From: a virus
Direction: 5' to 3' (one strand)
Virus record (IMG/VR): IMGVR_UViG_3300020474_000018
Coordinates: 1-54,612 of that record
DNA: 54,612 nucleotides
This document shows, piece after piece, positions 1 to 54,612 of the stretch. A model generated the notes under the pieces. The model did no database searches, was not told the origin of the DNA, and saw nothing but the letters and a program-made list of their open reading frames with translations. Every line of letters begins with the position of its first letter. Position 1 is the stretch's first letter. The translations under genes and the position numbers were made by a program.

Positions 1-1
1 C

Positions 2-142
2 GAGCAAGATAAGTTAAGAGAAGAACTAAAGACAACACTGGCAGAGCTTACTTATGCTAAGTTGGCCGAGATAGATGCCACAATGTCTGATAATGTTGAA
101 AAGGTTTTGGATAGTGTTCCAAATTACATTTTTGTGGGGTAA
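2..142 (+). CDS. Virion-region protein, C-terminal fragment
   Basis: The only open frame at the left edge runs from base 2 to a TAA at 140-142 and gives the last 46 residues of a gene that starts outside the window. The fragment is charged and helical (Glu/Lys/Leu rich) and ends in NYIFVG. It sits 5 bases before a neck-protein candidate, so it is probably another head or neck structural protein. Too little is visible to name it. Confidence 0.6.
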   Translation, partial: EQDKLREELKTTLAELTYAKLAEIDATMSDNVEKVLDSVPNYIFVG

Positions 143-147
143 TTTAG

Positions 148-636
148 ATGTCTGATGATAACAAATGGCAACAACCAAACCAGCCTCCACCACCACTTTT
201 CACTGGAAAGAAAGAAAAGGACCTTGTAAAGCAGGTCAACGATGAAATAATTGAGAGAGTGGTGGGGCAGACGATTGTCTACTATCCAGTCAGCTTGGAA
301 CACACTAATTTTCACCATATTTATGGAGAAGCAATAGATAAGAACTTCTTAAACCCAGTTCGTGTCTATGCCATGGTTAAATATGACTCTCAAAACACTA
401 CAACGACCCCACTTGGTGTAGATAGAATAGAAAAGATATCAGTCTTTTTTCACAAAAGAAGATTAACAGAAGATCAAGACCTTTTTGTTAGAGAGGGAGA
501 CTTTATACAATACGGAGAGCATTTTTATGAGATTTTGTCCCTAGTCGAGCCAAAATGGCTGTACGGACAAGTAGATTCAAAATTTGAAATCGGCGCAACG
601 TGCGTAAGAGCCAGAGAGGGACTGTTTAATGCCTAA
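148..636 (+). CDS. Neck protein, T4 gp14-like (tentative)
   Basis: This 162-aa protein has a Pro/Gln-rich N-terminus (PNQPPPP) and then a compact beta-rich body. The segments HIYGEAIDKNF (about residues 57-67) and REGDFIQYGEHFYEI (about 113-127) resemble the YGE and EGDxxxY...YEI segments I associate with gp14-type neck (head-completion) proteins of T4-like marine phages. Such proteins form part of the collar that joins head and tail. It overlaps the next gene, a gp15-like tail completion protein, by 8 bases, which fits a neck-then-tail-completion order. The match is by remembered pattern only. Another head-closure or connector protein is the main alternative. Confidence 0.5.
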   Translation: MSDDNKWQQPNQPPPPLFTGKKEKDLVKQVNDEIIERVVGQTIVYYPVSLEHTNFHHIYGEAIDKNFLNPVRVYAMVKYDSQNTTTTPLGVDRIEKISVFFHKRRLTEDQDLFVREGDFIQYGEHFYEILSLVEPKWLYGQVDSKFEIGATCVRAREGLFNA

Positions 637-1873
637 GGTACCAGTAGAAGATAGCTTGGTGAGGAAGGTACATTTTGAGCCTTCTACCGTTGAGACTATA
701 GACAAGTCTATGTTGAACTATTTGCAGGCTCTTGACCTTTTCTCCAACACAAACGAGGGCTGGAAAAAAGTTCCGGTAGTTTGGGGCAGCGCTGAGCGCT
801 CATTTCAGGCAAAAAATGATAAATCAATCAGGGATGCTCAAGGCATGCTGCGCTTACCAATCATAACACTAAGAAGAGTTTCGATGGTAAAAGATATGCA
901 AAGCAAAGGTGTATTTCAGGGTAATATCGCAGAAGAGAAAGATGAGCAGGGTGGCTCTATACCAGTCTCAAGAGTAATATATCAAGAAAAAACATCAAAA
1001 TTTGCTTCTGCTGATTCATTAAGATTACATAAACAGTTAAATTATCCTAGAGAAAATGCTAAAATTGTATACAGAACAATATCGGCACCGATGCCTGTAA
1101 ATGTTACCGTAATGTATGAAGTTACTATAAGGACTGAGTATCAACAACAAATGAACGAACTTATGTTGCCTTTTGTTACAAATCCTGGTACTATAAATTA
1201 TATTAGATTGTTCGAGGGCGAACATAGGTTTGAAGGCTTTATACAAGGCGAGTTTTCCAACAATGATAATGTTTCAGACTTTTCCGCAGACGAAAGAAAA
1301 TTTGAACTAAAGATACCTATAAAAGTGATTGCTTATCTTGTAGGTCAGAAGGACAACAGAGATAAACCTCACTATTCAATTAGAGAGAATGCAGTGGAAG
1401 TAAAGATACCAAGAGAAAGAATCTCGTTAAACGAAGTTCCAGAGCATGAATTCGGTGCTTATTACGGTTTAGCAGGTTTAAATAATTTGGACAAATTTAT
1501 CGTACCAGGTTTTCCAGAACCATTTGTTTTTTCTAATGTACCGGCAGTTGGAGCCAAGTCTTCTGGAGCAACTACAACTGGAGACTCTTCCACTTCCGGA
1601 AACATTGTAACATCAGAAAACTTTAGCGAAACTTTATCTAACAACATGGTTATAAGAGAACAATTAAAGGATGGAGGAACTACACCATCGAACAGAACAC
1701 AATTCACTATTACAGCAGCCACTGTGAGAGCAAATACTGAGTCTTTATATGTTAATGGTATATTGCAAGCTGTCGGCGCTGACAATGATTACACAATAAG
1801 TGGAAATACTATCACTTTTACCTACAATATAGAGGATGAAGACTCTATTTATGTAACATACATTAAATCATAG
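629..1873 (+). CDS. Tail completion / sheath stabiliser protein, T4 gp15-like, with extra C-terminal domain
   Basis: The 414-aa protein has two gp15/gp3-type segments: a VPVVWGSAERSF block near residues 48-60 (the family has a VPV.YG...R segment) and YEVTIRTEYQQQMNELMLPF near 163-182, where the family has a strand followed by the helix that pairs subunits. In T4, gp15 caps the tail and holds the last sheath ring. A Ser/Thr/Gly linker (about 305-325) leads to a C-terminal extension ending LYVNGILQAV...DSIYVTYIKS. That extension is absent from T4 gp15 and resembles the C-terminus of the adhesin at 2662. The start overlaps the neck gene. Confidence 0.7.
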   Translation: MPKVPVEDSLVRKVHFEPSTVETIDKSMLNYLQALDLFSNTNEGWKKVPVVWGSAERSFQAKNDKSIRDAQGMLRLPIITLRRVSMVKDMQSKGVFQGNIAEEKDEQGGSIPVSRVIYQEKTSKFASADSLRLHKQLNYPRENAKIVYRTISAPMPVNVTVMYEVTIRTEYQQQMNELMLPFVTNPGTINYIRLFEGEHRFEGFIQGEFSNNDNVSDFSADERKFELKIPIKVIAYLVGQKDNRDKPHYSIRENAVEVKIPRERISLNEVPEHEFGAYYGLAGLNNLDKFIVPGFPEPFVFSNVPAVGAKSSGATTTGDSSTSGNIVTSENFSETLSNNMVIREQLKDGGTTPSNRTQFTITAATVRANTESLYVNGILQAVGADNDYTISGNTITFTYNIEDEDSIYVTYIKS

Positions 1874-1902
1874 ACGTTTTACTATTAAGAAAGGAGTTAC
1901 AA

Positions 1903-2226
1903 ATGTCTGAAGAACAAAAACAAGAACAAGAGAAAAATGCACCAAGCACAGAAGAGATTATTGAGCTTGAATGGGAGGAGGTCGAAAATATATTTAATAT
2001 TAGAAATGCATGGCTAGATGCAGACTCTAGATTATCTTCCTTGTTGCTAAATCTAGAAAAGCAAAAGGTTGTCCTTCTTGCCCGCTCACAGGAACTTGAG
2101 GCCCTAATGTACGAAACGGGATCTAATTTGAGAGACCAAAAAGAAATTAGTGACGAAGTTACCTACGAACTCAAGTTACCATCCGCCCCCGGCGAAAAAG
2201 GCTACTTTGTCAGGAAAGATTCTTAG
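1903..2226 (+). CDS. Small acidic/coiled protein of the tail region, function unknown
   Basis: This is a 107-aa protein with a clear ribosome site (AAAGGAG) just upstream of its ATG. The first 30 residues are Glu-rich, and residues about 40-75 form a heptad-like helix (LSSLLLNLEKQKVVLLARSQELEAL). I do not recognise the family. Its place between tail-completion and adhesin genes, and its likely coiled coil, suggest a virion or assembly protein, but this is inference. Confidence 0.7.
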   Translation: MSEEQKQEQEKNAPSTEEIIELEWEEVENIFNIRNAWLDADSRLSSLLLNLEKQKVVLLARSQELEALMYETGSNLRDQKEISDEVTYELKLPSAPGEKGYFVRKDS

Positions 2227-2287
2227 TTTATAGCTGCAGCTTACTATTTACTTTTGCATGATAAGTTAAAAAACCGGGGAGAGAATT

Positions 2288-2500
2288 ATGTACACAACAA
2301 GTGACATAGGTATTGCAGCATATCTTCAATTAAGAAAATTTAAACTAGTCGAGTGTAGAAGACTAGAAACTGGAAAGTTTCATTTTGCTTTTGAAGATCC
2401 AAATAGCCAATGTGCTGTTGTTGCGCTAGAATTTTTAGATTCAGACTTTTGTAAATTTGATAACAATGTAAGAAACTTAAAGAAAATTCTATTCTCTTGA
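2288..2500 (+). CDS. DUF5659-like small protein
   Basis: The 70-aa protein begins YTTSDIGIAAYL and has FHFAFEDP and a closing NLKKIL segment. This matches the layout I know for DUF5659 (a TSD..LAAYL start, an F.FED strand, then a LK.L helix), a small domain common in phages with no known role. It follows a GGGGAGAG ribosome site and an ACTATTTA element 38 bases upstream. A 161-base A/T-rich gap follows it. Confidence 0.65.
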   Translation: MYTTSDIGIAAYLQLRKFKLVECRRLETGKFHFAFEDPNSQCAVVALEFLDSDFCKFDNNVRNLKKILFS

Positions 2501-2661
2501 CCTAATCAAAAACTAATTATAAGCAGACGTTCGTTAGCTTCATTAAAATAACATTTCCTCACATTCTATAACATCCCATATCCTTCTATTTTATAAAATA
2601 ATATTATTTTTTATCCAATAAAATTTATTTTTGTGAAATTCATATATAGGAGGAAAAATAT
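2501..2661 (+). other. A/T-rich leader upstream of the adhesin gene
   Basis: No gene is visible in this 161-base gap. It holds an A/T-only inverted repeat around 2596-2612 (AAATAATATTATTT followed by T residues), which could be a weak terminator for the gene before it, and the 13-mer TAAAATAACATTT at 2544-2556, which recurs at 7934-7946 before the sheath gene. The AGGAGG ribosome site at 2648-2653 belongs to the adhesin. Confidence 0.4.
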
Positions 2662-5600
2662 ATGTCTCAATTATATTTGACTGGTGCATTAGCAAGTGCT
2701 GCTTCAGCATCAGTCGTACAGCAGATAAACGGACAGACAACTGGGCATGATAATGCAGATACATTCTATGAAAACTTGTCTCTTGGTTTATCTCCTTCGG
2801 CAGAATATATGTTGGCAACCACGCTGTATGGAACTGGAGCTTTTGATGGCTACGGAGCACCATACCAGCCAGCGCTTTTGGTGTATCAATCATCATCAGC
2901 TTCAGGTTATGGAATTGTAGAAGAAATACACTTAAAAGGCTATTACGATCTTGATAATGGCAACATAAGGTATGACGCCGGCAAAAACCTGACGGCTGCA
3001 CAATTTATTTCCAACACTGAGATTCTGCACGCCGGTGGACAATTAGACCTTGACAATACAGGTCAAGGTGGCACCGAGGCGACCCAAGGATACTTTATGC
3101 AAATTACCGGTTCTGGTAATAGCTGGGGTATTCACAATTATTTGACAGGGAATACCTCGCATACCACCACAGCTCAATCTCGTGGTGTAAATGGTAGTCA
3201 AGCAAATGTAATCGGTCGATTTGGTGTTCAAAGTGGGGGCACACAGATCAAGACAAATAACAGATTCGGCAGCGCTGCACCCACGCGCGCCGCAAGCTTT
3301 TTTGGGTTCATGGACTCGAACGGTGCACCTGAAAACGTGGTAACTTGTTTTCAGTCTTCTTCTGGAGACGGATGGACCTTTCATTCTCAGTTTGGTCCGG
3401 CTGACTTAACAGCACCAGGCGGCAGCGCATTCGGCAACGTCAGCTCACTTTACGTGAAGGATGTTGCTTGGATTTCTGAAACTGAAATGGTAATTATCTA
3501 TCATCACTATGCAACTTCTAATGCCAAATCTCACAGATTAGTTTTAGAATATGTAGACGATGAATGGAGAGTTACTACAACAGGTATTACTATTAACAAC
3601 AACACATATTATCGCCATGAGTTGTCAAACGCCATGGAAAATGAAATACTTCATGGTAGAAGCGGCCACCGTTTCGTAGAGTATGATGATGTCAACGAAA
3701 AAGTCTGGGTTTGGTACACACAGGCCAATGATGTCAATGTGGAACAATATGCATCCGGATCTGGATGGTTGCAAAAGTTCTACCCTACTGGTAACAACAA
3801 TCAATCTCACAGTCCAGATTCAAAGGAGGATTTTGATTATGCCCCTGGTCCTAGCGGTGATGGCCACACTAGAGAGTACGCTTGGGCAAGCTTGAAAAAC
3901 TCCCAAATGTGGGTAGATAGCAATGGAAATATGAGTGCTATCTCTTTATTTGGACCGAGCAGCGACTCGTACCTAAATGACCACTTGTCATCTCTTGTTT
4001 ATGCTGAGTCTGGATCTTCTGGCTTTAATCACTCACTATCAGTGAATAATCCACTTGTGATTCGTTCAGATCAAGTCTTAAATGCAGATACACTATTGTC
4101 TGGCGCTCTGAGCACTCCAGCTGGCGGCATTCCGGTAGCTCAACAATACCCGGGTGGCTTAAATTCGGACGGTGGTGGCCATCAATTTGCATGGAACTCG
4201 TTGTATGGTGGTGATGGTAATACACTAATATACAAAGAAGGTGCTTCTTCGGGTCAAACACCCGGTCGATTGGCAGTTGTTGATCTAAATGCGTTTCCAG
4301 CATCAAATCCAAGTCTTGACGACTCGGTTTCAGAGACTGTTGGCTCATCAGGTGGCACTGTAAGAGCGGGTGGAACTCAAAACTCACCTAAAGTTACAGT
4401 AACAATCCCAGAGAATGCGCTTGGCGCAAATACTTCAATTACTGCAAATGTTGAAGAAAGTAATAATCAGGGCTTGTATGCAATCGATGCCGGTGGTGAT
4501 GAAGCACTGTCTCCGTTGATTAGGTTAACACCACATGGACAAATTTTCAGTTCACCAGTTACAATTTCGTTTAGTTTAGAAGGGTCAGCAGCGGGCACAT
4601 GCCCATCAAATCTACAAATTTGGAAAAGAAACACTGAGACTTCGTCTTGGTATTTATTACCTAGTAATTTGTACAGTTGTTCAAGTGGTACTATTACCGT
4701 TACAACAACTAGATTTAGCGATATGTTAGCAATAGGAGGAAAAAACATGGCTAGAACTAAATTAAATAATATTCAGATCGCCAGATTGGAAGATTCCAAT
4801 ATGGTATTGGCTGAATCACTTAACATTACAGGGTCTGGAGAAAGTTATATTTTAACAACACAAATCCAAGACGACTCTGCTTTTATTATTCAAAGCGGCG
4901 GTTTCGCCGCCCCAGTTTCCGCTTCTGCATTGGCAACATATTTTGCTAGTGAGACAGGCGTAAACATTACAGAGAAGAGTGACAACACTGACTACAGAAT
5001 TGTGTTTGTGGACTCTTCTGACAACACACAGACAGCGCTTCTCGCTGATAGTGATGCTGCACATCTTAAGTACAACCCGAGCAGTAACACTTTAACAGTT
5101 GCTGGGACAGTATCTGGTGGCACGCTCACTGACGGTACCGCTACCATTACTGGTGGTGCAATAGCAGCAGTGACAACCGTTTCGGGGTCTGGTCAATTTT
5201 CGATGTCCCACATCGATCTCGACGGAACTCTTAACGCCGGCGGCAAGGTCACCGTAGTCGGTGTCTCTGATCTAGACGGCGGAATTGACGTCAACGGTTC
5301 AAAGTTCACTGTAAGCACCGCTGGTGCAGTCGTAGCTGACAGTACCGTCTCTGGTGCCGCAGGTACCTTTGACGCCCTTGCTGGTACTTCACTCGCATTA
5401 CAGTCGGGTGGTATAACTGCTGCTGGTGCAATCGCCGGTGCAACTACCATAGCGGCCTCTAGTAATGCTACGATAGAAGGTATCGTTTCTGGTGCAGCCG
5501 GTACCTTTGATGCGCTAGGTGGTACATCACTTGCATTGCAGAATGGTGGTATCACGAACGCTGGTGCAATCGCTGGTGCAACAACCATCGACGCATCAGG

Positions 5601-7842
5601 AGACCTAACAGTTGGCTCCATCACGAATGCAGAATTTACTGTTGATGCAAGTGGTAACACTGATATCGATGGTACTTTGAATGTTGAAGGTGTACCAACT
5701 TTCCAAGCTGGAGCAGTCTTCTCTGCTGGCATCACAACAGCCAATGCAATCGCTGGTGCAACAACCATCTCAGGTTCGGGTGTCATTTCAGGTCTCAGCT
5801 TAGACATCGAAAAAGGCGCAGACTTTAACAACGGTGGCTTGACCAACGCTGGTATCATTTCAGGTGTATCCCAGTTAACAGCTTCGCATGCAAGAGTTAC
5901 AAACCTTGACGTTGTTACAATCAACTCAATAACACAGACAGAAACAACACTTGAAGTGTCTGATAAGCTTATTGTTTCATCACTTTCAGGATCAGCTTCT
6001 GATTCAGATGGTGGTGGTTTACAAATCGGTGGTGGCGCGAATTCAACGGGCCATGCTTCTGTGTTATGGTCTGATGGCGACGATGCTCTCGATTTGAATA
6101 TTGGTAGCTCAACTGTTGCACTCGTCAAAGCTGCAGGCTTTGAAGTAGCAGGTACAGTTTCAGGTTCAGGTCAATTGACAGCACACAATATTTCAGCAGG
6201 CCAAGGAGCCCTGACCGTTTCGCAGCTTGGTATTGTATCTGGTTCGACTTTCTTTGACATGGTTAAAGATAAGCTTCGTATTGATGGCCAGGCAGTTACA
6301 ACAACAGCTGCAGAGCTTAACAAATTAGATGGTGTTACAGCAACAACAACAGAACTTAACTATGTTGATGTCACCACTATTGGTACCGTCGACGCCTCAA
6401 AGGCAGTTGTAGTAAATTCAGATAAGGATGTTACAGGTTTTAGATCCTTAACAGCTTCTGCGAACATTGTTGCCAATGCTTTCTTTGGTGATGGTTCTGG
6501 TCTTTCTGGTGTAGGTGCTCAGGTCGCTGCTACAGACGACTCAACACCTTCTGGCGCAGCAACGCTTCCACTGGTTTTCACCTCTGGTGCAGCTTCGGCA
6601 GCGAACTTATTTGTGGATCCAGGTGAACTTTCATTCAATCCTGGAACGAATGCTCTTTACGTAACAGGTGCACTAACAGCAGGTGGTGCTATAGCAGCTG
6701 AAGGTAATATTTCAACTTCTGGATCCGTTACAGCGGGCAGTGGTGTTGCTGCTAATGGAGCAATATCTGCAGCAACAACTGTTTCTGGCTCTGGTACATT
6801 TTCGATGTCTCACATTGATCTGGATGGAACTCTCAACGCTGGTGGCAAAGTCACTGTAGTTGGTGTTTCTGATCTAGACGGCGGTATTGACGTTAATGGA
6901 TCGAAGTTCACTGTAAGCACCGCTGGTGCGGTCGTAGCTGATAGTACCGTTTCTGGTGCAGCAGGTACCTTTGACGCACTAGCAGGTACATCTCTCGCCC
7001 TTCAGAACGGTGGTATTACAGCTGCAGGTGCCATAGCAGGCGCAACAACCATCGATGCATCTGGCGACTTGACCGTTGGTTCCATCACAAACGCTGAGTT
7101 CACCGTTGATGCAAGTGGTAACACTGACATTGATGGTACTCTAAATGTTGAGGGTGTGCCAACTTTCCAAGCTGGAGCAGTATTCTCTGCTGGAGTTACA
7201 ACTGCAAATGCGATCGCTGGAGCAACAACCATATCAGGTTCAGGGCAGTTGACTGTTCATAACATTTCAGCTGGCCAAGGCGCCGCGACGATTACCCAGA
7301 CTGGTATCGTGTCGAGTTCAACGTTCTTCGATGCGATCAAGGATAAATTGAGAATCGACGGCCAAGCAGTCACAACGACAGCAGCGGAACTTAACATCGT
7401 TGACGGCAACACATCAGCTGCATCGGTTACGCTTGTTAACACTGACGGCGTTGTTGTGAACGATGGAGGTACCATGAAGCAGGCACTTGTAAGTGATTTT
7501 GCGACATACTTAGCGTCTGATGGTTTAACAATTTCTTCAAACAAGATCGTAATTGATTATGTTGAAGATATTGCAACCAAATATCAGAGAGGTTCAATCC
7601 TGACAGCGAACGGACTAACAGCTTCACTGTCTCAAACCCCATTGGATGATTCACTTCAAGTGTATCTCAATGGTATGTTGCTTGTACAGTCCGGGTCTGC
7701 AGAGATAAGCTCCTCTGCCGGTGGCATCGAGGCAATCTTTGACTACAAGTATGTCGATGCCGGTGGTTCGGACCAAACAGTCATCTTTGCCCAGGCTCTC
7801 GATGACGACGATGTTATCCAACTCAAGTACATCAAGAAATAA
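2662..7842 (+). CDS. Giant repetitive virion adhesin / tail-fibre-like protein, apparently two fused genes
   Basis: A single 1726-aa frame. Residues 1 to about 550 are a Ser/Gly/Asn/aromatic-rich beta region with WxxxD-type repeats (possibly a propeller). Residues about 555-690 look like a ZU5 domain (GGTVRAGG, VTIPENALG, LTPHGQIF, PVTISF). At residue 696 a second protein seems to begin (MARTKLNN) behind an in-frame AGGAGG (4734-4739), 7 bases from ATG 4747. Residues about 830-1540 are long Gly/Ala/Thr-rich repeats (AGAIAGATTI, VSGAAGTFDALAGTSLAL, DASGNTDIDGTLNVEG), probably beta-helical or fibre-like. The last 70 residues form a domain shared with the 629 gene. A host-binding or tail-fibre role is inferred from repeat structure and location. 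Confidence 0.75.
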   Translation: MSQLYLTGALASAASASVVQQINGQTTGHDNADTFYENLSLGLSPSAEYMLATTLYGTGAFDGYGAPYQPALLVYQSSSASGYGIVEEIHLKGYYDLDNGNIRYDAGKNLTAAQFISNTEILHAGGQLDLDNTGQGGTEATQGYFMQITGSGNSWGIHNYLTGNTSHTTTAQSRGVNGSQANVIGRFGVQSGGTQIKTNNRFGSAAPTRAASFFGFMDSNGAPENVVTCFQSSSGDGWTFHSQFGPADLTAPGGSAFGNVSSLYVKDVAWISETEMVIIYHHYATSNAKSHRLVLEYVDDEWRVTTTGITINNNTYYRHELSNAMENEILHGRSGHRFVEYDDVNEKVWVWYTQANDVNVEQYASGSGWLQKFYPTGNNNQSHSPDSKEDFDYAPGPSGDGHTREYAWASLKNSQMWVDSNGNMSAISLFGPSSDSYLNDHLSSLVYAESGSSGFNHSLSVNNPLVIRSDQVLNADTLLSGALSTPAGGIPVAQQYPGGLNSDGGGHQFAWNSLYGGDGNTLIYKEGASSGQTPGRLAVVDLNAFPASNPSLDDSVSETVGSSGGTVRAGGTQNSPKVTVTIPENALGANTSITANVEESNNQGLYAIDAGGDEALSPLIRLTPHGQIFSSPVTISFSLEGSAAGTCPSNLQIWKRNTETSSWYLLPSNLYSCSSGTITVTTTRFSDMLAIGGKNMARTKLNNIQIARLEDSNMVLAESLNITGSGESYILTTQIQDDSAFIIQSGGFAAPVSASALATYFASETGVNITEKSDNTDYRIVFVDSSDNTQTALLADSDAAHLKYNPSSNTLTVAGTVSGGTLTDGTATITGGAIAAVTTVSGSGQFSMSHIDLDGTLNAGGKVTVVGVSDLDGGIDVNGSKFTVSTAGAVVADSTVSGAAGTFDALAGTSLALQSGGITAAGAIAGATTIAASSNATIEGIVSGAAGTFDALGGTSLALQNGGITNAGAIAGATTIDASGDLTVGSITNAEFTVDASGNTDIDGTLNVEGVPTFQAGAVFSAGITTANAIAGATTISGSGVISGLSLDIEKGADFNNGGLTNAGIISGVSQLTASHARVTNLDVVTINSITQTETTLEVSDKLIVSSLSGSASDSDGGGLQIGGGANSTGHASVLWSDGDDALDLNIGSSTVALVKAAGFEVAGTVSGSGQLTAHNISAGQGALTVSQLGIVSGSTFFDMVKDKLRIDGQAVTTTAAELNKLDGVTATTTELNYVDVTTIGTVDASKAVVVNSDKDVTGFRSLTASANIVANAFFGDGSGLSGVGAQVAATDDSTPSGAATLPLVFTSGAASAANLFVDPGELSFNPGTNALYVTGALTAGGAIAAEGNISTSGSVTAGSGVAANGAISAATTVSGSGTFSMSHIDLDGTLNAGGKVTVVGVSDLDGGIDVNGSKFTVSTAGAVVADSTVSGAAGTFDALAGTSLALQNGGITAAGAIAGATTIDASGDLTVGSITNAEFTVDASGNTDIDGTLNVEGVPTFQAGAVFSAGVTTANAIAGATTISGSGQLTVHNISAGQGAATITQTGIVSSSTFFDAIKDKLRIDGQAVTTTAAELNIVDGNTSAASVTLVNTDGVVVNDGGTMKQALVSDFATYLASDGLTISSNKIVIDYVEDIATKYQRGSILTANGLTASLSQTPLDDSLQVYLNGMLLVQSGSAEISSSAGGIEAIFDYKYVDAGGSDQTVIFAQALDDDDVIQLKYIKK
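4734..4749 (+). promoter_or_regulatory. Internal ribosome site and in-frame ATG inside the adhesin gene
   Basis: AGGAGG at 4734-4739 lies 7 bases before ATG 4747, in the reading frame of the large adhesin. It is nearly the same as the start signal of the full gene (AGGAGG at 2648-2653, 8 bases before ATG 2662). A 1031-aa product could start here in addition to the full-length protein. Confidence 0.6.
5179..5460 (+). repeat. Adhesin internal repeat, copy 1
   Basis: This stretch encodes VSGSGQFSMSHIDLDG through AGAIAGATTIAAS. Its protein is nearly the same as that of 6781-7060, but many third-codon positions differ (for example atc/att, gac/gat and ggc/ggt choices). That pattern points to an old duplication kept by selection on the protein. 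Confidence 0.8.
6781..7060 (+). repeat. Adhesin internal repeat, copy 2
   Basis: Second copy of the unit at 5179-5460 (VSGSGTFSMSHIDLDG through AGAIAGATTIDAS). It is followed by a DLTVGSITNAEF...NAIAGATTISGSG unit at about 7061-7245, whose partner lies at about 5593-5778. Copy 1 has one additional SGAAGTFDAL unit inserted between the two blocks. Confidence 0.8.
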
Positions 7843-7866
7843 TAACCTCACCTAACAATCCCACCC

Positions 7867-7896
7867 AGCCCGGTTTTCACCGGGCTTTTCTTTTTC
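7867..7896 (+). terminator. Rho-independent terminator after the adhesin gene
   Basis: An 8-bp stem AGCCCGGT / ACCGGGCT (7867-7874 and 7879-7886) with a TTTC loop is followed by a run rich in T (7887-7896). It closes the adhesin transcript. Confidence 0.9.
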
Positions 7897-7930
7897 TTGA
7901 TGCCGTTGCTAGAAAGAAAAACTATTTATT

Positions 7931-7950
7931 AAGTAAAATAACATTTACTT
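7931..7950 (+). promoter_or_regulatory. Inverted repeat in the tail sheath leader
   Basis: AAGTAAA (7931-7937) and TTTACTT (7944-7950) are perfect inverted copies around a 6-base centre. The element lies 23 bases before the sheath ATG and just after an ACTATTTA element (7921-7928). It could be an operator or an mRNA hairpin. No binding protein can be assigned. Confidence 0.45.
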
Positions 7951-7973
7951 TCGTTGTTTAAGGAGATAATAGT

Positions 7974-10900
7974 ATGGCAGCTAGAAAATTTAAGTTTGTC
8001 TCACCTGGTGTATTTTTAAAAGAAATTGATAATTCACAACTACCAAAACTTCCGGGAAACATAGGTCCGGTTATCATAGGTAGAGCCCGCAGAGGCCCAG
8101 CCATGAACCCTGTAAAGGTTAACTCGTATGCTGAATTTGTGGAGGCATTTGGGGAACCAATCCCTGGTAACCAAGGTGATGATCCTTGGAGAGAAGGTAA
8201 CGGGCTACTTGCGCCTGCTTATGCAGGGTATGCCGCAAAAGCTTACCTAGCTTCAGACATACAATCACCTGTAACAATGGTAAGGCTTTTGGGTGTCGAG
8301 GGCGATAACGCTACCGACCAAGGCGCCGCGGGCTGGAAAGCTTCTAGTGCATATGCACTTGTAACTTACCCTTCAGGGTCAATTAGTGGTTCCGCTCACA
8401 ATGTGTCTGCGATATTTTATACAATCGGAGACACAAAAATTCAAGCACTCGGTACTATACCCAATAGAGTCACTACCTACACGGCCGACAGTCCGGCTCC
8501 AAGTGGATCAGTTGTAAAGACAGATGAAACAGGGGCATTCGAAATTCTTGTAGATAATGCATCAACCAAAAAAGTTTTTAAGGTTGACTTTGTAAAAGGC
8601 AGTAAAAATTATATAAGAAGTGTCTTAAATACAAACCCAGTCATGACTAATCATACTATTTCTAGTGTTGTGTCTGGCACCATGGCGGCAGACTTTTGGC
8701 TGGGTGAAACGTTTGACGATGTCATACCTTCAACTGCAGTAAAGTATGGATACATATTGAAGCTTCAAAATGAAGCTTTGTATAATTTGGCAGATTTAGA
8801 ACTCCCAGCAACGGCTGCGCGCTCAGGCTGGGTCTTTTGCCAGGATGAAGGAAGAAAAGAAGATTTTGATCCGCTTTCTCAAGATAGATTGTTTAGGTTT
8901 ATATCTCTGTCAGAAGGCGAGGAATCTAGCAAGGATATTATTGTTGCAATTGAGGACCTAAGAATTCCTCAAGAAGGCGATACAGATCCTTATGGTTCTT
9001 TCACTGTTTTAGTAAAGAGAATATACGGCACAAGAGTTGAGGTTGTAGAATCTTTTGTGGACTGTAATTTAAATCCAAACTCAGATAGATATATAGGTCG
9101 TCAAATAGGTGATCAATATTTCCAATGGTCTTCTACTGAAAAGAGAAATAAGGTTTATGGAAACTACATAAATAATTCTAAATATGTACGAGTTGATATA
9201 GAGACAAATGTAGATCAAGGAAACTTGTCACCATCTAAGGTTCCATTTGGATTTTATGGACCAATCGTTCCGGCAGATATTAAACTTTCGATAACTGGTG
9301 GCACCTTGACTGCAGCTTCCAATGTTGGCAGCGCGGATGCTTTTATTGACCAGCTTCAGCCTTTAAGTTCTAGTAATGACGGTGGAATTGATAATGGATC
9401 AGGCACTTGGACCATATCATGGCCAAAGTTACCCCTCACAGTCAGTGGGTCTGTAAGAGGCGATGATTATTTTGGAGATGCTGTCTATAAGCTTTCGTCA
9501 AATGAATTAACTAGCGAAGTAAATGATGGTAGAATAGATTACATTAGAAGGTTGCCAACGGGATTAGCAGCTCAGCAAATTTCAGGTCTGGCCACCGGCA
9601 ACAAGGGGCAGTATACTTATACTTTTAGTTTAGATGACATTGTACTATCAGGAACCCTCGGCCCAGATGCTGCTACAACAAATGTCAAGGAGGCCGTTTA
9701 TGTAAGTGGCTCTAGAGCCATTCAACAAGCGACAGCGACGGTTAAATTTGTAACTTCTAACGCAGTACAATTAGATGGTGATAATATCTCTATTACTCTT
9801 CAAGCAGTTGACGGTACTTCAAGGACCTATAGATTTAATAATGGTGGCGGCCAAGCCAATGGCGCACTGATACCTGATACTACTGATGTTATTCGAGTGA
9901 ATGTCGGAGGCGAAAATACGCAAGGTGGTTTTGCTACTAAACTAAAAGAAGCAATAGAGGCCACTGCTGGACATAACGGGAAACTAGAAGCGACTTTAAG
10001 TACGGTTACAAATGCTAATGATACTGTAACTATTAAACAAAAAACGTTCGGGGCTAGTGGCAACACAACAATCCCTGCAATTCCTAATGGTGCAACAGGT
10101 AAATTTACCGTCAATGGTGATGTAACTCAAACCACTTTTACTGGTGGTGTCGGTTCTACGACTGGACTCGCATCTTATACTGCACTCAGCTCAAGTACTG
10201 CACTCTTGGAGCTTGGGTTTGATAAATTTCAGATGCCTCTAGTCGGTGGATCCGATGGTGTTAACATCAGAGAAGCAGACCCTTTTGCAAATAGAGTTCT
10301 TTTAAACGGGACGACCGCAAACAACTATGCTTTCGCTTCCGTCGATCGAGCACTTGAACTTATAAAAGACCCAGAGGTTATAGAGCATAATTTAGCTTGC
10401 ATGCCTGGCATTACAAACGACGCCTTAACACTGAAGCTTGTTGAGAAATGCGAATCTAGAGCAGACTCTTTAGCAGTTATAGATCTTAAGGATGTCTACC
10501 TTCCTGCCCATGAAAAGAAGTGTGACAGCTTTGCAGATAGAATTGCCACAACACCACAGGCCGCAGCAAAAGCATTGAAGGCGCGCCAACTAAACTCTTC
10601 TTATGGTGCAACATATTACCCTTGGGTAAAGGTTAGAGATAACGAAAACTCAAGAGATGTCTGGGTACCGCCATCAGTGGTAGCGCTTGGAGTCATGGCT
10701 TACACAGAGCAAAGAGATGAAGTTTGGTTTGCCCCTGCAGGCTTTAACAGAGGTGGCTTAAACGAAGGAAATGCTGGAATCCCTGTACTACAGGTTTCAG
10801 AACAGCTTTTATCAAAGCAGCGTGATACTCTTTATGAAGCAAGCATAAATCCAATAGCATCTTTCGTGACAGAGGGCTTAGTTATCTTCGGTCAAAAGAC

Positions 10901-11243
10901 CCTTCAGACCACACCTTCTGCACTTGATAGAATTAACGTTCGAAGGTTGCTTATATTTGTAAAGAAGGAAATTTCGAGAATAGCTTCAAGCTTGTTATTT
11001 GACCAAAACGTACCAGCAACATGGAACCGATTTTTAGGACAGGTTAACCCCTTCCTACAGAGTGTTCAAACTAGACTTGGATTGTCAGACTACAAGGTTA
11101 TCTTGGACAACACAACGACAACTCCAGACCTAGTAGACAGGAATGTTCTTTATGCTAAGATCTTTTTGAAGCCGGCTCGTTCGATTGAGTTTATTGCAGT
11201 TGATTTTGTTATAACAAATACAGGTGCTTCTTTTGACGATTAA
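7974..11243 (+). CDS. Tail sheath protein, T4 gp18-like
   Basis: At 1089 aa this is much longer than T4 gp18 (659 aa). The N-terminus (FVSPGVFLKEIDNSQLP, then VIIGRARRGPA) and the C-terminal domain (INVRRLLIFVKKEI near 980, then FNRGGL-type and AEPARSIEFI-like strands) are standard for contractile sheath proteins. The sheath surrounds the tail tube and contracts to drive it into the cell. Residues about 585-725 (NISITLQAVDGTSRTYRF through TTFTGG) look like a separate inserted domain, likely exposed on the sheath surface. The gene has its own leader and is followed directly by the tail tube gene. Confidence 0.92.
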   Translation: MAARKFKFVSPGVFLKEIDNSQLPKLPGNIGPVIIGRARRGPAMNPVKVNSYAEFVEAFGEPIPGNQGDDPWREGNGLLAPAYAGYAAKAYLASDIQSPVTMVRLLGVEGDNATDQGAAGWKASSAYALVTYPSGSISGSAHNVSAIFYTIGDTKIQALGTIPNRVTTYTADSPAPSGSVVKTDETGAFEILVDNASTKKVFKVDFVKGSKNYIRSVLNTNPVMTNHTISSVVSGTMAADFWLGETFDDVIPSTAVKYGYILKLQNEALYNLADLELPATAARSGWVFCQDEGRKEDFDPLSQDRLFRFISLSEGEESSKDIIVAIEDLRIPQEGDTDPYGSFTVLVKRIYGTRVEVVESFVDCNLNPNSDRYIGRQIGDQYFQWSSTEKRNKVYGNYINNSKYVRVDIETNVDQGNLSPSKVPFGFYGPIVPADIKLSITGGTLTAASNVGSADAFIDQLQPLSSSNDGGIDNGSGTWTISWPKLPLTVSGSVRGDDYFGDAVYKLSSNELTSEVNDGRIDYIRRLPTGLAAQQISGLATGNKGQYTYTFSLDDIVLSGTLGPDAATTNVKEAVYVSGSRAIQQATATVKFVTSNAVQLDGDNISITLQAVDGTSRTYRFNNGGGQANGALIPDTTDVIRVNVGGENTQGGFATKLKEAIEATAGHNGKLEATLSTVTNANDTVTIKQKTFGASGNTTIPAIPNGATGKFTVNGDVTQTTFTGGVGSTTGLASYTALSSSTALLELGFDKFQMPLVGGSDGVNIREADPFANRVLLNGTTANNYAFASVDRALELIKDPEVIEHNLACMPGITNDALTLKLVEKCESRADSLAVIDLKDVYLPAHEKKCDSFADRIATTPQAAAKALKARQLNSSYGATYYPWVKVRDNENSRDVWVPPSVVALGVMAYTEQRDEVWFAPAGFNRGGLNEGNAGIPVLQVSEQLLSKQRDTLYEASINPIASFVTEGLVIFGQKTLQTTPSALDRINVRRLLIFVKKEISRIASSLLFDQNVPATWNRFLGQVNPFLQSVQTRLGLSDYKVILDNTTTTPDLVDRNVLYAKIFLKPARSIEFIAVDFVITNTGASFDD

Positions 11244-11292
11244 GTTGAAAAAAGTATTTGAAATGATATATACTTATAGGAGATATTAAATA

Positions 11293-11874
11293 ATGAGTTT
11301 TTGGAATCAGTCGAGCATCGAGCCTAAAAGGCAATTTCGTTGGCTGCTTTATATAGCGGGTATGCCACAGTTTATAGTTAAGGATGTAAAGAAGCCTAGT
11401 TTTACGGTTTCTTCTACACCGCATGACTTTATAAATTACAAGTTTCACTATCCGGGAAGAGTAGAGTGGCAAGATATAACAGTCACAATTGTCGACCCTG
11501 TTCAGCCTGACTCAACTGCAAGCTTGGTGAAGATCCTCGAATCTGCAGGATATGTACTGCCAAACGAATATACTTCACAAGCTAATGAACCAAGAACTAT
11601 ATCTAAGAAAGCTTTTGTTGATTCCATGGGAGGTCAAATACAGCTAGTACAATTTGGCGCCAATACGGGAGCACAAGAGGAAAACGTTTTGGAGAAGTGG
11701 TCAATAAACAATCCGTTTATAACAAATGTAGACTTTGGTAGCTTGAGCTATGCTAGTGATGAGCTGGTCAACATCTCCATGACAATTAAATACGACTGGG
11801 CAAACCTAGAATTACCAGAGATTACACCAGGTAAGACTTGGACGCTAAACCCAGTCACTCAAACGATAGAATAA
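11293..11874 (+). CDS. Tail tube protein, T4 gp19-like
   Basis: The 193-aa protein has the features of gp19-type tube proteins: an N-terminal FRWLLYI strand, VKKPSFTVSSTPHDFINYKF (the family KPSF....H.yl...f.yPG pattern) and PGRVEWQDITVTIVDP. It would stack as rings to form the inner tail tube. It lies directly after the sheath gene, as in other myoviruses, with a TATAGGAGA ribosome site. The length is close to T4 gp19 (163 aa) plus a short extension. Confidence 0.9.
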   Translation: MSFWNQSSIEPKRQFRWLLYIAGMPQFIVKDVKKPSFTVSSTPHDFINYKFHYPGRVEWQDITVTIVDPVQPDSTASLVKILESAGYVLPNEYTSQANEPRTISKKAFVDSMGGQIQLVQFGANTGAQEENVLEKWSINNPFITNVDFGSLSYASDELVNISMTIKYDWANLELPEITPGKTWTLNPVTQTIE

Positions 11875-11888
11875 GAAAAGAGGTATGA

Positions 11889-12752
11889 ATGTCTAGAAAT
11901 TCTAGAAGACGGACTACAGTTCCGCAGGCCCCAGAACCCCGGGCTACCTCTCCATCTTCTGTAAGTAGGACAGCTGAAAATCCTTTTGGAATTAGTTTTG
12001 TTGTGCCAACAGAAGTTGTAGAGCTACCTTCACAAGGCAAATATTACAGCGAAAACTCTTCAATGTTTGGTAAATCTACTCTTGAAATCAAGCAAATGAC
12101 TGCTAAAGAAGAAGAGATATTATCTAATATTAGTTTTGTTGAAGACGGGTCAATGATAGACAGGCTTTTATCAAGTATATTGATTGATAAAACAGTCACT
12201 CCAGAAGATATAATGGCGGCAGACAAGAATGCACTGGTGTTTGCTGCACGCAAGTCTTCCTATGGACCCGAATATAAGGTCAAACAGTTTTGTTATAATT
12301 GTAACTCTGAACAAGAATTTATATTCGATCTAACAAAGTGCAAAATCAAAACAGAAATTGATGAAGACATATTAAATGAAGAAACAACTGGTTTCTTTAC
12401 GTTCGATCTGCCTCAATCAAAATTAAAAGTAACTATAAAGGTTTTGCTACCAGAAGACGAAGAGTATTTACAAGAGCAAGCAGATAGAGCTAGAAAGTTA
12501 AATATTGAACAGTCTTCAACTTTAAACTTTTTAAGAAGAATCGTGGTCGATGTAGATAATGTTACAGATCCAAAGCTTTTGAATCAGTTGTTTGAAGTTT
12601 TACCGGTTTTAGATATTAGAAAAATCAAATCAGTGTCAAATCAGATTAGTCCGTCTCTAGAAACAAATCAAGAGATTACGTGTGGTAACTGCGGTCATGT
12701 TACCGAAAGCGAGGTGCCCTTCTCGTTGGGCTTCTTTTGGCCTGAACTCTGA
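11889..12752 (+). CDS. T4-type baseplate hub/assembly protein with zinc site (PF12322-like)
   Basis: The 287-aa protein has the VELPSQGKYYSE and IKQMTAKEEEILSN segments (about 44-80) typical of the T4 gp26/gp51-type baseplate family, then two CxxC pairs (C135/C138 and C265/C268) that could bind one zinc. Family members help build the baseplate hub. It sits between the tail tube and the tape-measure candidate, the position where most tailed phages keep the tail assembly chaperone that is extended by ribosomal frameshifting. It ends CTC-TGA, and the next small frame continues in +1 (see the next entry). Confidence 0.75.
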   Translation: MSRNSRRRTTVPQAPEPRATSPSSVSRTAENPFGISFVVPTEVVELPSQGKYYSENSSMFGKSTLEIKQMTAKEEEILSNISFVEDGSMIDRLLSSILIDKTVTPEDIMAADKNALVFAARKSSYGPEYKVKQFCYNCNSEQEFIFDLTKCKIKTEIDEDILNEETTGFFTFDLPQSKLKVTIKVLLPEDEEYLQEQADRARKLNIEQSSTLNFLRRIVVDVDNVTDPKLLNQLFEVLPVLDIRKIKSVSNQISPSLETNQEITCGNCGHVTESEVPFSLGFFWPEL

Positions 12753-12906
12753 ATTCGTAGAAAGAGTTACTTACGAAGAAATAATGTTCCTACAACACCG
12801 CGGTAAGTTTTCTTTTACAGAGGCTTACAATCTTCCTATTGCCCTTCGGAAATGGTTCGTGCAAAGAAACATCGAAAGATTAAAAGACATGAATGAAGAA
12901 GAATAA
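12682..12906 (+). CDS. Downstream tail-chaperone frame, possibly a +1 frameshift extension
   Basis: This frame overlaps the end of the zinc baseplate gene in the +1 frame. The part after the upstream stop (12751-12906) encodes EFVERVTYEEIMFLQHRGKF through RNIERLKDMNEEE, about 51 aa. It looks like a true protein and resembles tail assembly chaperone tails (a hydrophobic FLQHRG segment, then aromatic/basic helix). In-frame starts (GTG 12682, ATG 12697, ATG 12784) have at best weak ribosome sites. The residues from 12682 to 12750 (MLPKARCPSRW...) read like a shadow of the zinc gene. A slip at CTC-TGA to GAA-TTC would join the two as a G/GT-like pair. Independent initiation remains possible. Confidence 0.6.
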   Translation: MVTAVMLPKARCPSRWASFGLNSEFVERVTYEEIMFLQHRGKFSFTEAYNLPIALRKWFVQRNIERLKDMNEEE

Positions 12907-12932
12907 AGTACACCAGCAACATATTTATTGTG

Positions 12933-12938
12933 TATAAT
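12933..12938 (+). promoter_or_regulatory. Possible -10 element before the tape-measure gene
   Basis: A TATAAT hexamer lies 33 bases before ATG 12971 in a 64-base gap. No -35 match is found at the usual distance, so this is weak on its own. Confidence 0.25.
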
Positions 12939-12970
12939 TAAAATAAACTTGTATAGGAGTGCCTTTAATC

Positions 12971-14626
12971 ATGGGTCCTAAAGACGCAAAAGACAAGCTG
13001 GAAGCAAAGATTAAAAAGCTAATCCAGACCGAACTTAATAATAAAAATCTTGCTGAGGACTTCAAACTTGGCGGCGGCTTTTTCGATTTTCTTCAAGAAG
13101 GTGCAAAAGTATATGATACAAATGCCGAAGCTATAAGGTCTACGGGCCTTCTTTTGGATTCCATGGCAGGCCCCGAAGGCCTAGCTAAAAAATTTGCAAG
13201 ATTTGCCGAAACTGGAGTTCAAATTTTTGGTGGAATTGAAAATACAACGAAAGCAGTAAAAGATTTAACTAAAAATCTAAGATCTTTTAGTTATGATCTT
13301 GATGGAACCATACAATCAAGTTTAGTTAAAACACTGGCAGTATTCAAAGAACTCGGAGTAGGAGTTACAGACTTTACAGGTATTATTGATTCTGCTCGCA
13401 TAGGGTTTAATATGGCGGGCGATGATGCCCTTAAACTTGCGCGCGCTGTTGGCGCGATTGGATCAGCAACTGGCGTCGGCATGGGAGAAGCAATGAAAAA
13501 CTTTAGATCTGCTCAATCAAGCATGGCATATTCTTCAGGAAAAATATTTGAAAATTTTAAAAAGTTGCAATTTACAGCTGCACAAACCGGTGTAGAGTTT
13601 GGTAAACTCACTTCTGCGTTTGGGGAGTCCATGGACACTTTTGAAGGTTCAGCCTCGAAAGCAGGAACATTAAATGCAATATTAGGCCGTTCTGTTTTTA
13701 ATTCAATTGACCTGTTAGGCCAAACAGAAGCACAAAGAGTGGAAACAATAGTTCAAGGCATTAGAAAGTCTACAAATGTCCAAGCTCTATCTAGAAATAA
13801 ATTTCAGTTAAAAGCTGTTGCATCTGGACTAGGCCTTACAGTTGATGAAACCCGAAAACTACTTTCAGGGCAAATGACAGTTGACCAAGCCCTGGCTCGA
13901 AAAGAATCAAAAGACCCTAGAGAAGCAGCTATGGCTAAAATGGCAGACTTATTGAATAAACATGTAAACCCAGGATTTGAATTTTTCGTTAAGCAGTTAG
14001 ACAAGATGAGAACCGCTACCGCCCGCGCTGGCGTCGCCGCGAATTTCGAACAAAGAAGAGTTTTAAGACAGATGCTAGAAGGAACTGGAATTGAAACTCC
14101 AGCGGATTTATTTATCGATGCGGAAAGGGCCCTTGAAAACCTCGCAGCTCAGGGATTCAGTGGTAAAATTACGGAACTTAAAACTAGAATGGCAGCCGTC
14201 ATCGGCTCTTTTGCTGAAATGAAAAACCCTTTCACATCCACCGAAGAAACAATAGACGGTAAGAAAGTCGTGACGTCAGCAGCAGAAAACCGCGCAGCTG
14301 CTTTGGAAAAACTAAAGGATAGCTTTAAAGCCTTCGGAGGTTTGCTGAAAGAGTATCGAGATCTCGACTATATGAAGCCTGTCGCACCAGATTCCGGTAC
14401 TAAAGACGAGCAACGCAGTCGCAACAGAATAGACACCGAAGGCTTGTTAAAAGATTTAGAGAAAAACGTGAAAGACTTTGTAGATAATAATGTAGTTAGC
14501 AACACCCTCGCAGGCAGCACATTTATTTTGGCACTAGACAATAATTCTAGCGAGCGCTTTAAAGGAACTATTCAAGCATTCGCCGCGACAACTGAAGTCG
14601 GCTCCGATGGGAAGGTTATTCAATGA
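12971..14626 (+). CDS. Tape-measure-like tail protein
   Basis: The 551-aa protein is mainly alpha-helical and Ala/Lys rich, with Gly/Ala-rich hydrophobic stretches near 160-180 (ARAVGAIGSATGVGMGEAM). I chose ATG 12971 because AGGAG at 12955-12959 overlaps the GTG that would give a start at 12959. Its position after tail tube and chaperone genes and before baseplate genes is that of the tape measure. Its length is close to T4 gp29 (590 aa) and would suit a tail of roughly 80 nm at 0.15 nm per residue. I see no lytic domain in it. Confidence 0.6.
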   Translation: MGPKDAKDKLEAKIKKLIQTELNNKNLAEDFKLGGGFFDFLQEGAKVYDTNAEAIRSTGLLLDSMAGPEGLAKKFARFAETGVQIFGGIENTTKAVKDLTKNLRSFSYDLDGTIQSSLVKTLAVFKELGVGVTDFTGIIDSARIGFNMAGDDALKLARAVGAIGSATGVGMGEAMKNFRSAQSSMAYSSGKIFENFKKLQFTAAQTGVEFGKLTSAFGESMDTFEGSASKAGTLNAILGRSVFNSIDLLGQTEAQRVETIVQGIRKSTNVQALSRNKFQLKAVASGLGLTVDETRKLLSGQMTVDQALARKESKDPREAAMAKMADLLNKHVNPGFEFFVKQLDKMRTATARAGVAANFEQRRVLRQMLEGTGIETPADLFIDAERALENLAAQGFSGKITELKTRMAAVIGSFAEMKNPFTSTEETIDGKKVVTSAAENRAAALEKLKDSFKAFGGLLKEYRDLDYMKPVAPDSGTKDEQRSRNRIDTEGLLKDLEKNVKDFVDNNVVSNTLAGSTFILALDNNSSERFKGTIQAFAATTEVGSDGKVIQ

Positions 14627-15300
14627 TATCATTTCACAACATAGCAAAAGGAAGTAATCACTTAATAAAATTTCTACATGTGGCAACAGGAACAAGAGTT
14701 GAATTTCCAGCTTTCATAACGGAGTTCTCAGACACTTTCAATGTTTCTTGGGGTAGTGAAATGATCTTCGGACGTATGGACCCTATCAAACCATACCAGG
14801 GAACAACCAGAAGCATCAGTCTTGCTTTCGATGTTCTTTCAAATGATATTGAAATGGCGAAAGACAACATGAATAAATATTCAAGATTGATCCAAATGTT
14901 ATATCCTGTTTACAACGAACCATTAACTGGAGGAATAAAAGGAAAAGGCAGAACAATAAAAGCACCTCCAATATTAAGAATACAGTTCGTAAACTTAGTA
15001 AAAAACAACTCCGAAGAATCAGTAGAAGAGGGTCTGCTTGGTTGTATCAATGGGTTTACATTTAATCCAAACCGCGAAAGTGGATTTTTTACACAGACAG
15101 ATGAAATACTGCCAAAGGTTTTTAATATTAGTATAAAGTTTGATCCACAACATGAAGCAACATTAGGATTCCAGGAAAGAAAATTCTTAAACCAAGGGTT
15201 TCCATATGGTCGCCCAAAGCAGACGCCATCTTCAGATGGTAGTGGCCAAGGTACATCAGAGGTATCATCAAGAACGGAGGCTGACCTTACTAACAATTAG
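14623..15300 (+). CDS. Baseplate / tube-initiation-like structural protein
   Basis: The 225-aa protein has FPAFITEFSDTFNVSWGSE, GRMDPIKPYQGTTRSISLAF and LIQMLYPVY segments. This is a pattern I know from baseplate-region structural proteins of marine T4-like phages, comparable in place to the gp48/gp54 tube-initiator genes. It overlaps the tape-measure gene by 4 bases (ATGA) and stands before the LysM wedge gene. The general role in the baseplate is likely. The exact T4 equivalent is uncertain. Confidence 0.6.
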   Translation: MISFHNIAKGSNHLIKFLHVATGTRVEFPAFITEFSDTFNVSWGSEMIFGRMDPIKPYQGTTRSISLAFDVLSNDIEMAKDNMNKYSRLIQMLYPVYNEPLTGGIKGKGRTIKAPPILRIQFVNLVKNNSEESVEEGLLGCINGFTFNPNRESGFFTQTDEILPKVFNISIKFDPQHEATLGFQERKFLNQGFPYGRPKQTPSSDGSGQGTSEVSSRTEADLTNN

Positions 15301-15311
15301 GTAATAAAATT

Positions 15312-15656
15312 ATGAGAGATAGAAATGAAAAAAGAGAAATATTCTTAAATGACCACCCCTACTATAAAAGTAAGGCAAAGAAGAGGGGCATACCGTTCTT
15401 CCGACATTACTCAAAGCTAAAATTATCCTATATATCTCCGGAAGACATGAAAAATTTGACCATAGTGGACCATATTTATAAAACTGGTGATTCTTTAGCA
15501 AAGTTAGCTTTTAAGTATTATGGAGACATCCGGATGTGGTGGGTTTTAGCTGCATTTAATAAAAAACCTATTGACAATTTGATAAATGTAGGAGATATTA
15601 TACATATTCCTGTTCCACTAGAAGAGGCAGTGTATTTGCTAAACAGAGATGAGTAA
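15312..15656 (+). CDS. LysM-type baseplate wedge protein, gp53-like
   Basis: The 114-aa protein ends in a LysM-like fold typical of gp53 wedge proteins: a YKTGDSLAKLAFKYYGD start (about 56-72), then MWWVLAAFN and a GDIIHIPVPLEEAV end. In T4, gp53 clamps neighbouring wedges of the baseplate. LysM also binds peptidoglycan, but in this setting the structural role is more likely. It overlaps the next gene by 8 bases. Confidence 0.8.
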   Translation: MRDRNEKREIFLNDHPYYKSKAKKRGIPFFRHYSKLKLSYISPEDMKNLTIVDHIYKTGDSLAKLAFKYYGDIRMWWVLAAFNKKPIDNLINVGDIIHIPVPLEEAVYLLNRDE

Positions 15657-17988
15657 CGAAAACAGAGAAATAAAATTCAATGAACAAGGTTTTTTAATAT
15701 GGGACCGGTTTGTGCGAAAAAGAGGCAAAAAAGTCGAGGCAAAGGGTAGTAATTTCTCGAAAGGTAAGGCTGCGTCTTGCAAAACCACGTTGCATAAAAT
15801 AGTTGGCAATTATGAGCCAAAAAATTTTGTATCAAAAACCATAAATAAAAACAGTAAGTTAACAAGATATAAGAGTATTCTAGACCTAGAAACACAAAAG
15901 TTAACCTCACTAGTACCAGAAATTAAACTCTATAAAATTAAAGGGAAAGCATATATACCGTTTCACTTTCCTGTTGCAGCGCAAAACACTAACATCTCAA
16001 GTTTATTACAGCCAGGCGCATCCCTTGGTGGTGTGGGTATTTCATCTTTTGATATTTCTTTTGAGGGAAAAGATTTTTTCACTGCAGATAAAAATATAAT
16101 TTGTAATTTATCAATTTATACAGACTCTTTAGAGACAATCTTCCAAGAACCGCCTGCAGGACATGCTCCTTTAAATCAATTGTTCACAATTTCGAGAGAA
16201 AGGAGAACACCACTTAGGTCCAATCTAACTAAAGAAGTTTCTAGGGAACAAATAAATAAGCCATCGTCACATGAAATAGGAGTATCCATAGGATATTCAG
16301 TACCACCACAAGATGGTATTTTTACATCCGATGAGAGAACTGCAATAGATAGTACTAACTTAAATTTAAGATTGACCTACACAGGACACAACATCAGCGT
16401 ATCTCAGGATGGTACATCCAGGATAGATATAAAATATATTGGAAGATTATCTGGATTTTTGAGTGATTCGATTTACAACATAATTGCGTCACCATCAGAA
16501 ATCATAAACCTTAGTGATATACAAAAAGATATAGATTTTATATCTAGTTCCTCACGTCCAGACAGTGCAGCAAATCGCGATAGGATGAGAGAAATAGAAG
16601 AAAAAATGAAGTTAGAGATCCGCCAAAGAATGAGTAGATATTTGGGAATCTTAAAACAAGACAACAAAATATTTCAAATGGTGTTAAAACAAAACGACAA
16701 GCTTGATTATATAAATTTTGTAAAAAAACGCACCCAAGAAAAAGGAGATAAAGGCAAAAAGAAAAACCCACCACCAAAGGCAGCGCCAACAAAAAAAGAA
16801 AAACCTGTTGAAAGTTCTGCTTCAAGTTCTGTAGTTAGTGACACATTGACAAAAACTTTAACTGTGGAGCAAAATGAACAAGTAATCGAATATGTATTCA
16901 TTGGTGATTTTATTCAGGCAGTGCTTTTCGGTGTAGAGCGTCAACAAGCCGCTGCCATAAGCGAGTTGAAAAAAAGTTCCAACACCAGTGCTAAAAATGC
17001 TAAGAAAAACGATGAACTAATTAAAATTATTAACAAGGCAAGCGAAGCTCTTTCGACGTTCAAAATACTATTTGGAAAAACAACTGTTGTAACAGGCCCT
17101 GGCCAGTATACAGTTACCAACTTAGCAGATATTCCAGTATCAACAAAAGTGGTTGCCAACTTTTTCTTTGAAAACATAGAACAGGTTCACTCCACTAGAA
17201 TGACTTTGGATGATTTTCTGGATAGGGCTATCTCTAATTTGTATCCTCATGCTCTGAAGAATCACTTGTTCTCTGCAGCATCCAATTTGCCCAGCAGGAC
17301 GAACGTTAAATCCTTATCTATCTCTGGAGAAACGAACAAATCTTTAAATAAATCAAAAACAAAAGTAAATATTAAAGAGCTACCTGACTTCTTAAAAAAG
17401 AAAAGTATAAACCGAAAAAAAGAAGACGATTCTGATTATCTAGTGATATATTCTGACCTGTCTGCAAAAGATCCTGTGGGTTATTCTGGAAATAAAGATG
17501 AGGATATTAAGAATGGAGTCTTTCACTTCAGCCTGTCTAAAAACCGGGGTATGGTAAAGTCAATAGACTTCTCCCAAGAGACTGTGCAGTTTAGGAAAGA
17601 AGCTTTAATGTTAGAGTCTGTTTCTCTATTTGATGAACTGAAGCTGCCATATAATGCAAACATTACCATGTTTGGAAACGGCTTGTTCTTACCAGGATCT
17701 CTTATTTATATAAATCCTTCAAGTATTGGATTTGGAGATCCAAGAAATAAGAGATCAGCATCAGCCCGTTTGGGAATCGGAGGATATTACATTGTTATAT
17801 CTGTAAAAACATCTTTTAGCAATGGAAGTCTAACTACAACATTATCCGCTAAACATCAAGACTGGGCATCAGATTCCAGTACATTATCCACAGCAGAAGA
17901 ATTACAATCAACAGGTATTTTTGCTAAAGCAAAGAGGATTGTGGAAAGAGAGACAGGCGAAAAATCACCTATACAGAGGTTGTACTAA
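15649..17988 (+). CDS. Probable baseplate hub protein
   Basis: The 779-aa protein begins with an Asn/Lys-rich segment, then beta-rich blocks (ISSFDISFEGKDFFTADKNI near 125-145, LNLRLTYTGHN near 240). A Lys-rich insert follows near 340-400 (GDKGKKKNPPPKAAPTKKEK), and the C-terminal domain has MFGNGLFLPGSLIYINP and LGIGGYYIVISVK (about 685-725). That last block matches the end of hub proteins of the gp27/gpD class, which form the trimer under the tail tube. It lies between the wedge gene and another virion gene with a 1-base overlap. Hub identity is inference from pattern and place. Confidence 0.55.
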   Translation: MSNENREIKFNEQGFLIWDRFVRKRGKKVEAKGSNFSKGKAASCKTTLHKIVGNYEPKNFVSKTINKNSKLTRYKSILDLETQKLTSLVPEIKLYKIKGKAYIPFHFPVAAQNTNISSLLQPGASLGGVGISSFDISFEGKDFFTADKNIICNLSIYTDSLETIFQEPPAGHAPLNQLFTISRERRTPLRSNLTKEVSREQINKPSSHEIGVSIGYSVPPQDGIFTSDERTAIDSTNLNLRLTYTGHNISVSQDGTSRIDIKYIGRLSGFLSDSIYNIIASPSEIINLSDIQKDIDFISSSSRPDSAANRDRMREIEEKMKLEIRQRMSRYLGILKQDNKIFQMVLKQNDKLDYINFVKKRTQEKGDKGKKKNPPPKAAPTKKEKPVESSASSSVVSDTLTKTLTVEQNEQVIEYVFIGDFIQAVLFGVERQQAAAISELKKSSNTSAKNAKKNDELIKIINKASEALSTFKILFGKTTVVTGPGQYTVTNLADIPVSTKVVANFFFENIEQVHSTRMTLDDFLDRAISNLYPHALKNHLFSAASNLPSRTNVKSLSISGETNKSLNKSKTKVNIKELPDFLKKKSINRKKEDDSDYLVIYSDLSAKDPVGYSGNKDEDIKNGVFHFSLSKNRGMVKSIDFSQETVQFRKEALMLESVSLFDELKLPYNANITMFGNGLFLPGSLIYINPSSIGFGDPRNKRSASARLGIGGYYIVISVKTSFSNGSLTTTLSAKHQDWASDSSTLSTAEELQSTGIFAKAKRIVERETGEKSPIQRLY

Positions 17989-19133
17989 TGAGTTATGATT
18001 TCAAAGGAGGTTCGCCACTTTCAACAAGACAATCATTCTTAGAAAGAAGAAAGTACAAAGAGAGTGTAGAGGTGCAAGGTATCAACTTTTTAGATACCTT
18101 GTACGAAAAGCCAAACTACGGCTTATTGAATAAGAATTTCGAACCAGTAATAATAAATACAGATGAAAATTTTACAAATTTGTCTTTATTCAGTGACGGG
18201 TTAGCAGGCATATACGGTGCAAGTTTTGTCACAAGGATATTCGAAAATTTCCAAAAAGCCTACGAGTCAACTATTGATCTCTCCAGTCCGGAGGCTATTC
18301 CTTATATTGATATTCTCTCTCCAAAGAAGGCGTACATAAATTTTGACAATCTGTATACAAATTATTTATCATCTATAGTAAATCAGTATGCAAACTTGAC
18401 CTTGACAGAAACAAGATCTTTGCCACATTTTGCTGATGCGCTTTCTAAAATCATAGAGATGAATGTAGAAGATTTTGCAATTACCAAAAGCGGTTTTTTA
18501 CTTTCAAACAATTGTCCATTATCAGTTTCTGGATTAACGATAGATTTAGCAGACCTTGACCCAACGAAGGATGATGCCAAATCCGAAATGTTAAATTCTT
18601 CAGAGTTTAAATGTTATGCAGAACTCGCTTCAGAGTCAGGTTTCTATGTAGATAAAAATGTTCCTTGGCGCCTAATCGCAAACCTTGAATCACCAATAAT
18701 GAGAAATGAGATTTTGAGGTATGCACCGAATTCAACTCCAGAAACAATTCTCGATAAAACATATAGACAAAAAACACACTATGAAGATATTTCTAGTATT
18801 TATTTTTTCTATGTCTCCGTTTACCAAGAAATGCTGAGGATCCTTGGGGTCACGAGACCATATTTGTATAAGCCTGAATTAGGTGATGAGTTCCTTATAT
18901 CAACAACACTAAAAACAAGAATGCTAGAGCTTAACATGGATAAAGAAGATTATAAAGCTCTCAATAAAACAGTTTTAGATCTTCACAGAACCTATTCAGA
19001 CAACTTCATTAACCGGTTCAAACCAGCATCCAGCAAGATGGGCTCAATTTGTTCTGAAAAAATAAAAGAAATTTATCTTGCAAAATTAAAAATTAATAGC
19101 TACAATGAAACAAGACTAAAGGATTATTTGTGA
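17988..19133 (+). CDS. Probable virion/baseplate protein, function unknown
   Basis: The 381-aa protein starts on the last base of the hub candidate's stop (TAATG). It is rich in Asn, Leu and aromatic residues with no motif I recognise, and it has no signal peptide or membrane span. As the last gene of the virion block, coupled to the hub gene and overlapping the polymerase gene by 4 bases, it is probably a late structural protein. Confidence 0.65.
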   Translation: MSYDFKGGSPLSTRQSFLERRKYKESVEVQGINFLDTLYEKPNYGLLNKNFEPVIINTDENFTNLSLFSDGLAGIYGASFVTRIFENFQKAYESTIDLSSPEAIPYIDILSPKKAYINFDNLYTNYLSSIVNQYANLTLTETRSLPHFADALSKIIEMNVEDFAITKSGFLLSNNCPLSVSGLTIDLADLDPTKDDAKSEMLNSSEFKCYAELASESGFYVDKNVPWRLIANLESPIMRNEILRYAPNSTPETILDKTYRQKTHYEDISSIYFFYVSVYQEMLRILGVTRPYLYKPELGDEFLISTTLKTRMLELNMDKEDYKALNKTVLDLHRTYSDNFINRFKPASSKMGSICSEKIKEIYLAKLKINSYNETRLKDYL

Positions 19134-20260
19134 TATTACAGACGCTGGATATAAAAAACAACTGCAAGGGCATCTTCCACGAAGGAGCTTTTTTATTTCA
19201 AGATTTTGATGAAACATTAAACGAGTACTCGACAGCTTGGAAACATTCGGAGATGCTTGAAGATAAAAACTATCACTATCTTTATTTAACAATAAAGGAA
19301 GATGACCTATCGGCATACTCTCACGACCCAGAGTTATTTACTGTTTATAGAAAAAAGATGGAGGCACACTACAGAGCAGCCACTACAGCGAAAGTTAGCT
19401 TAGAGGAATCATGTTTTTATGATTTATTGCCAGAGCACCAGTTGGTGAAGTGGTTTAGTATGCGCCAACAAGCTTTGGAAAACTTAAATAGAGAATCGAA
19501 AATAGCCGAGGATTATGAGATATTGCACAAGATTCATGTACTCACAACTCTAATAGCAAAACAAGATGTTCAGTTTGGAAGCAAAACAGGCAGGGTGATT
19601 TATGATATTTTTGGATCTGCAACTGGAAGACTGACTACGAAGAAGGGATCAGTTCCGGTTCTAACTTTAAAAAAAGAGCAAAGAGAATTATTGAAACCCC
19701 AAAATGATGCATTCGTAGAACTAGATTTAAACGCGGCAGAAGTCAGAATGCTTATGGCCCTCTCAGGTAAAGAACAACCTCAGGGAGATATCCACGACTG
19801 GGTAGTAAAGAATGTATTCGACAACCAGATAGAGCGCTCTAAAGCAAAAGTAGAGTTATTTGCTTGGCTATATAATCCTTCAAGTTCAAAAAGTCACTTT
19901 GACAAATTTTTTTCGCGGCAAATTTTTCGAGATTTTTACTTTTCTGAAGATGGAGTGCTTACAACCCCTTTTGGTCGAAAGTTACTTGTCGACGAAAGAA
20001 AAGCGCAAAATTACCTATTACAATCCACAACTTCAGACCAGGTTTTAGAAAACGCATACAAAATTCAAAAAATGTTAAAAGGTAAAAAATCTAAAATCGC
20101 ATTTACGCTTCACGATTCGATTATTCTTGACATGTCCCAGGAAGATGCTATAATGTTAAGAGAGATAAAAAGCCAATTTGAACAAACTAAGTGGGGCAGT
20201 TTTATGAGTACTTGTAAAATTGGAAAAAACTTTGGAACTCTTAAGGAAATAAAAATTTGA
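19130..20260 (+). CDS. Stand-alone family A DNA polymerase domain
   Basis: A 376-aa protein beginning with GTG that overlaps the previous TGA. Family A motifs are in order: TGRLTT (165-170), motif A ELDLNAAEVRML with D199, motif B R236-x3-K240-x3-F244-x3-Y248, and motif C HDS (328-330). The usual family motif C is HDE, so the residue after the catalytic Asp is changed. There is no 3'-5' exonuclease domain. The 5' nuclease is a separate gene (25483). Residues 1-150 are unlike Pol I. It may serve in repair or Okazaki processing beside the phage DnaE (35216), or may be partly degenerate. Confidence 0.8.
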   Translation: MILQTLDIKNNCKGIFHEGAFLFQDFDETLNEYSTAWKHSEMLEDKNYHYLYLTIKEDDLSAYSHDPELFTVYRKKMEAHYRAATTAKVSLEESCFYDLLPEHQLVKWFSMRQQALENLNRESKIAEDYEILHKIHVLTTLIAKQDVQFGSKTGRVIYDIFGSATGRLTTKKGSVPVLTLKKEQRELLKPQNDAFVELDLNAAEVRMLMALSGKEQPQGDIHDWVVKNVFDNQIERSKAKVELFAWLYNPSSSKSHFDKFFSRQIFRDFYFSEDGVLTTPFGRKLLVDERKAQNYLLQSTTSDQVLENAYKIQKMLKGKKSKIAFTLHDSIILDMSQEDAIMLREIKSQFEQTKWGSFMSTCKIGKNFGTLKEIKI

Positions 20261-21111
20261 AGACAATTTTAGGAATAGGTACCGCCGGTTGCAACATAAC
20301 ACAGCAGTTTTCGCAATATCCTGAATACGAGTGTTTTTACGTTTCTAACGAAATTAAAAAAACCTCTAAATTCAAGTTTAACCTGCCAGAACTTGAAGGG
20401 CCAGAGCAGTACGAATCTATGAACATGGAGAAGCTGCACAAGTGGTTGGATAAAATTGATGCTGAATGTACGGTGGTATTGTGCGGAGCATCTGACTCAG
20501 CAGGTATAACACTGAGAGCACTGGAACACTTACACACAAAGGGTGTAAAAATGGAAATAATCTATATAACACCAGAATTAGAAGTACTTTCAGAGATCAA
20601 AATTTTGCACGAAAGGTCTGTCAGGGGGGTCTTACAAAATTTTGCAAGATCAGGCCTTTTTGAGACTATATCCATGGTCTCAAATTTAAACTTGGAGGCG
20701 ATCGCTGGGTCGACGAACGTTTTTGATTATTATAATCAAATAAACCAAGTGCTCACAAGTACCCATTATATGATAGATGTGTTTAAAAACACAAAACCGA
20801 TTACTTCAACTTTTAAAAAGCAGAAGGACTCATGTAGGGTTAAGACAATTGGTATCTCGTCTATCGAGGGAGAAGAGAAGTTATTTTTTCCTTTCAATCA
20901 AGAGGTAGAAGTGGTATACTATTATGGTATCAACGAAGAAAAACTAAAAACAGAAGAAAACCTGTTTAGAACCATTACAGATAAAGTAAAATCTAAAATA
21001 ACGGAAGAAAGAAAAGTGTCGTTTGGAATATATCCAACACAGTATGATAGCGATTATATTTATGTCGAATATTTTTCTCCAAAAATCCAAGAATTAAAAG
21101 AGGAAGCATGA
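20257..21111 (+). CDS. Divergent tubulin/FtsZ-like protein
   Basis: A 284-aa protein starting with TTG that overlaps the polymerase stop. The start ILGIGTAGCNI (4-14) matches the FtsZ T1 loop (GVGGAGGNA). VVLCGASDSAGIT (73-85) stands where FtsZ has its GGGTGTG loop. IIYITPELEVLSEI (101-114) fits the strand after it. A stretch with SNLNLEAIAG, NQINQVL and YMIDVF (142-176) fits the FtsZ NDRLL helix region. The T4 signature is altered, so GTP binding is uncertain. Known phage tubulins (PhuZ) move or centre phage DNA. The function here is unknown. Confidence 0.6.
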   Translation: MKTILGIGTAGCNITQQFSQYPEYECFYVSNEIKKTSKFKFNLPELEGPEQYESMNMEKLHKWLDKIDAECTVVLCGASDSAGITLRALEHLHTKGVKMEIIYITPELEVLSEIKILHERSVRGVLQNFARSGLFETISMVSNLNLEAIAGSTNVFDYYNQINQVLTSTHYMIDVFKNTKPITSTFKKQKDSCRVKTIGISSIEGEEKLFFPFNQEVEVVYYYGINEEKLKTEENLFRTITDKVKSKITEERKVSFGIYPTQYDSDYIYVEYFSPKIQELKEEA

Positions 21112-21974
21112 CAATTAAAATTTTGAACCAAGAGGGTTTGGACTTCTTGAAGACGGTAGAATCAAACTCTGTTGACTTGATTTTGACCGATCCACCATAT
21201 ATTACATCACAAGACTCTGGGATGGACCGATGGGTCGACCACGTAAAAAAGCAAAAAGAGCCCGGATCTAAAAATATAAAAACACAGGAACAGTGGAACC
21301 GCTTCAACGAGAAAAAGAATTGGGATAAGTTTTTTGAAAACAGCGATATAACAAACCGAGGCCTTGCAAAAGACAGGATGAAACAAGATTATCTAAAATA
21401 CGGTTCCATCTACGGTACAAAATACGCAGTTCAAACTGATTTCGGTGATTGGGACGCAAATTTTGATTTAGAGACACTGGATAAGTTCGTGAAAGAATTT
21501 TACAGAGTACTTCGCAAGGGAGGTACTGCAATCATCTTTTTTGATATTTGGAAACTGTCAGATCTCAAATCTATCTATGAATCAGCAAAATTTAAGCAGT
21601 TGAGATTCTTAGAATGGATAAAAACAAACCCACAACCGAGAAACAGTAACGTAAACTATTTGACCAACTGCAGAGAGGTTGCAGTTTCTGCAGTCAAAGG
21701 GGGTAAACCAACCTTCAACAGTAAGTATGATAACGGTATTTATCAGTACCCTCTTTACACAGGAAAAGACAGGTTTCACCCGACTCAAAAAAGTCTTGTG
21801 ATGTTTGAAGAGCTTGTCAAAAAACACTCCAACCCTGGAGACTTGATTCTAGACCCATTCTTAGGCTCTGGAACAACAGCACTCGCAGCAAAAAATCTTA
21901 ATAGGGATTTTACTGGTTGCGAAATGGATAAAGACTTTTTTCAAAAAAGTCTTGACAGATTAGAAAAAAAATAG
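21108..21974 (+). CDS. DNA methyltransferase, amino group (N6-adenine or N4-cytosine), beta order
   Basis: The 288-aa protein has the catalytic motif DPPY at 28-31 near its N-terminus and the SAM-binding DPFLGSGT motif with D249 near its C-terminus (beta class order). A target-recognition stretch lies between them. DPPY favours N6-adenine. It overlaps the tubulin-like gene (ATGA) and is followed by a promoter and a DUF262/HNH gene. It could protect phage DNA from restriction by the host or by that neighbour. The site it methylates cannot be read from the sequence. Confidence 0.9.
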   Translation: MTIKILNQEGLDFLKTVESNSVDLILTDPPYITSQDSGMDRWVDHVKKQKEPGSKNIKTQEQWNRFNEKKNWDKFFENSDITNRGLAKDRMKQDYLKYGSIYGTKYAVQTDFGDWDANFDLETLDKFVKEFYRVLRKGGTAIIFFDIWKLSDLKSIYESAKFKQLRFLEWIKTNPQPRNSNVNYLTNCREVAVSAVKGGKPTFNSKYDNGIYQYPLYTGKDRFHPTQKSLVMFEELVKKHSNPGDLILDPFLGSGTTALAAKNLNRDFTGCEMDKDFFQKSLDRLEKK

Positions 21975-21980
21975 TAATAT
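21952..21980 (+). promoter_or_regulatory. Sigma-70-like promoter for the DUF262/HNH gene
   Basis: TTGACA (21952-21957), a 17-base spacer and TAATAT (21975-21980). The -35 lies in the 3' end of the methyltransferase gene, 25 bases or more before ATG 22005. Confidence 0.6.
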
Positions 21981-22004
21981 ATAAACATAAAAAAAGGATG
22001 AAAA

Positions 22005-23453
22005 ATGAGAGCAGATAAATATGACTCAAGAGAAGGGTACGTTAGCCTTTTTCGAATTAAAAGGCTTTTCGAGAAGGTTTTCCTAGATGGATCTTTCCAA
22101 AGATGGGGGGGAATCTACAGGGGCTCTGGCTGGGATAATACTACAGCAAGAAAGTACTTAAGAAACCTGGTAGATTCAGCTGTTTTTAACTATGTCATGG
22201 TCGCCCGGGTCGATGATTGCCTTCGATACGCGATCGAACAGCAGCACCAAGAATCAATTGATTATTTTACAAAAATTGCCTCAATGGTTGACAAAGAAGG
22301 AAATCGACTCTATGATGCAATTAGTATTGACGGTAACAATACTTCCAGCGTTGTTTACGGTTTTTTAACAGATCATGAAGAGATGTATCTGCACGAAAAG
22401 ACTCCCTCTGGAAGAGTGAAGAAAAAGTATTTCAAGGACCTAACTTTAGAACAACAGGAAGAAATACAACACATCGAGAAATTACAACTCATAGAACTTA
22501 GAAGGATCTTGGTTACTGATATGTGTGACTTGTTCAGAGAATTGAACCGTTCAACTAAATTGAATGACCAAGAACACAGACAGGCTACATATACAGAATT
22601 GTCTGAACTGATCCGTTTTCTGGGCCTTGAGTATAAGGATTTGTTTTTAAACTTTGTTCTCAAAGATGCATCCGCACTTGACAAAAGGAAACATGAAGAA
22701 ATGATTGCTCAACTTTGCCTAAAGGTGGAGAACAATTATTCTTGTTCCATAAAGAAAAACAACTTAGATAACTTTTATGAAGAAAGATCAACTCTGTCGA
22801 AAGCTGTGTATAATAGGGTAGAAACAATACTCTGCACCGCACTTAAAGCCAGTGGTTCTACACCACTAGCCAAGAAGTTGACTAGAGGCACCCTCTTCAA
22901 TTTTTTCGATGCAATTTGTATAGCACTGGATACCGGACATAAGATTTCAAAACCTGAAGAGTTCTTTGTGTGGTTTTTGGAGATGGACGCCACCTTCAGA
23001 GCAAAGTCTAGGACGATTATAGAAGCTGACCGCGAGGAAAAGTCTTACGCTTACTGGACAAAGTTCTATTACAATCACGCTAATCAGAATAAAATTAGAA
23101 CCGCGGCCAGATTGCGCCTCTTAGAAAGTAAAGAAGACCTTGCAGCAAAGGGTATCATTACAAAAGAAAGACCTCATACTGAAAGATTTTCAGACGAGGA
23201 CAAAAGAATCCTTTGGTATCTCCAGAAAGGTAAAACTAGAGAAGGAGAAACGATCGATATTCTAGATCTTTACAGGACCAGAAAGTATGAGGCGGATCAT
23301 GTCCAAAGCATCAAGGATGGCGGAAAAACTACAATTTCTAATGGAGAATTGATGAGAAAAGAGGCAAATCGATCAAAAGGGGCAAAATCTTCAGAGCCTG
23401 CTTTTACTTATCAAAAACAAGAAAACATGCTTGACATTCCACAAGCACTATAG
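22005..23453 (+). CDS. DUF262-like protein with C-terminal HNH nuclease motif (GmrSD-like)
   Basis: The 482-aa protein has SFQRWGG...GWDNTTARKYLRNL (about 29-55), like the ParB/DUF262 N-terminal domain. Its C-terminal HNH candidate has EADH (H432), a glycine pair and Asn residues N446 and N455 before RSKG, like the DUF1524/HNH part of GmrSD. Those enzymes cut modified DNA in host defence. In a phage it may break host or rival DNA, or act in recombination. It has its own sigma-70 promoter and sits directly after a DNA methyltransferase. The middle helical region is not recognised. No frameshift is seen. Confidence 0.65.
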   Translation: MRADKYDSREGYVSLFRIKRLFEKVFLDGSFQRWGGIYRGSGWDNTTARKYLRNLVDSAVFNYVMVARVDDCLRYAIEQQHQESIDYFTKIASMVDKEGNRLYDAISIDGNNTSSVVYGFLTDHEEMYLHEKTPSGRVKKKYFKDLTLEQQEEIQHIEKLQLIELRRILVTDMCDLFRELNRSTKLNDQEHRQATYTELSELIRFLGLEYKDLFLNFVLKDASALDKRKHEEMIAQLCLKVENNYSCSIKKNNLDNFYEERSTLSKAVYNRVETILCTALKASGSTPLAKKLTRGTLFNFFDAICIALDTGHKISKPEEFFVWFLEMDATFRAKSRTIIEADREEKSYAYWTKFYYNHANQNKIRTAARLRLLESKEDLAAKGIITKERPHTERFSDEDKRILWYLQKGKTREGETIDILDLYRTRKYEADHVQSIKDGGKTTISNGELMRKEANRSKGAKSSEPAFTYQKQENMLDIPQAL

Positions 23454-23459
23454 TATTAT
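23431..23459 (+). promoter_or_regulatory. Sigma-70-like promoter for the SSB gene
   Basis: TTGACA (23431-23436), a 17-base spacer and TATTAT (23454-23459), overlapping the end of the DUF262/HNH gene. Transcription would begin near 23466 and give a leader of about 80 bases before ATG 23547. Confidence 0.8.
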
Positions 23460-23472
23460 AAGAATATGAGTT

Positions 23473-23492
23473 GGTCAGGATATTTGCTGACC
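23473..23492 (+). promoter_or_regulatory. Leader hairpin, possible gp32-type autoregulatory element
   Basis: GGTCAG (23473-23478) and CTGACC (23487-23492) form a 6-bp stem with an 8-base loop near the predicted 5' end of the SSB mRNA. An A-rich, unstructured stretch follows, then the AAGGAGG site. In T4 the gp32 protein represses its own mRNA by binding a structured 5' leader followed by an unstructured stretch. The layout here is similar, but no pseudoknot is proven. Confidence 0.4.
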
Positions 23493-23546
23493 TGCTATAG
23501 CCTAGAATGTGCAAAAAAACAACAATACCATAAGGAGGTAATAATA

Positions 23547-24296
23547 ATGGCACTTAATTTAGACGCGATGAAAGCGAAGTTAGATAAACTTAATGGCAAG
23601 GGTGACGGAAAGAAGAACTTCTGGCGCCCCGAAGATGGAGAGAGCAATATTCGTATTGTTTCTACTCCGGATGGAGATCCTTTTAAGGAAAAGTTTTTTC
23701 ATTATGGAATCGGAGGACAATCTTTCCTTTGTCCGAAGAGAAATTTTGGAGACGACTGTCCAGCGTGTAATTTCGCTAACCAGTTGTGGAATGAGGGTAC
23801 TGAGGAGAGCAAGCGACAAGCTAAAGATATGTTTGCAAAACAGCGCTTTTTCTCGCCTGTCCTCGTTCGAGGAGAAGAGGCAGAAGGTATCCGAGTGTGG
23901 GGATATGGTAAGATGGCCTATGAAAAGCTTCTTACGATTGTCCTTGACCCTGACTATGGAGACATTACAGATCCAGAGACAGGAAACGATTTGAAATTAA
24001 TGTATGGCAAACTGCCAGGAGCTAGTTTCCCTCGCACCGACATTCGTCCACGTCCACGTAAGACTGTGCTTTGTGACGAAGCCGTCGGCGGCGACGAGCG
24101 CTGCGCAGAATTGTTGGAAACAATTCCAAACTTTGATGAAATTTTTGAAAGAAAAACAACAGAAGAAGTCCAGTCGATCATGGACCAGCACCTTGCAGGA
24201 GAGACAGGAAAAACAGAAGTTGAAAAGTTTGGAAAACCTTCAAACAACGACTCAGACTCCGTTGAAGCTGCATTTAATGATCTTTTGAATCAGTAG
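23547..24296 (+). CDS. Single-stranded DNA-binding protein, T4 gp32-like
   Basis: The 249-aa protein starts at ATG 23547, directly behind AAGGAGG. The longer frame to 23466 runs through the promoter-proximal leader and is not used. It has the gp32 zinc pattern H52, C62, C71, C74 (T4: H64, C77, C87, C90), a Lys-rich N-terminus for cooperative binding, and an acidic, Ser/Asn-rich C-terminal tail for partner contacts (NNDSDSVEAAFNDLL). It would coat single-stranded DNA during replication and recombination, next to the UvsX gene 6 bases downstream. Confidence 0.9.
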   Translation: MALNLDAMKAKLDKLNGKGDGKKNFWRPEDGESNIRIVSTPDGDPFKEKFFHYGIGGQSFLCPKRNFGDDCPACNFANQLWNEGTEESKRQAKDMFAKQRFFSPVLVRGEEAEGIRVWGYGKMAYEKLLTIVLDPDYGDITDPETGNDLKLMYGKLPGASFPRTDIRPRPRKTVLCDEAVGGDERCAELLETIPNFDEIFERKTTEEVQSIMDQHLAGETGKTEVEKFGKPSNNDSDSVEAAFNDLLNQ

Positions 24297-24302
24297 GTAG
24301 AA

Positions 24303-25430
24303 ATGGCAAAGATATCAAAACTTAAAAAAGGTGCACTAGATATTGCCTCAATTCGAGGTATTATCAATAAGAAAGCCGGACGGGAAGTCGCACATTCACT
24401 TCAGGACAATAACCCTACAGAAGTAAATGAGTGGATTCCAACCGGCTCAAGGTGGCTTGATGCCATCATTTGCAAGGGTAGACCCGCGGGCATCCCTGTC
24501 GGCAAAATCTCGGAGATCGCAGGCCTCCCAGGCACTGGTAAGTCATTCTTGGCTGCTCAGATTGCTGGAAATGCTCAAAAGATGGGTATTGATGTAGTAT
24601 ACTTCGATTCAGAGTCTGCTATTGACCCTTCGTTTATGGAGCGCGCTGGCTGTGATCTAGACAGACTTATGTATGTTCAAGCAGCGTCTGTTGAGTTTGT
24701 CCTGGAAACTATTGAAGAGTTACTAGCCACTGGTAATAAATGGCTTTTCATTTGGGATTCTCTAGCCCTTACTCCGTCGATTTCTGATGTTGAAGGAGAC
24801 TTCAACCCTCAGTCATCCATGGCTGTAAAGCCAAGAATCCTGGCTAAGGGAATGTCTAAATTAACTATCCCCATTGCTGATGCGAACGCTACCTTTTTAG
24901 TCCTCAACCAACTGAAGACTAACCTAGGGGCAAGAACACCAGCACAAGCTATGACTGAACCATACACAACCCCAGGAGGAAAGGCTATGATCTATGCCTA
25001 TTCTCTTCGTGTGTGGCTGACTGCAAGAAAAGCTAAAGCTAGTTTCATCGTTGATGACAATGGTTTCCGCATTGGATCTGAAGTAAAGGTAAAGCTGGAA
25101 AAGTCTCGTTTCGGAACCCACGGCCGAACCTGTAACTTCAAGATCCTATGGGGCGACGATGCCGTCGGTGTCCAAGACGAAGAAAGCTGGTTCGATGCAA
25201 TTCAAATCTCTGAAAGACTTGAGCAATCTGGCGCATGGTTTACGTTAATTCACAATGATGGCTCTAAGGAAAAGTTCCAGCGCAAACAATGGGTCACTAA
25301 ACTTGAGAGTGAAAAATTTAGAGAAAGTGTCTTGACTATTATTGAAGAAGATGTTATTATGAAGTTCAAGAATAGAGAAGGCAAAGCAGACGATTTCTAT
25401 GATGCGGACGAAGGTCCGCCAGTAGAATAG
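24303..25430 (+). CDS. uvsX: UvsX/RecA-type recombinase
   Basis: The 375-aa protein has a RecA core: Walker A GLPGTGKS (74-81), a Walker B strand WLFIWDSL (147-154), a QLKTNLG DNA-binding-loop segment near 200-206, and the TPGGKAM segment after it. It would pair homologous DNA for repair and recombination-driven replication. It follows the gp32-type SSB gene, as partners in the same transcript, and ends at a strong terminator. The length is close to T4 UvsX (391 aa). Confidence 0.93.
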   Translation: MAKISKLKKGALDIASIRGIINKKAGREVAHSLQDNNPTEVNEWIPTGSRWLDAIICKGRPAGIPVGKISEIAGLPGTGKSFLAAQIAGNAQKMGIDVVYFDSESAIDPSFMERAGCDLDRLMYVQAASVEFVLETIEELLATGNKWLFIWDSLALTPSISDVEGDFNPQSSMAVKPRILAKGMSKLTIPIADANATFLVLNQLKTNLGARTPAQAMTEPYTTPGGKAMIYAYSLRVWLTARKAKASFIVDDNGFRIGSEVKVKLEKSRFGTHGRTCNFKILWGDDAVGVQDEESWFDAIQISERLEQSGAWFTLIHNDGSKEKFQRKQWVTKLESEKFRESVLTIIEEDVIMKFKNREGKADDFYDADEGPPVE

Positions 25431-25440
25431 TAACAATGAC

Positions 25441-25468
25441 AGCCCGCCTCTTTCGGCGGGCTTTTTTT
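25441..25468 (+). terminator. Rho-independent terminator after uvsX
   Basis: An 8-bp G/C-rich stem AGCCCGCC / GGCGGGCT (25441-25448 and 25455-25462) with a TCTTTC loop is followed by a run of T (25463-25468). The following gene's ATG is only 15 bases further. Confidence 0.95.
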
Positions 25469-25482
25469 ATGGAGAATATAAA

Positions 25483-26445
25483 ATGAACAGAATGATGATA
25501 GTAGACGCTTATAACCAGTTTATCCGCGGTTACATAGTAGACCCTAGCAAAAACCCAAACGGATCCCCTATCGGCGGTATGAGGACATTTATTAACATTT
25601 TGAATAAGCTCACAAGAGAGATTAAGCCAGATCTGATAGTTTTGGTTTGGGACGGCAAAGGTGGTAGCAAAAAAAGACGATCTATGAACAAAAACTATAA
25701 AGGTGGAAGGAAGCCTCCTCGAACAAATTGGTCTCAAGTTGGAATGGATCATGATGAGATTGTGGACAATAAAGTCTGGCAGCAAATGAGAGTGATTGAA
25801 TATTTTAATCAAACTCCTGTCATTCAATTCATGGAAAATTTAGTAGAGGCAGACGACGTGATTTCGTATATCAAAAACAAGCCCACATTTAAAAAATGGC
25901 AAAAAGTAATTGTATCAGCAGACAAGGACTTTATTCAACTACTTGATGAATTTACAGTGCTACATCGACCTATTCAAAAAGAGTACTTAAATAAGAACAA
26001 TGTTGTAGAGAAATTTAGGATCCACCCAACAAATTTTGCCCTCGCCCGCGCCATTGTTGGAGATAGTTCGGATAACTTACCTGGAGTGCCCAGGGTTGGA
26101 CTTGAAACAGTTGCAAAAAGATTTCCCTTTCTAAAAGAAGATACAACATACTACTTAGATAGTATTCTTGAAGAATGCAAGGACCCTAACAATAAACAAA
26201 AAGTTTATAAAAATATTTTAGAGTCAAAGGAGTTAATCGAAAACAATTATGATATTATGCAATTATCCTCTCCCATGTTATCTATTCAAGCTAAACAAGG
26301 GATCGACGATACGTTTGAGCACTATAAGCCACACTACAATCAAACGGAAATGAGAAAAAAGATGCTCAAAGATGGAGTATTGACAGTAGCAACAACTGAT
26401 TTAGAGCAAAGATTTAACAATATTATCACTTCCTTTTCACAGTAA
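25483..26445 (+). CDS. 5'-3' exonuclease / RNase H (FEN-like nuclease)
   Basis: The 320-aa protein shows the FEN/PIN-type acidic residues: D8 (MIVDAYN), D57 (VWDGKG), E122/D124/D125 (VEADDV), D147/D149 (SADKDF) and D194/D197 (GDSSDNLPGVPRVG), the last within a helix-3-turn-helix. It would remove RNA primers and 5' flaps, as T4 RNase H does. Here it is separate from the family A polymerase domain (19130), whereas Pol I has both in one chain. It lies between the uvsX terminator and the helicase gene. Confidence 0.9.
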   Translation: MNRMMIVDAYNQFIRGYIVDPSKNPNGSPIGGMRTFINILNKLTREIKPDLIVLVWDGKGGSKKRRSMNKNYKGGRKPPRTNWSQVGMDHDEIVDNKVWQQMRVIEYFNQTPVIQFMENLVEADDVISYIKNKPTFKKWQKVIVSADKDFIQLLDEFTVLHRPIQKEYLNKNNVVEKFRIHPTNFALARAIVGDSSDNLPGVPRVGLETVAKRFPFLKEDTTYYLDSILEECKDPNNKQKVYKNILESKELIENNYDIMQLSSPMLSIQAKQGIDDTFEHYKPHYNQTEMRKKMLKDGVLTVATTDLEQRFNNIITSFSQ

Positions 26446-26460
26446 TTTGTGTTACAGTAG

Positions 26461-26468
26461 TATAAATA
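26461..26468 (+). promoter_or_regulatory. TATAAATA element (T4 late-promoter-like) before the helicase gene
   Basis: TATAAATA is the exact core of T4 late promoters. Here it lies 14 bases before the helicase ATG. A helicase is not usually a late gene, so the role is uncertain. It may be only part of an ordinary -10 region. Confidence 0.3.
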
Positions 26469-26482
26469 TTTAAGGAACAGCA

Positions 26483-27862
26483 ATGGAGCAAGAAAACAAA
26501 AGCTTCTCAAAATTTGGAAAAAGCTTTCAGGAAGATCTGTGTCATATGATCCTGAACGATCGAACGTTTGCTGACCAAATGTTTGAAGTTTTAGATTTGA
26601 ATTTTTTAGAATTAAAACATTTGAGAGTTTTTGTTAAAAAAATTGAGGAGTATCGAAACAAATATGGAGTCCACCCCACACCTAATATCATGCATTCCAT
26701 CATTCGAACAGGTTTGGATGGCGAAGCAGAATCAGTCAAAGTTAGAATTAGGGAATACTATGCCCGGGTTTTGGCAAATGGAGAAATCCCCGACGGTGCG
26801 GACTTTATTAAAGATACGGCACTGGATTTTTGCAAAAAGCAAAAACTTAAAGAGGCATTAATTAAATCAGTAGAGCTTATTAAATCTTCATCTTTTGATG
26901 AGGTGTCAAAAGTTATCGATAATGCTCTAAAACTAGGATCGGATAATACATTGGGATATGACTATCTTGCAGACTTTGAAGCTCGCTTTGTTAAAAAATC
27001 TCGTGACCCCATTACGACGGGCTGGCACGACGTTGATGACATTTCTAAGGGAGGTCTTGGGAAAGGGGAGCTTGGTGTTGTTGTTGCTCCTACTGGTGCT
27101 GGGAAATCAATGGTACTTGTACATCTCGGGGCAGCGGCCCTCAAGGCCGGGAAAAATGTACTACACTACACACTGGAACTTGCTGATACTGTTGTTGCTG
27201 GTCGCTATGATGCTGCTATTACTGGTGTTGAACTAAAAAACCTGGTGGTGTTTAAGGAGAAGATATATGACGAAATCAGAGAGGTTGAGGGAAAGTTAAT
27301 AGTCAAAGAATATCCCACAAGAAGCGCCAGTATCCAGACAATTAAAAATCACGTTGAGAAGCTAAAAAGGCGTAATTTTAATCCGGATATGATCATTGTG
27401 GATTACGGAGATCTAATTCGACCAGAAAATAGTAGAAAAGATGAGAAAAGGCACCAACTCGAAACTATTTACGAAGAGCTTAGAGGAATAGCTCAAATTT
27501 GTGAGTGTCCACTCTGGACTGCATCGCAAACTAACAGGTCTGGGTTGAACGCAGAAGTGATCACAATGGAGTCAATCTCCGAGGCGTTCAACAAATGTTT
27601 TGTAGCAGATTTTATATTCACGGTGTCGAGAACCGTGGAAGATAAGAATACTAACCAGGGACGTATCTTTATTGCAAAGAACCGTAACGGCCCAGATGGA
27701 TTGGTGTATCCTCTGTTCATGGACACAAGCAACGTGAAAATTAAAGTCTTGCCAAAAACGGGTGAGACTGCCAATGATATTATCCAGAAATCTTCTGCTG
27801 AAAGGTTAGCAAACCTGAAAGAGAAGTACAAGGTTTTCAAGAAAGAAGGAGGAAAAAATTAA
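26483..27862 (+). CDS. Replicative DNA helicase, DnaB/T4 gp41-like
   Basis: The 459-aa protein has a helical N-terminal domain (1-160), a linker, and a RecA-type motor domain with Walker A APTGAGKS (202-209), Walker B MIIVDYGDLI (near 308-317) and a TASQTNR segment. It would unwind DNA at the fork with the primase and the phage polymerase. No primase gene is seen in this window. It shares one base with the start of the RNR gene. Confidence 0.92.
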   Translation: MEQENKSFSKFGKSFQEDLCHMILNDRTFADQMFEVLDLNFLELKHLRVFVKKIEEYRNKYGVHPTPNIMHSIIRTGLDGEAESVKVRIREYYARVLANGEIPDGADFIKDTALDFCKKQKLKEALIKSVELIKSSSFDEVSKVIDNALKLGSDNTLGYDYLADFEARFVKKSRDPITTGWHDVDDISKGGLGKGELGVVVAPTGAGKSMVLVHLGAAALKAGKNVLHYTLELADTVVAGRYDAAITGVELKNLVVFKEKIYDEIREVEGKLIVKEYPTRSASIQTIKNHVEKLKRRNFNPDMIIVDYGDLIRPENSRKDEKRHQLETIYEELRGIAQICECPLWTASQTNRSGLNAEVITMESISEAFNKCFVADFIFTVSRTVEDKNTNQGRIFIAKNRNGPDGLVYPLFMDTSNVKIKVLPKTGETANDIIQKSSAERLANLKEKYKVFKKEGGKN

Positions 27863-29724
27863 TGGAACTATCAAATCAAATCTTATCAGAAATTACAGTG
27901 CATATGAAGTACGCTAGATACTTGGAAGACAAAAAGCGTAGAGAAACTTGGGAAGAGCTTGTAACTAGGAACATGGAAATGCACCTTAAAAAATTTCCAG
28001 AATTAGAGTTGCAGATTAGAAAAGCATATAAACAGGTTTTTGATAAGAAAGTGCTACCGTCAATGCGCTCAATGCAGTTTGGCGGCAAGCCGATTGAGGT
28101 GGCTCCAAACAGGATTTTTAATTGTGCTTTCATGCCTGCGGATGACTGGCGCTGCTTTGGAGAGGCAATGTTTTTACTTCTTGGTGGAACAGGAGTAGGA
28201 TACTCTGTACAAAAGCATCACGTTGAAAAACTACCAGAAATCACTAGGCCTAATATGAAGCGCACAAGAAGATTCCTTGTAAACGACTCTATCGAAGGCT
28301 GGGCAGACGCAGTGAAAACTTTAGTTCGCTCATATTTTAATGGAGGTTCGAGACTTCGATTTGATTATACAGATATTCGCCCGAAGGGTGCTGCTCTCAT
28401 TACTTCTGGAGGCAAGGCCCCAGGCCCTCAACCCTTGCGTGAGTGCTTGGTAAAGTTAGAGGGAATGCTCTCGCAGAAGGAAAATGGAGATAAGCTAAAG
28501 CCAATTGAAGTACACGATATGATTTGTCATATAGCAGATGCTGTGCTGGCAGGTGGTATTCGTCGGGCTGCACTTATTTCACTGTTCTCGGCAGACGACG
28601 AGGACATGATTGCTGCAAAAACAGGAAATTGGTGGGAGACCAATCCACAACGAGGCCGAGCTAATAACTCTGTTGTTTTATTGCGTCACAAAATTGATAG
28701 AGAATATTTTATGAATCTTTGGGATAGAGTAAAGGCATCGGGAGCCGGCGAGCCTGGTTTTTATTTTTCAAATGATAAAGACTGGGGAACAAACCCTTGT
28801 TGTGAGATTGGTCTTAGGCCATACCAATTCTGTAACCTTACAGAAGTAAATGTATCAAACGTAGAATCACAAGATGATTTAAACGAGAGGGTGCGAGCAG
28901 CTTCTTTTATTGGAACCCTACAAGCCAGTTATACTGATTTTCACTACCTCAGAGATATTTGGAGAAGGACAACAGAGAGAGATGCCTTGATTGGTGTCTC
29001 AATGACTGGCATTGCCTCAGGCGCTGTTTTAGATCTTGATATGAAAGAAGCCGCAAAATGCGTGAAGCAGGAAAACGAACGCGCCGCAGAGTTGCTAGGC
29101 ATTAGACCAGCCGCAAGGACAACGTGCGTAAAACCTGCAGGTACCACTTCACTCACATTAGGAACGTCATCAGGGATCCACGCCTGGCATAATGATTATT
29201 ATATTCGAAGAATTAGAGTGGGCAAGAATGAACCAATCTATGACTACTTGATCAGCAACCACCCAGAACTTATAGAGGATGAATATTTCAGCCCTCACAC
29301 TACAGCTGTGATTTCCATCCCTCAAAAATCACCAGAAGGATCTATACTGAGAACAGAATCTGCGTTACAGCTTTTGAGGAGAGTAAAGCACGTAACAGAT
29401 GAATGGGTTAAGCCTGGTTTTCGCAAGGGCCAGAACACTCATAACATATCCGCAACCGTATCAATTAAAGATGCCGAGTGGGTTGATGTGGGTGATTGGA
29501 TGTGGGAAAATAGAAATAGTTACAATGGTTTGTCTGTGTTGCCATACAATGGAGGGACATACACTCAGGCCCCTTTTGAAGATTGCTCAAAGGAAACTTA
29601 TGAGGCCATGATGAATTCTTTAACTGGAATTGACCTCACCAAGGTCACCGAAGAAGAAGACAATACAGACCTTAAAGGTGAAGTAGCTTGCGCAGGCGGA
29701 GCATGCGAAGTGAAGTTTGTATGA
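27862..29724 (+). CDS. nrdJ: Ribonucleotide reductase, class II (adenosylcobalamin-dependent)
   Basis: The 620-aa single-chain enzyme reduces ribonucleotides to deoxynucleotides using B12. Seen are C88 (IFNCAF) and C324 (QFCNLTEV) as the likely redox pair, C313 in NPCCE as the likely thiyl radical site, the GGTGVGYS segment, and a C-terminal C610-x4-C615 pair for re-reduction. The compact size is like the monomeric Lactobacillus type. A second Cys in NPCCE replaces the usual Gly. It needs no oxygen and no NrdB partner, and depends on host B12. It overlaps the helicase and IscA genes and acts with ThyX and dUTPase in nucleotide supply. Confidence 0.92.
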   Translation: MELSNQILSEITVHMKYARYLEDKKRRETWEELVTRNMEMHLKKFPELELQIRKAYKQVFDKKVLPSMRSMQFGGKPIEVAPNRIFNCAFMPADDWRCFGEAMFLLLGGTGVGYSVQKHHVEKLPEITRPNMKRTRRFLVNDSIEGWADAVKTLVRSYFNGGSRLRFDYTDIRPKGAALITSGGKAPGPQPLRECLVKLEGMLSQKENGDKLKPIEVHDMICHIADAVLAGGIRRAALISLFSADDEDMIAAKTGNWWETNPQRGRANNSVVLLRHKIDREYFMNLWDRVKASGAGEPGFYFSNDKDWGTNPCCEIGLRPYQFCNLTEVNVSNVESQDDLNERVRAASFIGTLQASYTDFHYLRDIWRRTTERDALIGVSMTGIASGAVLDLDMKEAAKCVKQENERAAELLGIRPAARTTCVKPAGTTSLTLGTSSGIHAWHNDYYIRRIRVGKNEPIYDYLISNHPELIEDEYFSPHTTAVISIPQKSPEGSILRTESALQLLRRVKHVTDEWVKPGFRKGQNTHNISATVSIKDAEWVDVGDWMWENRNSYNGLSVLPYNGGTYTQAPFEDCSKETYEAMMNSLTGIDLTKVTEEEDNTDLKGEVACAGGACEVKFV

Positions 29725-30035
29725 TTACATTAACTGAAACTGCGGCTAACAAAGTTAGGGTAATGCTTTTAGAGAAAGAAGAAACTGGTTTAAGGGCAGC
29801 AGTCCAGGGCGGAGGCTGCTCTGGCTTTACTTATAAGCTGTTGTTTGATAACAAAAAAGATGGAGATAAGGTTATTTTCGACAAGGGTGTAGAAGTATAT
29901 CTTGATCCAAAGAGTTTCTTGTACCTTATGGGAACAGAAATTGATTTTATAGATGATCTCAACCAGTCAGGGTTTAAATTTGTAAACCCTAATGCCAAAA
30001 GGACTTGTGGCTGCGGAGAAAGTTTTTCTATTTAA
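29721..30035 (+). CDS. IscA/ErpA-type iron-sulfur carrier
   Basis: The start is ATG 29721, overlapping the RNR stop as ATGA. The longer frame from 29688 lies inside the RNR C-terminus. The 104-aa protein has the A-type carrier pattern: an N-terminal ITLTETAANKV and the three cysteines C33 (GGGCSGF), C96 and C98 (CGCGESF). It would hold or pass on Fe-S clusters. HesB/IscA genes occur in other marine phages, where a role in host metabolism during infection is presumed. Its target here is unknown. Confidence 0.92.
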   Translation: MITLTETAANKVRVMLLEKEETGLRAAVQGGGCSGFTYKLLFDNKKDGDKVIFDKGVEVYLDPKSFLYLMGTEIDFIDDLNQSGFKFVNPNAKRTCGCGESFSI

Positions 30036-30040
30036 AACTA

Positions 30041-30069
30041 TTGACAAACCTGTTAAAATATATTATTAT
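30041..30069 (+). promoter_or_regulatory. Sigma-70-like promoter before the 30101 operon
   Basis: TTGACA (30041-30046), a 17-base spacer and TATTAT (30064-30069). It lies in the gap after the IscA gene and would drive the 90-aa gene, groES, thyX and the lipoprotein gene. Confidence 0.8.
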
Positions 30070-30100
30070 TGTAATACAACTCAACAAGAAAGGATAAATT

Positions 30101-30373
30101 ATGAGTTCTAACGACGATAAACTACTAACCAAGGAAGAGCACCTTGCAAATTACATTAAAACATTTGTTGCAATTGAGGACGCTATGGAACCATTTAAGG
30201 AGCAGCGCAAAGATCTACGCGAATCTTATAATGAGAATGGGTGGTTATCCAAAGAAGAGATGCGCCTAGCTGTGAAAGCTTACCGACTGTACAAATCTGA
30301 GACTGACATGGAGATCTTAACAGATTATGTAAACAAGTGTCAACGCTCAGTTGGGAGGATCAATGGTCTCTAA
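30101..30373 (+). CDS. Small helical phage protein, function unknown
   Basis: The 90-aa protein is charged and all-helical, with MEPFKEQRKDLRESYNENG and a following WLSKEEMRLAVKAYRLYK segment. The helix-turn pattern weakly recalls GapR/DUF2312 DNA-binding proteins, but I cannot support that firmly. It is the first gene after a sigma-70 promoter and overlaps the groES gene by 11 bases. Confidence 0.6.
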   Translation: MSSNDDKLLTKEEHLANYIKTFVAIEDAMEPFKEQRKDLRESYNENGWLSKEEMRLAVKAYRLYKSETDMEILTDYVNKCQRSVGRINGL

Positions 30374-30686
30374 AATAGAAATGCTAAAGCCCGTAAATAG
30401 ACACCTGTTGATTGTTCCTCATGTCCACAAGGATGAAACAAATTCTGGAGTTTTATTACCGGAAGATTACAAGCCAGAGGAGAATCAATATATCGAAGCA
30501 TCAGTCATTGATATCGCTTCAGATTGTAGTAAGCAGTTTAGTCACTTAAGATATAACAATGTTGATAATAACAAGATTGTTGTAGATAAATCCATGATTC
30601 AAGAGGTTAAATTAAAAGAAAAAACTCACTATATGATTCTGGAGAATTATGTGGTAGGTGTTTACAGGAGGCCCAGTGAAAATTGA
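30363..30686 (+). CDS. groES: GroES-type co-chaperonin (T4 gp31 analogue)
   Basis: The start is ATG 30363 behind GGGAGGA (30352-30358), not the TTG inside that site. The 107-aa protein has the GroES pattern: a start like MLKPVNRHLLIVP, a mobile-loop region DETNSGVLLPEDYKP (about 22-36), then beta strands and a final VVGVYRR. T4 gp31 replaces GroES so that the chaperonin can fold the large capsid protein. A phage GroEL lies at 46223, so both halves of the chaperonin are encoded. It overlaps thyX by 11 bases. Confidence 0.85.
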   Translation: MVSKIEMLKPVNRHLLIVPHVHKDETNSGVLLPEDYKPEENQYIEASVIDIASDCSKQFSHLRYNNVDNNKIVVDKSMIQEVKLKEKTHYMILENYVVGVYRRPSEN

Positions 30687-31380
30687 TCTGTTTGGTGACA
30701 ACATAGGTGCGGTTGAATACATTTCACATATGGGTACGGATCTGTCAGTTGTTAATGCAGCCAGGGTATCGTTCGGCTCAAAAAAAGAGGAAGTAGATGA
30801 AAAAGATATTAAACTTATTAACTATCTTATGGCACACAATCACTCTTCGCCATTTGAACATTGCACTATCACATTTCGTTTTACCGTTCCTTTGTTTATT
30901 AGGAGCCAGCATCACAGGCATCGCACTTGGGCTTACAATGAGATATCTCGTAGGTATACTTCTGTAGATATTCAATTTTATGAACCAGAAGAGTTCAGGA
31001 CACAACACAAATCAAATAGACAGGCTAGCACCGACAGTCTTTTCGACCCATTGCTAGAATCAAACAGAGATGGCTCCCCGACTTTATCTACGGCTTCTAC
31101 TCAGGTAAAGTCCCATCACAAGGAAAGTTTGAGACTTTTTGAAAGCTTGCTTGAATCAGGGGTTTGCAGAGAACAAGCCAGAGGTGTGTTGCCACAAAAT
31201 CTTTACACTCAATACTATGGAACTGTTAACTTGCACAACTTACTAAAATTTATCTCTTTGAGATCTCACGGTGGAGCCCAGTGGGAAATTCAGCAAGTCG
31301 CAGAGGCTTGTTTAGAAATCGCAGAGGAGTTTTTTCCTCACTCTGTGCATTCTTTTATAAAGCACAAAATGGAAGATTAA
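30676..31380 (+). CDS. thyX: Flavin-dependent thymidylate synthase ThyX
   Basis: The start is GTG 30676, 4 bases after AGGAGG (30666-30671), overlapping the end of groES. The 234-aa enzyme makes dTMP from dUMP using FAD. The ThyX signature RHR-x7-S is exact (R81-H82-R83 to S91, then RRY). An N-terminal ARVSFG and the late LHNLLKFISLR helix also fit. It acts with dUTPase (39283), which supplies dUMP, and with RNR. Confidence 0.95.
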   Translation: MKIDLFGDNIGAVEYISHMGTDLSVVNAARVSFGSKKEEVDEKDIKLINYLMAHNHSSPFEHCTITFRFTVPLFIRSQHHRHRTWAYNEISRRYTSVDIQFYEPEEFRTQHKSNRQASTDSLFDPLLESNRDGSPTLSTASTQVKSHHKESLRLFESLLESGVCREQARGVLPQNLYTQYYGTVNLHNLLKFISLRSHGGAQWEIQQVAEACLEIAEEFFPHSVHSFIKHKMED

Positions 31381-33431
31381 TGAAAAAAATAGCACTTCTC
31401 CTATTATTATTTGCATGCTCAGACAGCAGCGTCACTACTGGTGGTTTTGATACTCAGGTTACCAGGCCCATGATACCAGATTCGTCTGTGGTTGACATTC
31501 AAGTGGTTGAAATACCAGACATCACCGTTGATGTTTGGGTCAACCCTTGTGCAGATATCCCGAATACACATGTCAGATTCTGTGATTGCAATCCAAGTTG
31601 TTGTCAGAGGCAAACCTGGTATTGTCCACCCACTGGAACAGAAATTCAGGCTAAATACGCGGTGTTAGATATTTGCGACGAGACACTGACCCCATGCGAC
31701 AGAAACAGAGATCCTGCTTGTCCACCTGCCGAGATAATTGAAGAGACTGGTTGCCAACATGCTTTTGATTGCCCTCCTGGAATAAATGAGGACTTTACAA
31801 TGTATTATGATTGTGAGGTAGATGGCAATTCAGGTAGACAAGAAGTTAAGTGTGACAAGGGGAGGTTGTACTACGGAGAATGTATTACATGCTTCGAAGA
31901 AGAGGAGGTTTGTGATTTTCAGGATAACGATTGTGATGGTGAGATCGATGAGGGCCAAAGAAATGCGTGTGATGGCTGCGGTACTGTACCAGAGGATATC
32001 TGCGATGGCCTCGATAATGACTGTGATGGCACCTCAGATGAGCAGCTGATTAGAGAGTGTACGACTGAGTGCAACTCAGGCCTTGAGATATGCGCAAATG
32101 GGAATTGGATCGGCTGCACAGCACAGAGGCCACAAGATGAACAATGTGACGGAGAAGATAACGATTGTGACGACCTTGTCGACGAAGGATTAAACTGTCA
32201 GTGTCCACCAGAGATGGTCGGGGCCCTGATACCTTGCATGGAACCACCACTGCTTTGTGGTATGGGGTTCAAAACCTGTGAATGTGTTAACGAGGATTGC
32301 CAAATTACTCAGATGACGGACTGTTTTGCAGCATGTCATTGGGTACCAGAACTGGCCGGAGGGTTACCTTGCGATCAGATGATGGGGTTGGCGATCGAGC
32401 CAGAACTATGTAATAATTTTGATGAAGATTGTGATCTATTAATCGACGAGCGATTATCTAGATCGTGCTACACCGGACCAGAAAATACACTGAACGTAGG
32501 TGTCTGTGAACCCGGAAGCCAGATTTGCAACGCGGGCCAGTGGTACGGAAGACGAGCTACGGGGAACTACACACTTGGAGTTTGCACTGGAGAGGTCCTT
32601 CCCTCTGAAGAAATCTGTGATGGAGCAGATAACGACTGCGATGGTATTGTAGATTTTGGAGAAGAAATACCAGAAACTGATATTTTATTTATTGTTGACT
32701 GGTCCGGCTCGATGGAGAACTACATAAATGCGGTACGAATGGCCATGAACCGGTTCGCTCAAACTTTTGAGGCAGAAGATAAGTTAAAATGGGGGCTGAT
32801 CGTCGGCCCTAGACTATTGCCAAACGAACTTGACGATTACGGGAGGATGAAAGAGGGACTCATATTGCAGTCAGATATCGCTGAATTTGAGGATTTTTTG
32901 ACTGCATTTGCCAATGTTGGGCAATTTGATAATCAGACAGGTAATGAGATGTTGAAAGATGCATTGTTACTTTCGGTGAGGAGTATATCTGGAAATCTTA
33001 ATTACGACTTCAGTAGTTCAGTATGGTCTAATAGAACCGGATCTCTGCCTCCGCTTCAGAGTTTTAAAGTAACATGGAGATCAAATGCAGATCGAGTTAT
33101 TGTATTGTTTTCAGATGAGCATGATCAGACATTTTTGGTACCTCGTGTTTCGGATCAAGTTGCTCTTCAGGCACTTACGGGCACTCCGAATCTAAAGACT
33201 TATATATTTGCAGACTTCCCTGCACCTTGGAGAAACTACGCTAATGATACTGGAGGAAGAGTGTTTGACTTATCTTCAAATCAGCAGCAAATGTATGATG
33301 ATTTAATGTCTATATTAGATGAAATATGCCTATCTGGCGAAGCTTCTAATAATATCAACAGTTTGCCTCAAGGTTTTTACCCTGCTTCTTTTAGGGCAAG
33401 GTATAATCACAAGATTGGCATATGCTTCTGA
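31380..33431 (+). CDS. Lipoprotein with MopE-type Cys/Asp repeats and a VWA domain
   Basis: The start is ATG 31380, overlapping the thyX stop (TAATG). The 683-aa protein begins MKKIALLLLLFAC, a lipoprotein signal with the lipid Cys at C13. It then has five repeats of the form C(D/N)G.DNDCDG..DE near 176, 205, 253, 341 and 410, like the MopE putative metal-binding motif, in a Cys-rich stretch. From about 435 to the end it has a VWA domain with the MIDAS start DWSGS (440-444). It would sit on the outside of a membrane. Such proteins are typical of Myxococcota-like bacteria, and it is unusual in a phage. Superinfection exclusion or surface change are guesses. Confidence 0.85.
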   Translation: MKKIALLLLLFACSDSSVTTGGFDTQVTRPMIPDSSVVDIQVVEIPDITVDVWVNPCADIPNTHVRFCDCNPSCCQRQTWYCPPTGTEIQAKYAVLDICDETLTPCDRNRDPACPPAEIIEETGCQHAFDCPPGINEDFTMYYDCEVDGNSGRQEVKCDKGRLYYGECITCFEEEEVCDFQDNDCDGEIDEGQRNACDGCGTVPEDICDGLDNDCDGTSDEQLIRECTTECNSGLEICANGNWIGCTAQRPQDEQCDGEDNDCDDLVDEGLNCQCPPEMVGALIPCMEPPLLCGMGFKTCECVNEDCQITQMTDCFAACHWVPELAGGLPCDQMMGLAIEPELCNNFDEDCDLLIDERLSRSCYTGPENTLNVGVCEPGSQICNAGQWYGRRATGNYTLGVCTGEVLPSEEICDGADNDCDGIVDFGEEIPETDILFIVDWSGSMENYINAVRMAMNRFAQTFEAEDKLKWGLIVGPRLLPNELDDYGRMKEGLILQSDIAEFEDFLTAFANVGQFDNQTGNEMLKDALLLSVRSISGNLNYDFSSSVWSNRTGSLPPLQSFKVTWRSNADRVIVLFSDEHDQTFLVPRVSDQVALQALTGTPNLKTYIFADFPAPWRNYANDTGGRVFDLSSNQQQMYDDLMSILDEICLSGEASNNINSLPQGFYPASFRARYNHKIGICF

Positions 33432-34204
33432 AGAATGTAGTTATCGGCTCTAGTGTAGAGTCTGCATTTTATGCCCTTTTAAATGAATGTTATTTTATAC
33501 CCACACTCAATCTACCGCCGATGTTTTATAATGTCTTGGATATTCCTATTCTTGGCTTAAAAACAGAATCTGAAGCCTGGCCAAAAATAAATTTAATTCT
33601 TGGCATACTTTCAAGAAGAATTGCTATTGATGGTCAAAATTCAATTAAAATAGTTGACAATCAAATAAAGATTACAAACGGAGTATCAAATTTTAAGTAT
33701 AGGTTTGAAAAATTATTTGTCTTTGACCCGTCTGGTGTTCAGTTGGAGAACAATATAAAAACTGCAAAACCAAAAACTTTTGTTGTTCTAGACGATTTTG
33801 AGCTTTCCATTTTGGGCGAAAAGAGATACAACTTAAAACCAATTATTCGAAAAGCCGGCTTCGCAAGTCGGTTACATTTCTATTCATCAGACAGGGTAGA
33901 TGGTTCAAATTTTATCACAGATTGTGTAGTACAATCACAATTAACCCAGGATCAGTTAAATTCATTTGACTATTCTGATACAATGGCAAGATTCGTAGTT
34001 GAGAGGCATTTGAACTCCATAGGCGTTTATGGACGAGCCATGACCAAGTACAAAAGTGGAAAAATTAAGTATCGAAAACCTAAGGTTTCACATATGAAGA
34101 GGTTAGTTCGCGAACAAGATAATAATGTATATGAGGAATCTGAAAGCGTGAAATTTCTAAACTTATCATTGGGGAAAATAATTGAAAAAAGCACCAAAGG
34201 GTAG
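33422..34204 (+). CDS. Conserved-looking phage protein, function unknown
   Basis: The 260-aa protein opens LLKNVVIGSSVESAFYALLNE and later has VFDPSGVQLEN, VVLDDFEL, HFYSSDRVDG, FDYSDTMARFVVERHL and a basic KIKYRKPKVSHMKRL stretch. I recognise the style of a conserved marine-phage protein but no function. The start resembles a nucleotide-binding beta-alpha unit, though no GxGxxG is present. It overlaps the lipoprotein gene before it and the nucleotidyltransferase-like gene after it, which suggests they are made together. Confidence 0.7.
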   Translation: MLLKNVVIGSSVESAFYALLNECYFIPTLNLPPMFYNVLDIPILGLKTESEAWPKINLILGILSRRIAIDGQNSIKIVDNQIKITNGVSNFKYRFEKLFVFDPSGVQLENNIKTAKPKTFVVLDDFELSILGEKRYNLKPIIRKAGFASRLHFYSSDRVDGSNFITDCVVQSQLTQDQLNSFDYSDTMARFVVERHLNSIGVYGRAMTKYKSGKIKYRKPKVSHMKRLVREQDNNVYEESESVKFLNLSLGKIIEKSTKG

Positions 34205-35042
34205 AAATGTAGCAGGGATTGTTCCTTTAGCGGGATGGAAAAATTCTTTTGATTTCCCCTGGCCAGATTACTTGCAACCTCTTCGGGAAGGTTTTCTAGC
34301 ACTAGAAAGATCGGTATACGAATGCGCCTACGCGGGATGTGACTCTATATGGGTCGTCTGTAATGATGACATTGCTCCTGTGGTAAGAACGAGGCTGGGC
34401 GACTATGTTATGTCACCTAAATATTTTGATGAGAAACAGTTTGTTAAAAATAAAGAGTATCATCAAAAGTGGATTCCAATCTTTTACACTCCTGTGAGCC
34501 AGAAGGACAGAGACCGAAGAGACAGCTTGGGGTGGTCAGCACTTCATGGGGCATTGATGGCATTTCAAATATCAGACAAAATGAGTCAATGGGTTCTTCC
34601 GACTAAATATTATGTATCTTTTCCGTATGGAATATACAATCCAGAGTTCTTAAAAAAACATAAGGATGCGATCAGAGGTCCCGACTCATTTTTTATATCA
34701 TACGAACAGAAGACGGTTAGAGACAACCTATACTTGGGGTTCACATTTAAGCCAGAGGATTGGCCCAAATTTAAGCACCACATAAAAGATCAGTGCACTG
34801 GAGGCAGCAGGGCTTTGCCGGCACATGAAAGATGGTCAAGTCGTCATTTTACTCTTGACAAAATATTCAATGTTGATGTAATATCAGTAGATAAGAAGGT
34901 CGAAGTACCTGAGTATTACAATATGGATACTTGGGACAGTCTACTGGAGTATTACAATTCAGAGATGAAAATACCTAGGCCAACCAAGCAATTTATGAAA
35001 CCATACTACCACAGGAGAATAATAGAAAATGAAGAATATTGA
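34182..35042 (+). CDS. Nucleotidyltransferase-like (GT-A fold) phage protein
   Basis: The 286-aa protein starts at TTG 34182 behind GGGGAAAAT. It begins GIVPLAGWKNSFDFPWPDYLQPL, then ALERSVYECAYAGCDSIWVVCNDDIAPV. This recalls sugar-nucleotide transferases, where an N-terminal G-x-G loop, a P-L-K/R region and a strand with DD follow in the same order. The true Gly-rich loop and metal Asp are not clear, so activity is unproven. It overlaps the previous gene by 23 bases. Confidence 0.55.
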   Translation: MKKAPKGRNVAGIVPLAGWKNSFDFPWPDYLQPLREGFLALERSVYECAYAGCDSIWVVCNDDIAPVVRTRLGDYVMSPKYFDEKQFVKNKEYHQKWIPIFYTPVSQKDRDRRDSLGWSALHGALMAFQISDKMSQWVLPTKYYVSFPYGIYNPEFLKKHKDAIRGPDSFFISYEQKTVRDNLYLGFTFKPEDWPKFKHHIKDQCTGGSRALPAHERWSSRHFTLDKIFNVDVISVDKKVEVPEYYNMDTWDSLLEYYNSEMKIPRPTKQFMKPYYHRRIIENEEY

Positions 35043-35226
35043 AGAAACTTATAACATGATGCCAACAATAATAAAGCAGCATGCAGGTATGCCAGACAAC
35101 TATATTAACTTGACAACAGACCAAAAAAGGTTTATAATAGAGATGTTCGATATTGATAGGGAAGCAGTGAGAGCATCCCTCAAGGAAACTCTAGAAGAAA
35201 TGAAAGGTTTAGTTAATGAACTCTAG
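35029..35226 (+). CDS. Small helical protein upstream of dnaE, function unknown
   Basis: The 65-aa protein overlaps the nucleotidyltransferase-like gene (14 bases) and dnaE (11 bases). Its second half is a charged helix (DREAVRASLKETLEEMKGL). Tight overlap with dnaE suggests it is translated with the polymerase. A role as a polymerase partner is only a guess. Confidence 0.65.
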   Translation: MKNIEETYNMMPTIIKQHAGMPDNYINLTTDQKRFIIEMFDIDREAVRASLKETLEEMKGLVNEL

Positions 35227-38200
35227 AACAGAAAGCTCTATCCCATTCGTCGGCCTGCATGCCCATTCAGTTGCCGGCTCACCATTTGATGCCCTCGGGT
35301 ATCCACCAGAACACATGGACTTTGCTTATGGCAATGGTATGGACGCATTAGCACTTACAGATCATGGCAACATGAACGGCCTCGCTTGGCAAGTTCTTCA
35401 CGCTAAAAAGATGAAGAAAGCCGGCAAAGAGTTCAAACCTATTTTTGGCTGTGAAGCTTACTTTATTCCGTCCGTTGCAAAGTGGAAGGAAGAATACGAA
35501 GAGATCAAGAACGCTGCAAAGAAGAAGTCTGACTACGAGGCAGATAATTCAGGTACTACTGTAGAAGACGAGGGTGCTTCCAAGAAGAAGATCAAGTCTG
35601 TCCTCAACCGCCGCCGTCACCTTATTTTGCTGGCTATGAACCAGACAGGCCTCCAGAATATCTTCAAGATGATTTCGCGCTCTTACAGCGGAGATAATTT
35701 TTATCGCTATCCTCGTGTTGACTATGCTCTCCTTAAGAAACACAACGAAGGCGTCATTGCTGCTTCGGCTTGTCTTGGTGGAGTTTATGCTGGTAACTAT
35801 TGGGAAAACCGCGACGTTGGCCCAGATGCTATTCTCGGAGCAATGCGCCAAACCACACAGAAGATGCAAGATATTTTTGGTGACAGATGGTATGGGGAAC
35901 TCCAGTGGAACAATGTTCCAGAGCAGCATGAACTCAACCGCTACATCATTCAAATGAACCAGGAGTTTGGTATCGATCTTATCTCAACTGCTGATTCACA
36001 CTATTATAACGCAGACGTTTGGAAGGATCGCGAACTTTATAAGCGACTAGGCTGGCTAGGTAAAGGTAGGCCGGACTATTTATCTGACGAGCTTCCTGTA
36101 TCTGTTGAAGAAGTCGGTTACGAGCTTTACCCTAAGAATGGTGACCAGATGTTTGAATCGTACAAGAAGTACTCGAAAGAATGCGGAGCAGAATACGATG
36201 ACAAGCTGGTACTCGATTCGATCAAGAGGACACACCAAATTGCGCATGAGAGGATTGAAACATTCCTTCCAGACAACACAGTTCGCTTGCCCGACTTTGT
36301 GGTCCCGGAGGGGTCAACCGCGGGCCAGACCTTGGCTGCCCTTTGTGTGGAGGGCCTCCGGTCTCTCGGTCTTGCTAATGAGCAGAAGTACGTTGATCGC
36401 CTTAAGCACGAGGTCAATGTTATCGAAGATCGAGGGTTCTCGAAGTATTTTCTAACAATGAAAGCGATTGCCGATGTTGCAGTTACTAGACAACTTGTTG
36501 GCGCTGGCCGCGGCTCTGCTGCTGGTTCACTTGTTGCGTATGTTCTAAATATTACTCAAGTCGATCCTATTAAATATGGACTTCAGTTTGAGAGATTCTT
36601 AACCAAGGGCGGCTCAGGTTACCCAGATATTGACTATGATGTATCTGATCCTATGACTCTCAAAGAAGAACTGATTGACGAGTGGGGTGATGACTCAGTT
36701 GTGCCGATCACAAACTGGAACACGCTGCAACTTCGATCTCTGATCAAGGATATTTCAAAGTTCTACGGTATAGAGTTTACTGAGGTTAACAACGTAACAA
36801 GCAAGATGGTCTATGAAGCCACACCTCTTGCGAAGAAGAAGCATGGAATTACAGCAGGTGTGTATGTCCCAACGTTTGAAGAGTTAATGGAGTTTTCAGA
36901 ATCACTGCAGAAATTTTTGCAAAAGTACCCACATATTAAGACACACATTGAAAAGCTGTATGGCCAGACACGTTCTGCTTCTCGACATGCGGGTGGTGTT
37001 GTTGTGGGTGAAAACCTGGATAAGTGGATGCCTCTAATCAACTCAGGAGGAGTTAGGCAGACACCATGGTCTGAGGGTCAGAACGTGCGTCATCTTGAGC
37101 CCATGGGTTTTATCAAGTTTGACATCTTGGGCCTTGCTTCACTACGAATGTTGGAGGGAGCCATCGAGCGCATACTTCGCAGACACCACGGAATGAGTGA
37201 CCCAACATTCGCAGACATCAAAGACTACTATGACAAGAACCTGCACCCAGAGGTCATTGATCTAGAAGACAAGGATGTCTGGCAAAACATTTTCCACAAA
37301 GGCAAGTGGGCCGGCATCTTCCAGTTTACAGAAACTGGGGCACAGTCATTTTGTAAGAACGCAAGGCCTGACAATATCATTGACTTGGCTGCTATCACTT
37401 CTATTTATCGTCCTGGTCCGCTAGGTGCAGGAGTAGACAGAAAATATATCGGAGCAAAGTCTGAACCAGAGGAAGTAGAATATGTCAACAAGCACGTCAG
37501 AGAAGTAACAGAGGAAACATATGGTTTCCTTATTTTTCAGGAGCAGATTGCTATGCTGGCCCACAAGCTTGGCAAGGGCCTGTCTCTTGATGAGGGTAAT
37601 AAACTTAGAAAACTACTTACTAAGAAAGGTACAGGCGCAGTACAAGCAGAGAAAGACAAAATTTTTGATAAGTTCAAGCGCGGTTGTATCGAGAAAGGAA
37701 TGAAAGACTATGAGGCAAGAGAACTATGGGAAACTTTTGAGTACTTTTCAGGATATGGTTTTAACAAGTCACACGCTGTATCCTACTGTGTACTATCCTA
37801 TCAGTGTGCTTATCTACTTAACTACTATCCAGCCGAATGGTTAGCAGCCTTCTTGGATAAGGAGCCAGAAACAAGAAAGGAAAGGGCGATCGCCACAGCA
37901 AAATCACTCGGCTACAACGTTGAGCCCTTAAATGTAAACACATCTGGAGTAAACTGGGAAATCAGCAAAGATGGAAAAACTTTGATCCAACCACTGTCTT
38001 CCATTAAAGGCTTGGGTATTAAGGCCATCGAGCAGATTATACAACACAGACCGTTTAAGACAATAGAGGAATTTTTATTCCATCCAGAAATAACTTATTC
38101 GAAATTGAATAAAAAATCCATACAGGCCCTGACCTTATCTCAGGCAATGAATAGTCTAATAGACGACCGCTTCACTGGGTTGAAACATTTTTGGAACGCA

Positions 38201-38650
38201 GTGGCGGAAGATAGACCAAGAAAAGAAAAGAATCTATTAGAGAATATTGAAGCATACGCTCCAACTGGAGATTTCTCAGAGGAAGAAAAGTTAGAATATC
38301 TAGTTAATTTAACGGGAGTGTTTCCAATAAATGCGGTGGTTACACCGAGAGTTAGGAACAAGTTAGAGGAACTTTATATTCCTCCAATTTCTGAATTTGA
38401 TCCTGAGCTTGGGGTAACATGGTTTATCCCCAGAGAATGTAAGCTGAAAAAGTCAAAGAACGGAAAGAACTTTTATGTTGTCAAAGTTATCGACGACAAC
38501 AATGAAACGACAGTAATTAGGTGTTGGGGTGTAGACCCCGATAAAGATATTGTACAAATCAACAGGCCTTATATGGCCAGATTGAATTACAATCAACAGT
38601 GGGGTTTTTCCACTTTTAGTATGAGAAAGATGTTTAAGCTATTAGCATAA
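35216..38650 (+). CDS. dnaE: DNA polymerase III alpha subunit (DnaE type)
   Basis: The 1144-aa protein is close to bacterial DnaE in length (E. coli 1160). The N-terminal PHP domain has HAHSVAGSPFDAL (from residue 15) and DHGNMNGL. The palm has the catalytic Asp residues D471 and D473 (PDIDYD) and D636 (KFDILGL). The fingers have GFNKSHAVSY, and an HhH-like IKGLGIKAIEQI segment follows near 935. The C-terminal part is OB-like. No separate proofreading subunit or clamp is seen here. Most T4-like phages use a family B polymerase (gp43), so this is an unusual replacement. The last 600 bases are more A/T-rich than the rest. Confidence 0.93.
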   Translation: MNSRTESSIPFVGLHAHSVAGSPFDALGYPPEHMDFAYGNGMDALALTDHGNMNGLAWQVLHAKKMKKAGKEFKPIFGCEAYFIPSVAKWKEEYEEIKNAAKKKSDYEADNSGTTVEDEGASKKKIKSVLNRRRHLILLAMNQTGLQNIFKMISRSYSGDNFYRYPRVDYALLKKHNEGVIAASACLGGVYAGNYWENRDVGPDAILGAMRQTTQKMQDIFGDRWYGELQWNNVPEQHELNRYIIQMNQEFGIDLISTADSHYYNADVWKDRELYKRLGWLGKGRPDYLSDELPVSVEEVGYELYPKNGDQMFESYKKYSKECGAEYDDKLVLDSIKRTHQIAHERIETFLPDNTVRLPDFVVPEGSTAGQTLAALCVEGLRSLGLANEQKYVDRLKHEVNVIEDRGFSKYFLTMKAIADVAVTRQLVGAGRGSAAGSLVAYVLNITQVDPIKYGLQFERFLTKGGSGYPDIDYDVSDPMTLKEELIDEWGDDSVVPITNWNTLQLRSLIKDISKFYGIEFTEVNNVTSKMVYEATPLAKKKHGITAGVYVPTFEELMEFSESLQKFLQKYPHIKTHIEKLYGQTRSASRHAGGVVVGENLDKWMPLINSGGVRQTPWSEGQNVRHLEPMGFIKFDILGLASLRMLEGAIERILRRHHGMSDPTFADIKDYYDKNLHPEVIDLEDKDVWQNIFHKGKWAGIFQFTETGAQSFCKNARPDNIIDLAAITSIYRPGPLGAGVDRKYIGAKSEPEEVEYVNKHVREVTEETYGFLIFQEQIAMLAHKLGKGLSLDEGNKLRKLLTKKGTGAVQAEKDKIFDKFKRGCIEKGMKDYEARELWETFEYFSGYGFNKSHAVSYCVLSYQCAYLLNYYPAEWLAAFLDKEPETRKERAIATAKSLGYNVEPLNVNTSGVNWEISKDGKTLIQPLSSIKGLGIKAIEQIIQHRPFKTIEEFLFHPEITYSKLNKKSIQALTLSQAMNSLIDDRFTGLKHFWNAVAEDRPRKEKNLLENIEAYAPTGDFSEEEKLEYLVNLTGVFPINAVVTPRVRNKLEELYIPPISEFDPELGVTWFIPRECKLKKSKNGKNFYVVKVIDDNNETTVIRCWGVDPDKDIVQINRPYMARLNYNQQWGFSTFSMRKMFKLLA

Positions 38651-38662
38651 AGGAGAAATAAT

Positions 38663-39295
38663 ATGGCTAAATTAACAGGACTGGCTGCAAAAGTTGTAGC
38701 AGATCAGTATAAAAAAACACTAGAAAAGAAAGGGTTTGCATTTTTTGAAAATGGAGACTACAACTTAAACATCGTTGGAGTAAGAAATAACTCTGGCGAT
38801 GCTTCCAAATTTGATGACTTCATCAATGTTATCTATAAGGTAAGCGGAGAGTGGGTATGTGATACTTACCCAGTGACTACCGAGCCAGGCCCTTCAATCT
38901 TGCGAAGACCGCTAAAAGAAGTTGCCCACAAGGGAACCGCGATCTTGGTTCCGGGCCAATACAGAAGCACTTATAAGATCGACTGGCACGGAAACAGAGA
39001 TAGGGGCCATATGGCGCTGTGCCAGAGAGGTGGCCAAGTTAGTGTATGGAGAGACAACAATAGAGATACAACTCCTGACTACCACGGCCCTGAAGATGTA
39101 GGGTGGTACGGTATCAACATCCACAAACACCGCGGCTCAGATGCACGAATAAATACGGGAGGCGCCTCCGCCGGCTGCCAAGTTTTTCAAAGTAGTGTAG
39201 ACTTTGCAGAGTTTATGGAAATCTGCTCAGACGCTAGAGATCAATGGGGCAACAGTTTTACGTATACACTATTGGAGGAAAAATGTCTTTGTTAG
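38663..39295 (+). CDS. L,D-transpeptidase-like cell-wall enzyme, lysin candidate
   Basis: The 210-aa protein has a C-terminal segment with H154 (GINIHKH) and then S169-A-G-C172 (GASAGCQVF), the spacing of the YkuD-type His...SxGC active site. An upstream KVSGEWVCDTYPVTTEPGP resembles the front of the same fold. Such folds act on peptidoglycan peptides. There is no signal peptide. It could be a lysin or a wall-modifying enzyme carried late in infection. A strict YkuD match is not proven. It overlaps the dUTPase gene. Confidence 0.55.
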   Translation: MAKLTGLAAKVVADQYKKTLEKKGFAFFENGDYNLNIVGVRNNSGDASKFDDFINVIYKVSGEWVCDTYPVTTEPGPSILRRPLKEVAHKGTAILVPGQYRSTYKIDWHGNRDRGHMALCQRGGQVSVWRDNNRDTTPDYHGPEDVGWYGINIHKHRGSDARINTGGASAGCQVFQSSVDFAEFMEICSDARDQWGNSFTYTLLEEKCLC

Positions 39296-39753
39296 AAGAA
39301 AATTTTGTTAGAGTATTTCACACGCATGAAAATGTTAAAACACCCATCAGAGCACATCCAACTGATGCAGGAATGGATTTCTTTTTTTGTCCTAAGGATA
39401 AGACAATCCAAAGAAGAATTGATCCAGGACAAAGTGTTCTACTTGAGACTGGAATCAAGATGGAGGTTCCTCAAGATTGTATGTTGCAGATCATGAACAA
39501 GTCGGGCATCGCAAGCAAGAAGCACTTAATTGCAGGCGCCTGCGTCGTTGATGAGGGATACAGTGGAGAGATTTTTGTAAACCTTCATAACATTGGAAAA
39601 ACAGCACAATTTATCGAGCCTGGCCAAAAAATTGCCCAAGGCGTTTTTGTGAGAATTGAAAAACCTAATATTAAGATTCTTGAAATGGATAATATCTACG
39701 GCGGAGAAACAGCAAGAGGCAAAGGCGCTCTTGGCTCAACGGGAGATATCTAA
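39283..39753 (+). CDS. dut: dUTP pyrophosphatase (dUTPase)
   Basis: The start is ATG 39283 behind GGAGGA (39274-39279), not the in-frame upstream ATG at 39244. The 156-aa trimeric-type enzyme shows the family motifs: DAGMDFF (28-34), MNKSGIA (71-77), VVDEGYSGEI (88-97) and the C-terminal RGKGALGSTG (145-154). It turns dUTP into dUMP, keeping uracil out of DNA and feeding ThyX. It overlaps the genes on both sides. Confidence 0.95.
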   Translation: MSLLEENFVRVFHTHENVKTPIRAHPTDAGMDFFFCPKDKTIQRRIDPGQSVLLETGIKMEVPQDCMLQIMNKSGIASKKHLIAGACVVDEGYSGEIFVNLHNIGKTAQFIEPGQKIAQGVFVRIEKPNIKILEMDNIYGGETARGKGALGSTGDI

Positions 39754-40010
39754 TGGCTAGCTTTGCAAGAAAGTTAAAAAGAAAGCAACTTGTCGTGGCT
39801 AGGAAAAAGTTTATGAAAGACTTTAAAAGGTCTATGTCAAAGTTTAAGAAGCAAGTCATGTGCTCTAAATGTGGTAGGCAACCATATCCCGGAGAGAAGA
39901 TAGACAACTGGCATATTGATAAATATTCAGAAAAGATTGACTTAATCTGTACAGATTGCTATACTGGAGAAGAAAGTGAGGAAACAAATGAAAACAGCAC
40001 TGAGCTTTGA
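39753..40010 (+). CDS. Small basic zinc-ribbon-like protein, function unknown
   Basis: The 85-aa protein has a strongly basic N-terminal half (KRKQLVVARKKFMKDFKR) and two CxxC pairs (C37/C40 and C66/C69) with WHIDKYS between them, suited to binding one zinc. A nucleic-acid role is plausible but unproven. It shares one base with the dUTPase stop and overlaps the IMPDH-like gene. Confidence 0.7.
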   Translation: MASFARKLKRKQLVVARKKFMKDFKRSMSKFKKQVMCSKCGRQPYPGEKIDNWHIDKYSEKIDLICTDCYTGEESEETNENSTEL

Positions 40011-41196
40011 TGATGTTCTTTTGGTCCCGAGAATGTCAGAGATAGAATCTAGAAAAGATGTGGACCTCTCATCCGTATTAAAATACACAGACTATGATGA
40101 AAGTCTTGATCTATTAACTGGTTATGAGTTTTCACTTCCTATCATCTCTTCTCCAATGGATACTGTTACTGGAAGAGATATGATGAGAGCGATGCACCAT
40201 GCAGGAGGCCTTGGTATCGGCCATAGGTATTGCTCTATAGAAGAACAGGTAGAAATGGTACGACCAACTATCAGTCACCCTTACAAGAAAAAAGAAGAGA
40301 AACTGGATTGGGACAAGGTCAAAAGTACCTCCTCCTTACACCCGTTTATGAAAGAGGTTTACGTAGACCCTTACCATTCGCCAAAGGCAAAGGCCTTGAA
40401 TACTGGAGTTGATGACTATCTGCAAGATGTTAAGAGTTTTAGTCACACAGCTGCAGCTGCTATTGGTGTAACAGGAGACTTCCTTGAACGTGCCCAGGAA
40501 CTTGTAAAAGCAGAGTGTAAGATTCTTTGCATTGATGTAGCTCATGGCCATCACATCTCCGTGAAAAAAGCTCTTAAGAAACTTAAGAAGCAGTTTGGTG
40601 ATGATGTTGTACTCATTGCAGGTAATGTAGCTACTGCAAGAGCCTTCGAGCACTTGTCTGATTGGGGAGCAGATGCAATAAGGGTAGGTATCGGCGGAGG
40701 CTCTATTTGCTCTACAAGAATCCAGACTGGTCATGGTGTACCAACACTGCAATCAATTATAGACTGTGCAGAATCAGAGGGTGATGCAAAGATCATAGCT
40801 GATGGTGGAATTAGAAATGCCGGAGATATTGTTAAATGTCTCGCTGCAGGTGCAGACTTTGTAATGCTGGGTTCGCTACTGGCCGGAACTGATCAAACCC
40901 CTGGTCAAGTGTTTACTTCAGCAGAGGGTAACAAATATAAGGTCTACAGAGGTATGGCTTCTGCAGAGGCCCAGATTGACTGGAGAGGCAAGGCAAAGTC
41001 TCTTGAGGGTGTGTCTACTACTATTCCATGGAAGGGTTCGGTGAAAAAAATCTTAAAAGATTTAGAACAAAACATTCGCTCTGGACTTTCCTACAGTGGT
41101 GCGACTAGTATAGAGGACTTGTATAGCAGTGCAAAGTTTATCAAACAAACTCAAGCAGGCATGCGGGAAAGTTTTACACATATTTTAAACAGATGA
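39988..41196 (+). CDS. IMP dehydrogenase / GMP reductase family enzyme without CBS domains
   Basis: The start is ATG 39988 behind TGAGGA. The 402-aa TIM-barrel protein begins LSFDDVLLVPRMSE and has the catalytic loop GIGGGSICSTR with C241, IADGGIRNAG (phosphate-binding), GSLLAGTDQTPG and YRGMAS. The regulatory CBS pair found in most bacterial IMPDH is absent. IMPDH makes XMP from IMP on the way to GTP, and GMP reductase runs GMP back to IMP. The DDVLLVP start favours IMPDH, but the two cannot be separated firmly here. It would adjust purine pools for DNA synthesis. Confidence 0.85.
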   Translation: MKTALSFDDVLLVPRMSEIESRKDVDLSSVLKYTDYDESLDLLTGYEFSLPIISSPMDTVTGRDMMRAMHHAGGLGIGHRYCSIEEQVEMVRPTISHPYKKKEEKLDWDKVKSTSSLHPFMKEVYVDPYHSPKAKALNTGVDDYLQDVKSFSHTAAAAIGVTGDFLERAQELVKAECKILCIDVAHGHHISVKKALKKLKKQFGDDVVLIAGNVATARAFEHLSDWGADAIRVGIGGGSICSTRIQTGHGVPTLQSIIDCAESEGDAKIIADGGIRNAGDIVKCLAAGADFVMLGSLLAGTDQTPGQVFTSAEGNKYKVYRGMASAEAQIDWRGKAKSLEGVSTTIPWKGSVKKILKDLEQNIRSGLSYSGATSIEDLYSSAKFIKQTQAGMRESFTHILNR

Positions 41197-41528
41197 AAGA
41201 ACACCACCCAGATAAAGTTGTCAAATTTGTTTTTAGCGTGTACGAAAAACTTTCAGCAGATCTAAAGATAAGATTAAGATACGACAACTTAAGCCAGACT
41301 AAATTTTTTGCTGGAATAGTCAAGCTTTATTTAGAAAATGATGAGAATATGATGAAGGTTATGTACAAAGTTAAACAAAATGCCGCGTCTATGGGTAAGA
41401 GCAAATTGAACAGAACAATAAAAGATATAAACAGAGGAGAAAATATTATGGAACAATTAGGAATCACAGATTCTGACAAACAAAGTATATTTGATTTGAT
41501 TGAGATGGATTCACAAGAATATGAATAA
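41193..41528 (+). CDS. Small phage protein, function unknown
   Basis: The 111-aa protein overlaps the IMPDH-like gene (ATGA). The first 70 residues are basic and helical (FVFSVYEKLSADLKIRLRYDN), and the end is acidic. An internal ATG at 41448 lies 8 bases after AGAGGAG (41433-41439), in frame, and could give a 26-aa C-terminal form. No family is recognised. It overlaps the sigma-R4-like gene by 8 bases. Confidence 0.65.
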   Translation: MKEHHPDKVVKFVFSVYEKLSADLKIRLRYDNLSQTKFFAGIVKLYLENDENMMKVMYKVKQNAASMGKSKLNRTIKDINRGENIMEQLGITDSDKQSIFDLIEMDSQEYE

Positions 41529-41733
41529 AGAGACTTGTAAATGTTGCGGAAGAGAAAAAGAAAAATGTTGGATAGATTACCCAGAAGATGACAACTGTAT
41601 ATATGAGACCATCAGAAAACATGGTCCTATAACACTAGATGAGGTCTCAAAGAGACTGGGTATATCTCTGGTAAGAGTGGCTCAGATTGAAAAACAAGCA
41701 TTAAAGAAACTTTCTAAGAGAATAAAAATATGA
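41521..41733 (+). CDS. Sigma-70 region-4-like protein with zinc-like cysteines
   Basis: The 70-aa protein has four cysteines near its start (C6, C9, C16, C26) and then a helix-turn-helix with ITLDEVSKRLGISLVRVAQIEKQALKKL (37-64). This is a close match in pattern to sigma-70 region 4.2 (LTLEEVG..LGVS.ERVRQIE..AL.KL). It has no region 2, so it could not act as a full sigma factor. It may bind RNA polymerase or DNA and redirect transcription. I chose ATG 41521, which overlaps the previous stop. Confidence 0.8.
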   Translation: MNKETCKCCGREKEKCWIDYPEDDNCIYETIRKHGPITLDEVSKRLGISLVRVAQIEKQALKKLSKRIKI

Positions 41734-41806
41734 CTTTTATCCAAAAAACTTACTATTTATAGTTGTACAAATACACTATTCACTAATTTGAAAAGGAGAA
41801 TATAAA

Positions 41807-42415
41807 ATGAGTGATAACAAATTACTAGCAGAGAACACAGTTCGACGCTTCATGAAACTAGCAAACGTAGACTCTTTAACTGATACTTTCATTCAGGAGA
41901 CATACGCATCAAAGATGAAAGATGAGAAAGATAAAGAAACACAAAAAGAGGAAGCTGAAAATACTGAAGAGGTTGTGGAAGAATCAGAAGAAGAGATTGA
42001 TATCAACGAAGAAGAGGAACTTGAACTCAATGAAGAAGAGATTGACGAGATGATGGGCTCTTCTTATAAAGACGAAGATGCGGAAATGGAAGATCCCGAA
42101 GGTGAAGGTCTCGAAGGCGAAGAGCCAGGAAAGGCAGACTTAAGCCTATCTGAAGAAGAAGCACAGGTAATCATCGATCTAGGCAAACGCCTCGAAGAAG
42201 CGATGGGTGACGAAATGGTCGCCGGCGACGACATGGGCGAACTAGATCCGGGCGAGGACATGGGCGGAGAAGAAATGGCTGCAGCTGATGAACCCGAAGG
42301 AGAAGAAGAGGATGACGAGCTTGGAATGATGGCAGAAGAAAAAGACGCTATTGTACAAGAGGTTCTGAAAAGAGTAGCAAAGAGGCTCGTATCAGAAAGA
42401 GTCAACCGATCTTAA
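41807..42415 (+). CDS. Very acidic head-scaffold-like protein
   Basis: This 202-aa protein has a long Glu/Asp-rich middle and two short ordered ends: NTVRRFMKLANVDSL (about 10-24) and a basic EVLKRVAKRLVSE at the C-terminus. Such a layout is seen in T4 prohead core proteins (gp67/gp68) and in scaffold proteins of marine T4-like phages. Its leader has an ACTATTTA element (41752-41759). It is followed by a terminator. A prohead-core role is inference. A histone-like or anti-host acidic protein is the alternative. Confidence 0.55.
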   Translation: MSDNKLLAENTVRRFMKLANVDSLTDTFIQETYASKMKDEKDKETQKEEAENTEEVVEESEEEIDINEEEELELNEEEIDEMMGSSYKDEDAEMEDPEGEGLEGEEPGKADLSLSEEEAQVIIDLGKRLEEAMGDEMVAGDDMGELDPGEDMGGEEMAAADEPEGEEEDDELGMMAEEKDAIVQEVLKRVAKRLVSERVNRS

Positions 42416-42444
42416 GATAAAAATTTGTTATCACGTTCTATATG

Positions 42445-42479
42445 AAAACCCCAAGTTTATCAAAAGCTATGGGGTTTTT
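42445..42479 (+). terminator. Rho-independent terminator after the acidic protein gene
   Basis: AAAACCCCA (42445-42453) pairs with TGGGGTTTT (42470-42478) across a 16-base loop, with the T run continuing. A promoter for the next gene begins 4 bases later. Confidence 0.8.
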
Positions 42480-42482
42480 GTT

Positions 42483-42511
42483 TTGACAATCTCTAAAAAA
42501 AGTGTTATTAT
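42483..42511 (+). promoter_or_regulatory. Sigma-70-like promoter before the 42518 membrane gene
   Basis: TTGACA (42483-42488), a 17-base spacer and TATTAT (42506-42511). The ATG at 42518 lies only 6 bases after the -10, so the transcript for this gene would be nearly leaderless unless the true start is further in. Confidence 0.75.
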
Positions 42512-42517
42512 CAAATA

Positions 42518-42925
42518 ATGAGTGATTTAGTATTTTACAGTATAATCATGTTCTGGTCTGGAGTATTCTTAACCAAGGCAGTATTTTATTTTGATATGAA
42601 GCGCAAGAAGCGCCGCTTTTATCTTTTAATGTCTGCAGCAATATTGCAAGTTCTAGACTCAATCTACACTTGTCATATGGCAGTCACTGAATACGCGTCT
42701 ACAGAATTAAAAAACATAGATTCCATAGAAGAAAACGATATTCAAGAATATTTAAGAAAAGAGGGTGACAAAATTTCTATTTTCATGGATCTATATACTC
42801 TGCTCTTTATAAAGGCCACTCCGGAGAGCGGAAGAGAATATATAAACTATAGAACTTGGAAAGAAGCTCACGCTCTAATATTAAAGATGCGCGAGGCTAT
42901 CAATCATGAAAAAAATAAAGGCTAG
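42518..42925 (+). CDS. Small membrane protein, function unknown
   Basis: The 135-aa protein has two likely membrane spans near the N-terminus (VFYSIIMFWSGVFLTKAVFYF and FYLLMSAAILQVLDSIY) joined by a basic MKRKKRR turn, followed by a charged C-terminal part. No lysis or transport motif is recognised. It is the first gene after a promoter and overlaps the next gene by 20 bases. Confidence 0.7.
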   Translation: MSDLVFYSIIMFWSGVFLTKAVFYFDMKRKKRRFYLLMSAAILQVLDSIYTCHMAVTEYASTELKNIDSIEENDIQEYLRKEGDKISIFMDLYTLLFIKATPESGREYINYRTWKEAHALILKMREAINHEKNKG

Positions 42926-43160
42926 TTACTGGAAAGTGAAAGAAGACACTTATAAATTGCAAATACAAACAAAAGAAGAGCAGAAAAACATACAAAAGAT
43001 GCTACCAGGCTGGCAGTGTGTTTCGTTCGGGTACGTACCATCAACAAGCGAAGAAATTTTGGTCTTCGAGAAAAGTTTTAAATCAGAAATAGACTGGACA
43101 AAGTTTCTAAACTCTGATATGATTATAGAGAAAGTAGAAATGAGAGACATAAATGAGTAA
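42906..43160 (+). CDS. Small protein, function unknown
   Basis: The 84-aa protein has a mix of basic and acidic residues with alternating beta and helix (KVKEDTYKLQIQTKEEQKNIQKML, then LVFEKSFKSEIDWTKF). No motif is recognised. It overlaps the membrane protein gene and the ClpP-like gene and so is probably made with them. Confidence 0.65.
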   Translation: MKKIKASYWKVKEDTYKLQIQTKEEQKNIQKMLPGWQCVSFGYVPSTSEEILVFEKSFKSEIDWTKFLNSDMIIEKVEMRDINE

Positions 43161-43842
43161 AAGAATTTCAAATCAACCAAAAAAGAAAAATAAAAAGAAA
43201 AAAGAAATTGATCTCAAAGAAGATGATAAGCAGATTGTGATTGTTAATAACATCCAGGCACCCAGCAACCCAGAGCCAGAACTGCGAACCATCAACTTAT
43301 ATGGGGATATAACTGAGCAGAAAGGAGCTGATGTTGTAGCAGCGCTGTTGTATTTGGAGAACACGTCTCACACTCCAATGTTAGAAGACCCCACAGATCC
43401 AGAATCAATGCCTGTTGTTGTAGCTCGTTCTATAGCAATGATGGTCTCAACCCATGGCGGCGTCGCGTCGGATATGTTTTCAATTTTGGACATTATGGAT
43501 ATGGTCAAAGAGAGAACTTGTGATATAGAGACATTTGGTATTGGCAAGGTGATGTCGGCGGGGGTACCCATCCTCGCAGCCGGCACTAAGGGAAAAAGAA
43601 AGGTCGGACGCAACTGCCGCATAATGCTACACAATGTCATGGCTGGAACAGGAGGTACAATTTTTTCAATGGAGAACGAATTAGAAGAGATCAAATGGGT
43701 ACAGGAGAGGTACATAGAGACGCTGGCCAGCTACACTAAGTTGACACCTTCTAAAATCAAGAAACTCCTAAAGACTCAGAAGGATGTTTACATCTCTGCA
43801 GAGGAAGCAATTAAAATGGGTATTGCTGACGAGATTATCTAA
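43153..43842 (+). CDS. ClpP-type serine protease
   Basis: The 229-aa protein has the ClpP catalytic triad in order: S135 in GKVMSAGVP, H160 in RIMLHNVMAG and D211 in TQKDVYIS, with SAEEAIKMGIADEI after it. An N-terminal Lys-rich tail (PKKKNKKKKEIDLK) is unlike host ClpP. It might degrade host or phage proteins with a host Clp ATPase, or act in head maturation as ClpP-fold prohead proteases do in HK97-like phages. It is followed by the possible head-protein gene at 43863. Confidence 0.85.
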   Translation: MSKRISNQPKKKNKKKKEIDLKEDDKQIVIVNNIQAPSNPEPELRTINLYGDITEQKGADVVAALLYLENTSHTPMLEDPTDPESMPVVVARSIAMMVSTHGGVASDMFSILDIMDMVKERTCDIETFGIGKVMSAGVPILAAGTKGKRKVGRNCRIMLHNVMAGTGGTIFSMENELEEIKWVQERYIETLASYTKLTPSKIKKLLKTQKDVYISAEEAIKMGIADEII

Positions 43843-43862
43843 TTATACAGAGGAGCCTTAAC

Positions 43863-45605
43863 ATGTCGTGGCACGAAGAATTTTTATCAGAGAACAACAA
43901 GAAACCTACGCTATCAACAATGGGAGACCTTTTCAGTCTTATTGAGGAGGTTTTTGAGGCGGAAAAGGGTACCCTATTCGGACAAGCTAAGAGTGAAATT
44001 GAAATCTTAAAAGAACAGTTCCTTAATGAAAGAAAAGATTTAACTCTAACACTTCAAGCAATACCAGAAATAAGCGTAAGCGAACTAGGTTGGACAGACG
44101 TTCAAACTAAGGGTGATAAGAAGGTTTCAGGCCCAGAGAGAGAACAACTTGGCCAGTTTCTCAAGCAAATAGAAGGGCAAGACCTAGCCGCAAAAGTCGC
44201 AAGCCTGGCTCTCTTCTATGAGAATGGCCCTTCGGAAGACTACGATAGGCTACCAGTTGGTCAAAAAATCTCAAAGGTACTATCTTATCTAGTTTTTTTC
44301 AAGGCACTTACAAAGGTTGTATCGAACTTCAATGCTGCATCTGCTGGGTTCAACTTTGAAGCGTTTCTTGCTGTGCTGCTAGATGGCAAACAAGTACCAG
44401 CAAATACAGGGACTATTGCTGACTTTACTACGGGAGACGAGATACCAATCAGTTTGAAACTTTACGCCGAGAAATCAGTGGTTGTTGGTGGTTCTTTCAA
44501 CGACCTCGTGGGCGACTTAGTAAAGCCACAATTCAGCGGCTTTGATGGAATGAGATACGTAGTGTGTATGAAGTCATTCAAATCATCTGAGACGGGAGAG
44601 AAGCAGGGCTCTGGACTCGACATTGAAGGCGACATCAAATTTTTTCAGTTTGATTTCACACTTGATAACATTGCGAATATAATTGCTAGGTCTATGGACA
44701 AGTCAAAGATTTGTATTCAACTTCCGGCCGCCTTCGTTGCGTCTGAGGGTAGAGAAGACGTAGCAAGTACACTTCCAGGTGCTTCAATGCCGTCCGCGCA
44801 GGACCTAGAAGACATGTTTATTGGCTTTTTTAAGCAAGAAATTGTGTCCGCACTGGAAGGCACCGGAATTGAAATCAACGACGGCCAAGTCACTGCATTT
44901 TTAGATGCGCTGAAGTGGTCAAAGAGGGATTCTCTTTTCGCCCCTGTTGGCAAAGGGGATGTGCAAAAGTTTGTTGTCCGAGGTCAATCAGGAATAAAAG
45001 GAAAGACTGGAAACTCAGAGGTGAAAAACATCGTCGATGTCCTTGCACAAGATGGCGTCTTTGACTTAGACCCTGAAAACCCTCGCGGCGCACAAGCAGT
45101 TGTCAAGGTGCTCAAAAAGCAATTTGCCCGGGCAACAGATGCCGCCAATGACAAAGTACGCGCACAGTTCGCAAGTGCAAGAGTAAAGGATGAAAGAAAC
45201 AATATGCTGAAGCAGCCAGACTTTTATGCCTCGCTGGAAGATTCAGTGACCTTTTACAATAAACTCAAAGGTAATCCACAATTGCAAAAGCTCGCTCTTG
45301 AAAATTCAAGAGGGATGCTAGAAACGCACCAGTTTGATGTGAATAGAAAACAAGTGCTTGAGATATCGCAGGACCTGGGTGAAATTAAAATTGGCGCAAG
45401 AGTCGTTCAAGAGATGCTGAACAAGATGTCGCAAGACCTCAATGAAGCTATCTTCGATATTTTTACAAACGTGAAAGTAATACAAGACAGCACCTACGCA
45501 TTCATGGCCGGAGGCTTGAAAGATGACGAAAAGGCTAAGGCCAGTATCAAGGCATCCAACGCGATCGCATACAAGACGGAAGAGCTTCGTCCAGAAAATC
45601 AGTGA
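43863..45605 (+). CDS. Large protein with T4-type capsid-targeting-like N-terminus, possible nuclease fold
   Basis: The 580-aa protein begins MSWHEEFLSEN, close to the T4 capsid-targeting pattern (aromatic-x-x-F-(L/I)-x-E then cut). In the middle, NFEAFLAVLL (E166), IADFTT (D187) and ISLKL (S197-x-K199) resemble a PD-(D/E)xK nuclease core, though the usual E before the K is Ser. The C-terminal 150 residues are helical. It may be an internal head protein delivered with DNA. No function is known to me, and the nuclease reading is weak. Confidence 0.6.
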   Translation: MSWHEEFLSENNKKPTLSTMGDLFSLIEEVFEAEKGTLFGQAKSEIEILKEQFLNERKDLTLTLQAIPEISVSELGWTDVQTKGDKKVSGPEREQLGQFLKQIEGQDLAAKVASLALFYENGPSEDYDRLPVGQKISKVLSYLVFFKALTKVVSNFNAASAGFNFEAFLAVLLDGKQVPANTGTIADFTTGDEIPISLKLYAEKSVVVGGSFNDLVGDLVKPQFSGFDGMRYVVCMKSFKSSETGEKQGSGLDIEGDIKFFQFDFTLDNIANIIARSMDKSKICIQLPAAFVASEGREDVASTLPGASMPSAQDLEDMFIGFFKQEIVSALEGTGIEINDGQVTAFLDALKWSKRDSLFAPVGKGDVQKFVVRGQSGIKGKTGNSEVKNIVDVLAQDGVFDLDPENPRGAQAVVKVLKKQFARATDAANDKVRAQFASARVKDERNNMLKQPDFYASLEDSVTFYNKLKGNPQLQKLALENSRGMLETHQFDVNRKQVLEISQDLGEIKIGARVVQEMLNKMSQDLNEAIFDIFTNVKVIQDSTYAFMAGGLKDDEKAKASIKASNAIAYKTEELRPENQ

Positions 45606-45614
45606 GGTACAAAA

Positions 45615-46163
45615 ATGAATAACATGAAACTAATAATGGAAAACTGGAGACAGTTTAAAGAAACAAAGTCATCTAGACTTGACCCCCCTGCTGATGGAAT
45701 GACTCCGATAGACCCGTCGGCTTACGATGTTCACGCAGGGGGAGAAATCGGGAAGCCTCAGCCAAAAGGTGCACCAATTAAGCAAAGGAGACAAATAAGT
45801 GTCTATCCTAAACCAGGTTCACTCTTTAACACTTCGACCGGAGAAGTTAACCCTGAGGCAGCTGAAGAGTTGATGGACATCATAGATAAAGACAAGGACC
45901 TTATGATGTCTTCGGACGACCCTTACGTTGATGATTGGCTCGAAAGGACACACGCAGCGATTATGGATGCGATTGAAGGCATGCGTGAAAAGGGTCAAGC
46001 AGAACTTGATGAATTGGATGCAACTCTGGATGGTAAATTTCAAGATGCAATCGAAGACATTAGAGCTATTATTGCCGCCCGTGATTCTGATGATACCTTA
46101 GACATGCGTGGCAAAATCCGAGAAGATACTGTACCCGGCTTCGATCCAGAAACATCACAATAA
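45615..46163 (+). CDS. Capsid-targeting-like N-terminus protein, function unknown
   Basis: The 182-aa protein begins MNNMKLIMENWRQFKETK, which shares KLIMExWR(Q/K)F with the start of the minus-strand metalloprotease (50761). The rest is rich in Pro, Asp and Glu, with a coiled, acidic C-terminal half (DELDATLDGKFQDAIEDIRAI). It may be an internal head protein or scaffold part. It lies 9 bases after the 580-aa gene. Confidence 0.6.
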   Translation: MNNMKLIMENWRQFKETKSSRLDPPADGMTPIDPSAYDVHAGGEIGKPQPKGAPIKQRRQISVYPKPGSLFNTSTGEVNPEAAEELMDIIDKDKDLMMSSDDPYVDDWLERTHAAIMDAIEGMREKGQAELDELDATLDGKFQDAIEDIRAIIAARDSDDTLDMRGKIREDTVPGFDPETSQ

Positions 46164-46168
46164 ACTAC

Positions 46169-46196
46169 TTGACATTTTCGTAAAATACGTTATAAT
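46169..46196 (+). promoter_or_regulatory. Sigma-70 promoter for groEL
   Basis: TTGACA (46169-46174), a 16-base spacer and a perfect TATAAT (46191-46196), 26 bases before ATG 46223. This is one of the strongest promoters in the window. Confidence 0.88.
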
Positions 46197-46222
46197 ATAT
46201 ATATTAATGAAAGCGAGGCATA

Positions 46223-47791
46223 ATGACCACACAACTCAGCCATGGACCTGAACTCCGCAACAAGGTTCTCGACGGCGTAAACACTCTTGCGGATTATGTA
46301 GCAACAACTCTTGGACCAAAAGGGCAGAACGTTCTGATTCACCAGAAAGATCGTCGACCCTTTATCACCAAAGATGGTGTTACTGTGGCGTCCAACGTTA
46401 GTTTTGAAGATCCGCATATGAATGCAGGTGCTGAGGTTGTAAAGCAAGTTTCTGCTATGACAAACAGTGAAGCTGGCGATGGCACCACAACCTCGACTGT
46501 CCTAGCAAGAGAAATTCTTATTCAAGCCAATAAACATATATCATCCGGCACCTCTCCCATTGAAATAAAGAGGGGCTTGGATCATTGTTTAGAGGAGGCA
46601 ATTCAGGTAATTGAAGAAATGTCTGAACCTATCTCATCTGCCGATGATGTCAGACATATCGCCACCATATCAGCAAACAATGATGACACAATCGGCAGCC
46701 TTGTAGCCACAGCCGTTGATGAGGTTGGTAAGAATGGTACTGTAACTATCGAAGAGGCTCGTTCCCTTGAGACAACCCTTGATCTTGTTGAGGGTTTTAG
46801 GTTTGATAGTGGCTTTGCGGCGACAGCATTCATAACAGACGAGAGAAGAGGGGTGTGTAGATATGAAAGTCCAATGTTCTTCATTACAGATTCAAAAATA
46901 GAGCAAGTAAATCAGATCCTCCCAGCACTTGAAATAGCAGCTAGAGAAAACAGACCGTTTGTAATTATAGCAGAAGAAGTGGAAGGTCAGGCTTTGGCTG
47001 CACTAATTATGAATACTATGCGCGGATCGATGAAGGTCGCCGCTGTAAAGGCTCCTCGATATGGGGAGGAAAGAAGGGCTATAATGAGCGACCTTGCGGT
47101 CTCAACAGGTGCAAAGTTTTTTCAGCAATCAATGGGTCACAATCTCTCTGATGTGTCATTGACTGATTTTGGAAAGGCTGCTAGTGTGGAGATCACCAAA
47201 AATACGACTACGATCGTTGATGGTGAAGGAGACTATGAACAAGTTGATGAGACTATTGAGAGAATCAAAGTCGAAATACAACAAACTGATGACATCCATG
47301 AAGCGGGACGACTCCAAGATCGTGTTACTCGTCTCTCTTCTGGCGTTGCTATTATCCGTGTTGGTGCTTCATCTGAAGTAGAGCTGATTGAGAAAAAGCA
47401 TCGCATCGAAGATGCTTTGGAAGCAGTTAGGTCAGCCCAGCAAGAAGGAATCGTACCAGGAGGTGGGATGACCCTGCTTCGTGTGTCCAATATGATCAAC
47501 CCAAATTTTGCCTCTGAGGAGCAAGCGACAGCATTTTCCATATTTAAAAGAGCGCTGGAGTCTCCATTCCGTACAATGGCTTCGAATGCAGGCTTAATAC
47601 CAGATGTTGTCATGTTAAAAGTTGAGGAATCAGAAGGCTTTGAGGGCATCAATTTTTCTAATGGCAATAAAGAAAATTTAAAAAAATCTGGCATTCTAGA
47701 CCCTGCGAAAGTTACTCGGTGTGCCCTTAAGAATGCTATATCGGTAGCGGGTACTCTTTTATTGACAAACCATAGTATTGTCCATAAATAG
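46223..47791 (+). CDS. groEL: GroEL-type chaperonin
   Basis: The 522-aa protein has the GroEL layout: a start NKVLDGVNTLADYVATTLGPKG, the ATP site DGTTTSTVLA (GDGTTT..), an apical domain with VEGFRFDSGF and SGVAIIRVG, and an end with ISVAGTLLLT. The usual Gly-Gly-Met tail is absent, and the C-terminus is short. It would form a ring with GroES (30363) to fold capsid or other proteins. It has its own promoter, while groES lies 16 kb away in another operon. The phage copy could also serve host proteins during infection. Confidence 0.95.
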   Translation: MTTQLSHGPELRNKVLDGVNTLADYVATTLGPKGQNVLIHQKDRRPFITKDGVTVASNVSFEDPHMNAGAEVVKQVSAMTNSEAGDGTTTSTVLAREILIQANKHISSGTSPIEIKRGLDHCLEEAIQVIEEMSEPISSADDVRHIATISANNDDTIGSLVATAVDEVGKNGTVTIEEARSLETTLDLVEGFRFDSGFAATAFITDERRGVCRYESPMFFITDSKIEQVNQILPALEIAARENRPFVIIAEEVEGQALAALIMNTMRGSMKVAAVKAPRYGEERRAIMSDLAVSTGAKFFQQSMGHNLSDVSLTDFGKAASVEITKNTTTIVDGEGDYEQVDETIERIKVEIQQTDDIHEAGRLQDRVTRLSSGVAIIRVGASSEVELIEKKHRIEDALEAVRSAQQEGIVPGGGMTLLRVSNMINPNFASEEQATAFSIFKRALESPFRTMASNAGLIPDVVMLKVEESEGFEGINFSNGNKENLKKSGILDPAKVTRCALKNAISVAGTLLLTNHSIVHK

Positions 47792-47822
47792 GTAACTAAT
47801 TATCTTTGTGGAGGGACCAACA

Positions 47823-48092
47823 ATGTCAAACCAACAGGATTACAACTTAGAGTTACAATCAAAACTAGATAAAGTTTGCAACGGCATAGATGTTATGAGC
47901 GACAAGCAAGAACAGATGTCGGAGGATATAGCGAAAATAAAAGAAGCGGTATACAATCCAGACCAAGGATTGTATGCAAGACTTAGAGAGCTAGAATCTT
48001 GGAAGAAAACCTCATCCAGGATGATATGGACCTTGTTTACTACCATGATTGGTTTAATAGGTGCCTTTATATTGAAAAATTTAGGAGTATAA
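47823..48092 (+). CDS. Small coiled protein with C-terminal membrane anchor
   Basis: The start is ATG 47823 behind GGAGGG. The 89-aa protein has a coiled helix (QEQMSEDIAKIKEAVYNP) and one C-terminal membrane span (MIWTLFTTMIGLIGAFIL). This layout is seen in XhlA-type lysis proteins and some spanins, but no lysis cassette is close by. Holin or membrane-anchored accessory roles are guesses. Confidence 0.65.
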   Translation: MSNQQDYNLELQSKLDKVCNGIDVMSDKQEQMSEDIAKIKEAVYNPDQGLYARLRELESWKKTSSRMIWTLFTTMIGLIGAFILKNLGV

Positions 48093-48380
48093 ATGTTAGT
48101 AGAGATTAAAACCCTTCGTATCGAAAACGAGGGGTACAAGAGAAACATTTCTCTAAATAGAATTTACGTAAATGCAAGTAACATAATCTCAATAACAGAT
48201 TATGACGGCGCAACAAGCTTTTTGCTAAGAGAACAATCTAATTTAAGTAGTGAAAGCTTTTCTTTGATAAAGTTGAGTGAAGGCGGAGCAGTCCAGGAAA
48301 TAATCGCCTTTGGCTCAGCAGAGCAAATTTTTAATAAATTAAACAAAGTATCCAACGGAAAGAGATTATTAAATGACTGA
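48093..48380 (+). CDS. Small protein, function unknown
   Basis: The 95-aa protein is predicted beta-rich at the start (IKTLRIENEGYKRNISLNRIYVNASNIISITDY) with a helix at the end. No motif is recognised. It starts directly after the membrane protein stop and overlaps the glutaredoxin gene by 8 bases. Confidence 0.65.
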   Translation: MLVEIKTLRIENEGYKRNISLNRIYVNASNIISITDYDGATSFLLREQSNLSSESFSLIKLSEGGAVQEIIAFGSAEQIFNKLNKVSNGKRLLND

Positions 48381-48615
48381 TAGATATATAATTGTTGGCA
48401 GAGTATCTTGTCCTTTTTGTGTCAAGGCAGTGGATTACTGTAAAGCAAAATCAGCGGAATTTATTTTTCTAGATTATATTGAAAGACCAGATATTCTAGA
48501 TGAGTATAAGCAGTTCCATAATCAATCGACTGTACCAATAATTTTAGCTAACGACATGGACACAGGACATACAGAAAAAATTGGAGGATACTCAGATCTA
48601 CTGGAGCATTTATAG
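48373..48615 (+). CDS. Glutaredoxin
   Basis: The 80-aa protein has the active-site CPFC (C13-C16) after a first beta strand, the cis-Pro TVPIILAND and the GGYSDLLEHL end of glutaredoxin. It can supply electrons to ribonucleotide reductase (27862) and other enzymes. The first base of the next gene's start is shared with its stop. Confidence 0.92.
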   Translation: MTDRYIIVGRVSCPFCVKAVDYCKAKSAEFIFLDYIERPDILDEYKQFHNQSTVPIILANDMDTGHTEKIGGYSDLLEHL

Positions 48616-48953
48616 TGTCAACCAGTACCACAACACCTATTAAGTTAAGCGTGTTAAGGGTCTTGTATAAGGGGTTAGAGCCGGTCAGGGATCGTCTCGA
48701 CAGCATATTAGAAGATTTTTACAAGAAAAATATAATACTTTCTCAGGCAGAACATACCGCGGTCTTGGAGTTCCGTTCTGCAGCATCCACTGTTGAACTG
48801 CTTCTTTTAGACTATTTTGAACAGGCTCAGGACAACAATGTGGATACCCTCTATCTTCCAAATAAAGAGTTTCACTTATTGTTAGATCTCTCTAAGACAG
48901 CAGAGTTAGCCTACCGCGCCCCAATCGCCAACTCTGGACTATGGACCCACTAA
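48615..48953 (+). CDS. Helical protein, function unknown
   Basis: The 112-aa protein starts with GTG on the last base of the glutaredoxin stop (TAGTG). It is helix-rich (VRDRLDSILEDFYKKNIILSQAEHTAVLEFRSAASTVEL in part) with no recognisable motif and no signal. It overlaps the next membrane gene by three bases. Confidence 0.65.
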   Translation: MSTSTTTPIKLSVLRVLYKGLEPVRDRLDSILEDFYKKNIILSQAEHTAVLEFRSAASTVELLLLDYFEQAQDNNVDTLYLPNKEFHLLLDLSKTAELAYRAPIANSGLWTH

Positions 48954-49291
48954 TGAATCTTTATATCGGAATAATATTAGTTTTTATTGGCCAAATAATT
49001 GGCTGGTTTCAATTAAATGCTCAATATACATCTGAGTGGTGGAAGGATAAGCCCATCTGGGCGGCATTTCTGCTTGGTGTGCCCTGTTCTATCGCCTTCT
49101 GGTACTCTTGGAAGTTTATAGTAGATGAGACAGGCTCAGCGTGGACAGCAAGGTTTATCGGCTCTTCAGCGGGTCTTATTATTTTTCCTATATTAACATG
49201 GTTCCTTCTAGGTGAATCCATGTTTACGGCTAAAACAATGATTTGCTTTGGTCTTGCAATTTTAATAATTTTAATTCAACTTTTCTATTGA
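48953..49291 (+). CDS. Small membrane protein with about four spans, function unknown
   Basis: The 112-aa protein (ATG 48953, in TAATG with the stop before it; an earlier in-frame ATG exists at 48941) has about four hydrophobic spans, including YIGIILVFIGQIIGWF, WAAFLLGVPCSIAFWYSW, GLIIFPILTWFLLG and CFGLAILIILIQLF. It resembles small drug/metabolite or unknown phage membrane proteins. No clear motif supports a transport role. Confidence 0.65.
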   Translation: MNLYIGIILVFIGQIIGWFQLNAQYTSEWWKDKPIWAAFLLGVPCSIAFWYSWKFIVDETGSAWTARFIGSSAGLIIFPILTWFLLGESMFTAKTMICFGLAILIILIQLFY

Positions 49292-49315
49292 CATCAAAAA
49301 TATCGTGGTTATATT
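49288..49315 (+). promoter_or_regulatory. Sigma-70-like promoter for hsp20
   Basis: TTGACA (49288-49293), a 16-base spacer and TATATT (49310-49315), overlapping the end of the membrane gene. It gives a leader of about 65 bases before ATG 49387. Confidence 0.75.
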
Positions 49316-49322
49316 GTAAGTG

Positions 49323-49374
49323 TAGCCAAGTCGCCGTAAGGGACTGAGCTATAAAATGTAACTTGCTTAACAAG
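49323..49374 (+). promoter_or_regulatory. Structured leader of hsp20
   Basis: Outer TAGC/GCTA (49323-49326 and 49348-49351) and inner AGTC/GACT (49329-49332 and 49342-49345) can form a hairpin. Further on, CTTG (49362-49365) can pair with CAAG (49371-49374), which reaches into the AAGGAGG site at 49372-49378. A weak RNA thermometer is possible for a heat-shock gene, but the stem over the site has only 4 bp. Confidence 0.3.
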
Positions 49375-49386
49375 GAGGAATATAAA

Positions 49387-49821
49387 ATGAATGCAATTAC
49401 TACATACCGACCTGGTCTACTAGGCCACCAAGTTATCAACGAGGTGTTTGATAATTTTTTCAACGATAGGGATCTGTTCTCTAATGTTCTCAAGCAATCC
49501 ACAAAAGGCTATCCCGTTGCCGACATTTATCGAGACGACGATGGCTCTACAGTGTTGGAGTTTGCCCTAGCGGGGTTCAAGAAGAAAGAACTGTCCGTGG
49601 ACATTCAGCCTGGGAAGAGAACGATCACTATCACTGGCCAAGTTGACGAGAAGAACCCAAAGAGACAAAGGATTGCTCGCAGGAACTTTACAAGAACATT
49701 TGTAAACTATGATGATAATCTTGACTTGGAAGAAGCAGAAGCTCAGTTTGAAAATGGTTTATTGACTGTTAGAGTTCCGCAAAGGCCAGAGGCCCAACCT
49801 TTGACCATTGAAATCAAGTGA
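49387..49821 (+). CDS. Small heat shock protein (Hsp20 family)
   Basis: The start is ATG 49387 behind AAGGAGG. The 144-aa protein has an alpha-crystallin domain (YPVADIYRDDDGSTVLEFALAGF near 42-64, and FENGLLTVRVP near 125-135) with the family GLLTV segment, and a short C-terminal tail. It would hold unfolding proteins for GroEL. Hsp20 is also common in cyanophages. It ends at a terminator shared with the minus-strand gene. Confidence 0.92.
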   Translation: MNAITTYRPGLLGHQVINEVFDNFFNDRDLFSNVLKQSTKGYPVADIYRDDDGSTVLEFALAGFKKKELSVDIQPGKRTITITGQVDEKNPKRQRIARRNFTRTFVNYDDNLDLEEAEAQFENGLLTVRVPQRPEAQPLTIEIK

Positions 49822-49826
49822 TTTGG

Positions 49827-49853
49827 GGGGAGCGAAAGCTCCCCTATTTTTTG
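49827..49853 (+). terminator. Terminator between hsp20 and the minus-strand gene
   Basis: GGGGAGC (49827-49833) and GCTCCCC (49838-49844) close a GAAA loop, followed by a T-rich run (49845-49853). The T run is only on the + side, so it acts mainly for hsp20. The stem covers the stop of the minus-strand gene. Confidence 0.92.
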
Positions 49854-50761
49854 TTGGTTGAATACTGCACAATCTTCGCCTTTGCGTTCTGAATCTGACC
49901 GTCAAGATTGTAAATGTCTGCAGACCGCCACTTGGTCTTTAGTTTTTTCAAGAATTGAATTTCTGCCTTGTAAGCATAGATTTCGCTCGCACTGCGCGCC
50001 GCTGCCACCAATGGATTGACCTCGCTTAAGATTTGATTGTACAAAATTTTCATATCTTTGGGTCCAACTCCAGTTATTTTTTGCGTGTCCGTATCGAAGT
50101 CAAAAAGTCCTGCTTCGATAGCTTTTTGGAATATTTCTTTTACTTTTTGGTTTATAAATTTATCAAACTCCCTTGGTTCAACCGCATGAGCTACTTCGTG
50201 CACGATTGTACTGGCGACCTCCATGGCTTGGCCGGCAATATGATAATCGATTTCGTCGGTAATGTCTTTGTGAATTTTTTTGAAGTCCTTCGTGAGCTGC
50301 TTTGGAGATGCTTTTTTGCTGAACTTATTTTGATTAACAATATCGTCCTTAAACCCGCGCAGCACATCACCGCTTTGCCATCTAGTTCGAAACCCAGAGA
50401 GATTAACAAAAGCGGTGTCATCTGTCTTTTTCTGCGCACCAGTGAGTTTGCTGTCGTATTCACTCGCTACAATCTGTCCAATTTTAAGCGAATCTGCATC
50501 TTTGAAATAATAGTCAGCCCACCGTAGAATATACCGTGGGGTTTTGTCCCAGTAGTGACCAAGGTTATCATCACTTGGGCTATCATGAAATATTATTTTA
50601 TTAAGAACAGGTGAACTTTTAATAACTTCAGGCCCCGCCAATTCGATAAGTTCATAAGCTTTGTCGATAATTTGTTGTTCTGGAAACGGCATGCCCGCCA
50701 CATTCTTCTCCTCACTTAAGAGGAATTTCCTCCAACTCTCCATTATTAGTTTGTATTGCAT
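49844..50761 (-). CDS. Metalloprotease-like protein with capsid-targeting-like N-terminus
   Basis: This is the only clear minus-strand gene in the window. The 305-aa protein begins MQYKLIMESWRKFLLSEEKN, like the 45615 protein and the T4 capsid-targeting sequences. A zinc protease motif HEVAH (188-192) follows a helical STIVHEVAHAVEP stretch. The third zinc ligand is not obvious. No signal peptide is seen. It may be packed in the head and act on host proteins after injection. A TATAAATA element lies upstream on its strand (50795-50802). Confidence 0.7.
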   Translation of the reverse strand: MQYKLIMESWRKFLLSEEKNVAGMPFPEQQIIDKAYELIELAGPEVIKSSPVLNKIIFHDSPSDDNLGHYWDKTPRYILRWADYYFKDADSLKIGQIVASEYDSKLTGAQKKTDDTAFVNLSGFRTRWQSGDVLRGFKDDIVNQNKFSKKASPKQLTKDFKKIHKDITDEIDYHIAGQAMEVASTIVHEVAHAVEPREFDKFINQKVKEIFQKAIEAGLFDFDTDTQKITGVGPKDMKILYNQILSEVNPLVAAARSASEIYAYKAEIQFLKKLKTKWRSADIYNLDGQIQNAKAKIVQYSTNKK

Positions 50762-50789
50762 AATTATAACTAGTTTTCTTCGTTTCCCA

Positions 50790-50818
50790 TTGACTATTTA
50801 TAGTAAAAAGGGTATAAT
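50790..50818 (+). promoter_or_regulatory. Sigma-70 promoter for the 618-aa gene
   Basis: TTGACT (50790-50795), a 17-base spacer and a perfect TATAAT (50813-50818), 6 bases before ATG 50825. It lies in the 63-base gap between divergent genes. CTATTTATAG inside it reads CTATAAATAG on the other strand and so contains TATAAATA, the T4 late-promoter core, facing the minus-strand gene. Confidence 0.75.
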
Positions 50819-50824
50819 ACTACT

Positions 50825-52681
50825 ATGAATTTCAACAACACATGGCGAAACTACGTCAACCAACGTCCCAAATCCAAGGGCCTTCTTCTCGGAGAGCAGA
50901 TTATCCGAGAGAGAAGGTTAATAGCAGAAGGTAAGAAAGACGATGCAAAGAAAGCAAACCCTATCACTGACTCTTTTGAAGTGGTGGACGTCCTGGCTAT
51001 CCAACTCCGAGCAGAATTTGGCGACAAAGGCATGGCGAAGTATATTGGTTACGCCACCAGAGAAATGGAAGAGTTCTATAGACAGAACACAAGAAAAGAT
51101 GGGAATAGATATATCTTAAATCCGGATGTCTTGGCAACGCGCCACTTTGAAGAGGTCATGGGGTCAGTGTTAGGTTTCCATAGAAATTTACAAAGACTCG
51201 AACTAAAAGACATAAACAAATACACACTACAGTCTTTGACTAGAGTAATAGAAGAGCTTGGCCAATCCGAAACCGCAAGAAAGAAAGCTTTCTATGATGA
51301 AAAAGAAGCAAAGAGAAACTCTGAGTTAGTTTTTAACTCGAATGGTATACATGCAGTTAGACCACTTACAACTCAGGCTTCGTGCTTCTTCGGTCACAAC
51401 CCAAGGCTTACTACTTGGTGTATATCAACAAAATCAAAGAGAAACTACTTCAAGCAATATACAGAAGAGGAAGGCAAGGCGTTTGTGATGGTTAGGTTTT
51501 TTGGTGTTGAGGAAGGAACCGACAATCATATGTGTTCCATGCAATTTTCAGGACCAGGAGAGCCAGAATTTGAGATGTGGTGGGACGGCCCAAGGAACAG
51601 GGCACAGAACCCGGATGACTTCTTCTCTGTTTTCCTAGAGCACGTCGAGGGAATGTTCCCAGACGATGAGGAAAACTGGTCTGACCTTGCACAAGAACTG
51701 CATGACAGCCTCGTCGCTGCAGCCACCGGTGTTGTGTGGGATGATCCACCTGCCGACCCAGTAGATGCCATCACGCCAAAGTGTGAAGCAATAGAGGCAG
51801 CTTTCAAGGAAAAGTCAGAATTTACCACAATTTGGTGGACGACAGACCAAGACACGTTTGAAGAGCATGGATATGTTGCGGTTGACTTTGGTGCAAACAC
51901 GGAGTTCAAACTCACACCAGAGGACCACGGAATTCCAGCAGAAGTTATAGGAAAAACTGATGAGTATAATTTCTGGCGTGGTCTAGAAAGTCGCTGGGAA
52001 AAAGCTTGCAAAGATGCTGGTCTTTATGCATATGAGAAATACGACTTGTATACGACTGCTGCAGCTGCTTCATTGCCAGAAGGCACCGTTGTATTAGGTC
52101 TGCAACACGAGGGTGATGAGACCGTAGGCGGCTACACGCTTGAAGGTTTCGAAGAATTTGCTGATGCTGCTTTGAATCTAGATAAGACAGACGCCATAGA
52201 GTCTATGAAGATGGCCATAGCCATCTTGCAGCAGGAGTTTGGAGAGCAAGAAACAGGCTTACCAGCAGAAGACGAGCAAGGTTTTGACGATGAGATAGAT
52301 GAGAATACGTTTTACAAAGATTTAGAAAAACAACTCCTTGGGGAAGAGAAAGGGAGAACCAGACAAAGAGGTATCTATAAGTTTCACTGTATGATTTCAT
52401 ATAGCCTCACAGCGGAACCGGAAAAGGCCAGAGGCCTAGATGACATCTTAGCTGACATGCGTGCATTACAAAACGTAACTATTGTTACTGTTGCGATAAG
52501 AAATCAAAAAATTGGAGAAGGTAGATATATAGCAGGTCTTGCGATTAAATTTATACCATCAATTCCAGGAGAAATCGGCCAGCCGGAAATGACAAAAGCA
52601 AGAATAGTCAGAGACATAAAGAGATTAGCAAATATAAAATCACTTTTTAAACTATCAGCAGGATTAACAAGATTAGAATGA
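50825..52681 (+). CDS. 618-aa phage protein with WC motif and conserved C-terminal domain, function unknown
   Basis: The protein begins MNFNNTWRNYVNQ and soon has a LIAEG site (I-A-E|G), which fits a T4 prohead-protease cut. A central stretch has TTWCISTKSKRNYFKQYT with W198-C199, known to me as a pattern in several phage and bacterial proteins but without function. An acidic region lies near 470-510. The last 110 residues form a separate domain (YKFHCMISYSL, DDILADMRAL, IAGLAIKFIPS) that is close to the next gene. It may be a head-packed effector. I cannot name an activity. Confidence 0.6.
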   Translation: MNFNNTWRNYVNQRPKSKGLLLGEQIIRERRLIAEGKKDDAKKANPITDSFEVVDVLAIQLRAEFGDKGMAKYIGYATREMEEFYRQNTRKDGNRYILNPDVLATRHFEEVMGSVLGFHRNLQRLELKDINKYTLQSLTRVIEELGQSETARKKAFYDEKEAKRNSELVFNSNGIHAVRPLTTQASCFFGHNPRLTTWCISTKSKRNYFKQYTEEEGKAFVMVRFFGVEEGTDNHMCSMQFSGPGEPEFEMWWDGPRNRAQNPDDFFSVFLEHVEGMFPDDEENWSDLAQELHDSLVAAATGVVWDDPPADPVDAITPKCEAIEAAFKEKSEFTTIWWTTDQDTFEEHGYVAVDFGANTEFKLTPEDHGIPAEVIGKTDEYNFWRGLESRWEKACKDAGLYAYEKYDLYTTAAAASLPEGTVVLGLQHEGDETVGGYTLEGFEEFADAALNLDKTDAIESMKMAIAILQQEFGEQETGLPAEDEQGFDDEIDENTFYKDLEKQLLGEEKGRTRQRGIYKFHCMISYSLTAEPEKARGLDDILADMRALQNVTIVTVAIRNQKIGEGRYIAGLAIKFIPSIPGEIGQPEMTKARIVRDIKRLANIKSLFKLSAGLTRLE

Positions 52682-53277
52682 CAACGAAAACACCTCAGCA
52701 ATTTCGAAGACAAAACGTCAAAAACCTTTTTGACAAAATTCTAAAGAGAGGAAAAACAGAACTTATACCACTTTCTATAGATATTTCAGAATCTATAGAA
52801 GATGGGTTAACAACGGTGAATTTATCTTTAACGGAGAAATCTTATCATTCGGTAAAGGTTAAATTTTTAAAGGATATAAAGGCAAAAGGCTACGTAGATG
52901 GCCTTTTCAAAGGACTGCAGGAAGAATACAAAGAATCTTACCCAACCCTAAATAGAATAAAATTAATAGACTTATCAGTTATACCTACCATTAAGAAGAC
53001 CAGCAGCGTAGGTTCCGATGCTAAAACTAATGTATCGCTTTCAGTTAATGTTGATCAACATGGAGAGGCGGAGTTCTACCATAGATCCCGATCAATGGTT
53101 CGCTCAAGCTTCTTTGCTGTCTTGAAGGCATTTGAATTTTATATAAATTGTGAAAGAACATTTGTGAGTTTGAAGAATATCCTAGAAGATGCACAGTCTC
53201 GCAACCGCGGTGATATAATACAGACTTGCTTGCTAGATCTAAGTAAGTTGACAGAAGTCAATACTTATGAAGGGTGA
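52678..53277 (+). CDS. Phage protein with LeuA-dimer-like C-terminal half
   Basis: The 199-aa protein overlaps the previous stop (ATGA). Its C-terminal half, from IDLSVIPTIKK near 100 through TNVSLSVNVDQHGEAEFYHRS and FFAVLKAFEFYIN, recalls the regulatory (LeuA dimer) domain of 2-isopropylmalate synthase. The catalytic barrel of LeuA is absent. It might act as a small-molecule sensor or be unrelated. It is coupled to the 618-aa gene. Confidence 0.5.
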   Translation: MTTKTPQQFRRQNVKNLFDKILKRGKTELIPLSIDISESIEDGLTTVNLSLTEKSYHSVKVKFLKDIKAKGYVDGLFKGLQEEYKESYPTLNRIKLIDLSVIPTIKKTSSVGSDAKTNVSLSVNVDQHGEAEFYHRSRSMVRSSFFAVLKAFEFYINCERTFVSLKNILEDAQSRNRGDIIQTCLLDLSKLTEVNTYEG

Positions 53278-53359
53278 AAAACCAAACTGGCCTTTTGTAG
53301 TATCAGCTATTTTTTTAGCCATTGCCTTGCATTTAGTCAAAATTAAAATGAACTTGTAA
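53267..53359 (+). CDS. 30-aa single-span membrane peptide
   Basis: The frame from ATG 53267 overlaps the stop of the LeuA-like gene and runs to TAA 53357-53359. The peptide has one hydrophobic span (FVVSAIFLAIALHLV) flanked by charged ends (MKGEK and KIKMNL). Such short membrane peptides are frequent in phages, but function is unknown. Its length makes it uncertain as a gene. Confidence 0.45.
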   Translation: MKGEKPNWPFVVSAIFLAIALHLVKIKMNL

Positions 53360-53390
53360 TCTACACTCTAATTATTCATAGAAGAATACT

Positions 53391-53663
53391 ATGAGTGAAT
53401 GCAACAAAATTTTGAGAGGTCTTAGGGTCGGAGACTTAGTGACACACGCGCTGTACGGCGACCGATGGGTTGGACTTATAATTGATTTTGAAGAGGTTTT
53501 CGATAGTAAATCTAAGAATAGAAAAATAAAAGCACTAATACAAATACAACCAGGCACTGACTTTGAGGGGTTCTTCAAGAGAACTTCTCCAAAAGATAGA
53601 ATTAACGACAATCGAGGTTTTGTGTCAGTTCACTGGCTGTTTAAAATAAAAGAGAGAAAATGA
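53391..53663 (+). CDS. Small protein with SH3-like start, function unknown
   Basis: The 90-aa protein has a GDLVTHALYGDRWVGLIIDFEE start, like a small beta-barrel (KOW/SH3-like), then a basic middle and a closing VSVHWLFKIKE. No function is known. It overlaps the Smr gene by 4 bases. Confidence 0.65.
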   Translation: MSECNKILRGLRVGDLVTHALYGDRWVGLIIDFEEVFDSKSKNRKIKALIQIQPGTDFEGFFKRTSPKDRINDNRGFVSVHWLFKIKERK

Positions 53664-53881
53664 AATCTTTAGATTTACACGGAACGAAACACGAAGAAGC
53701 AGACGAAAAGGTCAGAAGATTTCTAAATTTTGTGTGCCTGCCCTGTTATATAATTACAGGTAATTCTAAGGAAATGAAAGACATTGTTAGAGCCATTGTA
53801 AAAGAATATAAATGGCACTGTCACGAGAAAGACAGCTATAATAGTGGCACATTAATTATTAAAGATCAATTATTATGGTAA
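53660..53881 (+). CDS. Smr-domain protein
   Basis: The 73-aa protein has the Smr pattern LDLHGTKHEEAD (4-15) and the ITGNSKEMKDIV segment (37-48), where the family has a TG.G.HS type loop. Smr domains bind or cut branched nucleic acid or RNA. Here it is a free-standing domain. It is followed by a promoter for uvdE. Confidence 0.8.
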   Translation: MKSLDLHGTKHEEADEKVRRFLNFVCLPCYIITGNSKEMKDIVRAIVKEYKWHCHEKDSYNSGTLIIKDQLLW

Positions 53882-53885
53882 ATGC

Positions 53886-53914
53886 TTGACAAAGTCAAAC
53901 AAATCTGATATAGT
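53886..53914 (+). promoter_or_regulatory. Sigma-70-like promoter for uvdE
   Basis: TTGACA (53886-53891), a 17-base spacer and TATAGT (53909-53914), 29 bases before ATG 53944. Confidence 0.8.
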
Positions 53915-53943
53915 ATACACACAATCACAACAAAGGTAACACA

Positions 53944-54612
53944 ATGAACTACGGCTATGCTTGTATCAACGAGACACTTGGACGAGGCCCTAAGAAGACT
54001 CGCGTCACAACTAACCGATCTATGATCAAACGAACATTCAAAGAGAAGGGTATCAAGTACGCATCTGAGCTTGCACTTCAAAACGTCAAGGACTTGGTGA
54101 AGATTCTTGCGTGGAATGAAGAGAACGACATTAAATTCTATCGCATGTCCTCCGACATTTTCCCGTGGTGTTCAGAATACAACTACTATGACCTACCCCA
54201 CTACAGAGAGATCAAGTATTGGCTACGGTACGCGGGTGACTATGCCAAAGAGTGGGGGCATCGCTTGACCTTTCACCCTGGGCCATTCTGCTGCTTGGCT
54301 TCGCCAAACTTCGAAGTTGTGGAGAAAACATACAAGGAACTCAACAACCACTCTCGCATCTTCGACATGATGGGCTTCGAGCCAAGCCACTACAACAAGA
54401 TCAACATCCATGTCGGCGGCACATACGGTGATAAGGGCAAAACAGCAAAAAGATTCATTGAGAACTTCAACAGACCTGGCGGACTTGATGAAAACACCAA
54501 GAAACGTTTCACACTAGAGAATGACGACAAAGCCTCTATGTGGAGCACAAAGGAGATTTATGATTACATTCACCACGAAACTGGAATCCCGATTGTTTTC
54601 GATTACCATCAT
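53944..54612 (+). CDS. uvdE: UV damage endonuclease (UvdE), cut off by the window edge
   Basis: The frame is open from ATG 53944 to the last base, giving 223 residues. It starts NYGYACINETL, and has RMSSDIFPW, RLTFHPGPFCCL and INIHVGGTYGDKGK, the standard TIM-barrel metal sites of UvdE (His and Glu/Asp at the strand ends). It cuts 5' to UV photoproducts, starting repair of phage DNA in sunlit waters. Third-position C is more common here than in the genes before it. The C-terminal third lies outside the window. Confidence 0.92.
   Translation, partial: MNYGYACINETLGRGPKKTRVTTNRSMIKRTFKEKGIKYASELALQNVKDLVKILAWNEENDIKFYRMSSDIFPWCSEYNYYDLPHYREIKYWLRYAGDYAKEWGHRLTFHPGPFCCLASPNFEVVEKTYKELNNHSRIFDMMGFEPSHYNKINIHVGGTYGDKGKTAKRFIENFNRPGGLDENTKKRFTLENDDKASMWSTKEIYDYIHHETGIPIVFDYHH

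What the first reader, a model, noticed from the sequence alone, without database searches (positions are those of the whole stretch)
31380..33431. Phage-encoded lipoprotein with MopE-type repeats and a VWA domain
Five CDG.DNDCDG..DE repeats, a lipobox and a DWSGS MIDAS are seen in one chain, translationally coupled to thyX by TAATG, so it is part of the phage and not assembly contamination. Such proteins belong to surface proteins of Myxococcota-like bacteria. It may have been taken from the host and could mask or block a receptor. It also gives a clue to the host.
Basis: partly seen in the sequence, partly recalled or inferred. Interest (0 to 1): 0.8.

Follow-up and report, generated by a model that had tools for sequence, protein, structure and literature searches.

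The report
Marine phage integrin-like surface lipoprotein family
A large group of uncultured ocean phages carries, among its DNA-replication genes, a gene for a lipid-anchored protein with an integrin-like binding head; the phages swap versions of it with each other, so they probably use it to change the surface of the bacteria they infect.

Summary
Window 31380-33431 encodes a 683-aa lipoprotein with a Cys-rich N-domain, five MopE (PF11617) repeats and a C-terminal VWA domain with a complete MIDAS. It overlaps thyX and the next gene, and the same junctions recur in dozens of independent contigs, so it is not a chimera. It is not a recent host acquisition. It belongs to a phage family (about 110 IMG/VR contigs, 40-82% identity for the main type) with no hit in 50,697 deposited phage records, PHROGs or NCBIfam. 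All 30 contigs with a dnaE of at least 73% identity and enough upstream sequence have it at this slot. All 47 non-lipid cysteines, the repeat ligand positions and the MIDAS are (nearly) invariant. The gene and thyX follow a different history from their neighbours, so they are exchanged as a cassette between phage backbones. Cellular relatives match only the repeats (mostly Myxococcota/Deltaproteobacteria, about 30-50%). No host link was found; Shine-Dalgarno usage argues against Bacteroidota. Best reading: an envelope-displayed binding protein made during replication, most likely for superinfection exclusion or receptor masking (inferred, about 0.4). This is a new variant of the phage surface-lipoprotein kind.

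The parts
31380..33431 (+). phage MopE-VWA lipoprotein, 683 aa (type I)
31380..31418 (+). type II signal peptide and lipobox LFA^C13
   Evidence: sequence; lipobox found in 47 distinct N-termini of the family
31422..31424 (+). Asp at position +3 after the lipid Cys (43/47 D, 2/47 E in the family): probable sorting determinant
31536..31907 (+). Cys-rich N-terminal domain (residues 53-176), no confident match in the PDB
31911..31952 (+). MopE repeat 1, CDFQDNDCDGEIDE
32001..32042 (+). MopE repeat 2, CDGLDNDCDGTSDE
32145..32186 (+). MopE repeat 3, CDGEDNDCDDLVDE
32409..32450 (+). MopE repeat 4, CNNFDEDCDLLIDE
32616..32657 (+). MopE repeat 5, CDGADNDCDGIVDF
32670..33335 (+). VWA domain (residues 431-652)
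   Evidence: AF2 model and fold search
32697..32711 (+). MIDAS DxSGS (residues 440-444)
   Evidence: invariant D, S, S in 49/49
32946..32948 (+). Glu523, invariant, at the place of the MIDAS Thr/Glu (Glu in integrin beta)
   Evidence: 49/49 Glu; the equivalence is inferred from spacing
33075..33116 (+). WRSNADRVIVLFSD stretch (W566, R567) up to MIDAS D579, like the WR..A.R.L.V.TD strand of integrin beta
33336..33428 (+). variable linker and conserved C-terminal ..RY.....C[FY]-COOH tail (C682; could pair with C650)
30676..31380 (+). thyX, cassette partner upstream
33422..34204 (+). conserved unnamed gene downstream, 10-nt overlap

Best explanation
The gene encodes a phage lipoprotein made together with the replication proteins. 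Sec exports it, lipid is added at Cys13, and it is anchored in the host envelope, probably the outer membrane. A disulfide- and (probably) calcium-stabilised stalk, made of the N-domain and MopE repeats, carries a VWA head whose MIDAS metal site binds an acidic group on a partner. The most likely use is to change the infected cell's surface: the head holds or covers a surface structure, or a competing virion's adhesin, so that further adsorption fails (superinfection exclusion or receptor masking). Shown: the architecture, the conservation, the conserved genomic slot and the cassette exchange. Inferred: timing, location, metal binding, the partner and the exclusion role.
For: Lipobox and +3 Asp are kept while the rest of the signal peptide varies. 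All 47 non-lipid Cys are conserved in at least 47/49 representatives, and the repeat acidic positions are nearly invariant. MIDAS D440, S442, S444, E523 and D579 are invariant. The VWA fold is confident (pLDDT mostly 80-94; Z about 17-18). Purifying selection: median dN/dS 0.064, from only 6 usable pairs. The gene sits in a replication operon and is coupled on both sides, which fits production during infection rather than a virion part. It was present at the slot in 30 of 30 usable contigs with dnaE of 73% or more. Alleles are exchanged between backbones (9 label changes on its tree against 2 on dnaE; AU p 6e-5 against one clade) and reach distant myoviruses (sheath 39-41%), as expected of a gene under changing host or competitor pressure.
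Against: There is no experiment, no expression data, no known host and no known receptor. The alleles do not track the putative tail fibre, whose similarity follows the phage backbone, so a match to the phage's own receptor is not shown. Known exclusion lipoproteins (T5 Llp, Cor) are small, and Llp acts from the periplasm (PMC9586334). A 47-Cys, 70-kDa protein is costly for plain receptor blocking.
Confidence: 0.42

Rival explanations
1. Adhesin for cell-cell or cell-particle contact: the infected cell is made sticky through the integrin-like head, so that progeny are released next to new hosts or the cell stays on a particle.
For: The head has a complete integrin-beta-like MIDAS. Calcium-stabilised stalks and VWA heads are typical of adhesins (own knowledge). 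Type I and type II copies stand in tandem in several phages, which would fit a two-part adhesin.
Against: No partner is known. Most phages have one copy. No particle-attached lifestyle was shown.
Confidence: 0.25
2. Uptake or scavenging protein: like MopE or CorA of methanotrophs it captures a metal or nutrient at the cell surface for the infected cell.
For: PF11617 is named after copper-binding MopE. The phage encodes ThyX and an RNR similar to phage RNRs annotated as B12-dependent.
Against: No histidine column is conserved, so the MopE copper site (His, His, kynurenine; PMC3423442) has no counterpart. The MopE-type repeats occur in many unrelated surface proteins.
Confidence: 0.12
3. Envelope protein for lysis or assembly: it holds the outer membrane or a lysis protein in place, or controls lysis time.
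For: In the outgroup phages L197 and L206 the same slot holds a secreted transglycosylase-like protein (by eye). In L037 one stands directly upstream of the lipoprotein (by eye).
Against: No constant association with a lysis gene; the constant neighbours are replication genes.
Confidence: 0.1
4. Recent cargo taken from a Myxococcota host.
For: MopE repeats are most alike in Myxococcota and Deltaproteobacteria. Cells of that kind also have VWA lipoproteins.
Against: Best cellular hits cover mainly the repeats at about 30-50%. The VWA profile scores under 33 bits in all 284 Myxococcota genomes. The family is present throughout the phage clade.
Confidence: 0.05

Closest known systems
Phage exclusion lipoproteins T5 Llp and T1 Cor
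   Same: phage-encoded, type II signal, expected to act at the outer membrane during infection
   Different: those are small and Llp acts from the periplasm on FhuA (PMC9586334); this one is 683 aa with a Cys-rich stalk and a VWA head; no shared sequence is apparent
MopE and MopE-related proteins (PF11617)
   Same: same CDG.DNDCDG..DE repeat, above the Pfam cut-off
   Different: no conserved His for the copper site; has lipid anchor, N-domain and VWA head
Integrin beta I domain and other VWA/MIDAS domains
   Same: VWA fold with invariant DxSxS, Glu523, Asp579 and a WR..A.R.L.V.TD-like strand
   Different: sequence match is marginal (E 0.008); bacterial virus, lipid anchor, no alpha chain
Myxococcota-type lipoproteins with MopE repeats and/or VWA
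   Same: same building blocks; one MAG filed as Patescibacteria (L145/L218) has lipobox, MopE, CYTGP and VWA in one chain
   Different: distant (VWA about 24-42 bits); none with the phage N-domain and full arrangement was found

Membership tests
PF11617 (MopE metal-binding motif) | HMM score above the curated cut-off | tested here: met
   46.9 bits against 27, three stretches
MopE copper protein (Methylococcus) | copper site of two His and one Trp-derived kynurenine | tested here: not met
   no His column conserved in 49 representatives (site from PMC3423442)
VWA domain | Pfam score above cut-off | tested here: not met
   PF00092 16 bits against 23.8
VWA domain | VWA fold | tested here: met
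   AF2 model residues 427-659; VIA Z 16-18.7 over 166-195 residues, Foldseek E 5e-6
VWA domain | MIDAS residues (DxSxS, Thr/Glu, Asp) | tested here: met
   D440, S442, S444, E523, D579 in 49/49; the Glu523 equivalence is inferred from spacing
Integrin beta I domain | clear homology to integrin beta | tested here: inconclusive
   best PDB sequence hits are integrin beta-8 at E 0.008; integrin beta and TFIIH-subunit chains have similar Z
Bacterial lipoprotein | type II signal peptide with lipobox and Cys | tested here: met
   LFA^C; lipobox in 47 distinct N-termini; lipidation itself not testable
Bacteroidota LES surface lipoprotein | acidic export signal after Cys in a Bacteroidota host | tested here: inconclusive
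   C-x-D-(E/D) resembles SDDDD/SDDFE (PMC5080379), but the phage uses Shine-Dalgarno sites in 52% of genes against 9% in a Flavobacterium phage
Phage superinfection-exclusion lipoprotein | blocks adsorption or entry of a second phage | not testable with these tools
   needs a cultured host

The most novel reading that the evidence does not exclude
These phages display a viral counterpart of an integrin on the infected cell: type I and type II lipoproteins, found in tandem in several phages, form a paired metal-dependent receptor that binds specific partners. This would be a dedicated viral adhesion system traded between marine myoviruses.
Probability: 0.12. Interest if true: 0.88.

Novelty: new variant of a known kind. 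Interest (0 to 1): 0.62.

Why it matters
A 70-kDa, 47-cysteine surface lipoprotein that is kept at a fixed place in the replication genes of a widespread uncultured phage group, and swapped between backbones, implies strong selection on what the infected cell shows outside. It gives a concrete handle on how marine lytic phages compete at the cell surface. It also adds a family that phage annotation libraries do not hold.

Tried and rejected
Assembly chimera: rejected, the same junctions occur in many independent contigs. Host from DNA matches: 24300-43850 against 284 Myxococcota genomes matched repeat codons, plus a few weak matches elsewhere (RNR region and one short site); no spacer or phage contig was recognised (short spacers could be missed). 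Co-variation with the putative tail fibre: not seen; fibre similarity follows the backbone. Fold of the N-terminal domain: no PDB match below E 0.25; this does not show a new fold. Close isolates: none; nearest RNR in Microcystis phage Mel-JY01 (67%), which has no copy. Literature: no open paper held all four terms phage, von Willebrand factor, lipoprotein and MopE.

Full report
Observation. The window is a 54.6-kb viral record with myovirus genes (tail sheath) and replication genes. The ORF at 31380-33431 reads as a 683-aa protein: short signal with lipobox LFA^C13, a linker, a Cys-rich N-domain (53-176), five MopE repeats, a VWA domain (431-652) and a short tail ending in CF. Pfam recognises the MopE repeats (46.9 bits, cut-off 27) and only hints at VWA. 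The AF2 model built from 36 relatives gives a confident VWA domain. Foldseek and VIA place it among VWA/integrin domains (E 5e-6; Z about 17-18).

Family. The viral-contig scan gave 78 loci with 40-82% identity, most of them full length. No relative was found in 50,697 phage records, and there was no PHROG or NCBIfam match. In 49 representatives all 47 non-lipid cysteines are conserved in at least 47, the acidic positions of the repeats are nearly invariant, and MIDAS residues D440, S442, S444, E523 and D579 are invariant. The residue at +3 from the lipid Cys is Asp in 43 of 47 distinct N-termini. The C-terminus usually ends in C followed by Y or F. Median dN/dS is 0.064, from only 6 usable pairs.

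Wider family. Further scans found a type II form that can replace type I at the same slot or stand next to it in tandem (L042, L182, L246; a shorter second copy is also indicated in L252-L254). A third form without the C-terminal tail (L259-L266, L268, L271-L274) occurs in phages with other neighbours, including an outgroup phage (L197) that lacks the gene at the slot. Together about 110 contigs are involved.

Locus. In about 60 loci the order is groES-like, thyX, lipoprotein, W33422, W34182, dnaE. Of contigs found through dnaE, all 30 with dnaE identity of 73% or more and enough upstream sequence have the lipoprotein there; the 8 with dnaE of 68% or less and upstream coverage do not have it there. 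In L191 thyX is followed directly by the W33422 homologue: the empty site. The lipoprotein overlaps W33422 by 10 nt in 48 of 58 loci.

Exchange. Pairwise identities of uvsX, fen, helicase, W33422, W34182 and dnaE rise and fall together (Spearman 0.74-0.93). The lipoprotein agrees with thyX (0.59) and hardly with the rest (0.15-0.32); thyX behaves the same way. Backbone labels need 2 changes on the W34182, W33422 and dnaE trees, but 9 on the lipoprotein tree and 8 on thyX. One-clade grouping is rejected on the lipoprotein tree (AU p 6e-5). The labels were set from W34182 identity before the lipoprotein tree was built. Relatives also occur in distant myoviruses (sheath 39-41%); in L055 the gene is again joined to thyX by a 4-nt overlap. 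So the cassette moves between phages while the slot stays filled.

Origin and host. The VWA profile scored under 33 bits in 284 Myxococcota genomes. In 287 genomes of the phylum of the MAG behind L145 only that MAG had a match, a MopE-VWA lipoprotein. No host-specific DNA match was recognised in Myxococcota. Shine-Dalgarno sites precede 52% of window genes (background 11%) against 9% in a Flavobacterium phage (background 17%), which argues against a Bacteroidota host. The host remains unknown.

Mechanism. Placement among replication genes, the conserved lipid anchor and the conserved binding head fit a protein made during infection and shown in the envelope. Frequent allele exchange fits a role at a contested interface. 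Superinfection exclusion or receptor masking is the most likely use, adhesion the main rival; neither is tested here. The tail-fibre comparison gave no support for a match to the phage's own receptor.

Noticed in passing
window 45615-46163, 49844-50761 (-), 50825-52681: Proteins that begin with a shared tag like M..LIMENWR.F, also common in relatives; reminiscent of the capsid-targeting leader of T4 internal proteins (own knowledge).
   Followed up: partly
window 30351-30686 and 46223-47791: GroES-like and GroEL genes in the phage, far apart; also IMPDH (39976), ClpP (43153), HSP20 (49363) and HesB/IscA-type (29688) genes.
   Followed up: partly
window 33422-34204 and 34182-35042: Two conserved genes without Pfam or PHROG name next to the lipoprotein; the second looks nucleotidyltransferase-like by eye.
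   Followed up: no
L197:4960-5544, L206:4596-5186: In outgroup phages the lipoprotein slot holds a secreted transglycosylase-like protein (by eye).
   Followed up: no
records of L044 and L067 (G293:C1:142296-147326, G290:C1:48914-49306): Open frames of 5,829 and 5,536 aa with a weak match to the sheath protein.
   Followed up: no
records of L016, L017, L042, L055: Two tail-sheath-like genes in one phage genome.
   Followed up: no
L145/L218: A 1.17-Mb complete MAG filed as Patescibacteria encodes a MopE-VWA lipoprotein, the nearest cellular match for the VWA part.
   Followed up: partly
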